64,000 nucleotides of DNA from Butyribacter intestini. Its GTDB lineage: Bacteria > Bacillota > Clostridia > Lachnospirales > Lachnospiraceae. A program made the translations under genes and the position numbers. The stretch's first letter is position 1; each line of letters starts with the position of its first letter. The notes under the pieces were generated by a model that saw nothing but the letters and a program-made list of their open reading frames with translations, made no database searches and was not told where the DNA came from. Shown one piece after another: positions 1 through 64,000 of the stretch. The DNA lies in the NCBI GenBank assembly GCA_001414325.1, contig LLKB01000005.1:877285-941284 (forward strand), in the 5' to 3' direction.

Positions 1-92
1 CCATCTTTTACCCGATTGGTTACGGCAGATGTTGTCATTTCTGCAATACGAGACATACTCAAACTTATTGATTGTTCGCCCCTTTGCTCCAT
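1..92 (-). CDS. Group II intron-encoded reverse transcriptase/maturase, N-terminus only
   Basis: The first 30 codons of the intron-encoded protein are present; the rest lies outside the window. The peptide starts MEQRGEQSISLS and runs through AEMTTSAVTNRVKD, which resembles the short N-terminal stretch before the reverse transcriptase domain of class C intron proteins. It follows the domain I-like RNA on the same strand, as expected for an ORF inside domain IV. No strong ribosome binding site precedes the ATG at 90-92. Activity cannot be judged from this fragment. Confidence 0.65.
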   Translation of the reverse strand, partial: MEQRGEQSISLSMSRIAEMTTSAVTNRVKD

Positions 93-457
93 CTCTATTA
101 CAGAGACTTCTTCACTACTATGGGCTCGGCTGACTTCTCACAGTTCGTTGTTACTGGGCTAATGAAACCTCTGTGAGACCTCCACGCTTAAGGTGCACGC
201 TCTTTCTCTCCATATATCCGCCACATTTACTCTGCTACTACAAATGTGATAGTTATTAGACTTTGTTGCTTTATGCCAACTTATCTCTCGTAGCCTAGCC
301 TTATATGTGATTTCTGTCCGTCGGACCGGAGATTTGCTTACAGCTTCCTTCAGATTCCACCTCACGATGGACACCCTTGCTGTTCGGCTATACACTTCCC
401 ACTATCTGGGCATGTTCGGGACTTTCACCCGTTAGAGTGCGCCCATGGCGCGCAAAC
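1..457 (-). mobile_element. Group IIC intron, 5' part (runs off the left edge)
   Basis: Read on the minus strand, the segment starting at 457 has the hallmarks of bacterial class C group II intron RNA: a GTTTGCGCGCC start (GUGYG-like 5' end), GGGTGAAAGTCCCGAAC, then CAAGGGTGTCC, TGGAATCTGAAGGAAGC and ATAAGGCTAGG of domain I, in the order I recall for the Bacillus halodurans intron B.h.I1. The 5' exon is the rho-independent terminator of the Rrf2 gene (458-498), which is the insertion preference known for class C introns. The reverse transcriptase reading frame begins at 92 and leaves the window, so the 3' end and domains V/VI are not visible. Confidence 0.85.
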
Positions 458-498
458 ATAAAAAAGACGGACTACCTGCATTGCAAACAGTCCATCTT
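458..498 (-). terminator. Rho-independent terminator of the Rrf2 gene
   Basis: On the minus strand AAGATGGACT (498-489) pairs over 10 bp, with one G-U, with AGTCCGTCTT (473-464). The RNA then continues into a run of six U. It lies about 20 nt after the Rrf2 stop codon. The group II intron begins directly after the tail. Confidence 0.85.
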
Positions 499-517
499 TC
501 CATTCCATTTTATCTCA

Positions 518-964
518 TCAGATATAATACATCTCATCCGCATCTCTGTCTGTGTTTGAATATTCATCAGCCAGTTTTCTGAGTGTTACATTTTTGATTA
601 CTTTTCCTGTCTCCTCATTTATACGGTCTATAACAAGTCTCTGGAGTGCTTTGGATATACCTTTTACCATACAGTTTTCGGATATTTCCTCGTCCTCTAT
701 CTTGTAATCACCCTCCACTGCATTTAATACATCCTCCACGCTTATATCTGTGGATGGTCTTGCAAGAAGATAACCTCCGTTTATACCAGCCACACTTTTT
801 ACAATACCGGAGCGTTTTAGATTTGAAAAAATCTGCTCAAGGTATTTGGTAGATATATCATTTTCTTTTGCTATCTTGCTCAATGTCATTTTCTCTTTAT
901 CACTGTTAAGTGAAAGATAAACCAATGCTCTTAACGCATATCTGCCTCTCTTGGATAATTTCAT
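518..964 (-). CDS. Rrf2-family transcriptional regulator, CymR-like (no Fe-S cysteines)
   Basis: A 148-residue winged-helix repressor. It starts MKLSKRGRYALRALVYLS and carries the Rrf2 wing motif INGGYLLARP (about residues 70-79). The ATG at 962-964 was chosen because GGAGGGG lies just upstream; a longer in-frame start would fall in a palindromic repeat. IscR-type members hold a [2Fe-2S] cluster with three clustered cysteines, but here only one cysteine (in SENCMVKG) is seen, which fits the CymR branch that controls cysteine and sulfur genes. It follows the aprAB-cysDN operon on the same strand, so a role as sulfur regulator is inferred. The inverted repeat at 5754-5774 is its most likely operator. 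Confidence 0.85.
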   Translation of the reverse strand: MKLSKRGRYALRALVYLSLNSDKEKMTLSKIAKENDISTKYLEQIFSNLKRSGIVKSVAGINGGYLLARPSTDISVEDVLNAVEGDYKIEDEEISENCMVKGISKALQRLVIDRINEETGKVIKNVTLRKLADEYSNTDRDADEMYYI

Positions 965-989
965 ATCTACAACCCCTCCATATTTTATT

Positions 990-1033
990 ATGTACTCTCG
1001 TAATCTTTTGAACGAAGAATTCCGAGAGTACAT
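990..1033. repeat. 44-bp palindromic repeat, copy A
   Basis: Perfect 11-bp arms, ATGTACTCTCG at 990-1000 and CGAGAGTACAT at 1023-1033, around a core related to CTTCTGAACGAAG. It sits 25 nt before the Rrf2 start codon. Related copies are at 7682-7724 and 9903-9946. It could be a REP-like element, an RNA hairpin in the 5' UTR, or an operator. Confidence 0.75.
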
Positions 1034-1086
1034 TATTTCTTAACATTACCGTTCATACAAAAGCCGGGCAATGCCTATTCTGCTCT

Positions 1087-2730
1087 TCAAATAAATTCAC
1101 CGTTTCCTGCCACTCTCACATCATAGGCAGAAAGTTCATCAATATATTTAACGATTTCATCTGTCTCAACCTTGATATCCTCAGGAAGTACATGATAATA
1201 CTCTTCACTCGCAATTCTTACTGTTGATGCATATTTCTCCTCTACAAGAAGTAATGTTATAACACCTGCATGGTGAAGATGCTTGATAACATCTGAAATA
1301 TTTTCTTCTGACCCCGGAGCATAAAGGTATGTATGCTTGCCCTGGATTGAAAGTTCTTTTTCTACTTTTTCAAGCAGACTTCTTGACACGCCCTGTCTCT
1401 CAACCGGGAATGCTATTGCTACTGCTTTCTGACCGTTTAATGCTGCTCGTACATTTCTGTCAACTCTTCCTGCAAAAAGTCCTTCACCGCCCTCATTTAC
1501 TTTTTCAACAACACCACAAGCTGATGTCATGTTTGTTACACGGTCGATAAGGATAAGTTCTCCAAGTGTCTTGTGGTTTTTAAATTCATCTACTACAATC
1601 TTATCTGCAAGCGATATTGTGCAAAGTGCGATTTCATTCTTTGAAAGTTTGTCGGCTTTCTTTTCCTCACCTGTGTTTACATCTACAGTGTGAACGATTT
1701 CCGTTACGATACCAGGAATCATTTTTGTTCCGAGTTTTACAAAGTAGTTTTTGCCGTTTTCGAGAATATCATCATCCATCCAGAGAAGTGTTGCCGTGAT
1801 TGATGATGATACTTTTATATCTGTATCTTTTTCAAGTACACATCCTCTTGATACATCAACCTCTCTGTCAAGCTGGATTGTAACCGGCTGTCCTTTTTCG
1901 ATAGTCTCAGCCTTTTTGTCTCCTACAAGGAGGCTCTTTACATGAGCTTTCTCATTGCTTGGAAGTGTTGTTATCTCATCACCTACGCTTATTGTTCCTG
2001 CTTCAACCTGTCCCTGGAAACCTCTGAATGTGTGGTTTGGACGGCTTACTCTCTGAACAGGCATATAGAAACCTTTTTCTGTTGTCTTTTCTTCAATATC
2101 AACATTTTCGAGATACTCAAGAAGCGGAACACCTGTGTACCACGGTGTATTTTCTGATTTTGTCGTGATGTTATCACCCTCTGTTGCTGATACAGGCACG
2201 ATAACATAATTTGCAAGGTCAAGCTCTTTTGCAAGTTCAGCAATCTGAGCTTCTATCTCCTTAAATCTGTCCTCACTGTAATCTACAAGATCCATCTTGT
2301 TTACGGCAAATACAAAGTATTTAATTCCCATAAGCTCACAGATGCGTGCATGTCTTCTTGTTTGAACTAAAACACCCTGCTTTGCATCTATAAGTATAAC
2401 CGATAAGTCTGCAAATGATGCACCTACTGCCATGTTTCTTGTGTATTCTTCATGCCCCGGTGTATCGGCAACGATAAAACTGCGATTGTCTGTTGTAAAG
2501 TAACGGTATGCAACATCTATCGTGATACCCTGCTCTCTCTCTGCCATAAGTCCGTCAAGAAGAAGTGAGTAGTCAATCTTTCCCTCTCTGCTTCCAACCT
2601 TTGAATCAAGTTCAAGTGATTTCTCCTGGTCGGCATAAAGTAATTTTGAATCATATAATATATGTCCTATAAGTGTAGATTTTCCATCATCCACACTTCC
2701 GCATGTAATAAATTTTAATAATCCTTTCAT
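1087..2730 (-). CDS. cysN: Sulfate adenylyltransferase subunit 1 (GTPase) with a degenerate APS-kinase-like tail
   Basis: The regulatory GTPase half of ATP sulfurylase, which drives APS formation from sulfate and ATP by GTP hydrolysis. The 547 residues show the EF-Tu-like G motifs: GSVDDGKST (11-19), DTPGHE (89-94) and NKMD (144-147), followed by beta-barrel domains. The start MKGLLKFITCG at 2730 has AGGAGGG upstream and leaves a 1-nt gap to cysD. Stand-alone CysN is about 475 residues. The extra C-terminus (from about 430) resembles APS kinase around EKELSIQGKHTYLY and HAGVITLLL but lacks a P-loop and a DGDN motif, so it looks like a decayed CysC domain. PAPS synthesis from this protein is therefore unlikely. 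Confidence 0.93.
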   Translation of the reverse strand: MKGLLKFITCGSVDDGKSTLIGHILYDSKLLYADQEKSLELDSKVGSREGKIDYSLLLDGLMAEREQGITIDVAYRYFTTDNRSFIVADTPGHEEYTRNMAVGASFADLSVILIDAKQGVLVQTRRHARICELMGIKYFVFAVNKMDLVDYSEDRFKEIEAQIAELAKELDLANYVIVPVSATEGDNITTKSENTPWYTGVPLLEYLENVDIEEKTTEKGFYMPVQRVSRPNHTFRGFQGQVEAGTISVGDEITTLPSNEKAHVKSLLVGDKKAETIEKGQPVTIQLDREVDVSRGCVLEKDTDIKVSSSITATLLWMDDDILENGKNYFVKLGTKMIPGIVTEIVHTVDVNTGEEKKADKLSKNEIALCTISLADKIVVDEFKNHKTLGELILIDRVTNMTSACGVVEKVNEGGEGLFAGRVDRNVRAALNGQKAVAIAFPVERQGVSRSLLEKVEKELSIQGKHTYLYAPGSEENISDVIKHLHHAGVITLLLVEEKYASTVRIASEEYYHVLPEDIKVETDEIVKYIDELSAYDVRVAGNGEFI

Positions 2731-2731
2731 C

Positions 2732-3631
2732 CTAGAAATAACCCTCCTTCTTTCTTCTTTCCATGCTGCCTGCTGCCTCATGGTCAATAACACGGCTTGT
2801 TCTCTCTGACTCTACCGCACTAAGTGTCTCCTCAATAATCTCGTCAAGTGTCTCTGCATCTGACTCAACACCACCCGTAAGAGGATAGCATCCGAGTGTA
2901 CGGAAACGAACTTTTTTGTACTCAATCTTCTCACCCGGTCTGAGTTTAAGTCTGTCATCATCTACCATAATGATGTTTCCGTCTCTCTCAATGACAGGAC
3001 GCTCTTTTGCAAAATAAAGTGAAGGGATTTCAATGTTTTCTCTCTTTATATACTGCCAGATGTCTTTCTCTGTCCAGTTTGAAAGTGGGAATGCTCTTAC
3101 TTCCTCTCCCTTGAATATCTTACTGTTAAAAAGTTTCCACATCTCAGGACGCTGGTTTTTAGGATCCCATGCATGAGCTTCATTTCTGAATGAGAAAATT
3201 CTCTCTTTCGCACGTGACTTTTCCTCGTCTCGTCTTCCGCCGCCAAATGCTGCAGTAAACTGATATTTATCAAGTGCCTGCTTAAGTGCCTGTGTTTTCA
3301 TAATGTCAGTATAAGCTGAACCGTGGTCAAAAGGATTGATTCCTTTCTTAACACCATCTTCGTTTGTATATACTATAAGGTCAATTCCAAGTTTCTTTGC
3401 AATTTTGTCACGAAACTCTATCATTTCCTTAAACTTCCATGTTGTGTCTACATGAAGGAATGGAAATGGTGGTTTCTCCGGATAAAATGCTTTCATTGCA
3501 AGATGAAGCATTACCGAACTGTCTTTACCGATTGAGTAAAGCATTACCGGCTTTTCAAACTCCGCTGCCACTTCTCTTATTATGTAGATTGCCTCTGCCT
3601 CTAATTCATCAAGATGAGATAAATTTCCCAT
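2732..3631 (-). CDS. cysD: Sulfate adenylyltransferase subunit 2
   Basis: The catalytic subunit of the heterodimeric ATP sulfurylase (sulfate + ATP to APS + pyrophosphate). It belongs to the PAPS-reductase-like ATP pyrophosphatase superfamily: the SIGKDSS loop is at residues 33-39 and [13 protein letters not shown] follows. At 299 residues it has the normal CysD length, and the C-terminus ends ERRKKEGYF as in other CysD proteins. It lies 22 nt downstream of aprB and 1 nt before cysN, so the four genes read as one operon that passes APS straight to the AprAB reductase. Confidence 0.95.
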
Positions 3632-3653
3632 AACGAACCTCCTGTTCCTTTTA

Positions 3654-3968
3654 TCAATATTTATTAGCGTCTTTTTTGTTTATAACTATCTCCTCTACAC
3701 TTCCGTCAGCCTTTGTGATCATCCATGTATTTATATCTCCCTTAGAGGATACTGATAAAACGCTGCCTGCGCCTCCCACATCAGCTCCCAGGAAAAAGTC
3801 GATTGCATTTATTTTACACTCTTTTATACATGATGTGCAACCCCAGCAATCTCTTTCATGCTTTATAAAAGCTTTTCCTTTTTCATTTTTTTTAATCAGA
3901 TTTCCCGGACAGGCTTCAATACAAAGTCCGCATCCGACACACTTTTCATCATTTATCCGAATGCTCAT
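3654..3968 (-). CDS. aprB: Adenylylsulfate reductase beta subunit, compact (two 4Fe-4S)
   Basis: A 104-residue ferredoxin-like protein with two CxxCxxCxxxC motifs: Cys10, 13, 16, 20 and Cys41, 44, 47, 51. It would bind two [4Fe-4S] clusters and feed electrons to the flavin of AprA. AprB of dissimilatory sulfate reducers is roughly 150 residues with a C-terminal tail that wraps around AprA; this one has only about 50 residues after the clusters. It overlaps the end of aprA by 20 nt and precedes cysD. The context supports APS reductase rather than a generic ferredoxin, here probably assimilatory. Confidence 0.85.
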
Positions 3969-5673
3969 AAACCTTACCTCCCGTCACCAAATCTCTGTAA
4001 ATAATTTTTATCCTGCCATCCTCATATCTTGAGTTTACATATTTGAGATAATCGTCGCTCTTATTAGTATAATCCAAATTTTCGGCAAAACTGTGCCATC
4101 TTGTCTCTTTTCTTGCCTTTAAATGCTCAATTAAAACTTTACATACGACTAATCTCTCTTTTAATTCATAAATTCTCAGCAAATCGTCCATATCATCCGC
4201 ATGAAGATTTACAGAAAGTTTTTCAATATCGTCAATCTTTCTCTTTGCAATCTCAAGTCTGCTCTCATTATACTCGTAATTTGTACTTATGCCGCCTGCA
4301 TACTGATCCATTATTTTCTGCATGGTCTCCTCAAGCTGCTCTGTATCTATAAATCCTTTTGGATTTGCGAAATAGCTTTCATACTCGGCTTTCTTTTCAT
4401 CTGTCGAAGCATCTTTGCCATCGATAACTTTTACTGATGAATCATTTGCTGCCTTACTATCTGTATCCGAGCCTGCAAATTCTTTTACATACTCTGCTGC
4501 CGACTGTGCCGCTATCTCACCCTCTACCAATGCTCCCGTGACATATTTCTGAGGACATCCTCCTGCAACATCACCTGCCGCATAAAGACCGGTGATAGTT
4601 GTCTTTCTGTCATTGTCTATCCAATAGCCGCTCGCCGTGTGACCACCTACTATATATGGCTCTGTTCCCTCTATCTCGACATTTTCATTTTTAGGACCTC
4701 TTCCCGACTCTATCCATTTGAGCGTCTGGCTCGGTGCCATGTTGAGATATGCCTTGTAAAGATCGCTCTGCTGTTCATCTGATATTTCGTCTGTCTTTAA
4801 GTAACAAGGACCCCTGCCTTCTTTGTTCTCTGTTACTGTACCGTAAAGACGCTGTGATGTTGTAATACCATATTTATCTTCATATATCTCACCGGCAGAA
4901 TTTAACTGCTTTGCATGAACTCCCTGTGCAATAGTTCCCGTAGGTGCTATCGTGTCTTTACATCTGAGTGCGATAAAACGCATCTCAAATGTTGTCATCT
5001 CGGCTCCCGCCTTTATACCCATAGCGTATCCTGCTCCGGTGTTGAACGGCGGATACCACATCTTATGTCTTGAAAATCCCGGATTGTTCGGTCTATAAAG
5101 ACCTGCCGCACCGCCTGTCGCACAGATGACTGCTTTTGCATTTATCTTATAAACCGTCCTGTCATTTACATCAAACCCGTAAGCACCTTTGATAACACCG
5201 TCTTCAACTATATAATCAGTGATGTTTACATGATTTATAACTGTTGTGTTATCAAGTTTTTTTACTGCCTCTGCAAGTATAGGCTTGATATTTTCACCAT
5301 TTATTTTTATATTTCGGTTGCCTCTTGCAACATATTTGCCATCTTTATCTTTTAAAATAACAAGACCGAGGTGTTCCATATGTGCCGTAACTTCATTTAG
5401 CCTCTCTGACATTGAAAGAAGCAGATCCTCTCTCACTATACCGTCAGCGTCTTTTTTTGCATAATCCACATAATCCTGTGGAACATGACCTTCTGTGATG
5501 TAAGCATTTATGGCATTTACACCTGCTGCAAGACAGCCGCTTCGCTTAATATTGGCTTTTTCAACGATAAGGACATTTACATCCTTCTCCTGACCGAGCG
5601 TGATAGCTGCATAACAGCCTGCCGTGCCGCCGCCAATGACCAGCACATCGGTTGTCAGTTCTCTAAAATCCAT
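3949..5673 (-). CDS. aprA: Adenylylsulfate reductase alpha subunit (FAD flavoprotein)
   Basis: A 574-residue flavoprotein of the fumarate reductase/succinate dehydrogenase superfamily. The FAD-binding GGGTAG loop is near residues 14-19. Stretches such as KRSGCLAAGVNAINAY, LYRPNN, and GAEMTTFEMRFI near an RCKD sequence match the AprA pattern, so the inferred reaction is APS + 2 e- to sulfite + AMP. It is somewhat shorter than dissimilatory AprA (about 650). The ATG at 5671-5673 (MDFRELTTDV) was chosen because AAAGGGGG lies just upstream; an upstream in-frame ATG overlaps the promoter. It is the first gene of the aprA-aprB-cysD-cysN operon. A different flavoprotein oxidoreductase is possible but unlikely beside cysDN. 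Confidence 0.85.
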   Translation of the reverse strand: MDFRELTTDVLVIGGGTAGCYAAITLGQEKDVNVLIVEKANIKRSGCLAAGVNAINAYITEGHVPQDYVDYAKKDADGIVREDLLLSMSERLNEVTAHMEHLGLVILKDKDGKYVARGNRNIKINGENIKPILAEAVKKLDNTTVINHVNITDYIVEDGVIKGAYGFDVNDRTVYKINAKAVICATGGAAGLYRPNNPGFSRHKMWYPPFNTGAGYAMGIKAGAEMTTFEMRFIALRCKDTIAPTGTIAQGVHAKQLNSAGEIYEDKYGITTSQRLYGTVTENKEGRGPCYLKTDEISDEQQSDLYKAYLNMAPSQTLKWIESGRGPKNENVEIEGTEPYIVGGHTASGYWIDNDRKTTITGLYAAGDVAGGCPQKYVTGALVEGEIAAQSAAEYVKEFAGSDTDSKAANDSSVKVIDGKDASTDEKKAEYESYFANPKGFIDTEQLEETMQKIMDQYAGGISTNYEYNESRLEIAKRKIDDIEKLSVNLHADDMDDLLRIYELKERLVVCKVLIEHLKARKETRWHSFAENLDYTNKSDDYLKYVNSRYEDGRIKIIYRDLVTGGKVYEHSDK

Positions 5674-5739
5674 TGGCCAACCCCCTTTATTTATCGTATT
5701 TCCTACTTTTTCTATATGTTTTAGTAACTCATGGCTATA

Positions 5740-5774
5740 ACTATACCCTACTTTTCCTATCATGTCAATAGGAA
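5740..5774 (-). promoter_or_regulatory. Promoter of the apr-cys operon with overlapping inverted-repeat operator
   Basis: Minus strand: TTGACA (5768-5763), a 17-nt spacer and TATAGT (5745-5740) form a near-consensus sigma-70 promoter for aprA. A perfect inverted repeat, TTCCTAT-N7-ATAGGAA (5754-5774), covers the -35 hexamer, so a bound dimer would block RNA polymerase. The most likely ligand is the Rrf2/CymR-like protein encoded at the end of the same operon. The assignment is inference; the repeat and the hexamers are read directly. Confidence 0.75.
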
Positions 5775-5799
5775 TTATATAAAAATATTAAAAATAAGG

Positions 5800-6052
5800 T
5801 AACAGTTCAGCCATAAAAAGATAATTGGCAATACAATGAGCTTGTTCATTGTATTGTTAAGTAGCTTTTTATGGTAGAATAGCCTTTCATTTCTGAAATG
5901 AGGGCAAAGCCCTCGCGAGTGCGCTCAGATGGAACAAATTTATTTGTTCCATCCTCACTTTGCTTTCGCGTAAATAAACAGAAGCTGCAAAGCAGCGACT
6001 GACAGCTCGCTGGCAGGTTTATGAATGTAAGAAATGCAAGGCTGAACTGTTA
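5800..6052 (+). repeat. MITE-like repeat family 1, long variant (253 bp)
   Basis: Starts TAACAGTTCAGCC and ends GGCTGAACTGTTA, a 13-bp perfect terminal inverted repeat. The interior has the family hairpins (CAATACAATGAGC/GTTCATTGTATTG, CATTTC/GAAATG, GCTGCaaaGCAGC). About 70 bp (roughly 5901-5970) is present here and absent from the other copies; it has its own hairpins, GGGCaaaGCCC and GATGGAACAAAT/ATTTGTTCCATC. No coding capacity is seen. Confidence 0.85.
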
Positions 6053-6061
6053 CAAAATAAC

Positions 6062-6120
6062 TAACAGTTCAGCCATAAAAAGAACTGCCATCCAAATATG
6101 CATCCAAAACAGCAGTTCTT
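6062..6120 (-). terminator. Terminator whose U-tail is a repeat fragment
   Basis: AAGAACTGC (6080-6088) and GCAGTTCTT (6112-6120) form a 9-bp stem. Read on the minus strand the tail is TTTTTATGG, which is the end of a family-1 repeat fragment (TAACAGTTCAGCCATAAAAA, 6062-6081). It would end transcripts coming from the fibronectin-like gene across the family-2 repeat. Confidence 0.6.
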
Positions 6121-6160
6121 TAATTATCCCATATTAAAAATGTTCTTTTCTTAATACATT

Positions 6161-6323
6161 CTAGTGTACTGTATCAATGACATTTCGCCAAATAACTTGC
6201 ATAAATTTCCATTTGCTGTGTTGTTGTCAATCGCCGTAGCCCGCTACGGCTCATTCCTCCACCTTGCAGAATGAAAATTTACGCTGCGTTATTTAGCTGA
6301 AAATCAATGATACACTACACTAG
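6161..6323. repeat. MITE-like repeat family 2, copy A (163 bp)
   Basis: The ends are long imperfect inverted repeats of about 36 bp: CTAGTGTACTGTATCA at the left, and the complement of CTAGTGTAGTGTATCA at the right. A central hairpin CCGTAGCccGCTACGG is present. A second copy is at 17259-17418. The right-hand TAG of this copy is the stop codon of the fibronectin-like gene. Confidence 0.8.
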
Positions 6324-7540
6324 TAAATATAAAATTCGTATGTGTTTATAAGGTCACTCTTATAAGTTTTCTTACCTGACTTTGTGCTTGCAAGTATTCT
6401 TATATAATATGTCTTATGCTTTTTAATCTTACTTTTACCGCATTTTTTAATAGTAAGGGCTGTTGTCTTTGCTTTAGTTGATTTAACAGTCTTAAAACCA
6501 GACTCCTTACTTGTAGAAATCATCACCTTATAACCTGAAGCATTTTTTACTTTTGACCAGCTTAATTTCACACTTTTTTTATTTGCCTTTGCAGATATTT
6601 TTGAAGAAAGTCCTGCATATCTGTAACTGCTCCATGCACTGTATGCCTTTTTATTGTTGCCGCATGACACATATGTACGAATTCTGTAACGATAAAATGT
6701 ACCGTTGAAATTTGTTATCTCGACTGTGTTTCCAGCATTTGAACAAGTTCTTTTATTTTTTCCTGCCGGTGTCTGAAGCTGAACCTGAACTCCGTCATAT
6801 GCTCCTACTGCTGAATCAGCGTAGATACCTATCTTATAATCATTCAAATTATACCAGATATTTGTAAATCCAAAGTTAGAAGAATCTACTTTGTTGGTAA
6901 GTGTTTTTACTCCCCATTTACTTGCATAACCGGATTTTGCTATAAATCCTGTTGTCTCTGCTTTACGGCAAGGATAACATTTCACATCGTAGCTTGTTCC
7001 AGTATTAAGTGCCACCGAAGACTTTATTGTACTTGTTGTGCTTTCACCTATCTGAAAATCACCTGTATATAACTGATACAGATTAGCTCCGACAACATCT
7101 GAACTTTTCATCGTAACACTATTTGTCGCAGCGCCCGTCTGAATAAGTGTCATACCATCTGCATTTGGAGCTGTAACTACTTCGACAGGCTCTGACCATC
7201 CTGAAGCTGGTGTCGGTGTATTAGTCTTATCAATTTTCCATGAATATGTAGAAAAACTTCCAACTCTCGCATAATATGTACTTCCTGCCGTGAGAGAATA
7301 GACCGTATCACTTGCAGATGATGTAGTCTGTACAGTAACCCATGTACTTCCGTCCTGGCTAAACTGAATCGCATAACTTTTAGCTCCAAGATCCGCATTC
7401 CACTGAAGACCTATACTGCTATTATCCCCCTCTGTCTGTGTAACTCCTGTTACTGCCGCCTTACTGTCTGCCTTAGAAAAGACAAGCATACCCGCTGTAA
7501 GTGCAACTGTAGCAACTAAAAATTTAACTGATTTTTTCAC
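6320..7540 (-). CDS. Secreted protein with fibronectin-III-like domains
   Basis: A 406-residue exported protein. A signal peptide (MKKSVKFLVATVALTAGML, cleavage near SKA-A at about 29) is followed by about four beta-sandwich repeats with fibronectin III features: residues 30-125 (SYAIQFSQDGSTW), 128-215, 220-310 and 312-400 (ASGYKVMISTSKE). The C-terminal domain is very lysine-rich. No sortase motif or catalytic residues are recognised. It starts with GTG at 7538-7540, seven bases after AAAGGAGG. Its stop codon lies in the inverted end of a family-2 repeat, so the last residues may have changed when the element inserted. A cell-surface or matrix role is only a guess. Confidence 0.8.
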   Translation of the reverse strand: MKKSVKFLVATVALTAGMLVFSKADSKAAVTGVTQTEGDNSSIGLQWNADLGAKSYAIQFSQDGSTWVTVQTTSSASDTVYSLTAGSTYYARVGSFSTYSWKIDKTNTPTPASGWSEPVEVVTAPNADGMTLIQTGAATNSVTMKSSDVVGANLYQLYTGDFQIGESTTSTIKSSVALNTGTSYDVKCYPCRKAETTGFIAKSGYASKWGVKTLTNKVDSSNFGFTNIWYNLNDYKIGIYADSAVGAYDGVQVQLQTPAGKNKRTCSNAGNTVEITNFNGTFYRYRIRTYVSCGNNKKAYSAWSSYRYAGLSSKISAKANKKSVKLSWSKVKNASGYKVMISTSKESGFKTVKSTKAKTTALTIKKCGKSKIKKHKTYYIRILASTKSGKKTYKSDLINTYEFYIY

Positions 7541-7872
7541 TTCATATCCTCCTTTGGTTTTTAATATACCCTCTGTATCTCCTCAAAACGAGTCCTTTCG
7601 GCTGGATTTCCGATATATTGTTTCCAGTTTCTCGTCGTACACACCGTGTAAGCACTACGAAAATGTTATTGCATATCAAAAATCCACCTCGATATTCTTC
7701 GTTCAGAAGATTCCGAGAGTACATTTTAATATCAGTTTCGCATATTTATATGACAAAAACAAGTCACATATTCATGCATAACATATAACATTATAATAAT
7801 GATTTTAGAATGTCATACATTATAACAGTACACAATATTTTGTTTAATGTCAATCACATATTTTTGCAATGC
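7541..7872 (-). other. Intergenic region with palindromic repeat and long leader
   Basis: No gene is seen. A long 5' region of the fibronectin-like gene contains repeat copy B (7682-7724). Short complementary blocks such as GGAAATCC and CCGAAAGG suggest some RNA structure, but I do not recognise a riboswitch. 7725-7872 is very AT-rich. Confidence 0.5.
7682..7724. repeat. 44-bp palindromic repeat, copy B
   Basis: Minus strand reading: ATGTACTCTCGGAATCTTCT, then GAACGAAGAATATCGAGG. One arm (CGAGAGTACAT at 7714-7724) is intact and the other is degraded. It lies about 140 nt upstream of the fibronectin-like gene. Confidence 0.6.
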
Positions 7873-9879
7873 TTATTTATAGTAACAGTTCAGCCTGTTA
7901 CTTTTTATAAAATACTCTGTGGTGTAAATTTTATCATCTATATTTAATGCAATATTATAACTCCCGTTTTTTATCCTGTCTAACGGCACATTTACATAGT
8001 ATTTCTGCTTTATAAATATCTGACTTTTCTGCTCCGTATCTGAGAAATCCTGCTCATATGTTCCATTTTCATTGTAGAGATACACCTTTTTTACCAAGTG
8101 ATCCCTGCCGTATATCTGCAATAGGTCTCCGACTATACGAACAATGACAGGAAGACCGTTTTCAAAGCACTCCACATCATCACTTTCTTCATACTCATTT
8201 ATGGCAATGGCATTGCTGAGATTTTCAAAATTTCCCTCTTTATATGTTGGAGCTTTAAGTTCCCCTACAATTATATCTCCGTCACCGCAAACAGATTTCG
8301 ATAATTCTTTTGCATCAAATTTCATCTCGCTTCCACTAAAGAAATCCTTTTTACAGGATATTTCTTTTACACATTTACCTGTCTGATAGTCATATTTATA
8401 TATTTTTGCCCTGCAGCCGTCAATCTCCTCTTTCAGATTTCCACACATCGCATATATATAATCTCCGTCATCTGTCACAAATGCGTTCGAGCGTGTGATA
8501 CTTAAAGCAGTCGGCACTCTTTTTTCCTTTGACACTGTTCCCTTTTTTTCATCTATATTTAATATAAGTACATTTGAGCCCTCTATCTTATCAAAATATC
8601 TTACGGGTCTTCGATTAGCCGTATGGTTGTCAAATAAGATAATCTTATATTTCCCTGCATCACTGTCATAATCTAAAAGTGAAACCGCATGCTGCTGAAA
8701 AAACCATTCCATACTCTCTGCCGGTCTTAATACCTTGTCCTTTTGTGCTGTATTCTTATAAAATTTTGGATTTGCAATAATCCATACAAGTTCATTATCT
8801 TTAAGACTTATCTTCGCTATCGTGTGTATATTTCTCATTGATACTATGACGCAGTCCTCTTCAGCTATGTAGTCAAATGAATTTATATGTGCCCAGTCAC
8901 TTCTCGTAACATATGTATCATCAAACAGCTCATTCACATTTATGCTTCTTAGCACATTTCCCGTTTCCGCATCTATTTCAATTATCATGTTTTCTGCAAA
9001 TGAATCATTTATCGAACTTGATGCTATAAGATAATTTCCGGTATTTTTTTCTCTCACTGCCCAATGATGAAATCCGTTTGGATGAAGAAATGTCTTATAA
9101 ACACGACCCATATAGTCCATCTCGTGCATCACCACAGAATGTGCATTTCCGTAATTAGGCTGACGCATATATTTTTCAGCATATAAAAATCTTCCATTGC
9201 CAAGCTCATGTATGCCATAAGGATGCGACGGTCTTCCAAGTATAAATCGGACATTTCCATTTTCATCAAAGGCATAAGTTGAACCGCTGTAACCGCCTGT
9301 CACAAGCATAAATCTGTCGTCTTTTTCATCCGTCTGCCCCGTCACATTTACATTCGTTTCGAGTTTTCCTCTAAGTTTAGGCGTATGTATCATTATCTTG
9401 TTCATATCAAGTACATTTTTGTCAGCATCTAAAAGATACACCTGAACAAGGTTATAAGCATTTTCATAAAGACCTATTATCGGAACTCTGTGTCTTGTTG
9501 TGTATGTCTCATCACACACCGTATAATCTTTAGAGCCACGAATCCCTTTTATCACATATCTCACCATACATTGCATCTCAGTGTTAAAAAGCAGCACTGC
9601 CGTCAACAACGATATTTTATAAGGATTTAATATCAAAAGAGCATTTTTGAAACTGTAAATATCATTGTCTAAAATGCGCTTTATCGCCAGTTCTTTTTTA
9701 TAAGTCTGCACCGCCATAGACTGTTGAACATTTTCAATATTTGTATCATATCCGTATTTTTCCTGATTTTCTGAAAGCTGTTCTTTTTCAGCCATCTGTG
9801 AAAAAACTTCTTCATTGATTATAAATGTATTAAATAATTTCTTTTTTATCACATTGCTTAACTGACTCTTAATATTCAT
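7873..9879 (-). CDS. Aryl-sulfate sulfotransferase (ASST), apparently cytoplasmic
   Basis: A 668-residue member of the arylsulfotransferase family, which moves sulfate from one phenolic ester to another phenol without PAPS. Family features are the N-terminal Ig-like part (about 100-165), the beta-propeller (TGGYSGSTYAFDENGNV near 195-210, GFHHW at 269-273, DWAHINSFD at 328-336) and QQHA at 395-398, where His397 is the best candidate for the sulfate-accepting histidine. Unlike the periplasmic proteobacterial enzymes, no signal peptide is visible. Residues -NRLNCYY before the final Lys are encoded by a family-1 repeat end (7883-7901). A 44-bp palindrome lies 23 nt before the start. It may release sulfate from gut phenol sulfates and so feed the sulfur operon. 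Confidence 0.85.
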   Translation of the reverse strand: MNIKSQLSNVIKKKLFNTFIINEEVFSQMAEKEQLSENQEKYGYDTNIENVQQSMAVQTYKKELAIKRILDNDIYSFKNALLILNPYKISLLTAVLLFNTEMQCMVRYVIKGIRGSKDYTVCDETYTTRHRVPIIGLYENAYNLVQVYLLDADKNVLDMNKIMIHTPKLRGKLETNVNVTGQTDEKDDRFMLVTGGYSGSTYAFDENGNVRFILGRPSHPYGIHELGNGRFLYAEKYMRQPNYGNAHSVVMHEMDYMGRVYKTFLHPNGFHHWAVREKNTGNYLIASSSINDSFAENMIIEIDAETGNVLRSINVNELFDDTYVTRSDWAHINSFDYIAEEDCVIVSMRNIHTIAKISLKDNELVWIIANPKFYKNTAQKDKVLRPAESMEWFFQQHAVSLLDYDSDAGKYKIILFDNHTANRRPVRYFDKIEGSNVLILNIDEKKGTVSKEKRVPTALSITRSNAFVTDDGDYIYAMCGNLKEEIDGCRAKIYKYDYQTGKCVKEISCKKDFFSGSEMKFDAKELSKSVCGDGDIIVGELKAPTYKEGNFENLSNAIAINEYEESDDVECFENGLPVIVRIVGDLLQIYGRDHLVKKVYLYNENGTYEQDFSDTEQKSQIFIKQKYYVNVPLDRIKNGSYNIALNIDDKIYTTEYFIKSNRLNCYYK
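7883..7901 (-). repeat. Family-1 repeat end inside the ASST coding sequence
   Basis: TAACAGTTCAGCC, the 13-bp repeat terminus, is followed by TGTTAC. It is read in frame as the last codons of the sulfotransferase gene. The rest of the element is missing here. Confidence 0.75.
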
Positions 9880-9902
9880 TCCGGTGACTCCTTTTTATTT
9901 TG

Positions 9903-9946
9903 ATGTACTCTCAAATTCTTCTGAACTAAAAATTCTGGTAGTTCAT
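9903..9946. repeat. 44-bp palindromic repeat, copy C
   Basis: Starts ATGTACTCTC and continues AAATTCTTCTGAAC. It aligns along its length with copies A and B but its right arm is degraded (GTAGTTCAT). It lies 23 nt upstream of the sulfotransferase start, nearly the same distance as copy A from the Rrf2 start. Confidence 0.6.
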
Positions 9947-10093
9947 TTTGTTATCATATAATAATGCTTTAACTGCATGATATGGCTTAAATTCCTATAT
10001 CACAAAAAAGTGCATTTTTCTACATATAAATCATGTACCTGTCAAGATTAAATATATGATAAAGATAATTCGTGTCACCGGGACGAAAATTTC

Positions 10094-10132
10094 GTGTCAG
10101 TTTTGTTTTATTTTTGTGTCAGTTTTGTTTTA
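10094..10132 (+). repeat. Two direct repeats of 17 bp at the end of the YjbR/MGMT gene
   Basis: GTGTCAGTTTTGTTTTA occurs at 10094-10110 and again at 10116-10132, with a partial third copy (CGTGTCA) at 10071-10077. The second copy reaches the stop codon of the adjacent gene. Role unknown; it may be slippage or a weak terminator region. Confidence 0.6.
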
Positions 10133-10756
10133 CCAATCAACTCCATACCGACTAAGCTCCACCCTGCCATCTTCAACCTTTATGCCGTCAGCTTCGAGTC
10201 TTTTTTTCTGTTCGTTTTCACCGCCGAACGCAAATGCTCCCGAAAGTTCCCCCTTAGAATTTACCACACGGAAGCACGGTATATTCTCCGGGTCTGGATT
10301 TTTGTGCAGGGCATTGCCGACGGCTCTTGACATTTTAGGATTGCCAGCCATAGCCGCAACCTGCCCGTAAGTTGCAACTTTTCCTGCGGGGATTTTTTTA
10401 ACCGCCTCGTAAATCCTCTTAGTGGGACTGTCAGTCACTATCTCATAGCTTTCCGTAATCATCCTTTTAATATCCTTGTCAGGAATTGAGCCGTCAAGAA
10501 TGATAGTGTTCCAGTTTTCCTTATTCTGATGCCACCCCGGAATAACAGACTCAAAAGCATCTCTCCAAAAGTCACGCCACTCATCATTTACCTTTACATT
10601 AAGGTTGATGAAGCCGTTTCTTTCATATGTCCATAAAAAAACCTTTTTACTTCCTTTTACACGCACAAGCTGCCAGTTTTCATCGTGAAACGGAGCACTC
10701 TGGTAAGTGTTTGGAAATGAAAGTCCGAAGTTTAATGCTTCTTCTCTTGTTGTCAT
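10130..10756 (-). CDS. MmcQ/YjbR domain fused to an O6-alkylguanine alkyltransferase-like domain
   Basis: A 208-residue fusion. Residues 1-115 match the MmcQ/YjbR (DUF419) fold (SFPNTYQSAPF, ILDGSIPDKDI); residues 118-200 match the DNA-binding domain of O6-methylguanine transferases (KIPAGKVATYGQVA, RAVGNAL, then the active-site loop). The classical PCHR motif reads PCFR (160-163): Cys161 is kept, but the His of the proton relay is Phe. It is therefore either a weak alkyltransferase or a lesion-sensing protein like the ATL family, where Cys is Trp. The start MTTREEAL at 10756 has GAGGAG upstream. It follows hemB but has no evident functional link to it. Confidence 0.85.
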   Translation of the reverse strand: MTTREEALNFGLSFPNTYQSAPFHDENWQLVRVKGSKKVFLWTYERNGFINLNVKVNDEWRDFWRDAFESVIPGWHQNKENWNTIILDGSIPDKDIKRMITESYEIVTDSPTKRIYEAVKKIPAGKVATYGQVAAMAGNPKMSRAVGNALHKNPDPENIPCFRVVNSKGELSGAFAFGGENEQKKRLEADGIKVEDGRVELSRYGVDW

Positions 10757-10806
10757 TGTTCGTTCTCCTCTCGTCCATATACCCCTCATCTTTCCACCTA
10801 TTTTCA

Positions 10807-11784
10807 CTACCCAAGCAGTCCTCTATCCATATACTCTGCTATCTGCTCAGCAAAATAAGTAAGATATATGCTTGAACCAGCTCTGTAGGTTGCTGCTGCC
10901 ATCTCACACACTATCTTTTCCTCGTCTATGCAGCCTGCTTTTGCAGCCGCTTTTACCATAGCATACTCTCCGCTCACACTGTATGTTGCCACAGGCACAT
11001 CCACTATATCAACAACTTCCCTCACTATGTCAAGATAACTCATTGCAGGTTTTACCATAATGATGTCCGCTCCTTCTTCAACATCCTGCAATGCTTCTTT
11101 TATGCCCTCTTTTCTGTTATGATAATCCATCTGATAAGATTTTCTGTCACCAAAAGACGGTGCTGAGCCTGCAGCATCCCTAAACGGTGAATAAAATGAT
11201 GATGCATATTTCACGGCATATGACATTATCGGTGTGTTGGTAAATCCATTCTCATCGAGTGCATTTCTGATAGCGAGCACTCTTCCATCCATCATATCTG
11301 ACGGTGCAACCATATCCGCACCGGCTTTTACATGAGAAACCGCTGTCTTTGCCAAAAGTTCAAGTGTGGAATCATTGTCTACATCATGACCGCAGAGTAG
11401 TCCGCAATGACCGTGTGAAGTATATTCGCACATACACACATCTGTTATAAAATACATATCTGAAAAATCTTTTTTTGCAGCTCTTAAAGCTCTCTGCACG
11501 ATTCCATCATCATCATAAGCACCACTTCCGACTTCGTCTTTTACATCAGGTATGCCAAACAGGATAACACTTTTAACACCTGCTTTTTTAAGACTTTCAA
11601 GTTTCTCGGACATTCTGTCTATACTATAACGGAACTGTCCCTCCATAGACGGGATTTCCTCTACTATATTCTCTCCTTCTCTTACAAACATAGGATAAAC
11701 AAGCGATGACTTATCCATTCTTGTTTCCCTCACCATCTTCCTTAATATCTCATTTTGTCTTAATCTTCTTGCTCTCTGTATCAT
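10807..11784 (-). CDS. hemB: Porphobilinogen synthase (delta-aminolevulinic acid dehydratase)
   Basis: Condenses two 5-aminolevulinate molecules to porphobilinogen. The 325 residues are the usual length. The zinc-type cysteine triad is Cys117, Cys119 and Cys127 in DVCMCEYTSHGHCG, and the two active-site lysines are Lys192 (SYAVKYASSFY) and Lys245 (MVKPAMSY). It follows hemA by about 135 nt on the same strand and belongs with hemA, hemL and the hemC fusion. Confidence 0.96.
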   Translation of the reverse strand: MIQRARRLRQNEILRKMVRETRMDKSSLVYPMFVREGENIVEEIPSMEGQFRYSIDRMSEKLESLKKAGVKSVILFGIPDVKDEVGSGAYDDDGIVQRALRAAKKDFSDMYFITDVCMCEYTSHGHCGLLCGHDVDNDSTLELLAKTAVSHVKAGADMVAPSDMMDGRVLAIRNALDENGFTNTPIMSYAVKYASSFYSPFRDAAGSAPSFGDRKSYQMDYHNRKEGIKEALQDVEEGADIIMVKPAMSYLDIVREVVDIVDVPVATYSVSGEYAMVKAAAKAGCIDEEKIVCEMAAATYRAGSSIYLTYFAEQIAEYMDRGLLG

Positions 11785-11919
11785 ATTTGCCCTCTTTTCT
11801 TTATATCTGTTTTTCTCACAAAATTTGTTATCAAAAATATAATGTTTAGTACAAAAATTATTTTTCCCTCTGCATCAATACATATTTTAATCATACAGCA
11901 ATAATATCTCGTCGATAAA

Positions 11920-13095
11920 TCAACAATACCACTGTATTTTTGCAATTATTTCCACAAAATCCTGAAATTCCTGTGCATTACTCTTTTCTTTTATATCAAA
12001 AATCATCTTATGAACCGCCGCATCCAGTGATTTTTTCTCAGCATTTTCTTTGATATATGCCATAAATCTATCTATTTTTTCACGGTTTGCCCTAAATATC
12101 TCATTTTTGAGATATTCCTGCTCATATTCTCTTATTATCTCTTTTGCATCGCACAAATAACTTTTCTTTAATTCATTGTTTTTTGCGGCAAGCCTATCCA
12201 TATCTTCCATTGAATATCTCGCCACACCCTGTATTTCCTCTATATCAGGCGATATGTCAAACGGAACTGCAAGGTCGATAAACACAACTTTATTTTTGTG
12301 CTCCTTTTCCTCAAAATGCTTTCTTGTGACAGTATAATGCGGACTTGATGTTGCACTTATTATAACATCCATCTTTTCCATATGTTCATATCTGTCTTTG
12401 TAATCTATTATATTGCATCTCGCATTTTTCTCTGGAATGTGGTTTCTTGCGGTTACATAAACATTTGCTCCCTCTATATCAAGTGCATCCAGCATAACTA
12501 TATTTCCGATTTTTCCGGACGCACCTATTATCATAATGTTTTTTCCGGATAATGTACCAAATTTCTCGCCCGCCTGCTTTAGTGCAAGACTTGCAGTCGA
12601 TACGGAAGTCTTTGACATAGGTGTGTCTGTCTTTACTTTCTTTGCCGCCGCCATCGCTGCCTGAAAAAGTGAGTGAAACGAATTTCCTATATATCCTTTT
12701 TTGTCACTTGCAAGATAAGCATTTTTTACCTGTCCCAAAATCTGGTCTTCACCAAGCACAACAGAGTCAAGACCTGCCGCCACCATAAAAAGATGATGAA
12801 CCGCCTTTTTTTCTTCGTATCTTAATATTACATCCTGAATTTCTGAATTTTCTGAAACTCCGGCTTCTTCTAAAAGTACCTGCTGCATAAAAAGCACCGC
12901 TGTCTCTGTTTTTTCCCTGACTTCGCAATAAAGTTCCGTTCTGTTGCAAGTTGCAAGAAGTACCGCTTCATTTATATAAGGCGAACTTATAAGCCTTTCC
13001 ATTATCCTCGCCTTTGCATCATCATCAAATGCAAACAGACCTCTTATCTTTGTATCTGCGGTCTTATGACTAACGCAAAGTAATTGTATGCTCAT
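11920..13095 (-). CDS. hemA: Glutamyl-tRNA reductase
   Basis: First step of C5-pathway tetrapyrrole synthesis: Glu-tRNA to glutamate-1-semialdehyde with NADPH. Cys50 in LLATCNRTELY is the catalytic nucleophile. A Rossmann motif IIGASGKIGN lies near 192, and the C-terminal helix and dimerisation region follow. The 391 residues are slightly shorter than the E. coli enzyme (418). The start overlaps the hemL stop by 4 nt, so the two genes are probably translationally coupled; their products channel the unstable semialdehyde. Confidence 0.95.
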   Translation of the reverse strand: MSIQLLCVSHKTADTKIRGLFAFDDDAKARIMERLISSPYINEAVLLATCNRTELYCEVREKTETAVLFMQQVLLEEAGVSENSEIQDVILRYEEKKAVHHLFMVAAGLDSVVLGEDQILGQVKNAYLASDKKGYIGNSFHSLFQAAMAAAKKVKTDTPMSKTSVSTASLALKQAGEKFGTLSGKNIMIIGASGKIGNIVMLDALDIEGANVYVTARNHIPEKNARCNIIDYKDRYEHMEKMDVIISATSSPHYTVTRKHFEEKEHKNKVVFIDLAVPFDISPDIEEIQGVARYSMEDMDRLAAKNNELKKSYLCDAKEIIREYEQEYLKNEIFRANREKIDRFMAYIKENAEKKSLDAAVHKMIFDIKEKSNAQEFQDFVEIIAKIQWYC

Positions 13096-14375
13096 AAACT
13101 GATAACCTCACAAGTCCTCTCGATATCCTCTTTTGTATGTGCGACTGATACAAACATTGCTTCAAACTGTGCAGGTGCAACATAAATCCCATTGTCGAGC
13201 ATTTTCCAGAAATATTCTGTATATGCGTTTGTATCAGATGTAAGTGCACTATCATAATCATCCACGACCTCACCTGTCTGGAACGCAGATAAAAGCGAAC
13301 CTATCTGATTTACATGGAGAGGAATGTTTTTCTCTTTTGCCATCTTTCTGTACGCATCTGCAAGTTTTTTTGCACTCTCATCTATCTGTTTATAGTATTC
13401 AGGATGTGCTTTTAAAATCTTAAGAGTTTCAATTCCTGCCGTTGTCGCAATAGGATTTCCTGACAATGTACCAGCCTGATAAACCGGTCCTGTCGGAGAA
13501 ACCCTGTCCATTATCTCTTTTTTTCCGCCATATGCAGCGATAGGCATACCACCGCCGACAATCTTACCGAGCGTAGTCATGTCCGGCTTAACACCAAAAT
13601 ACTCCTGTGCTCCGCCAAATTTAAGCCTGAATCCTGTTATAACCTCGTCAAATATAAGAACTGTTCCATATTTTAATGTAATATCACGAAGAAATTTTAA
13701 AAATCCCTCTTTCGGAGGAACAACCCCCATATTGGCGGCTACAGGCTCAACTATGATTGCGGCAACATTTTCACCATACTGCTCCATAAGTTCTCTTACG
13801 GAGTCCTCATTATTGTACTCTGCAACAAGAGTATTCTGCGTATAAGAAGCCGGAACTCCCGCACTATCAGGAACAGCAGTCGTAAGAGCTGCCGAACCAG
13901 CTTTCACAAGAAGCCCGTCAGAGTGACCGTGATAATTTCCCCTGAACTTTATTATCATATCTCTGCCCGTATAGCCTCTTGCAGTACGAATGGCACTCAT
14001 CGTAGCTTCTGTCCCCGAATTTACAAGCCTTACTTTCTCAATAGATGGCATTGCATCAGTTATAAGTTCAGCAAGCTCCAATTCTTTTTTAGTAGGAGCA
14101 CCAAAAGTAAGACCGTCAACACAGGCTTTTTTTACCGCTTCGATAACCTGTGGATGTGCATGACCTAAAATTCCTGGTCCCCACGAACATACATAATCAA
14201 TAAATTCATTGCCATCCACATCGTAAATGTGGTCGGCATTAGCACTTTTTATAAAAAGAGGTGAACCTCCGACACTGCCAAATGCTCTCACCGGACTATT
14301 AACACCACCGGGAATCTTCTCAAGTGACTTCTCAAACAAAACCTTAGAATTTTCCATATTCGACCTTATATTCAT
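13092..14375 (-). CDS. hemL: Glutamate-1-semialdehyde 2,1-aminomutase
   Basis: A PLP enzyme that converts glutamate-1-semialdehyde to 5-aminolevulinate. The 427 residues start MNIRSNMENSKVLFEKS; the N-terminal GGVNSPVRAF and the PLP lysine Lys271 (TTLGKIVGGGMP) are typical, and the NSGTEATMSAIRTARG block is present. The ATG at 14373-14375 was chosen because GGAGGTAC lies eight bases upstream. It overlaps hemA by 4 nt. A gap of about 200 nt separates it from the hemC fusion. Confidence 0.96.
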   Translation of the reverse strand: MNIRSNMENSKVLFEKSLEKIPGGVNSPVRAFGSVGGSPLFIKSANADHIYDVDGNEFIDYVCSWGPGILGHAHPQVIEAVKKACVDGLTFGAPTKKELELAELITDAMPSIEKVRLVNSGTEATMSAIRTARGYTGRDMIIKFRGNYHGHSDGLLVKAGSAALTTAVPDSAGVPASYTQNTLVAEYNNEDSVRELMEQYGENVAAIIVEPVAANMGVVPPKEGFLKFLRDITLKYGTVLIFDEVITGFRLKFGGAQEYFGVKPDMTTLGKIVGGGMPIAAYGGKKEIMDRVSPTGPVYQAGTLSGNPIATTAGIETLKILKAHPEYYKQIDESAKKLADAYRKMAKEKNIPLHVNQIGSLLSAFQTGEVVDDYDSALTSDTNAYTEYFWKMLDNGIYVAPAQFEAMFVSVAHTKEDIERTCEVISL

Positions 14376-14543
14376 CTTAAAAAGTACCTCCATATCTATA
14401 TTTACAAATATTCATCTTAATAATACCTATATAAATTCTATATATCTATATAGTATAATTAATTATTCTTCTAAATTTATATTATGAAACTATCTTTATC
14501 TTAAATTATAATATCTATTTTAAAACTATCTTTACCTGTAATA

Positions 14544-14566
14544 GATTGTACGGTAACTGTACAATC
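14544..14566. promoter_or_regulatory. Inverted repeat between the hemC fusion and hemL
   Basis: GATTGTAC-N7-GTACAATC is a perfect 8-bp inverted repeat, 8 nt after the stop of the hemC fusion and about 170 nt before hemL. Without a U-tract it is not a standard terminator; it could be an operator or an RNA processing hairpin. Confidence 0.4.
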
Positions 14567-14574
14567 ATCACAGC

Positions 14575-17142
14575 CTACCCTTGTTTTTCAACATCCCTTA
14601 CAATAACATCCACAATACCTCTTGCATCAAACTCCTCTGCAACAAGTTTCACCCTCAGTCCTGCCTCCTCGCAGTCCCTCTTTGTCACCGGACCTATCGC
14701 AACGATATTGTCATTCTCACAACCTGCCATATCCCTTAATGCTCTTGCACCTGAGCCGCTTGTCACGACAATATAATCAACATCAGGACATATCCTTTTT
14801 ACTTCGTCAGCACGCCTTTCGTCCTGAATTGTCTCATAAATGCAGATTTTATCAAACTCAACCGACATTTCACTAAATTTATCCTCGATAAAGTTTTTAC
14901 CCTGCTTTCCTCTTACAATAAGTATTTTATCCTTATCTGTCAATTCTTTTGACAATTCCTCCGCCAATATTTTTGATGTAAATTTTGATGGTATAAAATC
15001 CGCATATAAACCATATTTTTCGAGTGCTTTCTTTGTCGATGTACCCACTACGGCAAATCTGGCATTTGCAAGTTTTCGTATATCTACTCTTAAATTTCTC
15101 AGCCTGTCAAAGAAAATATTTACACCATTTGCACTTGTAAAGATAAACCATGAATATTTTTCAAGATTATTAAATATATCATCACAATCACTGTAATCAG
15201 GTATTGTCTCAACAAGGCTTATCGCAATCGTCTCACCGCCGTACTGCTCAAATTCTTTTTCAAGACTGTCCGCCATATTCCTTGAACCTGTTACAAGTAT
15301 CCGCTTTCCGCTAAGCACTTTTTTTTCATTTTTGCTCTGCCACTCACATATCTGTTTTCCGACTCCGACAACATCACCGACCACTATTATTGCCGGTGCT
15401 TCTATATTATTTTTTCGGACCTCATCCTTAATAGTAAGCAGATTTCCATATACAGTCCTCTGTTTTGCCGTCATTCCTTTTGATATAACAGCCACGGGGG
15501 TTTCTCCGTTCTTTCCGTTTTTGATAAGTTTTTCACAGATATTTCCAAGACTTCTAAGTCCCATCAGAAATACAAGAGTTCCCTCCTCTTTTGCAATAAC
15601 AGAAAAATCAAGAGCTTCTGATGGCTTTGCAGGATGTTCATGCCCCGTAATAATATGAACCGATGAAGCAGCCCCCCGATGCGTTACCGGAATACCTGCA
15701 CTTGCCGGGACACTGTACGAAGAAGAAATTCCTGACACGATTTCATAGCTTATCCCCGCTTTTTTAAGTGCTAAAGCCTCCTCGCCTCCTCTACCAAAAA
15801 TAAAGGGGTCACCCCCCTTAAGACGCACAACATATTTTCCGCTCAAAGCAAGATTTACGAGAAGTTCGTTTATCTCAGGCTGTTTTTTATAAATCGTATC
15901 AGCCCTTTTTCCAACATAGATAAGCTCTGCATCCATCTTCGCTTCATTTAATATTGACGGTGAGATAAGTGCATCATATACGATAACATCCGCCTTTTTA
16001 ATACATCTTAGAGCCTCGATACTAAGATAATCCCTCTTTCCCGGACCCGCACCGACAAGAGAAACCATTCCTTTATTACCAGTAAATGACTTTTTTAGTT
16101 CATCTTTTTTCGTATTTATATCAATATCTTTTTTATCAGTATTTCCATTATCTGATTTTAAATTTACACAACATTTTTTATTTCCATTCTCATTTTTAAT
16201 ATCAGTATTCTTAGCATCAGATTTCAAAACATCAACAAGCCTTTTTGCAAGACTAATGGCAAATTTTAAATCCGTATTATCTGCATTGACAGGCTCAGAG
16301 ATTTTTTCCCACTGTTCATCCGTTTTTTCATTTATAACAGCATACTTTGGAGTTTTTCCATCATAAGCATACATTCCCCTGAAATAAAAACCGTGCTCAT
16401 CCACCGTACAATGAGCACCGCATGGTGCATTACAGCTTCCGTCAAGACATTTTAAAAATTCACGCTCAGCTTCAAGACATATCCTTGCCTTTCTGTCATC
16501 AAGTACCGCCATTACATCTTTTAAATCACCATTTCTGCACTCGATTGCAAGAATCCCCTGCCCTGCCGCAGATATAAATTTCTCCTCGTCAGGGTATATA
16601 TAATCAAGCTCTGTATCATTGTCAAGACCAAGCCTTTTTAACCCTGCCGCCGCAAGAATAATAGCATCATACTCACCTGATTTTAATTTATCTATCCTTG
16701 TTCCGACATTGCCCCTCAGTGATTTTATCGTAACATCCGGGGAAATCTGCTTTATCTGGATTTCTCTCCTCAAGCTGCTTGTTCCGATGATACTGCCTGC
16801 ACCGATTTTTTTTGTTTCTTTCCTTTTTAGAATAACATCCCTGTTGTCATCCCTTAAAAGAACCGCCCCAAGACAAAGCCCATCCGCAAGTTCCATAGGC
16901 ACATCCTTTGCACTATGAACGGCAATATCTATGGTTTTGTCGAGCAGCTTTTCCTCAATCTCTTTTGTAAAAACACCTTTTCCGCCAATCTCACCGAGCG
17001 GCTTATCAAGAACCTTATCACCATGCGTAACCACATGGACAATCTCAATTTTTTCATTCGGAAAATATTTTAAGATCTGAGTTTTGACAAGCTCTGTCTG
17101 AATTAAAGCAAGTTTACTTTTCCTTGTTCCTATCCTAATCAT
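14575..17142 (-). CDS. HemC-CobA-HemD trifunctional fusion
   Basis: An 855-residue fusion of three consecutive enzymes. Residues 1-307 are porphobilinogen deaminase (IGTRKSKLAL; dipyrromethane cysteine Cys236 in DGSCNAPCG). A linker rich in Asn, Lys and Asp (308-357) follows. Residues 358-605 are uroporphyrinogen-III C-methyltransferase (VGAGPGKRDYLSIEAL, GGDPFIFGRGGEE). Residues 611-855 are uroporphyrinogen-III synthase (GKRILVTGSRNM). One protein would take porphobilinogen to precorrin-2. The start MIRIGTRKSKLA at 17142 matches other HemC proteins. CobA-HemD fusions are common in Firmicutes; the triple form is less so. The frame is intact throughout. Confidence 0.93.
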   Translation of the reverse strand: MIRIGTRKSKLALIQTELVKTQILKYFPNEKIEIVHVVTHGDKVLDKPLGEIGGKGVFTKEIEEKLLDKTIDIAVHSAKDVPMELADGLCLGAVLLRDDNRDVILKRKETKKIGAGSIIGTSSLRREIQIKQISPDVTIKSLRGNVGTRIDKLKSGEYDAIILAAAGLKRLGLDNDTELDYIYPDEEKFISAAGQGILAIECRNGDLKDVMAVLDDRKARICLEAEREFLKCLDGSCNAPCGAHCTVDEHGFYFRGMYAYDGKTPKYAVINEKTDEQWEKISEPVNADNTDLKFAISLAKRLVDVLKSDAKNTDIKNENGNKKCCVNLKSDNGNTDKKDIDINTKKDELKKSFTGNKGMVSLVGAGPGKRDYLSIEALRCIKKADVIVYDALISPSILNEAKMDAELIYVGKRADTIYKKQPEINELLVNLALSGKYVVRLKGGDPFIFGRGGEEALALKKAGISYEIVSGISSSYSVPASAGIPVTHRGAASSVHIITGHEHPAKPSEALDFSVIAKEEGTLVFLMGLRSLGNICEKLIKNGKNGETPVAVISKGMTAKQRTVYGNLLTIKDEVRKNNIEAPAIIVVGDVVGVGKQICEWQSKNEKKVLSGKRILVTGSRNMADSLEKEFEQYGGETIAISLVETIPDYSDCDDIFNNLEKYSWFIFTSANGVNIFFDRLRNLRVDIRKLANARFAVVGTSTKKALEKYGLYADFIPSKFTSKILAEELSKELTDKDKILIVRGKQGKNFIEDKFSEMSVEFDKICIYETIQDERRADEVKRICPDVDYIVVTSGSGARALRDMAGCENDNIVAIGPVTKRDCEEAGLRVKLVAEEFDARGIVDVIVRDVEKQG

Positions 17143-17258
17143 ACTGACCTCGTTTCTATGTATATCGGATTTGTTTGATGCAATGTGCAAAACAGATAAC
17201 AATAATGCAATCCACAGCGGCATCATTCGTTTTTAATTATAATACATCCTATATAACT

Positions 17259-17418
17259 CAGTGTACTGTATCATTGATATTTCGTCAAATAACTTGTATA
17301 ACTTTCCATCTGCTGCGTTGTCATCAATCGCCGTAGCCCGCTACGGCTCATTCTTCCGTCTTGCAGGCTGAAAATTTATCCTGCGTTATTTAACTGAAAA
17401 TCATTAATACAATACACC
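17259..17418. repeat. MITE-like repeat family 2, copy B (160 bp)
   Basis: Aligns over its full length with 6161-6323: CAGTGTACTGTATCA at the left, hairpin CCGTAGCCCGCTACGG in the centre, and GTTATTTAACTGAAAATCA at the right. It lies in the 342-bp gap upstream of the hemC fusion. Between it and the gene, a TATAAT-like box (about 17236-17241, minus strand) may be the hem promoter, without a clear -35. Confidence 0.8.
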
Positions 17419-17456
17419 CGCAGTCAAGTATGCTTTAAAATGAACATGACTAATAA

Positions 17457-17475
17457 TAACAGTTCAGCCTTCCAT
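17457..17475 (+). repeat. Family-1 repeat end fragment
   Basis: TAACAGTTCAGCCTTCCATT is a family-1 terminus followed by unrelated sequence. It lies just downstream of the anti-sigma-like gene. Confidence 0.65.
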
Positions 17476-17484
17476 TTGTTACGA

Positions 17485-18189
17485 CTAATACATACTCTCA
17501 GCCATCTTAAACAACTCGCTTTCATCCATATCATCGTCTGTGCCAATGGTATTTATATATTTATCATCATTCCATTGCAATGTTCTCTCCCCCTGTTCTT
17601 CATATATATAACCCACATAACCGGCAATACTTACTTTTCTGCCATCTATATCCCTTCCTGAATATCTGGCGTCTTTTAAAATTTTATTTTTTGAATAAAA
17701 TAAATACTTCTTATTTTCAACCCATTTTATATAACTAAAGTCTTCATCAGTATTTTGTTCACTTATCTTATAAACTTCAGGCACATAATCAGGAAAATCT
17801 TTTTTTCTTTCCTTAGCTTTATCTGCCCCATTTTCTTTAGTTTTCTTATTTTGATCGTAAGTTATACCAACATTCCCACCTGAATTCTTATCTATCTTTG
17901 TCGTTTTCCAAGCATCAAATCCAAATATATTAGCATCCATTTTTGTGGCAGCGAATAAAACCGAACTTATAAAAACAACTATAGCAGAAGCTTTAGTAAG
18001 TAATCTTAAAATTTTATGTTTCCTGTATTCTGTGGTTTTTTCATCATTTCTCCCACTAATAATCTTATCCTTTGTCCGTTCCTTAAAGTCACTGGGTAAC
18101 TGAATTTTTTCCAAGTCAACATCATCATATTTTTTCTCCACTTCTCTTTCATACACCTTAAGATAATCTCTTATTTCCTTATCGTTCAT
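17485..18189 (-). CDS. Probable membrane anti-sigma factor partner of the ECF sigma factor
   Basis: A 234-residue protein: a charged cytoplasmic part (1-62), one membrane segment (about 64-83, SAIVVFISSVLFAATKM) and an outer domain of about 150 residues with IKWVENKKYLFYS and GYVGYIYEEQGERTLQWNDD, reminiscent of DUF4367-type anti-sigma C-termini. It has a good GGGAGG ribosome binding site and lies 23 nt downstream of the sigma gene. Function is inferred from topology and position. No zinc-binding ZAS motif (HxxxCxxC) is seen. Confidence 0.65.
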   Translation of the reverse strand: MNDKEIRDYLKVYEREVEKKYDDVDLEKIQLPSDFKERTKDKIISGRNDEKTTEYRKHKILRLLTKASAIVVFISSVLFAATKMDANIFGFDAWKTTKIDKNSGGNVGITYDQNKKTKENGADKAKERKKDFPDYVPEVYKISEQNTDEDFSYIKWVENKKYLFYSKNKILKDARYSGRDIDGRKVSIAGYVGYIYEEQGERTLQWNDDKYINTIGTDDDMDESELFKMAESMY

Positions 18190-18212
18190 AAACTTATCCT
18201 CCCTACCATCAT

Positions 18213-18782
18213 TTAACTAATCAAAATTTTTTTTCCATCCAGAAGTTTCTCCAGCTTTTTTCTGCCTCTGCTCAGATATGAATACACCGTTGCTATATTC
18301 ATATCAAACATTTTGGCTATTTCATCAGCAGTATAACCATAAACATAATAAAACAACATTATATCTGCGTATTTTTCAGGCAATTTACGTATATAATACA
18401 CGACTTTATTATCTTCCGCTGATTCCGTAAAATCATTTTGAAATGTACTATCTTCTTTTAATCCATGCTTACTCAAAATACCTTTTTCATATAATTCTTC
18501 AAATGATACAACATTATTTCTTTTTCGTTTATTATACATATTTATTGCTACTCTTCTAATTACTACAACAATAAATCCCTTAAGTTCCTGGCAATCTTTT
18601 TCTTTTATTTTTGAAAAACTTTTAGAAATATTAATAAAAGCTTCCTGCACCGCATCCTGAGCAAGACCTTCATCTTTTAATACATCAAAAGCTATATAAT
18701 ACATAAGTTTTGAATATGCATTATATAGCTGATCAAATTTTTCTTGTTCTTCATAATCCCAATCAAGTTTATTCTTCTTCAA
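18213..18782 (-). CDS. ECF-type RNA polymerase sigma factor
   Basis: A 189-residue sigma-70 family protein. Region 2 covers about residues 15-80 (LMYYIAFDVLKDEGLAQDAV, then EAFINISKSF); region 4 is at the C-terminus (YGYTADEIAKMFDMNIATVY, then SRGRKKLEKLL). The start is best placed at TTG (18780-18782), six bases after GGAGG; the upstream ATG has no Shine-Dalgarno. It sits between an ABC ATPase gene and the probable anti-sigma gene, so it may control the whole 17485-23571 cluster. Confidence 0.88.
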   Translation of the reverse strand: MKKNKLDWDYEEQEKFDQLYNAYSKLMYYIAFDVLKDEGLAQDAVQEAFINISKSFSKIKEKDCQELKGFIVVVIRRVAINMYNKRKRNNVVSFEELYEKGILSKHGLKEDSTFQNDFTESAEDNKVVYYIRKLPEKYADIMLFYYVYGYTADEIAKMFDMNIATVYSYLSRGRKKLEKLLDGKKILIS

Positions 18783-18806
18783 ATCTTTTCCTCCGTTCAT
18801 TTATTT

Positions 18807-18839
18807 GTTACTGTTGATGCCAACGGTACAAACAGTAAC
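18807..18839. promoter_or_regulatory. Inverted repeat upstream of the ECF sigma gene
   Basis: GTTACTGTT-N15-AACAGTAAC, 9-bp perfect arms, lies between the ABC ATPase stop and the sigma start. There is no U-tract. It could be a regulatory site or an mRNA processing hairpin that sets different levels for the two parts of the operon. Confidence 0.4.
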
Positions 18840-18853
18840 GATTTTATCCCATA

Positions 18854-19480
18854 CTATACCAACTTTCCCTCTTCCACTTCTATTATTTCATCGCACAATG
18901 CATCTAAATCCTCGGTTATATGGCTTGCTATTATAATAAGCGTTCCGTCAGCCTTAAGCCTTTTAAGTATGTCATAAAACTTTGCGATGCTCTCCTTATC
19001 AAGTCCGTTTGTCGGTTCATCAAGCAGTAAGAGTTTCGGCTTCTCCATAACAGCCTGTGCTATATTTAATTTCTGTTTCATTCCGAGAGAATATTTTTTT
19101 ACTTTTCTTTTATCCTCAGGGTCAAGTCCCACATCCGCAAGACACATCCTTATATCATCGTCTGATACACTGTTGTTTATCTTAGCTAAAGCTTTCAGGT
19201 TATCAAATCCTGTCATATCATCGACCATGCTCATATGCTCAATGATTATGCCGACACTCTCCGGAAATTCAATGTCTTTTCCGACAACCTTTCCGTCAAT
19301 AACAACACTTCCCTCAGTCGGGAGTATAAGACCACAGATACTTCTTAAAAGCATTGTCTTTCCACTTCCGTTTCTTCCATGAAGTCCATATACTCTTCCA
19401 CTTTCAAAAGTATGATTCACATTTTCAAGTACCGTATTACCCTTAATCTTTTTTGTTAGATTTTTAATCTCTATTTTCAT
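18854..19480 (-). CDS. ABC transporter ATP-binding protein
   Basis: A 208-residue ABC ATPase with Walker A GRNGSGKT (35-42), signature YSLGMKQKLNIAQ, Walker B LLLLDEPTNGLD and the switch histidine in IIIASHITED. It is short and lacks a regulatory extension, as in exporters for peptides or for self-protection. The start MKIEIKNLTKK at 19480 follows GGAAAGG. It lies about 120 nt downstream of the last of three membrane genes, which are its likely permease partners. Confidence 0.92.
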   Translation of the reverse strand: MKIEIKNLTKKIKGNTVLENVNHTFESGRVYGLHGRNGSGKTMLLRSICGLILPTEGSVVIDGKVVGKDIEFPESVGIIIEHMSMVDDMTGFDNLKALAKINNSVSDDDIRMCLADVGLDPEDKRKVKKYSLGMKQKLNIAQAVMEKPKLLLLDEPTNGLDKESIAKFYDILKRLKADGTLIIIASHITEDLDALCDEIIEVEEGKLV

Positions 19481-19600
19481 AATCGTTCTTCCTTTCCGTA
19501 TATCCATGTTATCTATAAATTTTTGTGAAACTATCATAATCTGTAATTAAATTGTAAGGATATAACAATTAACACAACATATAATCGGTTTCACAACCAC

Positions 19601-20323
19601 CTAATCTTTTTTAAGCAAATCAATATGTTTTACATAAATTTTTATTATAACCAATACAAGAATTATCAATAAAATTATGATACCCACCGGGGTAATACAA
19701 TTACCGACAAGTTCTCTCGTGCGTGGTACACTCGTATAATTTAAAAAATCACACTTATTTATGAATTTATACAGATTTTGTTTGTGTATATCTGATTCTT
19801 CCATAATCTTCTCATATAAATGCATTCCGGCAAACAAACCTGCTACATAAACAAGAAATATTGCAATAAATGCAAAATTATATGCAATATTAAGTTCTAA
19901 AAAATACTGCACATAAATAAGCAGCAGTCTTATAATATAATTCATCAGAAAATATTGAATCAATACACTCACCGACAAACTCTTCTGCCATAACAGTGAA
20001 CCTGTTAAAATTGCAACAACCTCACATACCTGCAATACAAATACCGTTATAAATATACGGACAATATCGAATGTAACTGCCTTTCTCCTGGAATGTATGT
20101 GCATCATTCTTGCAAGATTTCCATCCGCAAACATTGAAAGCGGATTATTTTTCTCAACAATCGTAAAACAGATAAAACTTAGTGCCGAAAACAGATAAGG
20201 TCCTATTATGCTCTCAAATCCCACACCACCATACATCATCTCTTCCCCATACCCTGACAGACATATTCCTGAAATAAATATGACTATCATTGCACAGATA
20301 TATGTTATTTTAGTTTTCTTCAT
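19601..20323 (-). CDS. Polytopic membrane protein, ABC-2-like permease candidate
   Basis: 240 residues with about six hydrophobic helices, for example ICAMIVIFISGICLSG near the start and GIIILLIILVLVIIKIYV near the end. No motif names a family. It overlaps the preceding membrane gene by 14 nt and precedes the ABC ATPase, so it is probably part of the transporter. The start ATG has only a weak ribosome binding site, consistent with translational coupling. Confidence 0.75.
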   Translation of the reverse strand: MKKTKITYICAMIVIFISGICLSGYGEEMMYGGVGFESIIGPYLFSALSFICFTIVEKNNPLSMFADGNLARMMHIHSRRKAVTFDIVRIFITVFVLQVCEVVAILTGSLLWQKSLSVSVLIQYFLMNYIIRLLLIYVQYFLELNIAYNFAFIAIFLVYVAGLFAGMHLYEKIMEESDIHKQNLYKFINKCDFLNYTSVPRTRELVGNCITPVGIIILLIILVLVIIKIYVKHIDLLKKD

Positions 20324-21050
20324 TTTCCAAAATATCCCTTCTTAAAAAGACAATCTCTCCCAAATATTTTAGTATAAGCGATGCAAAGAATAATTTTGCC
20401 AGATTTATTATGTAGGAAAAAGAGTCAAATGTATGATAGTCAAACCATTCTGTTGCAAAATTCATATAAAATGAGGGACAGGTATCACTTAATAAAATAT
20501 AATAAAGTGACGTCCATAAAACATATATCAATGAACCGACAATAATATATAAATTTGAAAATCCCAATATGTTTCTTAAAATATATAAAGTTGCTCCAAT
20601 TAAATTCAAATATAAGATAAGCATTATAAACTTTAAAAGTACAAATAGATAATATGCACTCTTTAACAGCACGGAAATATCTGAAAACAGATTCATAAAT
20701 ATAAAATCCGTCAATATATATTCAACAGCAAATATAAATGAAAAAATAAATATATTTTTTGATTCTATTTTTTCATATCTTCTTTTTCCATATCTTATTA
20801 TAATGTGTTTTTCGCCAAGAGCAAAAATTTTATAAAATGCCAATGAATATACAATAGGTACTATAATTCCAAGTATCTGTATGCAGTTCTGGTACTTGTC
20901 CCTCATTATCGAAGTAATATTGTCAGGGCTCACTTTTACACTTCCAAAGATTATACGCATATTTATACTGCACCACAATATTGCAAACATAAACAGCACA
21001 CAGGCAAATACTTTTATCACTTCTCTATTTCTGACACTAAATTTCATCAT
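20310..21050 (-). CDS. Polytopic membrane protein, ABC-2-like permease candidate
   Basis: About 246 residues with six predicted helices (VFACVLFMFAILW, ILGIIVPIVYSLAFY, LYIIVGSLIYVLWTSLYYIL and others). It overlaps the upstream membrane gene by 14 nt and the downstream one by 14 nt. The start is one of two adjacent ATGs (21050 or 21047) after GGTGGG. No family is recognised with confidence; the context suggests a permease subunit. Confidence 0.75.
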   Translation of the reverse strand: MMKFSVRNREVIKVFACVLFMFAILWCSINMRIIFGSVKVSPDNITSIMRDKYQNCIQILGIIVPIVYSLAFYKIFALGEKHIIIRYGKRRYEKIESKNIFIFSFIFAVEYILTDFIFMNLFSDISVLLKSAYYLFVLLKFIMLILYLNLIGATLYILRNILGFSNLYIIVGSLIYVLWTSLYYILLSDTCPSFYMNFATEWFDYHTFDSFSYIINLAKLFFASLILKYLGEIVFLRRDILENEEN

Positions 21051-21831
21051 TTTTTCCCACCACCTTAAAATATGCTGCAACACTCCAGATTAAAACCATC
21101 GGAATATATGTAACAAAACACATTAAAAATGTCTGTAAGGTATTTTCATCAACGAACGGCTGCATAACATTCCCTATAAAGAAATATCCATTCCCAAAAT
21201 AAATTCCAATCCATATTGCACTCACAATGAGCATTGAAAGTTTTGTATCCATAAGCAAAAATATAATACTTTGACACATAATGCCTAACAAAGCTGCCAC
21301 AAGCAAATTTGTTAAAAGAAATATTATATATGTTAAATCCGGATTATGAACGCACCAATACGAAAACTTTCCCAGCTCTGCCACAGAGAACTGCTCAGAA
21401 TCCATAAATCCCTTTTTTCCATGAAGAAAAGTAACCGTCATAACAATACTTACAATGTTTGGCACAATGTTTATTATTACTGCAACGATTGCTGAAGTTA
21501 TTATTTTAGAAAAAAAGTAAGTTTTTTTATTCTTTTTCATATAACTGACCATGGCAACATTATGTTTATGTTCCACAACATACTTTCCACAATATGCAAT
21601 CATAAAAAGCACAGGCATTGTCCACAGAAAATATGTTCTATAATACCCCTTTGCCGATATTCCACTCATAAATGAAGCAAATGCAGGATGATACGGATTT
21701 AACTTCACATCACTTGTTCCCGTAAAAAATATTGAATCAATCGAATGTAATACTCCTAATACTAAAGCTATAAATATTACTATTTTCGACTTCCATGATT
21801 TAAAAAATTTATATAATTCACTTCTTATCAT
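21037..21831 (-). CDS. Membrane protein resembling ABC-2/lantibiotic-protection permeases
   Basis: 264 residues with about six helices. The N-terminus MIRSELYKFFKSWKSKIVIF is typical of ABC-2 permeases, where a short amphipathic KFFKSWK segment precedes the first helix. A large outer loop (about 35-60) and MKKNKKTYFFSKIITSAIV follow, similar to the DUF2705-type permeases that I recall beside DUF2712 genes. AAAGGGG precedes the ATG. It heads the trio of membrane genes. Confidence 0.8.
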   Translation of the reverse strand: MIRSELYKFFKSWKSKIVIFIALVLGVLHSIDSIFFTGTSDVKLNPYHPAFASFMSGISAKGYYRTYFLWTMPVLFMIAYCGKYVVEHKHNVAMVSYMKKNKKTYFFSKIITSAIVAVIINIVPNIVSIVMTVTFLHGKKGFMDSEQFSVAELGKFSYWCVHNPDLTYIIFLLTNLLVAALLGIMCQSIIFLLMDTKLSMLIVSAIWIGIYFGNGYFFIGNVMQPFVDENTLQTFLMCFVTYIPMVLIWSVAAYFKVVGKNDEI

Positions 21832-21875
21832 ATTTTCCCCTTTTCTATGCTCTAATCTCTAAACAGATATTTATT

Positions 21876-22469
21876 CTACTCCATCACATATTCATAATCT
21901 TTCCCGTTTTTATCGTGAAACACTATAGCTCCATCTTTATAAACATCAGCATTGTCTCCGTCATGAAACAAACAAATATTAAATTTCACTTTTCCTCTTG
22001 CTTTCGTGTTTATTTCCCCAATATCTGTTTTAAATTTTTTATTTCCGAATTTTAAATATTCGCAACTCATTGGTAAAACAAAATAATAATAATTCTTTTT
22101 AGAAATATCACCATTCTCACCAACTTGAAATGCAGATGCAAGCCTAAGATTTCTATATGATTTCTTTTCCATATCTTTGACTGAAACATATACATCTCCA
22201 TCATCAGAAAAAGAACTGTCCTTTTTGGATTTTACTCTAAATCCTATAAAATCATCTCCAAGTTCCTTATTTCCTGTATAATCATATATCTCCAGATAAA
22301 ATTTTGCATTCCCCACCGCTTTGCTTTCCCAGCTTCTTTTTTCTTCTGCCATCTTATCAATTTCGTTATCATCGTGAATTTTTGAGATAACACCTGACTG
22401 TTTTAAGATTGTTCCCACGATGATAACACCTGCTAAAGTTCCCAATAATATTTTGACAAATTTATTCAT
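21876..22469 (-). CDS. Membrane-anchored small protein of unknown function
   Basis: A 197-residue protein with an uncleaved-looking N-terminal helix (residues 5-22, VKILLGTLAGVIIVGTIL) and an outer beta-rich domain (FYLEIYDYTGN, DGDVYVSVKDMEKKSYRN, YYYFVLPMSCEYLKFG). No family is recognised. The start MNKFVKILLG at 22469 has GGAGG upstream, about 13 bases away. It lies between the secreted-protein genes and the permeases and could be an accessory or immunity component. Confidence 0.6.
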   Translation of the reverse strand: MNKFVKILLGTLAGVIIVGTILKQSGVISKIHDDNEIDKMAEEKRSWESKAVGNAKFYLEIYDYTGNKELGDDFIGFRVKSKKDSSFSDDGDVYVSVKDMEKKSYRNLRLASAFQVGENGDISKKNYYYFVLPMSCEYLKFGNKKFKTDIGEINTKARGKVKFNICLFHDGDNADVYKDGAIVFHDKNGKDYEYVME

Positions 22470-22552
22470 AGATACAACTCCATTCCTCCCCATGCCATAC
22501 ATATAAATATATAACACAGGGCGTCTGTTTAGAATATTTATAACTAAATCAT

Positions 22553-23044
22553 TTATTCACCATCATTCTCAGGAGTATCACCAATCTGAGGCGACCATGT
22601 TCCTGTAATCGTATATGCTTCTCTTGAACCATCTTTATTATCCTTTGCATATAATGCAGTTGGTCCCGGACTTACATTTCTATATGCAGAATAAGTCTTA
22701 AGCCCTGAACCTTCTTGTATCTTGTGTAATGCAGAACCATATTTATTAGTTTCATTTTTTACTACTTCTGCAATATAAAAGATTGTATATGTTTTTTTAT
22801 TATCTTTAGTCGGTTCATCCGATGTCTTAAAATTAACTCCCCATGCATTAGAAACATCATTCGTTGTCCTTTTTACCGTATCTCCCTTATTTTTAGTTGC
22901 TGCATAACCTGATTCAACTTTAAAAGAAAACGCTCTATAAGCTATTTTTTTCTCAGCAGCACTACTATTTACCATATTTCCCACTCCAAGCACTAATGCC
23001 ATACTCATCGTTGCTGCTATAAGTTTTTTTATCTCTTTTCTCAT
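22553..23044 (-). CDS. Small secreted protein, DUF2712-like
   Basis: 163 residues with a clear signal peptide (LIAATMSMALVLGVGNMV, cleavage near SSA-AEK at about 30). The mature part has YRAFSFKVESGY, NAWGVNF, KIQEGSGLKTYSAYRNV and TITGTWSPQIGD, the pattern I recall for DUF2712 proteins (AFSFK, NAWKVN, ending in a GYWD-like motif). Such genes often lie beside ABC-2 exporters in Firmicutes. No toxic or enzymatic motif is seen. GAGAGGAAG precedes the ATG. Confidence 0.7.
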   Translation of the reverse strand: MRKEIKKLIAATMSMALVLGVGNMVNSSAAEKKIAYRAFSFKVESGYAATKNKGDTVKRTTNDVSNAWGVNFKTSDEPTKDNKKTYTIFYIAEVVKNETNKYGSALHKIQEGSGLKTYSAYRNVSPGPTALYAKDNKDGSREAYTITGTWSPQIGDTPENDGE

Positions 23045-23130
23045 AGTTTCTTCCTCTCTTTCTTTTTCTTTAAATTGTACATATAATCCTCATCACTTTT
23101 AATAATTTTCCCTTAAACATAGTTTCTCAT

Positions 23131-23571
23131 CTAATAATTAACTACATTAGAAAAGAATGTTTCTGTCTTCTGGCTATTACCATTTTTTGTAGTAACTACA
23201 AACTTAGCTCTATACTTACCACCGGATGTCACTTTATAGTTCTTTGTTACTGTAATTATTCTTCCCGAAAACTTAACATCATCCCAGATTTTTAATCTCT
23301 TCCATGTTCCGGAACTATACTTTTGCAGTCTGACCGAAACCACTATTGAATCCATTTTAGTCTCAGCTATATAATTCAATTTCATCTCAGCCTTTCCTTT
23401 TGATATGCTTAAATGACTGCTAGCCTTTTCCATGACTGAAGCTAATGTAGCAATTTCTGAACTTTGTTCACATTCAAGATTGTCACAAGCTAATGTTTTT
23501 TCTGAGTTTCCTAATATCATAGTAACTGCCAAAATTCCTAACAGTATTGTTTTGCACCAATGATTTTTCAA
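23131..23571 (-). CDS. Small secreted beta-rich protein
   Basis: 146 residues with a signal peptide (CKTILLGILAVTMILGN, cleavage near TLA-CDN). The mature domain is beta-rich (HLSISKGKAEMKLNYIAET, IVVSVRLQKYSSGTWK, YRAKFVVTTKNG), similar in style to DUF6147-type proteins. It starts with TTG at 23571, eight bases after AAAGGAGG. It is the first gene of the cluster. Confidence 0.65.
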   Translation of the reverse strand: MKNHWCKTILLGILAVTMILGNSEKTLACDNLECEQSSEIATLASVMEKASSHLSISKGKAEMKLNYIAETKMDSIVVSVRLQKYSSGTWKRLKIWDDVKFSGRIITVTKNYKVTSGGKYRAKFVVTTKNGNSQKTETFFSNVVNY

Positions 23572-23885
23572 ATTTTCTTCCTCCTTTCTCCATATTTGAC
23601 ATAATATCTGTTAAGTCCAATAGTCAATTAGTAGCAGGAATACTTTTTGATTCCTCCCGCCCATGCACTTTATACCAACTGTCAACCTATGTTCACATAA
23701 CTAATTTTATACCCTTCACTATACTAAACAAAATAAAAACCCAAAATCTTGCAACTTTTCAAAATTTTTTTTAATTTTTTTCATACCTAATATACTATGC
23801 TTTATTTTTTTAAGAAAAAAGCAGGTAAACCTTTAAGATTTTTTTAATAAAAATTTATGACTTGACCTTATTTTTCAACACAAAG
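23572..23885. other. Gene-free region upstream of the secreted-protein cluster
   Basis: No gene is seen. On the minus strand TTGACA (about 23688-23683) and nearby TATAAA suggest a promoter for the cluster, but no pair has good spacing. 23740-23870 is A/T-homopolymer rich. A hairpin AAGGCATTTA/ATAAATGCCTT at 23886-23922 lies beyond it, after the precorrin-2 dehydrogenase gene. Confidence 0.4.
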
Positions 23886-23922
23886 AAGGCATTTACCGGT
23901 TTCATCCGAATAAATGCCTTTT
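23886..23922 (-). terminator. Probable terminator after the precorrin-2 dehydrogenase gene
   Basis: AAGGCATTTA and ATAAATGCCTT form a 10-11 bp stem. The minus-strand tail is CTTTGTG, only weakly U-rich. It lies about 90 nt after the stop codon and before the divergent-looking AT-rich stretch. Confidence 0.55.
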
Positions 23923-24009
23923 GCTGTTAGTTACATTTTATGTCTTTTGTAACTTCTGCTTACTATTAATTGTTTCTTATAATGTTGCTGCTTTGCACAT
24001 TTATGTGCT

Positions 24010-24633
24010 CTATAACTCTTCTAATGCCTTGTCTAGTTCCTCCTCCGTCAGTATATCTCCTTTTTTTTCACACATCCTGTATATATTTTCAAATGCTTCT
24101 TTTCTTTTTTCTTCTTCCTGTATCTGTTCTTTGATATATGGTCTTAAGTCTCCGAGCCATACATTTACCTTTTCAAGGTTTTCAGGTATCGCATTTTCTA
24201 TTTTTTTTCTAAGCTCTCTTGCAAGTACTGGACTTTTTCCTCCACTGCTTACACCGACAACTATGTCCCCTTTCTTTACTATCGACGGAAAATAAAAGTT
24301 ACAATATTCTTTTCTGTCAACGGTATTTACAAGTATGTTTTTCTTAAAACAGATTTCTGATACCTTTTTATTTATCTTTTCATCGTCAGTTGCCGCTATC
24401 ACAAAAAATCTGTTGTCAGTATCTGAGTCAGTAAATTCCCTCTGCCAAGTCTTTACTGCTCCCGTATATTCTTTTTTTAATAGTTCAAATTCCTCACATA
24501 TCTCTGGTGCAACGACTAAGACCTTTGCACCATACTTAAGTACGGCACACGCCTTTCTGTATGCTATCTTTCCACCTCCGACAATAAGGCACTCCCTATC
24601 CGATATATCAACAAAAAACGGAAAATAACTCAT
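24010..24633 (-). CDS. Precorrin-2 dehydrogenase / sirohydrochlorin ferrochelatase-type protein
   Basis: 207 residues. YFPFFVDISDRECLIVGGGK is the NAD-binding start of the SirC/Met8/CysG-N family, followed by KACAVLKYGAKVLVVAPE and VGVSSGGKSPVLARELRKKI. It oxidises precorrin-2 to sirohydrochlorin; whether it also inserts iron is not shown. With the HemC-CobA-HemD fusion it supplies siroheme for sulfite reductase or a cobalamin precursor, which fits an APS-reducing organism. The start at 24633 has AAAGGAG. It lies 31 nt downstream of a histidine kinase gene. Confidence 0.9.
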   Translation of the reverse strand: MSYFPFFVDISDRECLIVGGGKIAYRKACAVLKYGAKVLVVAPEICEEFELLKKEYTGAVKTWQREFTDSDTDNRFFVIAATDDEKINKKVSEICFKKNILVNTVDRKEYCNFYFPSIVKKGDIVVGVSSGGKSPVLARELRKKIENAIPENLEKVNVWLGDLRPYIKEQIQEEEKRKEAFENIYRMCEKKGDILTEEELDKALEEL

Positions 24634-24664
24634 CTTTTTTCTCCTTTGCATTTTAAAATTTAAC

Positions 24665-26317
24665 CTAAAACCGTATAACTCCACCTGATATTCCCATATT
24701 TATATCATCTGTTGTCACTGATTCATCGGGTGCAGGTAATCTAAGTCTTAAGGTAACACTGAATTTCGTACCCTCGTTTTCTTTACTCTCGACATATATA
24801 TCGCCGTCCATAAGCCTTGCAAGATTTCTCGCTATCGTCATACCCAGCCCCGTGCCTGATATGTTTTCTCCAAGAACCTTTTTCTCTCTTTCAAACATAT
24901 CAAACAGATATGGCATAAATTCTTCGGAAATACCTATCCCATTGTCTTTCACTATTATCTCATATTCCATATAAATATTATCTGTCTCTTCTTTTACTAC
25001 ACCTCTCTCTGATATTGAAAAATAAATCTTTCCTCCATCTTCAGTGTACTTGACTGCATTACTCAAAAGATTTATACATAACTGTCTTATACGCTTTGCA
25101 TCACCAACCACATTTTCAAACCGAAGCTTCTTATAGTCTGTATCAAATTCAAGATGTTTTTTATCTGCAAGAGGTCTTATAAGCTGCATAATATTTTCTA
25201 TCTCTTTTGTCCATGAAAATACCGCATCATTAAGCGAAAACTTTCCACGCTCAAAATTACTTACATCAAGCACTTCGTTGACAAGCTCCAGAAGATTTTT
25301 GCTTGAATAAAGTATACTGTTTAAGCTTTCCATAACCTTATCCGTTTCATTTATATGTGATGCCGCTATCATGTCCATGCCTATTATGGCATTTAACGGT
25401 GTACGCATATCATGACTCATCCTTGAAAGAAAATAACTCTTTGACTCATTTGCCTTTCTTGCTTCCTGAACGGCAATCTTTACCGCATCATTTTTCTTTT
25501 CTTCCCTTTCTATCTGTTCAGTCACATCCATCTGTGAAAGAAGTATTGTTTCTTTCTTGTCATCAAGATAAACAAACCTGAATTTTTTATGAAATATTTC
25601 TCCACGATATTGCATAGTTGCGTAACATATGTAAACTTCATTTTTTTCTAACTGTCTTTTTATATTTTCAAGCTGCATTTTTTCTGATATTTTTTCGGCA
25701 TACTCACTTAATACATATTTTTTTATTCGCTGGTTTAAAAATTTTTCATAAAAGACATTATATAATGTTGAATGTCCATATTTTGCTTCATTGTTGCTGT
25801 ATATGCTTATCTTTTCATTCTGTATATTTATACCTATTACATAATCATAGTCCTCCATGATTGCCTTTTTTTGCATCTCATTTATACATACTTCATTTTC
25901 GTTTTTCATCAGAAGTATGATTCTTCTTTTGTCAGCCGGATTTTTTATTAATGTAGCTATATACCATTCTTTTTTATTTGTATCTGTTCTAAGTCTTACA
26001 AATTTCTTCTCCTGTTTCATATCCTCTGACTCTGCAAATTTCCTTAATGCCTCCGGCTCAAAATCTGATATGAATTCCTCACAATCATATAAGTAAACCA
26101 TAGCATCTACATATTCCCCAAAAAAATCTGAATAACATACCGTCATGCCGCACATAGCTGTATCATATCTGCTATTTAAAATATATACACAGTCATCATG
26201 TGGATTTATTTCAAAAACCTCATCATACACCATCTGTAAAGCTGCCATAAAAGACTGCCTTGTCTCTGTTGGACATTTTAGAAAACACTCCTCAATATCT
26301 TCCCTGTTATTTACCAT
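24665..26317 (-). CDS. Soluble sensor histidine kinase
   Basis: 550 residues without membrane helices. Residues 1-270 contain two PAS-like regions (VIGINIQNEKISIYSN; FRFVYLDDKKETILLSQMD). HisKA has the phospho-His in FLSRMSHDMRTPLNAIIG, followed by HATPase motifs NLLSNAVKYT, VKDNGIGIS and GTGLGMTIARNL. No receiver domain follows and no response regulator is adjacent, so it is an orphan cytoplasmic kinase. It shares a transcript direction with the precorrin-2 dehydrogenase, but a functional link is not evident. Confidence 0.9.
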   Translation of the reverse strand: MVNNREDIEECFLKCPTETRQSFMAALQMVYDEVFEINPHDDCVYILNSRYDTAMCGMTVCYSDFFGEYVDAMVYLYDCEEFISDFEPEALRKFAESEDMKQEKKFVRLRTDTNKKEWYIATLIKNPADKRRIILLMKNENEVCINEMQKKAIMEDYDYVIGINIQNEKISIYSNNEAKYGHSTLYNVFYEKFLNQRIKKYVLSEYAEKISEKMQLENIKRQLEKNEVYICYATMQYRGEIFHKKFRFVYLDDKKETILLSQMDVTEQIEREEKKNDAVKIAVQEARKANESKSYFLSRMSHDMRTPLNAIIGMDMIAASHINETDKVMESLNSILYSSKNLLELVNEVLDVSNFERGKFSLNDAVFSWTKEIENIMQLIRPLADKKHLEFDTDYKKLRFENVVGDAKRIRQLCINLLSNAVKYTEDGGKIYFSISERGVVKEETDNIYMEYEIIVKDNGIGISEEFMPYLFDMFEREKKVLGENISGTGLGMTIARNLARLMDGDIYVESKENEGTKFSVTLRLRLPAPDESVTTDDINMGISGGVIRF

Positions 26318-26386
26318 TTTACCCTAACCCATTTCCTCTCTTAAACTTATATAATTCATTACCGCCTATTTTTCACCCTTATATCA

Positions 26387-27175
26387 TCACATTTTCAAAT
26401 TTAATAAAAATTCACATAATTCTCTTTCCTCTTCAGTGTCTTTACTATTTATAAATTTCACCGTTCCTTTCTCTTTAGAAGGATTTATAAGTGATGCACA
26501 TTGCATCCTTCTTCGCATTTCTCTCGCTGTTCCCTCACCACCGTCAAATATCTGCACATCTTTACCAACTACAGCTTCTATGGCTTTTTTTGCAAATGGA
26601 TAATGTGTGCATCCAAGTACAACTGAGTCAATTTTTTTACTGTTTACCGAACCAAATAAAATCGACAGATAGTTGTAAAGATCCTCCCCTTCTAAATCGC
26701 CTCTCTCTACAAATTCCATAAGTCCCGGACATGGGAGCGGCACTATTTCTGCCTGATTTTCATATTTTTTCATAAGGTTCTGAAATTTTTCCTGTTTCAA
26801 AGTCATCGGTGTAGCCATCACTACCACTCTCGATTTTTCCTTATATTCAACGGCGGGTTTTATTGCCGGTTCTATACCTACAAGCGGTATCTCAGGATAC
26901 ATCTGCCTGAGCACTCTTACTGCGGCACTTGTCGCAGTATTGCAAGCTACTACTATCGATTTTGCACCCATATCCAACAGTTTCTCAATATTTTTTATAG
27001 TAAGCTCTCTTATCACACTGACTTCTTTTGTTCCGTAGGGAGCATTTATTGAATCCCCAAAATACAGATAATTTTCGTTTGGCATTATCTTTACCAGTTC
27101 TCTAAGTACACTTATCCCCCCTACCCCTGAATCAAATACTCCTATGGGCTTTTCGTTCTTTTTATCTATACTCAC
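26387..27175 (-). CDS. murI: Glutamate racemase
   Basis: Makes D-glutamate for peptidoglycan. The 262 residues show IGVFDSGVGGISVLREL at the N-terminus and the two catalytic cysteines in VVACNTATSAA and VVLGCTHYPF. The start is GTG (27173-27175), shortly after GGGAG. Its own promoter lies at 27264-27292. It lies about 70 nt upstream of the histidine kinase gene. Confidence 0.95.
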   Translation of the reverse strand: MSIDKKNEKPIGVFDSGVGGISVLRELVKIMPNENYLYFGDSINAPYGTKEVSVIRELTIKNIEKLLDMGAKSIVVACNTATSAAVRVLRQMYPEIPLVGIEPAIKPAVEYKEKSRVVVMATPMTLKQEKFQNLMKKYENQAEIVPLPCPGLMEFVERGDLEGEDLYNYLSILFGSVNSKKIDSVVLGCTHYPFAKKAIEAVVGKDVQIFDGGEGTAREMRRRMQCASLINPSKEKGTVKFINSKDTEEERELCEFLLNLKM

Positions 27176-27263
27176 TTTTATTCTCCCTTAATATTTTCTA
27201 TATTTTGCCTTGCGGCATTTTGGTTGTCGTCCGCACCGCAGGTGTTAATAACAACTCGCTTTT

Positions 27264-27292
27264 ATTATAGTACACTTTTCTTATAATCACAA
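27264..27292 (-). promoter_or_regulatory. Promoter of murI
   Basis: Minus strand TTGTGA (27292-27287), 17-nt spacer, TATAAT (27269-27264). The leader of about 90 nt to the GTG start contains short complementary GTTGT/ACAAC blocks. Confidence 0.65.
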
Positions 27293-27307
27293 TTATTATA
27301 ATCCCAG

Positions 27308-27332
27308 TAACAGTTCAGCCATAAAAAGATAA
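27308..27332 (+). repeat. Family-1 repeat end fragment
   Basis: TAACAGTTCAGCCATAAAAA followed by GATAA is the left end of the family-1 element with no remaining body. It lies directly behind the terminator at 27341-27420. Confidence 0.65.
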
Positions 27333-27340
27333 TATTAAAA

Positions 27341-27420
27341 AGGAAGTGCCCGTTTTCACTACAATAACAGTCAGGCTTTACATTTCTGTTAGCTGTAATA
27401 GAAAACTTATGACACTTCCT
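27341..27420 (-). terminator. Long hairpin terminator after the aldolase-like gene
   Basis: AGGAAGTG (27341-27348) and CACTTCCT (27413-27420) close an 80-nt structure with inner pairs GTTTTC/GAAAAC and TAACAG/CTGTTA. The minus-strand tail is TTTTTAATATTATC. It lies about 110 nt after the stop codon of the aldolase-like gene. Confidence 0.6.
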
Positions 27421-27529
27421 CTACCAAATTTTTATGTCTTCTGCTCACTCACAACATATCCGCGGTTATGTTCTTAACAATTTTAAAAAACTGTTTTACC
27501 CACACTTTCATGTGAACATCGAAACTTTA

Positions 27530-28507
27530 TCAATCATCTCTGTCGATAATCTCACGATAAAACTCCGTATAGTCTTTTCTTCCGGCTTTCATAGCTGCGA
27601 TAGCTGTACGCGGATGCTGGTTTAAATGACCTGTGAGAAGATATGGAATAGCAAATCCCCATTCAACTCCTGCTGCCTTGAGCGGCTCAATATTTTCTTC
27701 AATAAATTTGATTATAGGGAAAAGATTGTACTGTGGATTTTTAAGGAAACCAAGTAAAAGCTCCATCTGACAGTTTCCTGCTCCTCTGCCCATTCCTCCC
27801 ATTGTTGCATCAAGGTAAGATACACCCTGTGCACATGACTCTATAGTATTTGCAAAAGCGAGCTGCTGATTGTTGTGTGCGTGCATACCGATATATTTGC
27901 CGTACTTATCAGCGATTTCCATATACTGCTCTGATATTTTTCTTATCTGCTCAGGGAAAAGAGAACCAAAGCTGTCAACTATGTAAATTCCATCAACAGG
28001 ACTGTTTCCGAGCATCTCAAGTGCAGTGTTTATATCTGACTCTTTTGCATTTGAGATAGCCATAATATTACAAGTAGTCTCATATCCCTTTTTATGAGCA
28101 TCCTCTATCATATCGAGTGCTGCCGGCATAGTGTTCACATATGTTGCTACTCTTACAAGGTCTACAGGACTGTCTGCCCTGTCATGTATATCCTGCTTAT
28201 AGTTACATCTTCCTACATCTGCCATAATGGAAATCTTAAGGTCTGTGTTATTATCACCAACAATTTCTCTGATAGTGTCATCTTCAGCAAATTTCCATTT
28301 TCCAAACTTGTTTGCATCAAACATTTCTTTGTCGGCACGATAGCCAAATTCCATATAATCTACTCCTGCCTTTACATTTGCAAGATAAAGATTTCTGATA
28401 AACTCGTCTGTAAAATAAAAATCGTTGACAAGACCTCCGTCACGAATTGTTGCGTCCAGTACCTTTATGTCCGGACGGAATGATAATAAATCACCTTTCT
28501 GTGCCAC
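27530..28507 (-). CDS. DRE-TIM metallolyase-like aldolase, substrate unknown
   Basis: About 325 residues forming a TIM barrel of the HMG-CoA lyase/homocitrate synthase superfamily. VLDATIRDGGLVNDF carries the Asp-Arg of the DRE motif, and GMHAHNNQQLAFAN gives the metal-binding His-x-His. MGRGAGNCQMELLLGFL is the flexible glycine-rich loop. It resembles the aldolase domain of 4-hydroxy-2-oxovalerate aldolase but lacks its C-terminal domain and an aldehyde dehydrogenase neighbour. A GTG start at 28507 is preferred (GGAGG eight bases upstream); an ATG at 28522 overlaps that site. 6S RNA lies immediately upstream. Confidence 0.8.
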   Translation of the reverse strand: MAQKGDLLSFRPDIKVLDATIRDGGLVNDFYFTDEFIRNLYLANVKAGVDYMEFGYRADKEMFDANKFGKWKFAEDDTIREIVGDNNTDLKISIMADVGRCNYKQDIHDRADSPVDLVRVATYVNTMPAALDMIEDAHKKGYETTCNIMAISNAKESDINTALEMLGNSPVDGIYIVDSFGSLFPEQIRKISEQYMEIADKYGKYIGMHAHNNQQLAFANTIESCAQGVSYLDATMGGMGRGAGNCQMELLLGFLKNPQYNLFPIIKFIEENIEPLKAAGVEWGFAIPYLLTGHLNQHPRTAIAAMKAGRKDYTEFYREIIDRDD

Positions 28508-28555
28508 TTTTGTTTCCTCCATTTCATTTTTAACTGTCGTTAAGTATTTTTATTC

Positions 28556-28752
28556 AAAAAAAAGCATACCCAAAGTGCCGTGTCCCGAATTTTGAGTCCT
28601 AGCAAGTGCTAGGTGGGCAACCGCACATATGATTCTGCCTTCCGCTGCTATAGGTGGCGGCTTGGCATCCTCATATAGATATAGGAATCCCAATTCAAAA
28701 GTGTAGGTTCAAAATATCAGGAGTATCGAACACCCCAGGCATGTATGCTTTT
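28556..28752 (-). ncRNA. ssrS: 6S RNA
   Basis: Minus strand, about 190 nt. The ends pair (AAAAGCATAC near 28752 with GTATGCTTTTTTTT ending near 28556), which also forms the terminator. Inside are features I recall for clostridial 6S RNA: CCTGGGGTGTTCGATA, TTTTGAACCTACACTTTTGA, a long hairpin (CCGCCACCTATAGCAGCGG), GCGGTTGCCCACCTAGCAC and GGGACACGGCACTTTGGG. 6S RNA mimics an open promoter and binds the housekeeping RNA polymerase holoenzyme in stationary phase. No open reading frame is present. Confidence 0.87.
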
Positions 28753-28762
28753 GTTACTAATA

Positions 28763-28791
28763 GTATATACACTTTCGTAAAAAAATACAAC
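28763..28791 (-). promoter_or_regulatory. Promoter of 6S RNA
   Basis: Minus strand TTGTAT, 17-nt spacer, TATACT, ending about 10 nt before the first paired base of the 6S RNA. Confidence 0.65.
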
Positions 28792-28805
28792 CACATTTTT
28801 AATAT

Positions 28806-30335
28806 TTATTCATATTCATCCATCGAAACACATTCTTCAAACTCAAAAGAGAATTTTGTTCCTTGCTCTATCTCACTTTCAACCATAATATCACAGCCGT
28901 GTCTTAACGCTATCTGCTTTGCAATCATAAGACCAAGTCCGGTTCCTTTCTGATTTTGTTTCAACTTTGATTTATAAAATTTTTCAAATATATATGGCAA
29001 CGCTTCTTTTGATATTCCGACTCCGAAATCCTGTATCGAAACATATATCTTTACCTGTTTTTTTGGTGTAATTCTTTTTTCTATGGAGATTATTATCTCC
29101 CCTGATTCATACGAGAATTTGACGGCATTGTCTATTATTATCATAAACATCTGTCTGAGTCTTTCATAATCTCCAAGAATCATGCAGGGTTCTTCATCAT
29201 CCACTGATAATTTCTGAGTTATGGTTATATTTTTCTTTCTTGCTATCTCGCGTGCACTGCGGAGCACATCACCAAATACCTGTCTGATGCTGACCGGTTC
29301 TTTTTCTATCTTGAAATCAGGGTTTTGCATTTTAGACAAAATGAACAGATCCCCTACCAGCCTTTCCATACTGCGACATTCTATGAGCATTTTGCGGTAA
29401 TATTCATTTACCATAACTTCATCCGTTATGACTCCGTCATTTAAAGTTTCAGTATAACCACGCATAACAGTTATAGGAGTTCTTAGTTCATGTGAAACAT
29501 TTGCAAAGAAGTCCATACGAAGCTGTTCCTGATTTTCACGCTCAGTTTTTGCTTTATACAGCCGTTTTGAAAGATCATCAAGATTATTTTCAAGCTTACC
29601 TATCTGACTTCCCGGCTTTTTTACATTTATCCCTGAATAATCTCCTGCCGCTATCCGATTTATATATTTTCCTATTTTTTCAAGCGGTCTTGAAAGGTAT
29701 TTTGAAAATGCAAACCCTAAAGCTATTGATATGACAGCCGATATAAAAAGGCTTATGCTTATAAGATATTTTCCCTCATCTATTCCCATCGTCTGCTTGT
29801 CTACCATCGACACCATAAGAACAGCTCCACATACCTCTTTTGTCTTAACGGTTTTTATTGGAACAGCGACATATAATATTACCATTCCATATACCTGGTC
29901 ATAAGCTGCATTTGAGGAAATCTGTCCTTTATATGCATTTTCCATTACAATACCCATCTGTTTTGTAATGGTTTCTCTTGAAATTTCAGCATTTGTATAG
30001 TCCTCATCTAAGGGATTTTCTGCCTGTTCATTGCTAACTATCCATATGTCAGTTTTTTCCGCCTGTTCTATTTCGTCCATATATACATTATATCTTTGAA
30101 ACTGTGATTGTTTTTTCTTACTTGCAAATTTAGAAACACGCTTTGAAATCATTTTCCCTTGTTTTGTAAGAAGCTCCGTATAGGAACGAACATAATTTTT
30201 CTGATATAAATTTATAAATATTGCACCAGTCAGCAACCCCGTAAATATCAAAACAAAGGCAAATGATACATATATCCTTATAGATATGTCATTGCCTTTT
30301 ATTTTATCGGATATTCTTTTACATATCTTCTTCAT
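28806..30335 (-). CDS. Membrane sensor histidine kinase (PhoR/WalK type)
   Basis: 509 residues. Two membrane helices (about 20-42 and 193-213) flank an extracytoplasmic sensor of about 150 residues; a HAMP region (SRPLEKIGKYINRIAAGD) follows. HisKA has the phospho-His in FFANVSHELRTPITVMRGY, and HATPase motifs are VKFSYESGEI, QDFGVGIS and GTGLGLMIAKQ. The ATG at 30335 lies within the last codons of the response regulator gene, so the two are translationally coupled. Signal unknown. Confidence 0.93.
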   Translation of the reverse strand: MKKICKRISDKIKGNDISIRIYVSFAFVLIFTGLLTGAIFINLYQKNYVRSYTELLTKQGKMISKRVSKFASKKKQSQFQRYNVYMDEIEQAEKTDIWIVSNEQAENPLDEDYTNAEISRETITKQMGIVMENAYKGQISSNAAYDQVYGMVILYVAVPIKTVKTKEVCGAVLMVSMVDKQTMGIDEGKYLISISLFISAVISIALGFAFSKYLSRPLEKIGKYINRIAAGDYSGINVKKPGSQIGKLENNLDDLSKRLYKAKTERENQEQLRMDFFANVSHELRTPITVMRGYTETLNDGVITDEVMVNEYYRKMLIECRSMERLVGDLFILSKMQNPDFKIEKEPVSIRQVFGDVLRSAREIARKKNITITQKLSVDDEEPCMILGDYERLRQMFMIIIDNAVKFSYESGEIIISIEKRITPKKQVKIYVSIQDFGVGISKEALPYIFEKFYKSKLKQNQKGTGLGLMIAKQIALRHGCDIMVESEIEQGTKFSFEFEECVSMDEYE

Positions 30336-31020
30336 TGATCGCAAATTTGTAGCCTACCCCCCATATTGTTTTTATACTCCACGCCGGATGTTCCACTGAA
30401 TCTATCTTTGCACGGAGTCTCTTTATATGTGAGTCTACTGTTCTGCTGTCTCCATAATAATCATATCCCCAAAGACTGTCTAAAAGATTATCTCTCGTGA
30501 ATACTTTGTTTGGATTGCCTGCAAGTGTCCACATTGTCTCTACTTCTTTTTTGGTAAGTGGAATCTTTTTTCCATCTATCATAAAAGAATACTCGTCCAG
30601 ATTTACCTCCATATTGTTTATTCTTAATACCGAATCTGAGCCAACTGATACTTCATCACGGTTTATACGGCGCAGTACTGCACGAAGCCTAGCCATAACT
30701 TCACTTGGGCTGAAAGGTTTTACTACATAATCATCTGCACCTATATCGAGTCCCATTATCTTGTCGTAATCCTCACCTCTTGCCGTTATAAGGATAATAG
30801 GCACTGCCGACTTTTGTCTTATGCTCTTGCATACTTCATATCCATCCTTAAAAGGCATCATTACATCAAGAAGAACCGCCGCTGGCTCGTATTTAAAAAA
30901 CATATCCTCTGCCATAACTCCATCTTTAGCTATAATAGGCTCATACCCCTCTTTCTTTACATAAACAGACAAAATATCAGTTATATCCTTATTATCATCA
31001 GCTATTAAAATATACTGCAT
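30319..31020 (-). CDS. OmpR/PhoB-family response regulator
   Basis: 233 residues: receiver domain (MQYILIADDNKDI; phospho-acceptor Asp in VLLDVMMPFKDG; Lys in VVKPFSPSE) and a C-terminal winged helix (VDSHIKRLRAKID, WGVGYKFAI). The start at 31020 has GGAGATGAGG upstream. It is the partner of the overlapping histidine kinase. A secreted Ig-like protein gene lies 31 nt upstream on the same strand, so the three may form one operon sensing or modifying the envelope. Confidence 0.93.
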   Translation of the reverse strand: MQYILIADDNKDITDILSVYVKKEGYEPIIAKDGVMAEDMFFKYEPAAVLLDVMMPFKDGYEVCKSIRQKSAVPIILITARGEDYDKIMGLDIGADDYVVKPFSPSEVMARLRAVLRRINRDEVSVGSDSVLRINNMEVNLDEYSFMIDGKKIPLTKKEVETMWTLAGNPNKVFTRDNLLDSLWGYDYYGDSRTVDSHIKRLRAKIDSVEHPAWSIKTIWGVGYKFAINEEDM

Positions 31021-31051
31021 GGTACACCTCATCTCCTTAAATTAAAACATT

Positions 31052-31747
31052 TTAATTCTTTTGTTTTTTATTGTTGCCCGGTGCTCTTACTTCAACACGG
31101 CACTTTGCAACTTTTCCATTTGATATTCTCGCAGTTATTGTAGCAGTTCCTATAAATCCTGCCGTAATCCTGCCCTTTGAATCAACTTGCACAATATCTG
31201 TATCAGATGACACAAATGTTGCTTTTTCCTTTGAAATACTTGGTCTGGTCGTCAGTTTAAGCTTTTTTGAATTACCTGATTTTATTTTAATTTTCTTTTT
31301 TGTAAAGCGTATGCTGACGGCTTTTGGCGATACTTCTACTCTGCATTTCAAATAAGTGGTATCCGGCATAAACAAAAATCCCGGCTTTGTTATCTTGACA
31401 TTTATATCAGCACTTCCCACTCTTTTTCCACGGTATTCACAGGTATTATCTGATAATTTTTTTACACCAAGTACATTAGTGTCTGAACTGCTAAATTCTA
31501 TATTACATTCTCTTTTTATATTCAGAACAGATAACCTTTTCTTTTCCTTTACGATTATCTCATCTTTTTGTTTGCTCAACTCATATTCATCAACACTTTT
31601 TTTATTTCTGTTTCTAATTGAATTTATGCTTGTAGTATTCTTCTCTGCTGCCGAAGTCCTGACCCCTGCCATACCCATTGCCAGAAAGACCAGAACAATC
31701 ATTAAAAAACTAATACCTCTTCTCATTTTTTCTGCCATCTTATACAT
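31052..31747 (-). CDS. Secreted bacterial Ig-like (BIG2-type) protein
   Basis: 231 residues. A signal peptide (GISFLMIVLVFLAMGMAGV, cleavage near TSA-AEK) is followed by two BIG2-like beta-sandwich units: one around IEFSSSDTNVLGVKKLSD and a better one at the C-terminus (KLKLTTRPSISKEKATFVSS, GRITAGFIGTATITARISNG). Such domains occur in surface adhesins and cell-wall proteins. It starts at 31747 behind GGAGAG. It lies directly upstream of the two-component genes and may be their sensor partner or target; this is inference. Confidence 0.75.
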   Translation of the reverse strand: MYKMAEKMRRGISFLMIVLVFLAMGMAGVRTSAAEKNTTSINSIRNRNKKSVDEYELSKQKDEIIVKEKKRLSVLNIKRECNIEFSSSDTNVLGVKKLSDNTCEYRGKRVGSADINVKITKPGFLFMPDTTYLKCRVEVSPKAVSIRFTKKKIKIKSGNSKKLKLTTRPSISKEKATFVSSDTDIVQVDSKGRITAGFIGTATITARISNGKVAKCRVEVRAPGNNKKQKN

Positions 31748-32026
31748 ATTTACTCTCCATTTCTCATTATTACACTTTACCCAAATAAGTATAAAAATCA
31801 TAATATTTTATACTTATCACCATTCATGCACTATCTTCGTGCATGGTATAAGAAATTTTATTTCTCATACTTTATCCCTACTATAATCTCCTTTGATGGC
31901 AGTTTATTGTCAATTCACCAACAATATTTATATTTTTATATTATGATACACGAGTCAAAAGCAGATAGCAATATATGTTTACATACAAATTGCTATCTGA
32001 TGGCTTGACCCTGACATCATAATATA
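31748..32026. other. Gene-free region with stable hairpins
   Basis: No gene is seen. CCATGCACGAAGATAGTGCA-type hairpin near 31823-31845 (minus strand) and a 10-bp hairpin AGATAGCAAT/ATTGCTATCT at about 31962-31998, enclosed by outer GTCAA/TTGAC pairs. The second could be a small structured RNA or a regulatory leader; no U-tail follows on either strand. Confidence 0.45.
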
Positions 32027-32078
32027 ACAATAAAAGACATAATGCAACATTCACATATTACATTATGCCTTTTATTGT
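32027..32078. terminator. Bidirectional terminator-like hairpin
   Basis: ACAATAAAAGACATAATG (32027-32044) pairs with CATTATGCCTTTTATTGT (32061-32078) over 18 bp with one mismatch. It lies after rfbC on the minus strand and directly abuts a family-1 repeat. Confidence 0.7.
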
Positions 32079-32259
32079 AACAGTTCAGCCATAAAAAGAT
32101 AATTGGCAATACAATGAACTTGTTCATTGTATTGTTAAGTAGCTTTTTATGGTAGAATAGCCTTTCATTTCTGAAATGAAATAAACAAAAGCTGCAAAGC
32201 AGCGACTGACAGCTCGCTGGCAGGTTTATGAATGTAAGAAATGCAAGACTGAACTGTTA
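32078..32259 (+). repeat. MITE-like repeat family 1, full copy (182 bp)
   Basis: TAACAGTTCAGCC at the left; at the right the complement with one change (GACTGAACTGTTA). Internal hairpins are as in the other copies: CAATACAATGAAC/GTTCATTGTATTG, CATAAAAAG/CTTTTTATG, GCTGCaaaGCAGC. Confidence 0.9.
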
Positions 32260-32295
32260 CCTTTTATTTCTTAACAACTTTTTAATAATCTATTA

Positions 32296-32859
32296 TTAAT
32301 AGTCAAGTGTTATATCATTTGTAAATGCAGGATGCTTTCCGTCTTTCTCAGATATGTTTGGAGTTGTCCCATCAAGTATAGGCCATTCTACGCCTATTGC
32401 GGGGTCATCCCATTTAATGCCTGCTTCTGATGAAGGATCATAAAAATCTGTACATTTATAAGCAAACTCTGCCGTATCCGATAATACATAAAATCCATGT
32501 GCAAACCCTTCAGGAATATAGAACATATTTTTCTTCTCGGCACTTAATGTCACACCAAACCATTTTCCGTAAGTTTTTGAACCTTTTCTTATATCAACAG
32601 CAACATCAAAAACCTCTCCCGATAAAACTCTTACAAGCTTACCCTGTGTGTGTTTTTTCTGGTAATGAAGCCCTCTTAGAACTCCCTTAGTAGAGCTTGA
32701 CTGGTTATCCTGAACAAATACCATATCAAGTCCTGCCTCTTTGAACTCCTCATAGTTGTAAGTTTCCATAAAGTATCCTCTTGAATCGCCAAATACTGTA
32801 GGCTGAATCAGATACAGACCATCAATCTCACCACATTTTTCAATTTGAAATTTTCCCAT
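32296..32859 (-). CDS. rfbC: dTDP-4-dehydrorhamnose 3,5-epimerase
   Basis: 187-residue cupin enzyme of dTDP-L-rhamnose synthesis for surface polysaccharide. Motifs are GDSRGYFMETYN, FVQDNQSSSTKGVLRGLHYQ (catalytic His in LRGLHYQ), EVFDVAVDIRKGSKTYGKW and YIPEGFAHGFYVLSD. The start MGKFQIEKCG at 32859 has GAGGAG upstream. Other rhamnose genes (rfbA, rfbB, rfbD) are not in this window. Confidence 0.95.
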   Translation of the reverse strand: MGKFQIEKCGEIDGLYLIQPTVFGDSRGYFMETYNYEEFKEAGLDMVFVQDNQSSSTKGVLRGLHYQKKHTQGKLVRVLSGEVFDVAVDIRKGSKTYGKWFGVTLSAEKKNMFYIPEGFAHGFYVLSDTAEFAYKCTDFYDPSSEAGIKWDDPAIGVEWPILDGTTPNISEKDGKHPAFTNDITLDY

Positions 32860-32876
32860 AATACTCCTCATTTCTT

Positions 32877-32915
32877 AAAAGGGAAGCTGCCACTTCACTA
32901 TGCAACAGCTTCCCT
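32877..32915 (-). terminator. Terminator after rplT
   Basis: GGGAAGCTG (32881-32889) and CAGCTTCCC (32906-32914) form a 9-bp GC-rich stem; the minus-strand tail is TTTTAAG. It ends the infC-rpmI-rplT transcript. Confidence 0.85.
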
Positions 32916-32939
32916 TATATTTTCTGCTTTATGAATCAA

Positions 32940-33296
32940 TTATGCAAGCTTAGATTTTGCAACTTCTACGAGTGCTGCGAAACCTTCAGGGTCGCTGATT
33001 GCCATCTCTGAAAGCATCTTTCTGTTAAGATCTACATTTGCAAGCTTAAGACCATACATAAATTTGCTGTATGAAAGTCCATTCATTCTTGCTGCTGCAT
33101 TGATACGAGCAATCCAAAGTCTTCTGAACTGTCTCTTCTTCTCTTTTCTTCCGGCGAAGGAAGATGTAAGAGCTCTCATTACAGACTGCTTTGCAACTCT
33201 ATACTGCTTAGATCTTGCTCCTCTATAACCTTTTGCAAGCTTTAATACTCTATTGTGTTTCTTCTTTGCATTTAAACCGCCTTTAATACGTGCCAT
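32940..33296 (-). CDS. rplT: 50S ribosomal protein L20
   Basis: 118 residues, the usual length. [20 protein letters not shown] and the basic [20 protein letters not shown] are diagnostic. It binds 23S rRNA and, in Firmicutes, represses its own operon by binding the infC leader. It lies 17 nt after rpmI. Confidence 0.98.
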
Positions 33297-33313
33297 TGAT
33301 CTATCCTCCTAAA

Positions 33314-33514
33314 TTATTTTGAATATGGTAAAATACGTTTCATCATCTTTGCGTTTGTAGCATCAACCTCTGTTGCTTTTCTGAGGTTTCTCTTTCTCTT
33401 TGTAGATTTCTTATTTAAGATATGGCTCTTATAAGCCTTCATCTTCATGAGCTTACCTGTTCCTGTTGTCTTAAAACGCTTAGCTGCTGCTCTTTTGGTT
33501 TTCATTTTTGGCAT
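33314..33514 (-). CDS. rpmI: 50S ribosomal protein L35
   Basis: 66 residues, [20 protein letters not shown], with a Lys/Arg-rich body. Normal length and in its conserved place between infC and rplT, about 96 nt after infC. Confidence 0.97.
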
Positions 33515-33610
33515 GATAATTTCCTCCTTAACATATGTTTATCTATCGGAACTTTATTAATTCCATCTAAAGAATGTCTTTTAGACAAGCTTTACCAACT
33601 CTTTAAAATC

Positions 33611-34117
33611 CTAACGTTTCTGTGATAAGAACATAACCATTGAACGACCTTCCATCTTAGGATTTTTGTCAACTACCGCAATATCCTCAAGTCTTTCATA
33701 AAAACTGTCAAGTATCTGTTTGCTGTAATTTACATGAGCCATCTCTCTTCCACGGAAACGAAGAGTAACTTTGACTTTATCTCCTTTTGTGATAAACTTT
33801 CTTGCCTGATTTGCCTTTGTGTTCAGGTCGTTTGTATCAATATTCGGAGAAAGTCTTACTTCCTTGACTTCCATCGTCTTCTGTTTTTTCTTTGCTTCTT
33901 TTTCTTTACGCGCAAGCTCATATCTGTACTTACCGTAATCAATAATCTTACAAACCGGTGGCTTAGCATTTGGTGCAATCTTTACAAGATCTAAATCTGC
34001 CTCTCTTGCAAGTTTTAATGCCTCCCTCGATGACATGATACCAAGCTGTTCTCCGCTTTCACTTACTAATCTGACTTCTCTGTCCCTGATTCTTTCATTA
34101 ATCATTAATTCGCTAAT
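33611..34117 (-). CDS. infC: Translation initiation factor IF-3, ATT start codon
   Basis: 168 residues. INERIRDREVRLVSESGEQL and VRLSPNIDTNDLNTKANQAR identify IF-3. The best start is ATT at 34115-34117 (ISELMINERI), nine bases after GGAGG; the first ATG (MINERIRD) has no Shine-Dalgarno of its own. A non-AUG AUU start is a known infC feature that lets IF-3 limit its own translation by rejecting such codons. The gene is preceded by an attenuator leader. Confidence 0.96.
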   Translation of the reverse strand: MSELMINERIRDREVRLVSESGEQLGIMSSREALKLAREADLDLVKIAPNAKPPVCKIIDYGKYRYELARKEKEAKKKQKTMEVKEVRLSPNIDTNDLNTKANQARKFITKGDKVKVTLRFRGREMAHVNYSKQILDSFYERLEDIAVVDKNPKMEGRSMVMFLSQKR

Positions 34118-34156
34118 TGTAGTGCACCTCCAAATAATTATATACTTTTTAATGTT

Positions 34157-34303
34157 AAAAAAAATGTGGATAGCAAAGTCTATCCACATTTTATCTATAA
34201 TAACCGTAAATTATATCTAATCAAAACCCGAGTCACTCATAGGTGCTAAGGTGAGAGTGGATAACTCTACTTCGCATTTGCTCACGCAACATAAAACATA
34301 ATA
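34157..34303 (-). promoter_or_regulatory. infC leader with attenuator (L20-leader type)
   Basis: The minus-strand leader of about 180 nt ends in a strong terminator hairpin: AAAATGTGGATAG pairs with CTATCCACATTTT (34161-34192), followed by TTTT. Upstream in the leader, TATCCAC (34263-34257) is complementary to the GTGGATA arm of that terminator and can form an antiterminator. This is the logic of the L20-controlled leader of Firmicutes infC operons, where L20 favours termination. Confidence 0.75.
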
Positions 34304-34326
34304 GCACAGCGACATTTATATGTCAA
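34298..34326 (-). promoter_or_regulatory. Promoter of infC-rpmI-rplT
   Basis: Minus strand TTGACA (34326-34321), 17-nt spacer, TATTAT (34303-34298). Near consensus, as expected for a ribosomal-protein operon. Confidence 0.85.
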
Positions 34327-34354
34327 GCGTGTTTTGCGTGTTTTTACTTTTTTT

Positions 34355-34532
34355 TAACAGTTCAGCCTTGCATTTCTTACATTCTACATTCATAAACCTG
34401 CCAGTCGCTGCTTTGCAGCTTATGTTTATTTCATTTCCGAAATGAAAGGCTATTCTACCATAAAAAGGTACTTAACAATACAATGAACAAGCTCATTGTA
34501 TTGCCAATTACCTTTTTATGCCTGAACTGTTA
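34355..34532 (-). repeat. MITE-like repeat family 1, full copy (178 bp), reverse orientation
   Basis: Inverse orientation to the copy at 32078. It has the 13-bp end at the left, a GCCTGAACTGTTA right end, and the same internal hairpins; a few bases near the CTGGC block are missing. It lies between the infC promoter and the coiled-coil membrane gene, close to the stop codon at 34539. Confidence 0.88.
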
Positions 34533-34538
34533 CAGCAG

Positions 34539-35804
34539 TTACACATTACTGTACTCTTTTATTATTCCGAGCAGCTCTCCCTTTATCTCCGGATGTGCAT
34601 TTATCATTTCATCAAGCTGGCTTATTATTCCCTCTTTGAGTTTCTCATTATTTTCTATGCGTTCCCTGAGCATCTGTCTCCTTTGATTAAGTTCATGGCG
34701 TATCTCTACCATTTCCCTGCTGTCGACTATCGCCTCACATCTGCTTATCCATATATCAGCATCTTTAACCCCAAGTTCTTTTAACATGATAACGAGATTT
34801 TCATTGTTTGCATTGAGCATTTCCGTATTTTCACGGAATTTTTTCTCATACTCACGCATTTTGCAATATTCATTCCACTTTTCCTCGAAATCCTTTGCAT
34901 TTTTCACACCGAACTTATTGCAATTGTAGTCGAGCACATTGATGTTATTGATATATTTTATTTTCACCTTGTTTAAAAGCGTTATAGCCTTGTTTATCTT
35001 TCTTTCAACAAGTATTATGTCACGCCTGTTTTTTGATGACTCAAATACGAGCATCGCCGCTGAAACTCCGGCAAGTGCAACAACACCAAGATAAGGCAGT
35101 GTCATATCAGTTTTTGTGGCATAATATATCACTATAAGAAGAACTATAAGTGAGATTATAAGTACCGCAAGTACCTTTGTCATACCTTTAAGTGCATTTT
35201 GCTTTGCTATGATTTCCTTTCTCTGCGAATAAAGCGAGTCTTTTTCTTTTTTCAGATTTTTAATATCTCCCTCTATCGCATCCTGATATGCCTGTGCATT
35301 ATACATTTTCTTTATCTCATCGACAAGCTCATCTTCAAACGGCTCAAATTTACGCATCTGTGCATCGCTTATCGTAAGATTTCTGTTTTTGTATTTACTT
35401 CTCTCCTGCGTAAGTGTGAGAATACTTTTACATATATCTTTTATTTCACGATACTCATCTTCCCTTGCCATGTCGATACGCTGAATATCCGTCAGATATG
35501 ATGTTACTTTTTCATATTCTTTTTTTGCTTCAGCTATCTGTCTTTCATTTTCGGCTATGGCTTCACAGTTATTTCGCACAAACCTTATTGCATCTGTTTT
35601 TCCGGTTGTTACAGGCTTATCCTGCGTGAGCATTTCCTGTTCCATCTGTTTTCTGATACCGTCATCTTTTTTTTCATAAGTTTCATCTTTTTCACTATTT
35701 CCGGATATTTCGCCTTTTAAATTTTCTTCATCTGTCCCTTTTTCCACTACATCTTCTATATTATCATGGTCTTTTTTCTTTTTTCTCCTGCTAAAAAAAA
35801 ACAT
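34539..35804 (-). CDS. Coiled-coil membrane protein, unknown function
   Basis: 421 residues. A basic N-terminus (MFFFSRRKKKKDHD) and acidic segment (15-60) lead into long coiled-coil helices (70-205). Two membrane helices (about 209-228 and 236-254) form a short hairpin, and a second coiled coil runs from 257 to the end. Both coiled coils would lie on the same, probably cytoplasmic, side. No enzymatic motif. It is the last gene of the cluster with the DUF5717/DUF5716-like and TPR-like genes; the layout suggests a membrane anchor for that complex. Confidence 0.7.
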   Translation of the reverse strand: MFFFSRRKKKKDHDNIEDVVEKGTDEENLKGEISGNSEKDETYEKKDDGIRKQMEQEMLTQDKPVTTGKTDAIRFVRNNCEAIAENERQIAEAKKEYEKVTSYLTDIQRIDMAREDEYREIKDICKSILTLTQERSKYKNRNLTISDAQMRKFEPFEDELVDEIKKMYNAQAYQDAIEGDIKNLKKEKDSLYSQRKEIIAKQNALKGMTKVLAVLIISLIVLLIVIYYATKTDMTLPYLGVVALAGVSAAMLVFESSKNRRDIILVERKINKAITLLNKVKIKYINNINVLDYNCNKFGVKNAKDFEEKWNEYCKMREYEKKFRENTEMLNANNENLVIMLKELGVKDADIWISRCEAIVDSREMVEIRHELNQRRQMLRERIENNEKLKEGIISQLDEMINAHPEIKGELLGIIKEYSNV

Positions 35805-35879
35805 ATATATCTTTTGCCCTTTCTAACTAACTCCGAATATTACTATCCGGTCATTAACATACGATAGTTATAGCAGCTG

Positions 35880-36731
35880 CTATCTGCTGCCGTCCGCACC
35901 TATCTCATTTCTATATTCTTCTTTCCACTGTTTTATATAGCCATCTACCTTATGATAATATTCTTCAAGGTATCCCGCTTTCATTGTTTCTTTTAATTTC
36001 ATGATACGACGGACATTCTTTGAATTTCTCGTCTCATCATTTATTTCTGCAAATTGTTCCATTATTTTATTTAAAACCGAAACTTCCACATCCAGTTTTT
36101 TTACCGCCTTATCAAACAGCTTTTTGTCTCCGGTAAGTTTAAGCGTATAAAAGTAAGAATATAAAGACTCTGTACTCTTATTTTTTTCATATGCGTGTTC
36201 AAAACTATCAGATGCTTTTATAAATGCACCTAGTCCGCAAAAAGCAGTTCCCATATTGTGATATATTTTTCCATAATCCTCATCATTGGCACCGAGCATA
36301 TCATCTTTTTCCAAGATTGCCGCATACTCCTCAACAGCCTTTTCATAAAGACCAAATCTTGAATAATTATCTGCTTTTATCTTTGATTTCTGCCATTCTG
36401 AAAGATTTTCTATAGAATCCATCACACCGATAAGTTCATTTATCTGCTCCTCATCATAGTAATCACAACTACAGCAAATCGTCACAACAATGTCTTTTAA
36501 TTTTCTCTTGTCAAATCTCATGCTGTCTATCTTGTCGGCAACTACTGTCATTCCAAGTTCATTTCTAAGCCACATTGAAAAATCTTTGTCAAATATCTGC
36601 TCGCGTATTATATATATATTGTTGTAAATATAGTAGCAGACTTCCTCTATCGAATATACATTTGTATCAGTGAGCCTGAAATGATATGGTTTATCTGCTA
36701 TTTTTCCGCAACATTCTATTAATTTTCCCAT
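35880..36731 (-). CDS. TPR-like repeat protein, unknown function
   Basis: About 283 residues, soluble, mostly helical. Residues about 140-215 look like TPR helices (SRFGLYEKAVEEYAAILEKD, YHNMGTAFCGLGAFIKASDS). The N-terminal 100 residues have no known motif; CCSCDYY is a small cysteine cluster. The start is one of two adjacent ATGs behind GGAGG. It lies 14 nt after the Hsp70/actin-like gene, so co-translation and interaction are likely. Confidence 0.7.
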   Translation of the reverse strand: MGKLIECCGKIADKPYHFRLTDTNVYSIEEVCYYIYNNIYIIREQIFDKDFSMWLRNELGMTVVADKIDSMRFDKRKLKDIVVTICCSCDYYDEEQINELIGVMDSIENLSEWQKSKIKADNYSRFGLYEKAVEEYAAILEKDDMLGANDEDYGKIYHNMGTAFCGLGAFIKASDSFEHAYEKNKSTESLYSYFYTLKLTGDKKLFDKAVKKLDVEVSVLNKIMEQFAEINDETRNSKNVRRIMKLKETMKAGYLEEYYHKVDGYIKQWKEEYRNEIGADGSR

Positions 36732-36745
36732 CATTTTCCTCCAGC

Positions 36746-38023
36746 CTAATTCTTTGAATCTGCTCCATTTATTTTAATGTAACGCTCCCATATCCTGTTT
36801 GTCGAAGGATAAAATTCTCCAAATCCGTTGTCCTTTAATGTGACAATACAGGTATATTGGTCGGCAAATCTGATTCTTACAGTAAATCTGGTCGTCTTAT
36901 TATCCCTGACAGCAAAACCGCTGAGTGAAAGTATATGAGCTCTCGTTTCTCTTGTCAGTACATTTTTGTCGGTAATCTGAATTTCATCTTCATTATCAGG
37001 TATTATATCTATAGATTCATCTATATCGCTCCACAATGTTCCAGCCTTTGCAAGCACAACATCGTGCATCTTTGCATTGTGATATGTCCGGATAGATATA
37101 TCACTTGTGAGCATATCGTCATCGAGAAAAATAAATTCTTTTGTTTTTTCCCTGTCAGTGAGCATCCTTGCCGCATACGCTGCTCCTTTATTAAAAAGAT
37201 TCTGTCCTCTAAACACTCTCCTGCCATTGCACAGTTCTTTTAAAGCATCAGTTGCCCACCTCTGATCAAACCCTTTTCCTGTCACATAAATCGTTGTAAC
37301 CATTTTTTTATGCAGCATTGTATTTGCCGTATTCAAAAACATATATTTAACATCGCCTTTTTCCTGCAACACTGAATATGGCATAATGTCTGACAGGTCA
37401 TACACATCTGCACCGACAATATATGGTATTGTTCTCTTATCTACAGTAAGATTTGTGTATCTTAATCCCATCTCATCAAATTCAAACAATCCTACACTAT
37501 TCGCCCAAAGTTCCTTTGGCTGACTGACTGCATAATACATATAGCTCTGCTTATGTCCCAGAATAACAAGTCTGTCATTTCTTATTCCCAGTTCCGCAAG
37601 AATGTTTTTCAATAAATCTACGATAACATTTTCTCTCTCCGGAATAGTAATGACAAGTTTTAATATTGTTTCATTCGGAAAATGTTCATTTAACAGACTT
37701 AAAAGTTTCACCATGAATTTTTTGACAACATCTTTCGTCTTAAAAATGTAACTTCCCTCCTGGAACTTTTCACTTTTCTTTATCTTGCTTAACAGGTTGG
37801 ATATAAGCGTGTATCCGCCTAATTGCATATTTTCTTTTGTTTTCCACAGCCACTCATTTGTATTTGGATTTACAAGAAGTGCCGAAGGAATTTCATATAT
37901 ATATTTATCACCAACAGGTATGCCCACCGGAACAGGCTCATATATTTTTTTGTCGTAATATGAAATCTGTGCCATATCGTCACATAAATCAATACCCACT
38001 AAAAGACTTCTTCCTGCTTCCAT
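36746..38023 (-). CDS. DUF5716-like protein with an Hsp70/actin-like (ASKHA) pattern
   Basis: 425 residues, soluble. The N-terminus LLVGIDLCDDMAQISYYD resembles the phosphate-1 loop of ASKHA ATPases; the middle has LVITIPERE and RLVILGHKQSYMYYAVSQPK (as in the AxxAA segment before phosphate 2), and IYVTGKGFDQRWATDALKEL followed by NKGAAYAARML resembles the adenosine motif (GGxxxxP-like) of Hsp70. The C-terminal 100 residues are a separate beta-rich domain. The family name DUF5716 is from memory. ATP binding is inferred. It is the second gene of a four-gene cluster. Confidence 0.7.
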   Translation of the reverse strand: MEAGRSLLVGIDLCDDMAQISYYDKKIYEPVPVGIPVGDKYIYEIPSALLVNPNTNEWLWKTKENMQLGGYTLISNLLSKIKKSEKFQEGSYIFKTKDVVKKFMVKLLSLLNEHFPNETILKLVITIPERENVIVDLLKNILAELGIRNDRLVILGHKQSYMYYAVSQPKELWANSVGLFEFDEMGLRYTNLTVDKRTIPYIVGADVYDLSDIMPYSVLQEKGDVKYMFLNTANTMLHKKMVTTIYVTGKGFDQRWATDALKELCNGRRVFRGQNLFNKGAAYAARMLTDREKTKEFIFLDDDMLTSDISIRTYHNAKMHDVVLAKAGTLWSDIDESIDIIPDNEDEIQITDKNVLTRETRAHILSLSGFAVRDNKTTRFTVRIRFADQYTCIVTLKDNGFGEFYPSTNRIWERYIKINGADSKN

Positions 38024-38156
38024 CTAAACTTTCCCCTTTCGTCGCCATACGAAACAAATCGGATATTCGCAATTTGCTTCGATGCTTGCTAACATAAAAT
38101 CTGTGCAACACATAAATTTCATATGTTTTTATCAGACCATGAGTCCACATATAAAC
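38024..38156. other. Spacer between the DUF5717- and DUF5716-like genes
   Basis: 133 nt without a gene. GGATATTCGCAATTTGCTTC (about 38060-38079) resembles AGATATTCGCAATCCGCTCC in the leader at about 58673-58692; no promoter is clear. Confidence 0.35.
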
Positions 38157-41100
38157 TTATAACAGCTTAAACATTTTTTTGACATTTTCTCTCTCTGTCG
38201 CATAATCTGTCATCATCTCGATAAGAGTCTCATCATCATTCATCTCTTTTGCGATAAGCATCATATTTATATTGTGAAATCTGCTGCCCGCTCTCTCATT
38301 GTCCATTGTCTCATCAAAGTGAACACTACTTCTTAAGGTTTCAACTTCTCCTTCAGGACGCATTTCAGTTATATAATATTTAAGTATCTCATCCTGAAAC
38401 ATTACAAAATCTTTTACCCTTATACCCTCAAATATATCAGGCATCTCTTCCGTTATATACTCACCCTCATCCTGTTTTACCGATGTGATAAGATAATGTA
38501 TCTTTACTTCGTACTTAGGATCTGCTATGTATTCTACATAATGTTCATCAAGAATATGTATCGGTAACGGAAACTTTCCATAGTAATCTTTAAAAAACGG
38601 AAAAATTTTTCCCTGCGAATATAATTTGTTTAAATTGTAATCGGCAAAATTTATCTTGTCCGTTGTAAGCTCTTTACATTCGCTGAAATATTTTAAAACA
38701 GCTATCAGACATGGCAGATTTTCATGTTTTCTCACTTCCTGATAGAAACAATCAAAAAGCTTTTCAGGCAGTTCAAAGTTTTTAACAAGGTATCTGTAAG
38801 CAAGCATTTTCATAAATGCCGATGTGAGTTTTCTATTGGAGTCATGCTCATAAAAGCTGTAAAATACGCTGTAACTTTCCGGGATTATCTCCTCAGTAAA
38901 CACCATCTGTGCGATTATTCTTTCTTCAAGATTTTTTGCATCGATATTAAACCCTACGGCAGCTTTCCATATCCCCACCATACCCGCAAGACTTCCATTG
39001 TAGAACATACATATATACCGAAGTACATTCTCATCAAATTTGCCAGACTTAAATATATGCCATGCGAGCTTTATCATGAATGAATCTTCATTTTTCTGCT
39101 GTGCAAAGAAATCTGATGATATTTGTAAAAGGCGTTTTGCGTCTATGTCTTCGTATCCGAAACTCATTATACCGTCCATTGCCTTTTTGTAACAATGCCT
39201 TACCGCACAATATTCTATATACTGCTGTCTGTCTCCCGGATTTACATCCTCCCAGTCAATACTTTCAAGTGCTTCATCGAGAAGGTCTCCCTCAAAATTA
39301 TCAAAATAATATCTGAGCAATGCTGAAAATATTTTTCTTTTCTGAAATTCACTTACTATATCAAGTTCATAAACTCTCTTTAATACATCTACTGTATCAG
39401 CGTTCACCTGTCTGAAATGTTCAATCTTGTCATACATATAAAGTAACAAAAGTACATTCGTCTTATTTTTTTCATAACATTTTTCTGCTATATGGTCAAG
39501 ATGAAGCAGTTTATTTAGAGTGTAATCTATCGACATGGCATATCTGTTGTCAAGTGCATCTGCCAAAAAAATGCGTGCATTTTCCGTAAATATCTGCACT
39601 ACCGCTCTGCCATTTACAAGAGGTACGAACTGCTCGGTTTTTAATTCTCTGTGACGCACATACACTCCGGCTATATCAGGGTTTGCACATCTTACTTCAT
39701 GGGCAAACATTATATTGGGAAGTTTATCCGCTATCTCATCGGTAATATTTTCTTCATTTAAAAACTGCTCATAGCAAATTGCAAGATTTTCACTTATCCT
39801 GCCTGCCTCTATCTGCTTAAAAGCAAAATTTTCAATAATCTCCTGATATGATTCATATGTCCCCGGATCGTTCTCACGATTTTTTATTATATATGAGTAA
39901 AGAAGTGCTTTTTTGGAAACTGATAAATGATTATCATACATAAAGTATAACAATACCTGTTTCGTAAGCTTAATGCCCTCCTCAACATTAATCGAATCCA
40001 TATAATATTCAAAAAGTTCTGTAATCTTTAAGTTGTGTTCTATTGCCAGAGCATACCATTTATTTGCTTCTTCATTTATGAGCTGTCCTCTCATTAACAT
40101 ACGGCATATTGCTGCGAGTACCTCATCCTCACTAAAGTTCTCGTATGTTTTTATCATGTCACGCAATACGACTTTGTTAAATTCTTTTGAACGGCTTGCA
40201 AGATAAATATATCTGAGTGCCAGTTCTTTTGATAAAAATTTATTTTCGCATCCCCAGTGAAGACATCTTATGATACCAGGTGTTAGCTCCCTTAATGTTC
40301 CGGCAGAAGAATTGAGTGCACTGCACATCTCAAAATAGATAACAGGACTGCTGCATCCTCCCTCTACACAAATAAGCACATCTTCAAGTTTTCTTCTGTC
40401 TGATTCATATACAGGGTCAAGATAAAGTAAAAACCATAACACCTGCCAACTGTTATCTTCTATCTCATAACATTCCCTTACATTTTTGATACATTCATCC
40501 TTTATTTCATTTTCCTCTGCCCACAGTGCCTTGAGATACTGATATGCACAATAAACAATCTTATCATTTTCATATATTTTATTTTCAATCTCATTAAAAT
40601 AAGCAAGACCACCTTTTACAACTCCATTGTCTCCGGCAAGGATGCCAAGATGTATGTCATAAAGTTTTTTTTCATTGCCATGCAGATGTATGATTTCTTT
40701 TTGTACCTGCGATATATACTCTTTTTTATCTATCTTTGACATAGAAAAATCGAGATATAATTTTACAAGAGAATAATATGCCCTCTGTCTTGCAAGACTT
40801 TTTACCACTATCTCATGGTCTGTCCCGTGCTTCTGAGCCATAACCTCTATTGTAAGGCTCTGTCTTACGGTGCATATCCTGATTCGTCCATAATTAATGC
40901 CGGCAGTCATCTTATCAATATCCACGAGAAATTTAAGTTTGTAAGAATCTCCGAAAAATTTATCTGTCCATATTATTTTATGTTCAGGCTGCAAAAATTT
41001 TGCATCTGACTCTATATGTATCTCGCAAAAACCCCAGTTGTCCTTTGTGAGCGTTACTTCCTCAACAAATGACTCTATACAGTCATCATAAATAAAATTT

Positions 41101-41693
41101 GATTTATCTATCGAAAACCTGATAGGCAGTTTTTTGCGAACCGCAATAAGAAATTCTTCTAATGCCACACCCTTGCCTGTTCCTGCAAGCAGTCCTCTGT
41201 ATAATGCAATATTATCAGGGTCTTTATATAAAAATATCTGCTCAAAGTTTTTATTTTTAAACAGAGCTGCTGCCTCTGACTCATCTTCTCTTGCAAGATT
41301 TGCAAAATGAAACATATCCTTTATCTTTCCTATAGATGCATTGCACGCCGGAACACCAATCAATACATTAAATGGAATCCTTATACATCCATGATCTGAT
41401 ATAATGTAAAAATCACCTTTTATAACTTCTCCCGGAACACATTTTTCACCTGTGAAAGTATATTTTATCTCTTCCTCTTTTCCCTGAAAAACATCTTCTT
41501 CCAAAGTCATGTAATGACAATCCGTAACAACCATGCCTCTGACTTCTTTTGCATCTTCGACCCAAATTTTAAAACTTCCACTGATATTCTCACCTGCCTG
41601 CGTTTCAAGCTGTAACATCTGCCTGTCACACTGAATCTTTGACTGAGTATATTCAAATTTTCCTTTTGCATATTGATTTATCTTTTTGTTCAT
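38157..41693 (-). CDS. Very large DUF5717-like protein, unknown function
   Basis: 1178 residues, no membrane helices. Residues 1-300 look like two or three beta-sandwich domains (GSFKIWVEDAKEVRGMVV; INYGRIRICTVRQSLTIEV). From about 310 to 1050 there are repeated helical pairs of TPR/HEAT style, and the last 130 residues are mixed (YEVKIHYLITSVKQDEGEY). I recall such proteins as DUF5717 in Lachnospiraceae, next to DUF5716. The start MNKKINQYAKG at 41693 lies five bases after GGAGG. It may be a scaffold for the Hsp70/actin-like neighbour. Confidence 0.75.
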   Translation of the reverse strand: MNKKINQYAKGKFEYTQSKIQCDRQMLQLETQAGENISGSFKIWVEDAKEVRGMVVTDCHYMTLEEDVFQGKEEEIKYTFTGEKCVPGEVIKGDFYIISDHGCIRIPFNVLIGVPACNASIGKIKDMFHFANLAREDESEAAALFKNKNFEQIFLYKDPDNIALYRGLLAGTGKGVALEEFLIAVRKKLPIRFSIDKSNFIYDDCIESFVEEVTLTKDNWGFCEIHIESDAKFLQPEHKIIWTDKFFGDSYKLKFLVDIDKMTAGINYGRIRICTVRQSLTIEVMAQKHGTDHEIVVKSLARQRAYYSLVKLYLDFSMSKIDKKEYISQVQKEIIHLHGNEKKLYDIHLGILAGDNGVVKGGLAYFNEIENKIYENDKIVYCAYQYLKALWAEENEIKDECIKNVRECYEIEDNSWQVLWFLLYLDPVYESDRRKLEDVLICVEGGCSSPVIYFEMCSALNSSAGTLRELTPGIIRCLHWGCENKFLSKELALRYIYLASRSKEFNKVVLRDMIKTYENFSEDEVLAAICRMLMRGQLINEEANKWYALAIEHNLKITELFEYYMDSINVEEGIKLTKQVLLYFMYDNHLSVSKKALLYSYIIKNRENDPGTYESYQEIIENFAFKQIEAGRISENLAICYEQFLNEENITDEIADKLPNIMFAHEVRCANPDIAGVYVRHRELKTEQFVPLVNGRAVVQIFTENARIFLADALDNRYAMSIDYTLNKLLHLDHIAEKCYEKNKTNVLLLLYMYDKIEHFRQVNADTVDVLKRVYELDIVSEFQKRKIFSALLRYYFDNFEGDLLDEALESIDWEDVNPGDRQQYIEYCAVRHCYKKAMDGIMSFGYEDIDAKRLLQISSDFFAQQKNEDSFMIKLAWHIFKSGKFDENVLRYICMFYNGSLAGMVGIWKAAVGFNIDAKNLEERIIAQMVFTEEIIPESYSVFYSFYEHDSNRKLTSAFMKMLAYRYLVKNFELPEKLFDCFYQEVRKHENLPCLIAVLKYFSECKELTTDKINFADYNLNKLYSQGKIFPFFKDYYGKFPLPIHILDEHYVEYIADPKYEVKIHYLITSVKQDEGEYITEEMPDIFEGIRVKDFVMFQDEILKYYITEMRPEGEVETLRSSVHFDETMDNERAGSRFHNINMMLIAKEMNDDETLIEMMTDYATERENVKKMFKLL

Positions 41694-41824
41694 TTTAACC
41701 TCCATGCTGTCTCAACCCGTTACCGTCACCCGTACATTTTGGAACGCCAGGCACTAATGTTTATATTATATCACTTATCAACTCTATATGTAAACATTTA
41801 ACAAGACGGAATTATTTTTGCCGG

Positions 41825-42006
41825 TAACAGTTCAGCCATAAAAAGATAAGTGGCAATACAATGAGCTTGTTCATTGTATTGTTAATTATCTTTTTATGGT
41901 AGAATAGCCTTTCATTTCTGAAATGAAATAAACATAAGCTGCATTGCAGCGACTGACAGCTTGCTGGCAGGTTTATGAATGTAAGAAATGAAAGGCTGAA
42001 CTGTTA
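41825..42006 (+). repeat. MITE-like repeat family 1, full copy (182 bp)
   Basis: TAACAGTTCAGCC and GGCTGAACTGTTA ends are perfect. It is separated by 9 bp from a second end fragment (42016-42028) in the same place, as if a second element had been inserted and lost. Confidence 0.9.
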
Positions 42007-42015
42007 TTTTTACTA

Positions 42016-42064
42016 TAACAGTTCAGCCTTGCTTCTTGAATAATTGATGTAAAGTGGATATAAT
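42016..42064 (+). promoter_or_regulatory. proB promoter next to a repeat end
   Basis: TTGAAT (42036-42041), 17-nt spacer, TATAAT (42059-42064). The 13-bp repeat end TAACAGTTCAGCC (42016-42028) lies 8 bp upstream of the -35 box. Confidence 0.75.
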
Positions 42065-42111
42065 AATGGAGTTACTGATATAAATAAATGCGAACAGAAA
42101 TGAGGATTATG

Positions 42112-42906
42112 ATGAAAAAAATATCTGACAGAAAACGTATTGTTATAAAAGTGGGTACTTCTACACTGACCCACCGCACCGGTATGTTAAATATAAGGAG
42201 AGTTGAACAGCTTGTGAAAACTCTTGCCGACCTTCAAAATTCAGGACACGAGGTTATTCTTGTTTCGAGCGGAGCCATCGGACTTGGCATGGGTAAACTC
42301 GGACTAAGAGAACGACCTAAGGATACCCCCGGCAAACAGGCTTGTGCCGCCGTCGGTCAGTGCGAACTTATGTATCTCTATGATAATCTTTTTGCCGAAT
42401 ACAGTATTTCAGTCGCACAGATGCTTCTTACGAAATATGTCCTGCTTGAGGATAGAAGAAAAAATGTAGAAAATGCTATGGAACGCCTTATAAGCCACCG
42501 TGTCATTCCTGTTATAAACGAAAATGATACAGTTGCCATCGACGAGCTGGAGCTTGAGGTGGGCGAAAATGATTCTCTCGCCGCCATTGTTGCTGATATT
42601 GCAAAAGCAGATCTTCTTATAATCATGTCAGATATTGACGGTCTTTACGATAAAGATCCCCATACATATGAAGACGCAAAACTTATCCCTGTTGTTCACG
42701 AGATAACCGATGAAATAAAGGCTCTTGCCGGAGGTGCCGGCACAAAGCTTGGCACGGGCGGTATGATAACAAAATTAAATGCCGTTGAAATTGCTTATAA
42801 GTCAGATATTGATGTTGTCCTTATGAACGGTCAGCACCCTAAGACTTTGTATGACCTATTTGACGGCAAGTCTGTCGGTACCATATTCAGCAAAAATGAA
42901 GATTGA
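42112..42906 (+). CDS. proB: Glutamate 5-kinase, without PUA domain
   Basis: First step of proline synthesis: glutamate + ATP to glutamyl-5-phosphate. 264 residues of the amino-acid kinase fold: RIVIKVGTSTLTHRTG, ILVSSGAIGLGMGKL, PVINENDTVAIDE, MSDIDGLYDKDP and GTGGMITKLNA. E. coli ProB (367) has a C-terminal PUA domain that is absent here, as in many Firmicutes. The second of two adjacent ATGs is preferred, six bases after GAGG. proA is not next to it. One of three plus-strand genes in the window. Confidence 0.94.
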   Translation: MKKISDRKRIVIKVGTSTLTHRTGMLNIRRVEQLVKTLADLQNSGHEVILVSSGAIGLGMGKLGLRERPKDTPGKQACAAVGQCELMYLYDNLFAEYSISVAQMLLTKYVLLEDRRKNVENAMERLISHRVIPVINENDTVAIDELELEVGENDSLAAIVADIAKADLLIIMSDIDGLYDKDPHTYEDAKLIPVVHEITDEIKALAGGAGTKLGTGGMITKLNAVEIAYKSDIDVVLMNGQHPKTLYDLFDGKSVGTIFSKNED

Positions 42907-43015
42907 AAATAGTTATAGTTCTGGCATAAAAATATTTAAGTCAGGGATATTTGCAATCTGCTCACATAAAATTATTTTATTAAATGTATTTACAAAACAT
43001 AAATACCTGCAGACA

Positions 43016-43052
43016 AAAACTCCATCACATTTATATATGGCGATGGAGTTTT
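43016..43052 (+). terminator. Terminator after proB
   Basis: AAAACTCCATC and GATGGAGTTTT form an 11-bp stem around ACATTTATATATGGC; a U-containing tail follows. It lies about 110 nt after proB and just before the convergent aminotransferase gene. Confidence 0.8.
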
Positions 43053-43101
43053 CATTATTATGATAATTGATTATTACGGCAATTTTTTATCAGAAAATAT
43101 T

Positions 43102-44223
43102 TTATGAAAGTTTATCAAGAAGTATCTTTACAAGTTTATCATTATCTTCAGGATTCATAAAACAAAATCTTATATATTTGTTGTCAAGGAAAGGAAAAGT
43201 CGAGCAATCCCTTATCATAAGTCCCTGTCTTATCGCCGTGTCAAACAATTCCTCTGATGTAATACCATCTTTCAATATTTTTATAAGGATAAAGTTTGCG
43301 TGCGGCTTGTAAAACTTTAAGCCGTGACATTTTTCAAGTATGCCGCATATTCTTTTTCTCTCCGATGATATAAGATTCCATGTCTCATTTATATAATCAG
43401 TATCTTTAAACATTATCTCTCCGGCTATTGCTGCAAGTGAATTTATAGTCCATGGATTTTTTCTGCTGTCAATTTCCTTTAGGAGTTCATGATTTCCACA
43501 TACCGCATATCCAAGCCTTAATCCCGGTGCTGCAAAGAACTTTGATATTCCACGCAGGATAATGATATTATTGTAATATTCCGTAAGTGGTATAGATGTT
43601 ATCTTTGATGTATCCTCTGAAAACTCAACATATGTTTCATCCACCATAACAAATATACCTTTTTCTTTACAGGCATCAAGTATTCGCCGCATTGAACTTC
43701 TGTCTATTTGAGAAGATGTAGGGTTATTTGGATTGCATATCACAAGCAGGTCTATATCACTTGTAAGTGCATTTTCAAGTCCCTCTATATCCAATTTAAA
43801 ATCATCTTTTTCCCTCAGTCTGAAATAATGTGAACGACCTCCGCCAAGTGCAACCTCATGTTCATACTCTGAATATGTCGGTCCTACAATAAGTGCCTTT
43901 GACGGCTTCTTTATCTGAATAACAAGCGAGATAAGTTCCGTAGAACCATTTCCCACAAGTACGCTTGTGTAGTCTGTCCCGGCGTACTTTGCTATACACT
44001 TTCTAAGAGATGTGTACTCTCTGTCAGGATATGATGTGATGGCATCTATATGAGATGCAAGTTCTTTTTTTAATTTATATGAAATCCCCAGCGGATTTAC
44101 ATTTGCCGAGAAACTTGTTATATCCTCTTTTTTTATGCCATATATCTTTTCTATTTTTTCAAGGTCACTTCCGTGAAAATGTTCTTTATGCTCTATCTTA
44201 TTACTATCTGTCTCTGCACTCAT
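43102..44223 (-). CDS. PLP-dependent aminotransferase, CobD/HisC-like
   Basis: 373 residues of aspartate-aminotransferase fold type I. SFSANVNPLG, VGNGSTELI, VICNPNNPTSS, VMVDETYVEFS and the PLP lysine in GISKFFAAPGLRLGY are seen. The N-terminal HFHGSDLEKIEKIYGIKKED resembles threonine-phosphate decarboxylase (CobD), which begins HGGD, more than histidinol-phosphate aminotransferase. CobD would fit the CobA activity in this window, but no other cobalamin gene is adjacent. The start at 44223 has GGAGGG. Confidence 0.75.
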   Translation of the reverse strand: MSAETDSNKIEHKEHFHGSDLEKIEKIYGIKKEDITSFSANVNPLGISYKLKKELASHIDAITSYPDREYTSLRKCIAKYAGTDYTSVLVGNGSTELISLVIQIKKPSKALIVGPTYSEYEHEVALGGGRSHYFRLREKDDFKLDIEGLENALTSDIDLLVICNPNNPTSSQIDRSSMRRILDACKEKGIFVMVDETYVEFSEDTSKITSIPLTEYYNNIIILRGISKFFAAPGLRLGYAVCGNHELLKEIDSRKNPWTINSLAAIAGEIMFKDTDYINETWNLISSERKRICGILEKCHGLKFYKPHANFILIKILKDGITSEELFDTAIRQGLMIRDCSTFPFLDNKYIRFCFMNPEDNDKLVKILLDKLS

Positions 44224-44349
44224 TTTAACCCTCCTGCTTTTCTGCCATTGCACTCATTTTAATGCAATAATTAACTTTTATACAATAACGATAATCACAT
44301 TATTGTTCATCCGTTATCTAATTAAGTATAGCACCTTAGCTATTGTATG

Positions 44350-45249
44350 TTAAGATACTGTTTTCTTTTTTCTTGTGGGTTTTAAAAGAATTGCAGATAT
44401 TCTCAGCAATATAACAGTTACTATCATCTGTGATATCATACTTAACCTAAACCAATTGTCAACGATTGTTGAAGGCATCGAGCCATTGAGCATACCGGCT
44501 GCTTTTGAAATGACAGATATGGACTCACAATGCTTTGCTGTCATCTGAACAATTGTAAATGCCGGGTTAATCAAAAGTATAAACAAAACCGAACTCACAT
44601 CAGGCATACTTCCGACAGCACCCATACAATTATAATAATACAATTTTGCTGCTATGTATGCGACTATGACTACAACTACCGTTCCACCACAGACAAGCAC
44701 TATCTGTGCAAATGAACACACTGTAGCCTGAACCGTTTTTTTCAGCATAGTAGATGCGAGCATCCCCATACTTCCGATAAAAAATGATATTATCAATATC
44801 TCTAACATAAACATAAGCATATCTTCCATCCCTATACCACCTATGGTAAAAACTATTGATATGATTGGAAGACTTGATACCACAAGCAGAAAAACCATAC
44901 TTATTGATGACATAAGCTTTCCCATAATAATCTCACCCGGAGTAAGTGTTGTCGTAAGTAAAATATCAAGTGTCTGTTTTTCACGCTCTCCGGCTATGCT
45001 TCCGGCTGTAAATGACGGAATAAGAAACATAACAGTGAGAATTTCCATGCTTACCAGTATGTAAAATACTTTAGCTGCCCCTGAGTAATCAACATATGGA
45101 TTAAGATGCATATTAAACATTACTTCAAACCCTGTAATTGCAACTATCCCAAGCATCATATTAAAAAGAAATATGGTAAGTGCAAACTTTACCGAACGCA
45201 CCTTCATTTTCAGTTCTTTACCATATACCGGATTTATCCTTATCCTCAT
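44350..45249 (-). CDS. ABC-2 type transporter permease
   Basis: About 299 residues with six membrane helices. NPVYGKELKMKVRSVKFALT is the usual short cytoplasmic N-terminus of ABC-2 permeases, and SIAGEREKQTLDILLTTTLT is the conserved ERE segment of the family. It overlaps the ATPase gene. GTG (45252) and ATG (45249) are both possible starts behind GGAGG. The substrate is unknown. Confidence 0.9.
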   Translation of the reverse strand: MRIRINPVYGKELKMKVRSVKFALTIFLFNMMLGIVAITGFEVMFNMHLNPYVDYSGAAKVFYILVSMEILTVMFLIPSFTAGSIAGEREKQTLDILLTTTLTPGEIIMGKLMSSISMVFLLVVSSLPIISIVFTIGGIGMEDMLMFMLEILIISFFIGSMGMLASTMLKKTVQATVCSFAQIVLVCGGTVVVVIVAYIAAKLYYYNCMGAVGSMPDVSSVLFILLINPAFTIVQMTAKHCESISVISKAAGMLNGSMPSTIVDNWFRLSMISQMIVTVILLRISAILLKPTRKKKTVS

Positions 45250-46180
45250 CACCTAGCACCTCCCTTTTTTCCGTCGCTTTCATAAATATCTCCTCAATGT
45301 TTCCCGATTGTCTTGCAAACGAAGATAACTTTATATCATTTGATATCAGTTTTTTTAAGAGTTCCGCTTCATCATCTTCTGAACCTAAAAATCCAATAGA
45401 TATATCCTTATCAGATATTGATATATTTTTTACCTTACTTTCATTCTTTAATACATTTATCGCCTTTTGTACTCCATCATTTATGTGAATCTGTATGGGA
45501 TTTGATGCATTTAAATGAAGCATTATCTCATCAACCGTACCTCTCACCACCATTTTCCCGTGGTCTATCACTCCAACAGATGTACACAGTTCTGAAAGTT
45601 CCTGTAATATGTGCGAGCTTATTATTATTGTCTTTTTTTCTTCCTTCAATCTTTTTATAATCTTCTGTATCCCGTGTCTGGCACGCGGGTCAAGTCCGGA
45701 AGCGGGTTCGTCAAGTATTAGAAGTTTCGGATCATGTACAAGACATCTGGCAAGACAAAGTCTCTGTTTCATACCACGCGATAGCTCATCCACAAGAAAC
45801 TCCGATTTGTCTGTAAGGTCTACCAGCTCCATAAGCTTTCTACATAGTTTTTCAGCTTTACTTCCTGTTATACCATAAATTGAAGCGTAAAATTCCATAT
45901 ATTCCATAACTTTAAGATTATCATAGACTCCAAAAAAATCAGGCATATATCCTATAATTCTTTTTATCATCCGGCTTTCCTTTAATGCATCAATACCTGA
46001 TATTTTTACACTGCCACCATCCGCCTGAACAAGTCCTGCCATAATTTTCATAGTAGTAGTTTTTCCTGCACCATTTGGTCCTACAAAGCCTAACACCTCC
46101 CCATCTGCAACCGTAAGATTCAGATGGTCAACTGCCGTAAACTCACCGTATTTTTTATATAAGTCTTCTACCTCTACCAT
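45218..46180 (-). CDS. ABC transporter ATP-binding protein
   Basis: 320 residues: Walker A GPNGAGKT (34-41), signature LSRGMKQRLCLARCL, Walker B LLILDEPASGLDP, His-loop IIISSHILQEL. About 100 residues after the ABC core form a regulatory tail, as in DrrA/CcmA-type ATPases. It lies 34 nt downstream of the 867-residue protein gene and overlaps the permease gene. Confidence 0.93.
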   Translation of the reverse strand: MVEVEDLYKKYGEFTAVDHLNLTVADGEVLGFVGPNGAGKTTTMKIMAGLVQADGGSVKISGIDALKESRMIKRIIGYMPDFFGVYDNLKVMEYMEFYASIYGITGSKAEKLCRKLMELVDLTDKSEFLVDELSRGMKQRLCLARCLVHDPKLLILDEPASGLDPRARHGIQKIIKRLKEEKKTIIISSHILQELSELCTSVGVIDHGKMVVRGTVDEIMLHLNASNPIQIHINDGVQKAINVLKNESKVKNISISDKDISIGFLGSEDDEAELLKKLISNDIKLSSFARQSGNIEEIFMKATEKREVLGDEDKDKSGIW

Positions 46181-46214
46181 AAAACATTCCTCGTTTCATT
46201 TTTTGCTCATTTCA

Positions 46215-48818
46215 TTACTTACCATTCAATATCACTGATGTCAATCCGTTTCCGCTTGTAAAATAAATCTCACTTGTTTCTTTTTCATAGTTTCCTGCAA
46301 GTTTAACTTCCGGAAGACAGAGATTTCCAAGTTCTTTTGAACTTATATACTCGACCGAATAATAAAGAGTGAGCGAACCGTCTGCATCAAGATAATCACT
46401 CATGTTAATTATCTTTGTTTCTTTTCCTGAGCTAAAAAGCTTTTCATATTTATTTGTTTCTTTATTTTTGATGCTGACAACACCATAAAATCCATAGTCA
46501 GCATACTTTAATTTTTTAGTTGAGAACTCTGCACCTGAACTTGTCTGCTTTGAATATACTAACTCCTTCAGCATGAAATTTTTAGGAAATCTGTATGTAA
46601 CCGCAAATCGTTCCGGAGCACCCTGATACACATCATAACCGTTAGTGTATTCACTGTTATATTCAGATGCATATGTTTCAAGGTTATCTATAACATCATA
46701 ACCATCAATCTTTTCGGTCATGCTGAAATTTTTACAAACACCTGTCACACCATACTTGTCATAATCAAATTTATCAGTAAAAGTCTCTTCATGTCCCTCC
46801 TGAACAAATCCGTAAAACCATGCCTGTGCATTGGAATTATCTTCAAGATATTCCTCAACAACACCAATTTTTCTCTTAAGACTTGCTGCTACGCCGCTTG
46901 AATACATTGTTCCTCCCATGACACTTTCTATCATGGCTTCATCTGAGTCACCATATTCAGACTTATTGTATGTTGATGACCTTGCAATTTTTTCTACATC
47001 TATAGTTTCATCCTTTTTTATATCACCTATATATAGAAGATTTCCCTGATAGTAGATCATGCAGTTGTTTAAGTCATATCCCAGCGTATTGATCATTTTT
47101 CCGACAAGCCGCATATCCTCCTCTGATACTTTTATGGTAATATTTCCGGAATTTTTAACTTTCTGTTTCATAACAAAATTGGCACTCTGAAATGAGGACA
47201 TTTTGTTCATTATCAGTTTTGTTTTATTCTGTCCATAATCAACACCATAATCATAGTCATTTATGTCTATATTTCCAATTTCTTCTTTTCCCGTATATTC
47301 ATCACTTTCTTTAGGTATAACATTACATTTTCCGGCAATATCCGCACTAAATGAATCATTTGAAACTCCGGTCACACTAAACAAGGTAGTCATATCCTTT
47401 GTTTTTGAAATCTGTCCGTCACTTAAAACTATCTGCGACAGATAATTTATGTACGGTCTTTGTATTCTCGTACTCGTTCCTACTATATAAATAATAGCTG
47501 AAAATGCAATTGCCAGAACCGGCACGGCAATCCACAGACGGCTTCTTCTTTTTTTTCTCTTAAATATCAGATAAAGCCCCGGTCCCGCGATAGTAATATA
47601 TACACCAAGAATACACCCATATAAAACCATATTTGGCAGAACATCATTTTCATTTATTTTTAATGCTTCATCAAGAAATGAATAACCTGCTTCTTCCGGT
47701 GAAACAATTTCATTTTGAAGAAGCATCTTTTTCTTTGTTCCTTCACTTAGATTTTCCTCTATTGTGGTCATAACAGCCTTACCATAACTATTCCAAAGAC
47801 TTTTTTTCAGATTAAATGAAAATTCAGCTACGATTATACCTCCTTCACCGTATTTCTTGGACACCATAAGTTTGTTATCGTTGTCTTTAATCAGAACATC
47901 ATCCTCCTTTAGATTAAGTTCCACAATATCCATTTCTATCTGAGAGGGCACCGAACTTTCAAAACTAAATTTCATCGTCGAATTATTATCTTCATTCCAT
48001 CCAAAATCAGTAACTATGCGTTTTGTCCTGCCTATATATCCCCTAAGCAGTGTACTGTGAAGTTTTTCAAACTCTTTCTGATAATTGCTGCCTGTTCCAA
48101 CAACAAGCGTTCCACCTTTATCAACCCAGCGTTTTAATACTTTTATATTAGCATTACTGAATTTGCCTGTATTATAATTATCTATAACGACTATATCAAC
48201 TGTATCAAGAATGTCTTCCTGCTCAAAATCACTCGCATTCATCTCAAATACTTTTCCAGTAACTCCATTGTCTGACATTCCATATTTTTCTGAACTCCCC
48301 AGACAATCAGCCATATAACCGAGTTTTGCCGGTGTATCAGACAACACCCCGACATAAATTCCCGTGGTGTCCGTATCGGCATTAACGACGGTATTAGCTT
48401 TCAGACAAATCTTACCTGAACTATCACACACCGAAACTATATATTCCTGACTTTCTGAAAGTAACGGAATAGCAAACTGAACTTTCCTGCTCTCCCCTCC
48501 TTCAACGCTGAATGACTTCTGAATCATCTTAAGACCACCGTTTTTTCCTGTCTTATATGTTATTCTGAATTTGCCTGAAAAAAATATTCTTTTATTATTT
48601 ATAACAGCACATACTTTCATGCGCTTTCCATATTTTGTATTGCCTTTATATCCAAAAGAAATCTGTGCAGAAAGCCGCTTAGAACTGATTTCCATAGCTC
48701 CGTTTTTTAATCTGACCGTGTCTGCTGCCTTTGCTCTGTATATGCAAGGATTTAAAAATATCAGCATTATTATAATGATAATTATCCCTAATCCCGATAA
48801 TTTATATTTTGATTTCAT
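46215..48818 (-). CDS. Large exported membrane protein of an ABC transporter cluster
   Basis: 867 residues. A signal sequence (GLGIIIIIIMLIFLNPCIY, about 9-27) is followed by a beta-rich part (35-150) and a GATase-like alpha/beta domain (152-350: TGIYVGVLSD, DIVVIDNYNTGKFS, WVDKGGTLVVGTGSNY). Two membrane helices lie at about 398-419 and 428-448 with a basic KRKKRRSR loop between, which puts the rest (450-867) outside again. The middle domain recalls auxiliary proteins of GldFG-type ABC systems. Function unknown; the operon with ATPase, permease and two-component genes points to an envelope task. Confidence 0.7.
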   Translation of the reverse strand: MKSKYKLSGLGIIIIIIMLIFLNPCIYRAKAADTVRLKNGAMEISSKRLSAQISFGYKGNTKYGKRMKVCAVINNKRIFFSGKFRITYKTGKNGGLKMIQKSFSVEGGESRKVQFAIPLLSESQEYIVSVCDSSGKICLKANTVVNADTDTTGIYVGVLSDTPAKLGYMADCLGSSEKYGMSDNGVTGKVFEMNASDFEQEDILDTVDIVVIDNYNTGKFSNANIKVLKRWVDKGGTLVVGTGSNYQKEFEKLHSTLLRGYIGRTKRIVTDFGWNEDNNSTMKFSFESSVPSQIEMDIVELNLKEDDVLIKDNDNKLMVSKKYGEGGIIVAEFSFNLKKSLWNSYGKAVMTTIEENLSEGTKKKMLLQNEIVSPEEAGYSFLDEALKINENDVLPNMVLYGCILGVYITIAGPGLYLIFKRKKRRSRLWIAVPVLAIAFSAIIYIVGTSTRIQRPYINYLSQIVLSDGQISKTKDMTTLFSVTGVSNDSFSADIAGKCNVIPKESDEYTGKEEIGNIDINDYDYGVDYGQNKTKLIMNKMSSFQSANFVMKQKVKNSGNITIKVSEEDMRLVGKMINTLGYDLNNCMIYYQGNLLYIGDIKKDETIDVEKIARSSTYNKSEYGDSDEAMIESVMGGTMYSSGVAASLKRKIGVVEEYLEDNSNAQAWFYGFVQEGHEETFTDKFDYDKYGVTGVCKNFSMTEKIDGYDVIDNLETYASEYNSEYTNGYDVYQGAPERFAVTYRFPKNFMLKELVYSKQTSSGAEFSTKKLKYADYGFYGVVSIKNKETNKYEKLFSSGKETKIINMSDYLDADGSLTLYYSVEYISSKELGNLCLPEVKLAGNYEKETSEIYFTSGNGLTSVILNGK

Positions 48819-48825
48819 TTTTTAC

Positions 48826-50043
48826 CTACTCTGTAATATTCACTAATCTCTCTTTATCTTTTTCTGCTTTTTCCAAGGGAAGTGCTATTGTAAAAATAGT
48901 TCCATCAATATCACTTTCAACCTTAATCATCCCACCATGTAATACTACTATCTGTCTTGCAATATTTAGACCAAGTCCCGTACCTCCGGTCTGCATTGAA
49001 CGCGAATCCTCCACCCTGTAAAATCTTTCAAATATGCGTTCAAGACTTTCTTTTGGTATGATAAGTCCAAAATTGGTCACTCGTACCTGAATTTCTTTTT
49101 CAAACTTTTCAACTTCGACGAACACTCTTTTCCCATCCTTACCATACTTTATTGCATTGCTTATAAGATTTTGCACGGCTCTTGCCATAAGTTCTCCGTC
49201 GGCATTGATAATGCAGCTTGAAACATTCTGTGAAAGCTCATACTCCAGATTATTTTCACAAAACTGAGGATAAAATTCCTCAACCATCTGTTCTACAAGC
49301 TTGACTATGTCAATCTCACTTTTATGAAGTGTTATCTCTCCACTCATAAGTTTAGTGTAGCTGAACAGTTCCTCTATAAGTCCCTGAAGCCTGTTAGCCT
49401 TGCGCATAGCTATCTCGGCATATTTATGTCTTTCCTGTTCACTGAACTTTTCCATGTCTGCCGCTAACTGAAGATAACCTATAACAGATGTAAGAGGGGT
49501 ACGCAGATCATGTGCAACACAAGTTATCATATCTTTGTTTGCCTGAAGTACATCTCTCTCTGACCTCATAAGAGTATCTATTTTTTCAGACATCCTGTTT
49601 ACCTGAATAGCAATCTCTCCTATCTCGTCCTGTCTCCTCACCTCTATTTTTTCTGCTCCCTCCGAAAATGCCATATGGGCTATACTTCCCGATATATACC
49701 CTATATCAGCCGTTAGATTTTTTGTTATGAGCATAAAATACATTACAAAAAACAAGAATAGGAAAAACAATATAACAAACATTACAAATATAAGTGTGGT
49801 TTTATCCCATCTTCTTATAGCCTGATAAGTGAAAAAGTTTGTCTTAGGAATATGTTCCCCAGCCTTTCTTCCGACAATGTTCATATCACTCCTGCCATAA
49901 CCTCTGTATGAAATACCAAGTGCCGTACTCAGTATGTAAAGTCCCACACCACACGCAAATTCAGTAATAACGGACAAAAACATACTTACTGCTACATAAA
50001 ATATCAACTCAGCCCTAAGGCTTTTGAATAAACTATGCTTCAA
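48826..50043 (-). CDS. Membrane sensor histidine kinase (VanS-like)
   Basis: About 405 residues. Two membrane helices (about 12-43 and 80-108) with a short outer loop of 35-40 residues; then HAMP-like linker, HisKA (VAHDLRTPLTSVIGYLQLA), and HATPase motifs NLISNAIKYG and GGTGLGLNIARQIV. A TTG at 50043 gives the natural start KHSLFKSLRAEL; another TTG at 50055 overlaps the Shine-Dalgarno GGGGAG. The gene overlaps the response regulator and lies 7 nt from the large exported-protein gene. Confidence 0.9.
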   Translation of the reverse strand: MKHSLFKSLRAELIFYVAVSMFLSVITEFACGVGLYILSTALGISYRGYGRSDMNIVGRKAGEHIPKTNFFTYQAIRRWDKTTLIFVMFVILFFLFLFFVMYFMLITKNLTADIGYISGSIAHMAFSEGAEKIEVRRQDEIGEIAIQVNRMSEKIDTLMRSERDVLQANKDMITCVAHDLRTPLTSVIGYLQLAADMEKFSEQERHKYAEIAMRKANRLQGLIEELFSYTKLMSGEITLHKSEIDIVKLVEQMVEEFYPQFCENNLEYELSQNVSSCIINADGELMARAVQNLISNAIKYGKDGKRVFVEVEKFEKEIQVRVTNFGLIIPKESLERIFERFYRVEDSRSMQTGGTGLGLNIARQIVVLHGGMIKVESDIDGTIFTIALPLEKAEKDKERLVNITE

Positions 50044-50728
50044 TTTTATATCCAACTCCCCAAACTGTTTTTATTATCTTACTTTTATCCGAACCCGACT
50101 CTATCTTTTCTCTGAGTCTCCTAATGTGAACCATCACCGTGTTGCTCATTTCAAAACTTTTTTCTTTCCAGACACGCTCAAAAATCTCATCTGTAGAAAA
50201 AACTTTGTTTGGATGTGAAGCCATAAGAAAAAGTATATCAAACTCAATCGGTGTAAGTTTGACCGGATTTCCATATGCTTTAACCTCATGCAGACTCTTG
50301 TCCATCCATAAATTTTCTATATTCACAACATCTGATGTTTTAGATTCTACTCCTCCGAAGCTGTGGTATCTTCTAAGCTGCGAATTGACCCTTGCTATAA
50401 GTTCACTCGTATTAAACGGTTTAGTGACATAATCATCAGCACCATTTACAAGTCCCGATACTTTATCACTCTCACTGTCTTTTGCACTCAACATAATTAT
50501 TGGAATCGTACTTGTCTGTCTTATCTTTGCACAAACCTCATTTCCATCCATTCCGGGCATCATTATGTCAAGAATAGCAAGATCAATCTCTTCTGCGTCA
50601 AATATTTCCAAAGCTTCTTTCCCATTATACGCTTTATAAACCTGATAGCCCTCACCCTTTAAATGTATTTCTACCAGATCCGCTATTTCCTTGTCATCAT
50701 CGACCATTAAAATCTTTCCCTCTGCCAT
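50033..50728 (-). CDS. OmpR/PhoB-family response regulator (VanR-like)
   Basis: 231 residues: receiver (KILMVDDDKEIADLVEIHLK; Asp in LAILDIMMPGMDG; Lys in YVTKPFNTSEL) and winged-helix output (MVHIRRLREKIESG, WGVGYKIEA). The start at 50728 follows GAGGAGG. It heads the operon regulator-kinase-exported protein-ATPase-permease and probably controls it. Confidence 0.93.
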   Translation of the reverse strand: MAEGKILMVDDDKEIADLVEIHLKGEGYQVYKAYNGKEALEIFDAEEIDLAILDIMMPGMDGNEVCAKIRQTSTIPIIMLSAKDSESDKVSGLVNGADDYVTKPFNTSELIARVNSQLRRYHSFGGVESKTSDVVNIENLWMDKSLHEVKAYGNPVKLTPIEFDILFLMASHPNKVFSTDEIFERVWKEKSFEMSNTVMVHIRRLREKIESGSDKSKIIKTVWGVGYKIEA

Positions 50729-50787
50729 ATCAGCCTCCTCTCCGGACAGTACAAAATGCATGTTTTATCTTTCTATCCTTCTATATG

Positions 50788-50969
50788 TAACAGTTCAGCT
50801 TTGCATTTCTTACATTCATAAACCTGCCAGCAAGCTGTCAGTCGCTGCTTTGCAGCTTTTGCTTATTTCATTTCAGAAATGAAAGGCTATTCTACCATAA
50901 AAAGTTACTTAACAATACAATGAACAAGCTCATTGTATTGCCAATTACCTTTTTATGACTGAACTGTTA
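50788..50969 (-). repeat. MITE-like repeat family 1, full copy (182 bp), reverse orientation
   Basis: TAACAGTTCAGCT at the left and GACTGAACTGTTA at the right, with the usual hairpins. It lies 59 nt upstream of the response regulator start and so sits in or near the promoter region of that operon. Confidence 0.9.
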
Positions 50970-51259
50970 CAATAATAACATATTGAATGTCCACAAATCT
51001 TTACTTTTTTCTTAATATTTATGTATATTGTAACAGATGAACCCCCAAAAAACATAAAGTACTAAATTTTTAAGGGACTGCCACAATATCGAAACTTCAT
51101 ACACGATATATAATTACTTCTATAATATCTGCATAAAATTTTTACTGCGACAGCCCCTTTTGTTTCTGTATCAGATTATATTTGTAAAATCACTTTCGCA
51201 ATCTGATATATTTTTCTTTTTATATCACATAACTGCATTGCAAGCATTTGTTACTTTTT
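50970..51259. other. Gene-free region with a long hairpin
   Basis: No gene. AAGGGACTGCCACA (about 51071-51084) pairs imperfectly with the segment ending GCGACAGCCCCTT (about 51148-51160), enclosing ATATCG/CGATAT. A U-run follows on the plus strand (TTTTGTTT), yet the only neighbour that could use it is gltA on the minus strand. Function unclear. Confidence 0.45.
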
Positions 51260-52705
51260 TTAGCAGCTCTCATCTTTCATTGTGAGCTGTAATTCTTTCA
51301 TTGCCTTGGTGTCAATCTTTGGTGTTGAACGCTCTTTTAATGACTCATACACCTTTGGCACCATAATACTCTTATATGCCGGTCTTATTATCTTATCGAC
51401 ATTTATAAGTTCTTCCATACGGTGTGCACTCCAGCCGACAATACGCGCCATAGCAAATATAGGAGTGAACAATTCCTGTGGGATTCCAAGCATTGTATAA
51501 ACAAATCCGCTGTAGAAATCGACATTTGCACTTACGCCCTTGTAGATGGCACATTCCTCACCTATGACCTCAGGTGCCATCCTCTCTATCATTGAATAAA
51601 GCTCAAATTCTTTTTTCTGATGCTTTTCATTTGCGAGCATCTCAACGAACTGCTTAAATGCTACAGCTCTAGGATCTGATATTGAATATACCGCATGACC
51701 CATACCGTAAATAAGCCCTCTCTTGTCAAATGCTTCTTTGCGGACAAGTTTTTTAAGATACGCTCTTACCTCATCCTCGTCAGTCGTATCTTTTACATTT
51801 GCCTTAAGATCCTGCATCATCTCAACAACCTTGATGTTGGCACCACCATGCTTAGGACCTTTGAGCGATGAAAGTGCTGCCGCAATAACGGAATATGTAT
51901 CTGAACCGGCAGATGTTACTACCCTGGTTGTAAATGTTGAGTTATTTCCACCACCATGCTCCATGTGAAGTACAAGTGCAAGGTCAAGAACCTTTGCTTC
52001 AACATCAGTATATTCCTTGTTTGGTCTGAGCATACGAAGAATATTTTCTGCTGCGGAAAGTTCATCCGATGGTCTATGAATATAAAAACTTTCATCACAC
52101 TCATAATGGTTGTATGCGTGATAGCCATATACGGCAAGCATTGGAAATACACTTATCAGCATAATACTCTGACTGAGCACATTTTCAAGCGAATTGTCCG
52201 TAACCTTATCATCATAAGAAGCAAGTGTAAGCACACTCTTTGTGAGTGAGTTCATAATATCCTTTGACGGTGCTTTCATGATTACATCTCTTACAAAGTT
52301 CGTAGGAAGACGCCTGTTCTTTGCAAGTACATCCTGAAATTCTTTAAGCTGGCTTGCTGCCGGAAGTTCTCCAAACAGCAGCAGATAAGCAGTCTCCTCA
52401 AAACCAAATCTATTATCCTGTCTGAAACCTTTTGTCAGGTCATAAATATTGTATCCTCTGTAAAAAAGCTGACCTTCACACGGAATGACCCTGTCACCGT
52501 CCATCTCGGTAGCCTTAATAAGGGATATATTGGTAATACCGGACAATACTCCCTTTCCGTTTTTATCCCTGAGTCCCCTCTTTACGCCAAATTCATCGAA
52601 AAGTTTCCCATCAATGGAGTTATTTTCAATACATATTTTCTTATAACGCTTTGCGTATTCTTCCATCATCTGTTCGTGACTTCCCTGAAGTATTCCATCC
52701 TGCAT
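51260..52705 (-). CDS. gltA: Citrate synthase
   Basis: 481 residues. LHMEHGGGNNSTFTTRV, LKGPKHGGANIKV, YGMGHAVYSISDPRA and the catalytic Asp in SANVDFYSGFVY identify citrate synthase. An N-terminal extension of about 45 residues precedes the core, as in other clostridial enzymes. It makes citrate for glutamate synthesis in an incomplete TCA pathway; aconitase and isocitrate dehydrogenase are not adjacent. It has its own promoter (52748-52777). Confidence 0.95.
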   Translation of the reverse strand: MQDGILQGSHEQMMEEYAKRYKKICIENNSIDGKLFDEFGVKRGLRDKNGKGVLSGITNISLIKATEMDGDRVIPCEGQLFYRGYNIYDLTKGFRQDNRFGFEETAYLLLFGELPAASQLKEFQDVLAKNRRLPTNFVRDVIMKAPSKDIMNSLTKSVLTLASYDDKVTDNSLENVLSQSIMLISVFPMLAVYGYHAYNHYECDESFYIHRPSDELSAAENILRMLRPNKEYTDVEAKVLDLALVLHMEHGGGNNSTFTTRVVTSAGSDTYSVIAAALSSLKGPKHGGANIKVVEMMQDLKANVKDTTDEDEVRAYLKKLVRKEAFDKRGLIYGMGHAVYSISDPRAVAFKQFVEMLANEKHQKKEFELYSMIERMAPEVIGEECAIYKGVSANVDFYSGFVYTMLGIPQELFTPIFAMARIVGWSAHRMEELINVDKIIRPAYKSIMVPKVYESLKERSTPKIDTKAMKELQLTMKDESC

Positions 52706-52747
52706 ATATCACTCATCCTTTCCTCTTTATTTTGTCGCTATTTTTAA

Positions 52748-52777
52748 ATTATAACTCAATTTAGTAACAACTGTCAA
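52748..52777 (-). promoter_or_regulatory. Promoter of gltA
   Basis: Minus strand TTGACA (52777-52772), 18-nt spacer, TATAAT (52753-52748), about 40 nt before the start codon. Confidence 0.75.
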
Positions 52778-52905
52778 ATTTGTCTGACATCTTTTAATAA
52801 ACTTTTCATATTTATTAAATAAAAATTCTACCGCAACACATATTTAAAATAAAAATAAAATGTGCTACACAATGAATGACAGTACCAAAACTGTCATGGA
52901 AAAAG

Positions 52906-52937
52906 TAACAGTTCAGCCTTGCATTTCTTACATTCAT
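52906..52937 (-). repeat. Family-1 repeat end fragment
   Basis: TAACAGTTCAGCCTTGCATT followed by TCTTACATTCAT matches the right end of the family-1 element. The rest is missing. It lies 11 bp upstream of the cysE promoter. Confidence 0.75.
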
Positions 52938-52948
52938 CAAAGGCACAC

Positions 52949-52977
52949 TTGAAAATATTCTTAAATACATTTATTAT
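52949..52977 (+). promoter_or_regulatory. Promoter of cysE
   Basis: TTGAAA (52949-52954), 17-nt spacer, TATTAT (52972-52977). A direct repeat ATACATTTATT overlaps its end and recurs 20 bp further on. No copy of the apr-cys operator is seen. Confidence 0.6.
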
Positions 52978-53066
52978 ATTATGGATACATTTATTGTTTT
53001 ATTATGAATATAAATATTTAAATTAAAAAATAAAAATCTAACTGATTTAAAGAAAGGCTGTGTATT

Positions 53067-53987
53067 ATGTTAGAAAAAAAGACGCTTGAAAGTATCGTAA
53101 ATGAAATTACTGATAATTATAACAACGAAGAATTGTTTTATTTAAAATCAGGACATTGTATGCCAAACCGTGATACTATAAAACATATCATCATGGGACT
53201 CAGACAGCTTATGTTTCCCGGATATTTCGATGATGAAAATCTAAATAAAACCGTACCGGAGTTTTTTGTCGGTCACAATATCACAAAAATATACAACAAT
53301 CTTCACTGCCAGATAAAAGCTGCTTTTATGCAGCAGGCAAAAGATAATGCCAATGAAAACGAGATTGAGGAACGAACAACAGATATATGTGCAAAGTTTT
53401 TTTCATCCTTCAGCCACATACAAAATCTTTTGTTAAAAGATGTAAATGCAGCTTTTGACGGCGACCCTGCCGCAAAGACAAAAGAAGAAATAATATTTTG
53501 CTATCCGGGACTTTTTGCAATATTTGTTTACAGATTTGCTCATGAACTTTATAATATGAAAGTTCCTTTTATCCCACGAATAATGTCAGAATATGCCCAC
53601 GACCACACGGGTATTGACATAAATCCAGGTGCAACTATCGGTGAATATTTCTTTATAGACCACGGTACAGGTGTTGTTATCGGCGAGACAACGGAGATTG
53701 GAAATAATGTAAAAATTTATCAGGGTGTTACTCTTGGTGCACTCTCAACCAGAAGCGGTCAGTTACTTAGAAATGTCAAAAGACATCCTACCATCGAGGA
53801 TGATGTTACAATCTATTCAAGTGCATCTATACTCGGCGGTGAGACTGTTATCGGAAAAGGCTCTGTAATCGGCGGTAACGCTTTCATAACAGAATCAGTA
53901 CCTGCCGGCACAAGAGTAAGTGTAAAAAATCCCGAATTAAGTTTTTCAACAAGAGGTCATCACACGGATAGTGAACTTCCACGATAG
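53067..53987 (+). CDS. cysE: Serine O-acetyltransferase
   Basis: 306 residues; acetylates serine for cysteine synthesis, the carbon side of sulfide assimilation. Residues 1-150 are the long helical N-terminal domain (LKSGHCMPNRDTIKHIIMGL), and 180-290 a left-handed beta-helix of hexapeptide repeats (GIDINPGATIGEYFFIDHGT, VKIYQGVTLGALS). This is the SAT type with an extended N-terminus seen in many anaerobes. AAAGG lies upstream of the ATG. It connects with the apr-cys operon in function but not in position. Confidence 0.95.
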   Translation: MLEKKTLESIVNEITDNYNNEELFYLKSGHCMPNRDTIKHIIMGLRQLMFPGYFDDENLNKTVPEFFVGHNITKIYNNLHCQIKAAFMQQAKDNANENEIEERTTDICAKFFSSFSHIQNLLLKDVNAAFDGDPAAKTKEEIIFCYPGLFAIFVYRFAHELYNMKVPFIPRIMSEYAHDHTGIDINPGATIGEYFFIDHGTGVVIGETTEIGNNVKIYQGVTLGALSTRSGQLLRNVKRHPTIEDDVTIYSSASILGGETVIGKGSVIGGNAFITESVPAGTRVSVKNPELSFSTRGHHTDSELPR

Positions 53988-54024
53988 AGCTAATATAAAA
54001 AACAATAGAAAAATGAGGTTTTAT

Positions 54025-54447
54025 ATGAAAAAAAATTTAACGAAACTAATAATTGTGGCAATTTTGATTTCAACACTCAATCCCATTGCAAACACTTCAC
54101 AGGCAAAAGCCAAAACCAAAAAAATCATATGTCTTTCTCTAAAAGGCAATACGCTTACATATGCAGATGCCGTCTGGACATATGAACTTGGAATTGAAGA
54201 TGAAAACATTGTAGGCAAACCCAAAAAGCATACTATGAAACTTGCATCAAAAGTTTCATACTCTCTTTTAAATGCTGACAAGATGAAAAATTACAAAGTC
54301 AATAAAAAACGCTTTGTAAAAGCAATAAAAAGTGCAGAACCTGAACTTGCAAAAGATCACAAAATAAAATATTACTGGGGCATGGCTGCAAAAGTAACGC
54401 TAACCGGAAATAAAATCACAAAAATCCAGCAGTTGTATCAGGACTAA
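54025..54447 (+). CDS. Small secreted protein, unknown
   Basis: 140 residues with a signal peptide (KKNLTKLIIVAILISTLNPI, cleavage near SQA-KA at about 28). The mature part is lysine-rich: CLSLKGNTLTYADAVWTYEL, KNYKVNKKRFVKAIKSAEPE. No family is recognised. The start at 54025 has GAGG upstream. It lies about 40 nt after cysE on the same strand, possibly on the same transcript. Confidence 0.65.
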   Translation: MKKNLTKLIIVAILISTLNPIANTSQAKAKTKKIICLSLKGNTLTYADAVWTYELGIEDENIVGKPKKHTMKLASKVSYSLLNADKMKNYKVNKKRFVKAIKSAEPELAKDHKIKYYWGMAAKVTLTGNKITKIQQLYQD

Positions 54448-54467
54448 AGATAGAATAACACTAATCT

Positions 54468-54506
54468 AAAAAGATGAGAGTTTTCACTACGAACTCTCAT
54501 CTTTTT
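54468..54506. terminator. Bidirectional terminator between convergent genes
   Basis: AAAAAGATGAGAGTT (54468-54482) pairs perfectly over 15 bp with AACTCTCATCTTTTT (54492-54506). U-runs are present on both strands, serving the cysE side and the CobW-like gene. Confidence 0.9.
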
Positions 54507-54520
54507 AAATGTTAGCAAAA

Positions 54521-55450
54521 CTACTTCCAATACTTATCAATTTCATCCTGTACTAAATCTTCACCGATTACGATAAATATTTCCTGTCCTTCTTTTATCG
54601 GCTTTATAACCGTTTCTTTTTTAGTGGCATTAAGTTCTATCCAGCCATCTTCATCAGACATAAAACCTTTAATTCTGAATACATTTCCACATTTTTCGTC
54701 AGAAAAAGTTTTATTTACACAATCTTTAAGCTGATTAACAGTCATATGTTTATTCATATAGTAAAGTGATGAAAATTCCACATCGTCTGCATTATATCTT
54801 TTTTCTATACCCGCACCGACATACTCACAATTTTCAATCTTTTTATAATCATCTTCATTAAACTCATCCCAAGGCTTTGCAATGACTACACTGTCAATCT
54901 TTCTGGTACAGTGAAATTCCTCAAGACTTTTATTTATATATGCAGTGACCTCCTGTATCTGTCCACCATCTACACCGTCTGTCTTGCTAAAAAGTATCTT
55001 TCCCGCATTAGCCGCCTCTGACGCCAGGATATATCTTGAACGCTCCGACAGGTCAAGTTCGAGGTGTGCATCAACTATCGTTATGACATTTCCTATCTGA
55101 TACCATCTTTCCAGTGGATCTTCGTGCAGAGTATCAAAAAATTCGTCCATGTCAAACACACCTGACGGCTCGACCAAAACCCTGTCAAATCCCTGCATCC
55201 CCATGGCAATAAGTTTAGTCTTAAATCGCCTTCTGTGGCAGTCCGCATCACAGCCGCCCGCCACCATCTCAAGGTCACAGCTTTCACCTAGAATATCCTG
55301 CAAAAGCATCGCATCTACATTGACAGCACCGTAATCATTTTCAAGAATTCCTATCTTTAACCCTTTATCCGTGAGATATTTCACATATTTTCTGATAAAA
55401 GTTGTCTTACCTGAGCCAAGAAACCCCGTAATCAAGTCTATCTTAATCAT
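54521..55450 (-). CDS. CobW/G3E-family GTPase (metallochaperone-like)
   Basis: 309 residues. Walker A GFLGSGKTT (9-17), the metal-site region LEMVAGGCDADCHRRR (the usual CxCC appears as C-x-x-x-C here), VLVEPSGVFDMDEF, and the base-recognition SKTDGVD in place of NKxD. A C-terminal CobW domain is present (FRIKGFMSDEDGWIELNATK). The family delivers zinc, cobalt or nickel to target enzymes. It lies about 110 nt upstream of nothing obvious; the next minus-strand gene upstream is mtnN. The target is unknown. Confidence 0.88.
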   Translation of the reverse strand: MIKIDLITGFLGSGKTTFIRKYVKYLTDKGLKIGILENDYGAVNVDAMLLQDILGESCDLEMVAGGCDADCHRRRFKTKLIAMGMQGFDRVLVEPSGVFDMDEFFDTLHEDPLERWYQIGNVITIVDAHLELDLSERSRYILASEAANAGKILFSKTDGVDGGQIQEVTAYINKSLEEFHCTRKIDSVVIAKPWDEFNEDDYKKIENCEYVGAGIEKRYNADDVEFSSLYYMNKHMTVNQLKDCVNKTFSDEKCGNVFRIKGFMSDEDGWIELNATKKETVIKPIKEGQEIFIVIGEDLVQDEIDKYWK

Positions 55451-55560
55451 ATTGCTCTCCCTTTTACACCGCAACTTAAATTTATTAAACCGGTTATGAA
55501 GCTGCTTTTAATATCATTTAGATATATTAATAAACTACTCACAACCGGTTCACTTTTTAA

Positions 55561-56247
55561 TTATGCGATTTTTTTAATAAAATCAACAACTATCTCAATA
55601 CCTATCTGGGCTGCTTTTTCAGCAAATGTGGCATAATCCATTGCACCGCCCTCACCATCTGAAATTGTGCGAAGAATTGCAAACGGAACTTTATTTACAT
55701 AGCACACATGACCGATACTTCCGCCCTCCATCTCTGCCGCTATCGCATTGAAACGCTCATGAAGTTTGTCTTTCTGATGCTTATCGTGCATAAACATATC
55801 ACCCGTGGCGATAGTTCCGACCCTATACTTTCTCTCTTTTTCGTCAAGACACTCTTTTAATGTAGCCATCATCTTTTTATCACATGGAAGATAAATCTCA
55901 TTTATTCCAGATAAAAGACCTATCGGATCACCGAGTGCAGATGTGTTCATATCGTGCTGTACAACCATATCCGCAACAGCTATTCCCATAACCCCAAGCT
56001 CCTTGCACAATGTTCCGGCAACACCGATATTTATAACCATATCGACATGGTATGTAAGTATCATAGCCTCCGTACAAATAGCTGCAAATACCTTTCCAAC
56101 TCCGCTTACAGCGGCAACCACTTCCGTCCCACCTATAGTTCCTTTTACAAATTCTACGCCGCTTATCGACTCATACGACGGATTTTCCAATGTCTTTTTC
56201 AGATTGTCAATCTCAATCTGCATCGCTCCTATAACACCGATTATCAT
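55561..56247 (-). CDS. mtnN: 5'-methylthioadenosine/S-adenosylhomocysteine nucleosidase
   Basis: 228 residues. IGVIGAMQIEIDNLKKTLE, GVGKVFAAICTEAMI, AAEMEGGSIGHVC (catalytic Glu) and RTISDGEGG (catalytic Asp) are diagnostic. It cleaves S-adenosylhomocysteine to S-ribosylhomocysteine and adenine, the substrate for LuxS encoded directly upstream (26 nt). The start at 56247 gives the family N-terminus. It recycles homocysteine sulfur. Confidence 0.95.
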   Translation of the reverse strand: MIIGVIGAMQIEIDNLKKTLENPSYESISGVEFVKGTIGGTEVVAAVSGVGKVFAAICTEAMILTYHVDMVINIGVAGTLCKELGVMGIAVADMVVQHDMNTSALGDPIGLLSGINEIYLPCDKKMMATLKECLDEKERKYRVGTIATGDMFMHDKHQKDKLHERFNAIAAEMEGGSIGHVCYVNKVPFAILRTISDGEGGAMDYATFAEKAAQIGIEIVVDFIKKIA

Positions 56248-56272
56248 AATGTCCCTCTTTTCTCTGTTATTT

Positions 56273-56734
56273 TTACTCTGTCGGATAAGTAAACTCCATA
56301 TTTGTCTGGTTTTCAAGCACCTCAAGATAAGTCCTGCACTCTTCCTTTGCAAGCTCTATATCAAGATTTTCATAATGTCCGCACTCAATCGCAGATTTTC
56401 CGAATACATCACCGTCATGCTCTATCGTCTGTTTAAGAATTTTCTTTGTAAGTTCAAAGACATCCTTTGCATCCATATCACGGACAAGAAGATAAAAACC
56501 TGTCTGGCATCCCATAGGTCCAAAATATACTATCTTGTCTGACACCTCAGAATTGCGTGCAAATGTCGCAAACATATGCTCAACTGAATGCATAACGGCA
56601 TTGCTCATATAATCTCCCGCATTTGGCTTTCTCGTACGGAGATCGTATGTCACAACATCTCCATCCTCCCTTGAGATATAAAATCCCGGCTCTAATACAT
56701 TATGATTAATCTGAAAACTTTTTATTCTCTGCAT
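56273..56734 (-). CDS. luxS: S-ribosylhomocysteine lyase (LuxS)
   Basis: 153 residues. Metal-binding HSVEH (His49, His53) and CGH near Cys118, and FGPMGCQTGFYL identify LuxS. It makes homocysteine and the AI-2 precursor DPD. GGAGG precedes the ATG. It forms an activated-methyl-cycle pair with mtnN. Confidence 0.97.
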   Translation of the reverse strand: MQRIKSFQINHNVLEPGFYISREDGDVVTYDLRTRKPNAGDYMSNAVMHSVEHMFATFARNSEVSDKIVYFGPMGCQTGFYLLVRDMDAKDVFELTKKILKQTIEHDGDVFGKSAIECGHYENLDIELAKEECRTYLEVLENQTNMEFTYPTE

Positions 56735-56901
56735 TATAAATACCTCCGTTTGTTATTTCTGATTAGTTACTTCTAATATGATATTATACACATTTCGCTT
56801 AAAAAATAAAGTTAAAAGCGACTATGTGCCTGTCATCTAACAAAACATTACAGTTTACAAAAAACATAAACTGTAGTGGATTTTGGCAATGCTTCGCATC
56901 C

Positions 56902-58608
56902 TTAATCCCCATCTATTAGAACCTCTTTACCTTTAAACGCAAAGCCGTAATGATGGATATTTTCTTTGTCCACTCCTCTTTTTATGAGTTCTGCATCATA
57001 ATCTTTTTCTTTTATCTGCTGCAAGGCAGCCTCTACTGTTTCCTCTAAGCTGTTTTCTTTTCTTGGATTTATCACCTTAAACTCTATGACTATTCCCGGA
57101 TATTTTATGTTTTCTTTATCCACTGGTTCAAGCATTATGTCATATCTTCCATAACCACTCTCACGGTTTGAGTTTATGATATAGTTTTCTGTCTGGTCTA
57201 CCATAAGTCCGAGCACAAAGCCGTGATAAAAACGCTCAGGTGCTTTTTTTTCTGATATATGTTTTCCAGAGTCAAATGAACTAAATGTTTTTAATGCAAC
57301 ATCATTCATGTACTCATTCATGCTTTCTATATCTCCACCTATAAGCGCCCTTACAAATCCATTTGTTTCCATCTTTGCAGAACTGAACCATCTGAGTATC
57401 ATTTTTCTAAACATGAATAAAATTTCTCGATTTGTTAAACCAAGCTCATATTCATTCTCACTTTCTCTTGTAAGGTTCAGCTCTTCTGACGAAATGACTT
57501 TTAAATAACCACTTGCAAGCATAAGACTCCACACTGCATCTTCTGAATACTGAAGTTCTGAAAATACTATCTGTTCATCTATTCTCACATTTATCGTTTT
57601 TCCACTTATAAGTGTTTCTAACATTGTTTTTATATATGAACTTCCCTTTTGCACAAGGTTGTTTATCAATCCATTTGAACTTGAGTCTGCCCAGTATGTT
57701 TTCAAACTCTTAAATTTCAAAAAGTTTATTATCGACCACGGATTGTAAATGTCTTTCTTGTCTCCAAAAGTAAATCCGTCATACCACATCTTAACTTCTT
57801 CTTTTTTATCTGAAAGTCCCTGTTCATCTAGTGCATTAAACACCTCTTCTTCCGTAAATCCAAATGCTGTCTCATATTGTTTTGATGTTGATGTAACTAC
57901 AACAAGGTTGTTAAGGTCTGAAAAAATGCTCTCTTTTGAGACACTGGTTATTCCCGTCATTATCGCTCTTTCAAGATAAGGCTTTGTCTTAAATGTCGAG
58001 TTGAACAAACTTCTCGTAAATGCCACAAGTTCTTCCCAATAACCGTTTACATATGCCTCCTGCATAGGGGTGTCGTATTCATCCAGCAGAATAATGGCTT
58101 TTTTTCCATAATATTTGTGCATAAAAATGCACATTTTATTTAATGCCATGCTGCAAACCGCATCAGACATATCCATGCTCACACTCTCGTAAAACTTCTT
58201 TTCATTTTCACTTAGAATATCACCATCAAGCAAATATCTGTTTTCTTCATATATATCTGATATTTTAATACAAATCTGCTGCTGTGTTACTTCAAATGTA
58301 TTCCCCTTTATCCCTGCAAAACTAAGGAATATCACAGGATATGTTCCCTGTAATTCACGATATTTTTCATCTTCCCATATATCAAGCCCCTCAAACAAAT
58401 CTCTCCTGCCCTCATACTTATTTGAAAAGAAACATTTTATCATATCCATATTTAATGTTTTTCCAAAACGGCGTGGACGGGTTATCAGTGTTACATCATC
58501 CTGATTTTCCCACCACTCCTTTATAAATGATGTTTTATCTACATAAAATGTATTTTTTTCACGCACTGTTTCAAAGCTCTGAGTTCCTATTCCTACTGTT
58601 CTTGCCAT
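56902..58608 (-). CDS. AAA-ATPase-like protein with C-terminal PD-(D/E)XK nuclease-like domain
   Basis: 568 residues. The N-terminus has FYVDKTSFIKEWWENQDDVT and the P-loop-like RPRRFGKTLNMDMIKCFF; Walker B-like KKAIILLDEYDTPMQEAY and MTGITSVSKESIFSDLNN follow. The C-terminus (about 470-560) has NRESGYGRYDIMLEP and PGIVIEFKVINPRKE, the PD-(D/E)XK pattern. This two-domain protein (AAA-ATPase_like + PDDEXK_9) is often present in many copies in Bacteroidetes and Clostridia; its role (mobile element or defence) is not settled. The start at 58608 has AAAGGGAG. Confidence 0.85.
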   Translation of the reverse strand: MARTVGIGTQSFETVREKNTFYVDKTSFIKEWWENQDDVTLITRPRRFGKTLNMDMIKCFFSNKYEGRRDLFEGLDIWEDEKYRELQGTYPVIFLSFAGIKGNTFEVTQQQICIKISDIYEENRYLLDGDILSENEKKFYESVSMDMSDAVCSMALNKMCIFMHKYYGKKAIILLDEYDTPMQEAYVNGYWEELVAFTRSLFNSTFKTKPYLERAIMTGITSVSKESIFSDLNNLVVVTSTSKQYETAFGFTEEEVFNALDEQGLSDKKEEVKMWYDGFTFGDKKDIYNPWSIINFLKFKSLKTYWADSSSNGLINNLVQKGSSYIKTMLETLISGKTINVRIDEQIVFSELQYSEDAVWSLMLASGYLKVISSEELNLTRESENEYELGLTNREILFMFRKMILRWFSSAKMETNGFVRALIGGDIESMNEYMNDVALKTFSSFDSGKHISEKKAPERFYHGFVLGLMVDQTENYIINSNRESGYGRYDIMLEPVDKENIKYPGIVIEFKVINPRKENSLEETVEAALQQIKEKDYDAELIKRGVDKENIHHYGFAFKGKEVLIDGD

Positions 58609-58981
58609 ATGCTCACTCCCTTTCTCCTGTTTAACAATATTAGACATATGCAAAACTATCATAAACTGTTGCAGATATTCGCAATCCGCTCCGCTACTTG
58701 CTCATAACACTGTCAGAAAGGCATTCCCTGATAGTTAAATTATACAAATATAAAATTAATTTCGCAATCGTCTGTCTTTATAAGCATATCCCTTATTTAA
58801 TCAATTATATTCTAACATTGATATTCCAGCGTGTAAAGTATCGTGGATAAAAGAAAAACCGTTCCAAAAACAACCTTATTACTTCTCACACTTACAGTGC
58901 TGTCAGCAATTTTTACATTGATTTTGAAACGATTTTCTATAATTTTTTATATAATGATGTAAGTTTCAAACGACTACTACA
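58609..58981. other. Gene-free region with a long imperfect inverted repeat
   Basis: No gene. AGAAAAACCGTTCCAAAA (about 58850-58867) and TTTTGAAACGATTTTCT (about 58924-58940) are inverted around 56 nt with an inner TGCTG/CAGCA hairpin. It lies after the PqqD-like gene and may end its transcript. GATATTCGCAATCCGCTCC near 58674 resembles a motif near 38061. Confidence 0.4.
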
Positions 58982-59341
58982 TCATTTTAATACCACAAAT
59001 TTGTTCATTTCAAGTGTTGAGATAAATGTTATGACTCTTTTGAGCATATCATTCTCCTCCTCTGGAAATGCTTCGTTCATTTTCCCTACTATATCATATA
59101 TGGTTCTCTCACCGTCTATGCTTTTCCATACAACTGAACCATACTCGTCAAGTTTAATATGACTGACCGCCGGTTTATGAAAAAATTTCTGTGCTATCTT
59201 TGCATAAAATCCCTTGTGCGGCATATCGACCTCTACATTGCCATCATCGAGTTCTCTCCACTCATGCCCATCTGATATATATGGTATCTTATCCATATAA
59301 TTTCCTGAAACAACTTTAGCTTTTGGCTTTCGCTTTCGCAT
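58982..59341 (-). CDS. PqqD-like protein next to an OPT transporter
   Basis: 119 residues. The C-terminal 60 residues (YGSVVWKSIDGERTIYDIVG, then FISTLEMNKFVVL) match the PqqD/RRE fold, which binds leader peptides of ribosomally made peptides. The basic N-terminus (MRKRKPKAKV) is variable. No radical SAM enzyme or precursor peptide is nearby. The start at 59341 follows AAAGGCGG and lies 17 nt after the OPT gene, so the pair is likely one operon. Confidence 0.8.
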   Translation of the reverse strand: MRKRKPKAKVVSGNYMDKIPYISDGHEWRELDDGNVEVDMPHKGFYAKIAQKFFHKPAVSHIKLDEYGSVVWKSIDGERTIYDIVGKMNEAFPEEENDMLKRVITFISTLEMNKFVVLK

Positions 59342-59358
59342 TAACTTCCGCCTTTCTT

Positions 59359-61263
59359 TTAAGCCTTCTTCATTTTCTTTGTGGCAGCATATAAAAGTGA
59401 TGCACAAAGAAGTATAAAGAATACTACGCTTCCGCCCTGTCCAAGATTTATTCCATAATTTCCAAGATTTATTTTGTCTGCTACTCCGAGTACAGTAAGT
59501 ATCGCAAGAATAATACCTACAAGACCCTCACCGGCAATAAGACCTGATGAGTAAAGGATTCCCTTGCTGTCGTCCTCCTTTATTTCCTCCTCTGTCTTAT
59601 TCTTACGCTTTGTAACGATAAGTTTGATAACTCCTCCGACCATGATAGGTGTTGAAAGGTAAATAGGGAGATATAAACCAATCGCAAATGGAAGTACCGG
59701 AATACCAATAACTTCTACCATGAGTGCAAGGAATATACCGATAAATACGAGATTCCACGGAAGATTTCCCTCCATAACACCCTCTGTTACCATCTTCATA
59801 AGTGTTGCCTGAGGAGCCGGAAGCTTGTCTGTACCAAATGTCCATGCAGAATCGAGAAGCATAAGAACTCCTGCGATTGCAAGACCTGCACATACAGCAC
59901 CGATAAGCTCACCTATCTGCTGACGATAAGGTGTAGCACCTACGATATAGCCTGTCTTAAGATCCTGTGAAGTATCACCTGCCATAGCAGCGATTATACA
60001 GATAACTGTACCTATACAGATAGCCATTGTCATACCCTGGATACCTGTTTTTCCTGTTGCCTTAAGAATCATTGTTGCAATAAGAAGTGTTGCAATAGCC
60101 ATTCCTGATACAGGGTTGTTAGATGAACCTACAAGTCCTACCATTCTTGATGATACTGTTGCGAAGAAGAAACCAAAAATGATAATGATGATTGCAGCGA
60201 TAATGCTGATAGGTACTGATGGAATCAATACAAGTGCAAGTGCAACTAAAACGACAACAACCATTGCCCATTTGATTGAAAGATCTTTTTCTGTACGAAG
60301 ATCTCCACCCTTATGTCCCAGACCACCAAGAGCTTTCTTGAATGTTCTGATAATAAGAGGCAATGACTTGATAAGGCTTAAGATACCACCACAGGCAACT
60401 GCACCTGCACCGATGTATCTTACATAATTACTCCAAAGCTCTGCCGGTGCCATATCTGCTATAGCTTTTGTAGCGGGGAATAATATAGCACTGTCTCCGC
60501 CCAATGCACCGATAGTATGCATAAGAGGCATGATTACGAACCATCCTACAATAGCTCCGCCAAACATATATGAAGCAACTCTTGAACCACAGATGTAACC
60601 TACACCAATGAGAGCAGGCAGTACATCAAGTCCGAATGCTGATCCCTTATAAACTGAAATATCCCAGCTTATCTCTGACGGGAATAAGATAAGTCCATCT
60701 GTTACAAACTTATAAAGTGCTGAGATACCAAGACCTGAGAATACAAGTTTTGATTTGCTTCCACCTTCTTCACCTGCAAGAAGAACCTCTGCACAGGCTG
60801 TTCCCTCAGGGAATGGAAGATTTCCATGCTCCTCAACGATAAGTGCCGTACGGAGCGGAATCATAAATAAAGTTCCGATAACACCACCTGCGACAGCGAG
60901 AGCTGCGATAGTGAAGAACGAAGGCATCTGGATAGATGAATCTTCTCTTGCCCACATATAAAGTGCAGGAAGTGTAAAAATTGCACCTGCGGCTAACGAT
61001 TCACCCGCTGAACCGATAGTCTGAACCATGTTATTTTCAAGAATTGAATCTTTCTTTAAAATAAAACGGATGACACCCATTGAAATAACTGCTGCCGGTA
61101 TAGATGCCGAAACTGTCATACCTACTCTAAGTCCGAGATAAGCATTTGCAGCTCCAAATACTACAGCAAGAATAATACCGAGAATAAGTGCTGTCGGTGT
61201 AAATTCTGGCATGACCTTGTCCGCGGGGATAAACGGCTTAAAGTCATTTTTTTCTTTGCTCAT
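59359..61263 (-). CDS. OPT-family oligopeptide (or metal-chelate) transporter
   Basis: 634 residues with about 14 membrane helices. The N-terminal ILAVVFGAANAYLGLRVGMT and NLPFPEGTACAEVLLAGEEG (the NPG-like and PEGTA motifs) are typical of prokaryotic OPT proteins; LGLRVGMTVSASIPAAVISM belongs to the same signature. It takes up peptides or related compounds with protons. AAAAGGAG precedes the ATG. Its partner gene encodes a PqqD-like protein. Confidence 0.93.
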   Translation of the reverse strand: MSKEKNDFKPFIPADKVMPEFTPTALILGIILAVVFGAANAYLGLRVGMTVSASIPAAVISMGVIRFILKKDSILENNMVQTIGSAGESLAAGAIFTLPALYMWAREDSSIQMPSFFTIAALAVAGGVIGTLFMIPLRTALIVEEHGNLPFPEGTACAEVLLAGEEGGSKSKLVFSGLGISALYKFVTDGLILFPSEISWDISVYKGSAFGLDVLPALIGVGYICGSRVASYMFGGAIVGWFVIMPLMHTIGALGGDSAILFPATKAIADMAPAELWSNYVRYIGAGAVACGGILSLIKSLPLIIRTFKKALGGLGHKGGDLRTEKDLSIKWAMVVVVLVALALVLIPSVPISIIAAIIIIIFGFFFATVSSRMVGLVGSSNNPVSGMAIATLLIATMILKATGKTGIQGMTMAICIGTVICIIAAMAGDTSQDLKTGYIVGATPYRQQIGELIGAVCAGLAIAGVLMLLDSAWTFGTDKLPAPQATLMKMVTEGVMEGNLPWNLVFIGIFLALMVEVIGIPVLPFAIGLYLPIYLSTPIMVGGVIKLIVTKRKNKTEEEIKEDDSKGILYSSGLIAGEGLVGIILAILTVLGVADKINLGNYGINLGQGGSVVFFILLCASLLYAATKKMKKA

Positions 61264-61459
61264 AAAAAGTCTCCTTTTCCTTTTGTATAATTAAACTAAA
61301 AATGTTACATGACTGTTGCAACAATAACATATTATATATATATGACCTCCCAGCATCATATACACAAAATATATTATAAGTACAGCCATTATATAATTAT
61401 ATTATAGACCAGAACTATTTACAATAGTAATTTTATCTTTTGATGTAAAAATTATACAT

Positions 61460-61954
61460 TTAAATCCACATTTGCCAACACTCTAAAAGCCTTTCTAAAC
61501 TGTAAGCCGCATTTGCAGGACTTGTAGATGGAAGTTTTATTATCTCTCTTCCGGTTTTACCATACTGGTATTTCATATAAAGTTCGTATGCCTTGCCGCC
61601 ATTTGCATATATCCTGTCAATGTCAGCATTGTCTAAAATAACCGACAGGTCAACGGGCACAACATTTTTTATCGAACTGTCACTCGAACCTATAATATCA
61701 CACTCAGAGATAACATCCCACACGGCTATATGATTTCTGAGCAACATCTGTTTTTTCTCCTCAATAGTCTGCGGGACAATGTCCTCATCACATAACGCCG
61801 CAATAAGTTTCCAAAACCTGTTCTGCGGATGCCCGTAATAAAAATTGTTCTCCCTTGACTTTACCGATGGAAGTGTCCCCAAAACCAGTATTTTTGAATT
61901 TTTATCAAAAACAGGCTCGAATTCATGTTTTATATGTGTGTACTCACTATTCAT
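61460..61954 (-). CDS. DNA-deoxyinosine/uracil glycosylase family protein
   Basis: 164 residues of the uracil-DNA glycosylase superfamily. ILVLGTLPSVKSRENNFYYG and HPQNRFWK match the hypoxanthine-DNA glycosylase (MUG-like) pattern; LPSTSPANA is the His-loop variant. It removes deaminated bases. The start is preceded by GGGAG at a distance. It stands alone. Confidence 0.87.
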   Translation of the reverse strand: MNSEYTHIKHEFEPVFDKNSKILVLGTLPSVKSRENNFYYGHPQNRFWKLIAALCDEDIVPQTIEEKKQMLLRNHIAVWDVISECDIIGSSDSSIKNVVPVDLSVILDNADIDRIYANGGKAYELYMKYQYGKTGREIIKLPSTSPANAAYSLERLLECWQMWI

Positions 61955-61998
61955 CTTTCATTATCTCCCTATCTTTCAAATATTTTCTCATAAAAATT

Positions 61999-63201
61999 TC
62001 AGATTGTGAAACTATTATAGTTCTTTTTTATAATCTTTTTAAGTGCCGCCGCATTTTTATCCGAAAGTTTCAAATATACTCCGGCTTTATGTTCAGGCTC
62101 AATATAAACATCAATGTTATTTTCGTCAAGTATTATTCCAAATACGCAAAGCTCACCCGCATTATTTTCAACCGTCAGATAATAGCACTTATCAGGATTC
62201 TCTTTTGCCGTCATTACAAACTTCTGCTTATACATATCTCTGAGTTCAAAATAATTTCCTTTTGTAAGAAGTTTATAAAACTCATTTCCTGATTTTTCAT
62301 CCGCCCAAACGGCAAGTCTCTTATCAGGATTTTCTTTAGATTTTGCCTTAAATCTTTCAAGCATTATCTCACGAATTGCACTTCCGTCTTTTATGTCCAT
62401 AATCTCCTTAAAATATTCCTCCGGAGAAATCCCACTCTTTGCACCTGATTTTTTTCTGTCTTTTATACTATGTTCTTTCAGACTTTCAATTCCAACACAT
62501 TTTCCGATATACATCGCATCTGACCTGTCTTTATATAAAATAAACTTTCGACTGTTACGCCCACCTATAAAATATATACTTCCAACTGAATACTTGCTGC
62601 CCTTTGGAGCATTTCCCAAAAACGGCGTCAGCTTCTTAGTCTTATCCGCTTTTTTCAGTTCAATTCCCTTTTGTGTAATCTTTTTTTCTTCATCCTCATT
62701 CAGTTGATAAAGACTGTAAAGATAACCATTTTCCGAATAACTCTTTGTATCAACACAGACCGCAGTATTCTGCTGATTATAATAATGCCACTGCTGTTCT
62801 TCTTTTGTATTAATGCCGAGGTCTGCATCGTCATCACCCATCATTATATAATCCTGACGCAGAGCATAACGCTCCCTTGCGGTACTGCACACACTCTCAA
62901 GCACACTTGTCTCACCTGTCTGCTTTTGGCTTCCCATGTATATATAACCTATTGCAAGCCCTGCTATCAATACAAAACATACGACCGCAATACATATAAT
63001 ATGTGCCTTTGAGCGTGGATTTTTTATCGGCAGCCTGCTAATGACAGAATATATCTTATCTTCAAAAATCTTATCATCATTATATTCAAAATCAAAATCT
63101 CTCATGGAATTTTCCAAATCCTTCTCACTATAAATCTTAAAAGCTTTTCTTATAATCTCATCACTGCCTTTAAATCCATTTTTATTCCCACTTCTTACCA
63201 T
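61999..63201 (-). CDS. Probable membrane anti-sigma factor (single helix)
   Basis: 400 residues: cytoplasmic part (1-65), one helix (about 66-88, IICIAVVCFVLIAGLAIGYI), and an outer domain of about 310 residues containing RYALRQDYIMMGDDDADLG and a C-terminal DKCYYLTVENNAGELCVFGI region. It follows an ECF sigma gene by 27 nt, as membrane anti-sigma factors do. No ZAS motif is found, so the role is inferred from layout. The start at 63201 follows AAGGAG. Confidence 0.65.
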   Translation of the reverse strand: MVRSGNKNGFKGSDEIIRKAFKIYSEKDLENSMRDFDFEYNDDKIFEDKIYSVISRLPIKNPRSKAHIICIAVVCFVLIAGLAIGYIYMGSQKQTGETSVLESVCSTARERYALRQDYIMMGDDDADLGINTKEEQQWHYYNQQNTAVCVDTKSYSENGYLYSLYQLNEDEEKKITQKGIELKKADKTKKLTPFLGNAPKGSKYSVGSIYFIGGRNSRKFILYKDRSDAMYIGKCVGIESLKEHSIKDRKKSGAKSGISPEEYFKEIMDIKDGSAIREIMLERFKAKSKENPDKRLAVWADEKSGNEFYKLLTKGNYFELRDMYKQKFVMTAKENPDKCYYLTVENNAGELCVFGIILDENNIDVYIEPEHKAGVYLKLSDKNAAALKKIIKKNYNSFTI

Positions 63202-63228
63202 AAAGCTCACTCCTTACTAGTTTCACAA

Positions 63229-63765
63229 TCACCAAAGACTTTTTAACAGCTTCTTTCTTCCACGGTTTATCTTCGACCGCACCGTATTATAAGGAATTTC
63301 CAGTAAATCCGAGATTTCTCTCGGACTCATCTCATTTAAATAAAACAGCGACAAAACTTCACGGTAAGTAAAGTCAAGTTTATTTATCTCTTCCACAACT
63401 CTTTTTAACTCCATCGAGACAAGTATCTCATTTTCTATGTCAACATTCCCTGCCTGCTCTGTTATGTCCTCAATATTTATATTCGACTGTCTGCTTCTCT
63501 TGTTTTTTCTGTATATGTCAATGGCACAATGGCTTATGACCGTATATACAAAAGCTGCTGTTTTTGCTTCATCGTCAAAGTCTATGCAATCCGTATGTCT
63601 TGATATTGCTATTATGCTGTTTTGCACAGCGTCCTCAGCATCCTCACGCTGGTTTAAAATCTGCATTGCCCTGTAATACATTCTGCTGCCGTATAACTCA
63701 TACACTTTTTCAAGTTTTTGTCTCTGTTCTTCTTCCCATTTTTTTGCTTTGGTGCCATTTGACAT
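63229..63765 (-). CDS. ECF-type RNA polymerase sigma factor
   Basis: 178 residues. Region 2: YELYGSRMYYRAMQILNQRE, DAEDAVQNSIIAISRH; region 4: LDFTYREVLSLFYLNEMSPR, then EIPYNTVRSKINRGRKKLLK. The ATG at 63765 lies six bases after GGGGAGGTG; a GTG just upstream overlaps that site. It pairs with the downstream single-helix protein. Confidence 0.9.
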   Translation of the reverse strand: MSNGTKAKKWEEEQRQKLEKVYELYGSRMYYRAMQILNQREDAEDAVQNSIIAISRHTDCIDFDDEAKTAAFVYTVISHCAIDIYRKNKRSRQSNINIEDITEQAGNVDIENEILVSMELKRVVEEINKLDFTYREVLSLFYLNEMSPREISDLLEIPYNTVRSKINRGRKKLLKSLW

Positions 63766-63878
63766 TTTTTTCACCTCCCCAGTGTACTATGTACTTTTTA
63801 TTTCTAATATTTATAACGGCACGGATATAAAATTTGATGCAGAAATAAGTATAAAATTTATATCTGTATGCAACATTC

Positions 63879-63955
63879 CTGCCATAAAAAGAGATTTAAC
63901 AATACAATGAATAAACTTCGATATTGCCAATTACCTTTTTATAACTGAACTGTAA
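63879..63955 (-). repeat. Family-1 repeat, partial and decayed copy
   Basis: GCCATAAAAAG, AACAATACAATGAA, ATTGCCAATTACC and a final ACTGAACTGTAAC match one half of the family-1 element in reverse orientation. The rest is lost. It lies upstream of the ECF sigma gene, beside the right edge. Confidence 0.75.
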
Positions 63956-64000
63956 CATTAAAAAATGCAAATTTCATTTTATGGCTTTATCAAAGACAAT

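Follow-up and report, generated by a model that had tools for sequence, protein, structure and literature searches.

A near-universal operon of Lachnospiraceae containing a lidless, degenerate relative of Hsp70

The DUF5717-DUF5716-TPR operon described here is near-universal, single-copy and nearly restricted to Lachnospiraceae, and its DUF5716 protein nests inside a paralogue, called B below, of the Hsp70s encoded by a larger sister operon. Comparison of the two gene sets suggests that the Lachnospiraceae operon is a stripped-down remnant of a multi-Hsp70/GrpE-like cluster that other families of the same order still carry. Few bacteria are as abundant in the human gut as Lachnospiraceae, and a single-copy operon present in almost every sampled genus, for which the searches made yielded no function, constitutes a clear target. 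Two of its products belong to the Pfam families DUF5716 and DUF5717, whose names carry no function and which now gain a structural and evolutionary identity. The Hsp70 origin of DUF5716 and the larger sister operon emerge from the present analysis. Literature searches by name yielded no functional study of either DUF5716 or DUF5717, the name DUF5716 occurring in one paper whose title is unrelated, and nothing on Lachnospiraceae with Hsp70, GrpE and VWA together; a review of bacterial Hsp70 machines (PMC8215388) nowhere mentions Lachnospir-, Clostridi-, TPR or von Willebrand.

The operon and its distribution in Lachnospiraceae

The window, i.e. the whole 64-kb stretch of DNA analysed, carries four tandem open reading frames on its minus strand, at the coordinates given by a previous sequence-only reading. 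That reading placed three of the four genes 11-75 nt apart, which is correct: the gaps amount to 133 nt (DUF5717/DUF5716), 11 nt (DUF5716/TPR) and 75 nt (TPR/membrane gene). The operon is flanked by a divergent amino-acid kinase gene (proB-like) upstream and by infC downstream. The mechanical call of the DUF5717 frame runs to 41705; we place the start at the ATG at 41693 because GGAGG lies just 5' of it. The features are as follows:

38157..41693, minus strand: DUF5717 gene, 1178 aa (Pfam; AF2 model; VIA-align)
36746..38023, minus strand: DUF5716 gene, 425 aa, lidless pseudo-Hsp70 (Pfam; fold comparison; motif alignment)
35880..36734, minus strand: TPR gene, 284 aa (Pfam; alignment of relatives)
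34539..35804, minus strand: membrane-protein gene, 421 aa, in about half of genera (hydrophobicity; genome searches)
40830..41636, minus strand: DUF5717 residues 20-288, two N-terminal beta-sandwiches (AF2 model; VIA-align)
37139..38011, minus strand: DUF5716 residues 5-295, Hsp70 nucleotide-binding domain (NBD) with degenerate catalytic motifs (fold; alignment)
36770..37126, minus strand: DUF5716 residues 300-418, SBD-beta-like domain (fold)
35043..35174, minus strand: membrane protein residues 211-254, two hydrophobic segments (crude hydrophobicity measure)
41765..41794, minus strand: promoter-like TTTACA-18-TATAAT 5' of the operon (a good match to the consensus, and no other evidence)

The DUF5716 profile PF18980 matched 117 of 120 family genomes, once in each (98 of the 101 good genomes), and the DUF5717 profile PF18983 matched 116. 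Three genomes (G029, G091 and G098) were missed by both profiles, and a fourth, 67% complete (G020), has the DUF5716 match and misses that of DUF5717. Since a second search gave a piece of DUF5717 at a contig edge in G098, only G029 and G091 are without both families in these searches. Across a sample of the phylum, PF18980 was found in four of 299 genomes, all of them Lachnospiraceae and including the source genome. A class-level sample of 245 genomes gave 12 hits for DUF5717; the three outside the family are weak local matches (2.5e-5 to 5.9e-4), and the region around one of them (L178) holds no such operon by profiles. The closest named relative is Eubacterium sp. MSJ-13 (DUF5716 80% identical), and ten other named contigs are titled Lachnospiraceae, Lachnoclostridium, Clostridium or Eubacteriales. 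A phage or plasmid origin was considered and rejected: PHROGs comparisons reached E 0.015 or worse and no plasmid record matched DUF5716.

One genome of another family of the order (G576) gave a full-strength DUF5716 match (2.3e-136), the other matches listed in its family reaching just ~5e-8 to 1e-6 (best 9.3e-10). Its 15 kb contig G576:C40 (locus L179) carries a short-type DUF5717-DUF5716-TPR unit, with a DUF5716 protein 43% identical to a Lachnospiraceae member. The assembly is 86% complete, 5% contaminated and in about 300 contigs. Contamination is suspected; transfer is possible.

Gene order was compared in 72 loci, namely the window, 11 named contigs and 60 regions hand-picked, mostly on large contigs, from genomes with a DUF5716 match. 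DUF5717 and DUF5716 are present in all 72 and TPR in 71 (phmmer); in the remaining locus (L097) the frame following DUF5716 groups with the TPR family by BLAST. The order DUF5717-DUF5716-TPR on one strand is invariant (72/72), with median gaps of 15 nt between the first two genes (72 pairs), 4 nt between DUF5716 and TPR (67) and 14 nt between TPR and the membrane gene (40). Recurrent neighbours encode an aminotransferase, ValS, an MgsA-type ATPase, DUF4364 and an amino-acid-type ABC transporter. Of the 72 loci, 40 have the membrane gene, once with an intervening frame; over the 120 family genomes it gave 53 strong matches, plus two weak ones on other contigs than DUF5716. Its presence switches ten times by parsimony on a DUF5717 tree (frames >1000 aa only, 69 of the 72 loci plus two outgroups). 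The expectation that the four genes stay together across the family thus holds for DUF5717-DUF5716-TPR and only in part for the membrane gene, so the constant unit comprises three genes.

DUF5716 and TPR form a single fused frame (684-723 aa) in four genera. Both profiles match it nearly in full, apart from an internal gap that the DUF5716 profile leaves in L096. Parsimony on the DUF5717 tree gives two fusion events, which is indirect evidence that the two proteins act together. The alignments used below comprise 67 rows for DUF5716 (four fused proteins and L116 excluded), 70 for DUF5717 (L115 and L128 excluded) and 67 for TPR (four fused proteins and L097 excluded).

The other three products largely agree with the architectures first read from the letters. 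The giant protein had been described as a helical-repeat scaffold: it matches DUF5717_N (2.1e-279) and DUF5717 (2.4e-94), PF18984 and PF18983 covering residues 1-868 and 870-1175 above cut-off, and its AF2 model (pLDDT 88.0, pTM 0.63) combines PapD/ASH-like beta-sandwiches with an alpha-solenoid according to VIA-align. On this model it is a putative scaffold; a search of PDB sequences gave no convincing relative (best E 0.026). The TPR-like character of the third protein is borne out by TPR_2 matches in 37 of 67 relatives, the match in the window copy itself being weak (1.7e-05, below the curated cut-off). In the fourth protein, labelled coiled-coil by the sequence-only reading, which also proposed a membrane hairpin, hydrophobic segments span residues 211-229 and 236-254, and two such segments recur in 39 of 40 alignment rows, window included, by a crude measure that finds at least one segment in 4/67 DUF5716, 0/67 TPR and 8/70 DUF5717 rows. 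No convincing relative of the membrane protein was found among PDB sequences (best E 0.081).

Fold, degeneration and ancestry of DUF5716

The 425-residue protein is a clear member of its family (DUF5716_C 2.7e-101; PF18980 338.9 bits against a cut-off of 34.7). The motifs on which an ASKHA fold had been guessed (GIDLCDD at the start, GHKQSYMYYAV and KGAAYAA) were found, and structure comparison confirmed the guess and narrowed it to Hsp70: an Hsp70/ASKHA NBD is followed by an SBD-beta. The matches listed are Hsp70, Hsp110 and Ssz1 entries together with central-pair chains whose titles name no protein, and actin-like folds were judged from these listed matches, actins being possible lower in the list. 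The protein shares the NBD and SBD-beta fold with DnaK and resembles DnaK/Hsp70 (PF00012) remotely in sequence; it differs from it by degenerate catalytic motifs, by giving no match to PF00012 when the source genome was searched and by the missing SBD-alpha helical lid, the last strand (411-417) being followed by four helical residues up to the C-terminus at 425. The same genome encodes one DnaK (in two pieces) and one 343-aa MreB-like match, and no further one. Its dnaK gene lies elsewhere, adjoined by DnaJ-like and other ORFs.

The catalytic and phosphate-binding residues of Hsp70, which we take to be GTT, K71, E175 and GGGT, were followed in the 67 family rows aligned against the DnaK of the source genome, an alignment that is uncertain within the degenerate motifs. 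The phosphate-1 aspartate is retained in 59 of 67 rows and the TT of GTT is lost, the window copy reading GIDLCDD; lysine occupies the K71 column in just 13 rows. The phosphate-2 GGGT is lost as well (EFDEMG in the window), with D in 32 rows and E in 17 at the aspartate column (D or E 49/67). The adenosine-motif glycine (66/67) and the connect-2 GA (67/67) are kept. Residue 159 is E in 47 rows and Q in 15, and the position of E175 is uncertain because this residue falls two columns off the catalytic glutamate of Hsp70. With most catalytic residues gone, the label of putative ATPase given to this protein by the sequence-only reading becomes doubtful; judged from these motifs, ATP hydrolysis is unlikely. 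Nucleotide binding is possible and may persist in view of the phosphate-1 aspartate and the acidic residue at the phosphate-2 column.

Across the order, the DUF5716 profile matched 125 of 196 genomes, often several times and more weakly outside Lachnospiraceae; where a genome gave just one weak match (about 1e-6 to 1e-10), this is probably DnaK. Twenty order-level regions were chosen for strong or multiple hits, 18 of them outside Lachnospiraceae. Ten of these 18 loci show the order DUF5717, Hsp70-A, GrpE-like, B, Hsp70-C, Hsp70-VWA, TPR; in L153, L159 and L168 it is interrupted only by extra called ORFs, and in L157, L164, L165 and L169 the operon is partial or dispersed. Pfam matches in a representative locus (L154) include DUF5717_N 1.6e-84, Hsp70-A 5.1e-76, GrpE 3e-13 at the end of a 644-aa protein, DUF5716_C 1.5e-26 and HSP70 1.4e-17 on B, Hsp70-C 7.4e-63, Hsp70 4.5e-96 and VWA 1.9e-10 on Hsp70-VWA, and TPR_2 5e-26. 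The GrpE-like gene is present in 18/18 sister loci (phmmer with the L154 copy as query, itself counted). When four copies were scanned with Pfam, those of L154, L155 and L163 matched GrpE and that of L152 did not. A membrane gene follows TPR in L155, L158 and L163.

The paralogues of the sister operon are unequally degraded. Hsp70-A and Hsp70-VWA retain the catalytic motifs (K71 in 14/16 and 14/14), Hsp70-C keeps all of them except K71 (0/17), and B has already lost K71 (0/17) and GGGT. Without this lysine, Hsp70-C is nevertheless strikingly conserved, with a mean column identity of 74% (17 sequences) against 43% for its neighbour B.

A tree of 88 sequences (LG+G4, rooted on DnaK, 23 of the 67 DUF5716 rows, Hsp70-VWA trimmed to 520 residues) places DUF5716 as a clade (support 100) nested within B. 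The B and DUF5716 group has a support of 100, Hsp70-C is its sister group (100) and nodes within B range from 84 to 100; the B group was taken without the B of L164, and the long branches call for caution. The sister of DUF5716 is the B of L158 (100). This locus (G420:C25) appears intermediate, with a short GrpE-like ORF (279 aa) and with Hsp70-VWA and TPR each split into two ORFs, reflecting either erosion or sequencing error.

All 17 B sequences in the tree come from loci that also carry Hsp70-C and the GrpE-like gene, which is most simply read as loss along the Lachnospiraceae lineage. In keeping with this, the GrpE-like protein was not found in the 72 family loci, where the Hsp70-C profile retrieved only DUF5716 and, weakly (8.4e-04), a 331-aa ORF in L092. 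Hsp70-C was found in 0/120 family genomes at E 1e-75 by a search run without positive control; with this profile the DnaK of the source genome scores 2.5e-59. Other families keep several Hsp70s that look intact alongside a GrpE-like protein and a pseudo-Hsp70, and Lachnospiraceae the pseudo-Hsp70 alone, an evolutionary series through which the role of a non-hydrolysing Hsp70 becomes testable in bacteria.

In the phylum, the B profile matched 89 of 299 genomes at 1e-10, mainly in DnaK-sized frames. Shorter frames were inspected in L175, L176 and L177. That of L175 (G134) is a 498-aa Hsp70 of a chemosensory operon (ORFs 5481-18133), amid CheA, CheB, CheR, CheW, MCP, HEAT-repeat and ParA-like genes. 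A second region (L176, G253) shows the same pattern of ORF lengths.

Possible working of the assembly and alternatives

The four genes had been thought to encode a chaperone- or cytoskeleton-like machine. The Hsp70- and GrpE-rich sister operon gives substance to a chaperone ancestry, and nothing among the listed fold matches points to a cytoskeleton. We favour, with moderate confidence, a static client-holding or scaffolding pseudo-Hsp70 assembly derived from the B paralogue. DUF5716 would no longer cycle and would serve as a static peptide-holding or scaffolding subunit, as does Ssz1 in the yeast RAC; the TPR protein, fused to it in some genera, would be its direct partner, the large DUF5717 protein a scaffold bringing clients and the membrane protein an optional tether in about half of genera. 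The ordinary DnaK of the cell would receive the clients and do the active folding; nascent or exported/membrane proteins seem the likeliest clients. We infer a physical complex of the operon products from gene fusions and synteny. This static model predicts the loss of a GrpE-like gene beside a degenerate Hsp70, as seen.

PMC7083937 describes Ssz1 as lacking the lid, keeping SBD-beta and binding ATP without hydrolysing it, for which reason it can do without a classical exchange factor. This ATP-binding protein belongs to eukaryotes, is paired with the J protein Zuo1 and acts at the ribosome, whereas DUF5716 is bacterial, has TPR, DUF5717 and membrane proteins as operon partners and binds nucleotide only putatively. 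Moreover, RAC has a J protein, and none of the operon proteins scanned with Pfam (window; sister locus) showed a J domain; Ssz1 and DUF5716 are assumed to be of independent origin. A fuller version is offered tentatively: the operon would encode a bacterial counterpart of RAC, in which an Hsp70 devoid of lid and ATPase activity sits on a PapD/ASH-solenoid scaffold, often tethered to the membrane, holds clients and passes them to DnaK. The loss of the intact Hsp70s and of the exchange factor from a multi-Hsp70 operon would have given rise to it. If true, the pseudo-enzyme on its own has become a nearly universal feature of Lachnospiraceae.

Other readings weigh the same observations differently. 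The assembly could be structural only, an organiser located at the membrane or envelope, in which the old Hsp70 serves as a protein-protein interaction module and has no chaperone role; the catalytic loss, the large PapD/ASH-plus-solenoid scaffold and the membrane protein found in about half of genera would fit, but DUF5716 keeps its SBD-beta, the sister operon is rich in Hsp70 and GrpE, and the other half of genera lack the membrane gene, and we regard this as unlikely. Less credible to us is that DUF5716 acts as a nucleotide-driven switch, binding ATP through its remaining acidic residues and changing shape with slow or no hydrolysis, in a specialised Hsp70 machine that relies on the GrpE and DnaJ encoded at the dnaK locus. 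The retained phosphate-1 aspartate, the D/E at the phosphate-2 column, the conserved adenosine-motif glycine and connect-2 GA and the DnaJ-like ORF beside dnaK speak for such a switch, against which stand the loss of K71, GTT and GGGT, the missing lid and the GrpE-like gene not found in the 72 family loci.

A last reading stems from conflict systems. According to Kaur et al. 2020 (PMC7159879), GAP1-N2 neighbourhoods contain an Hsp70, GrpE and a second Hsp70 without peptide-binding domain, as well as a fibronectin-type protein that carries a fused DnaJ or TPR. The operon shares this theme of Hsp70, GrpE, second Hsp70 and beta-sandwich protein with TPR, and might be a remnant or variant of such systems acting in defence or stress thresholding. 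However, it has no GAP1-N2 at the locus and is near-universal, single-copy and set among housekeeping genes. Of 12 genomes tested for PF20013 (GAP1-N2), 11 lack it, the source genome included, and in the twelfth (G474) it lies on contig C89, the operon being on C6. In view of this and of the recurrent neighbours named above, identity with a GAP1-N2 system was rejected. So was a defence system, the four proteins having no PADLOC match and the sister Hsp70s and TPR only weak ones (best 8.7e-11). We hold descent from a conflict system to be very improbable. The static pseudo-Hsp70 assembly is the reading we retain.

Regulation and surroundings of the locus

Heat-shock control of the operon was dropped as a candidate, no CIRCE element having been found 5' of DUF5717 in the 72 loci (best 6 mismatches, the shuffled level) by a search whose intended positive control, the dnaK locus, gave only a 4-mismatch site. 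No regulatory RNA at the operon reached the Rfam gathering score. Elsewhere in the window, Rfam matches comprise group II intron domains near the edge (79-371, minus strand) and a 6S RNA (28563-28744, minus strand).

A class I/II aminotransferase gene (43102-44253 in the window) lies near DUF5717 in 30 of the 72 family loci, often directly upstream and on the opposite strand, and is also found beside DUF5717 in the sister locus L154. Finally, a palindromic, MITE-like intergenic repeat has five core copies in the window, against 0 expected in shuffles. Two inverted copies (34355-34533 and 41824-42006; 93% over 139 nt; ends TAACAGTTCAGCC / GGCTGAACTGTTA) flank the four-gene unit, and further cores lie at 5830, 32108 and 50914.
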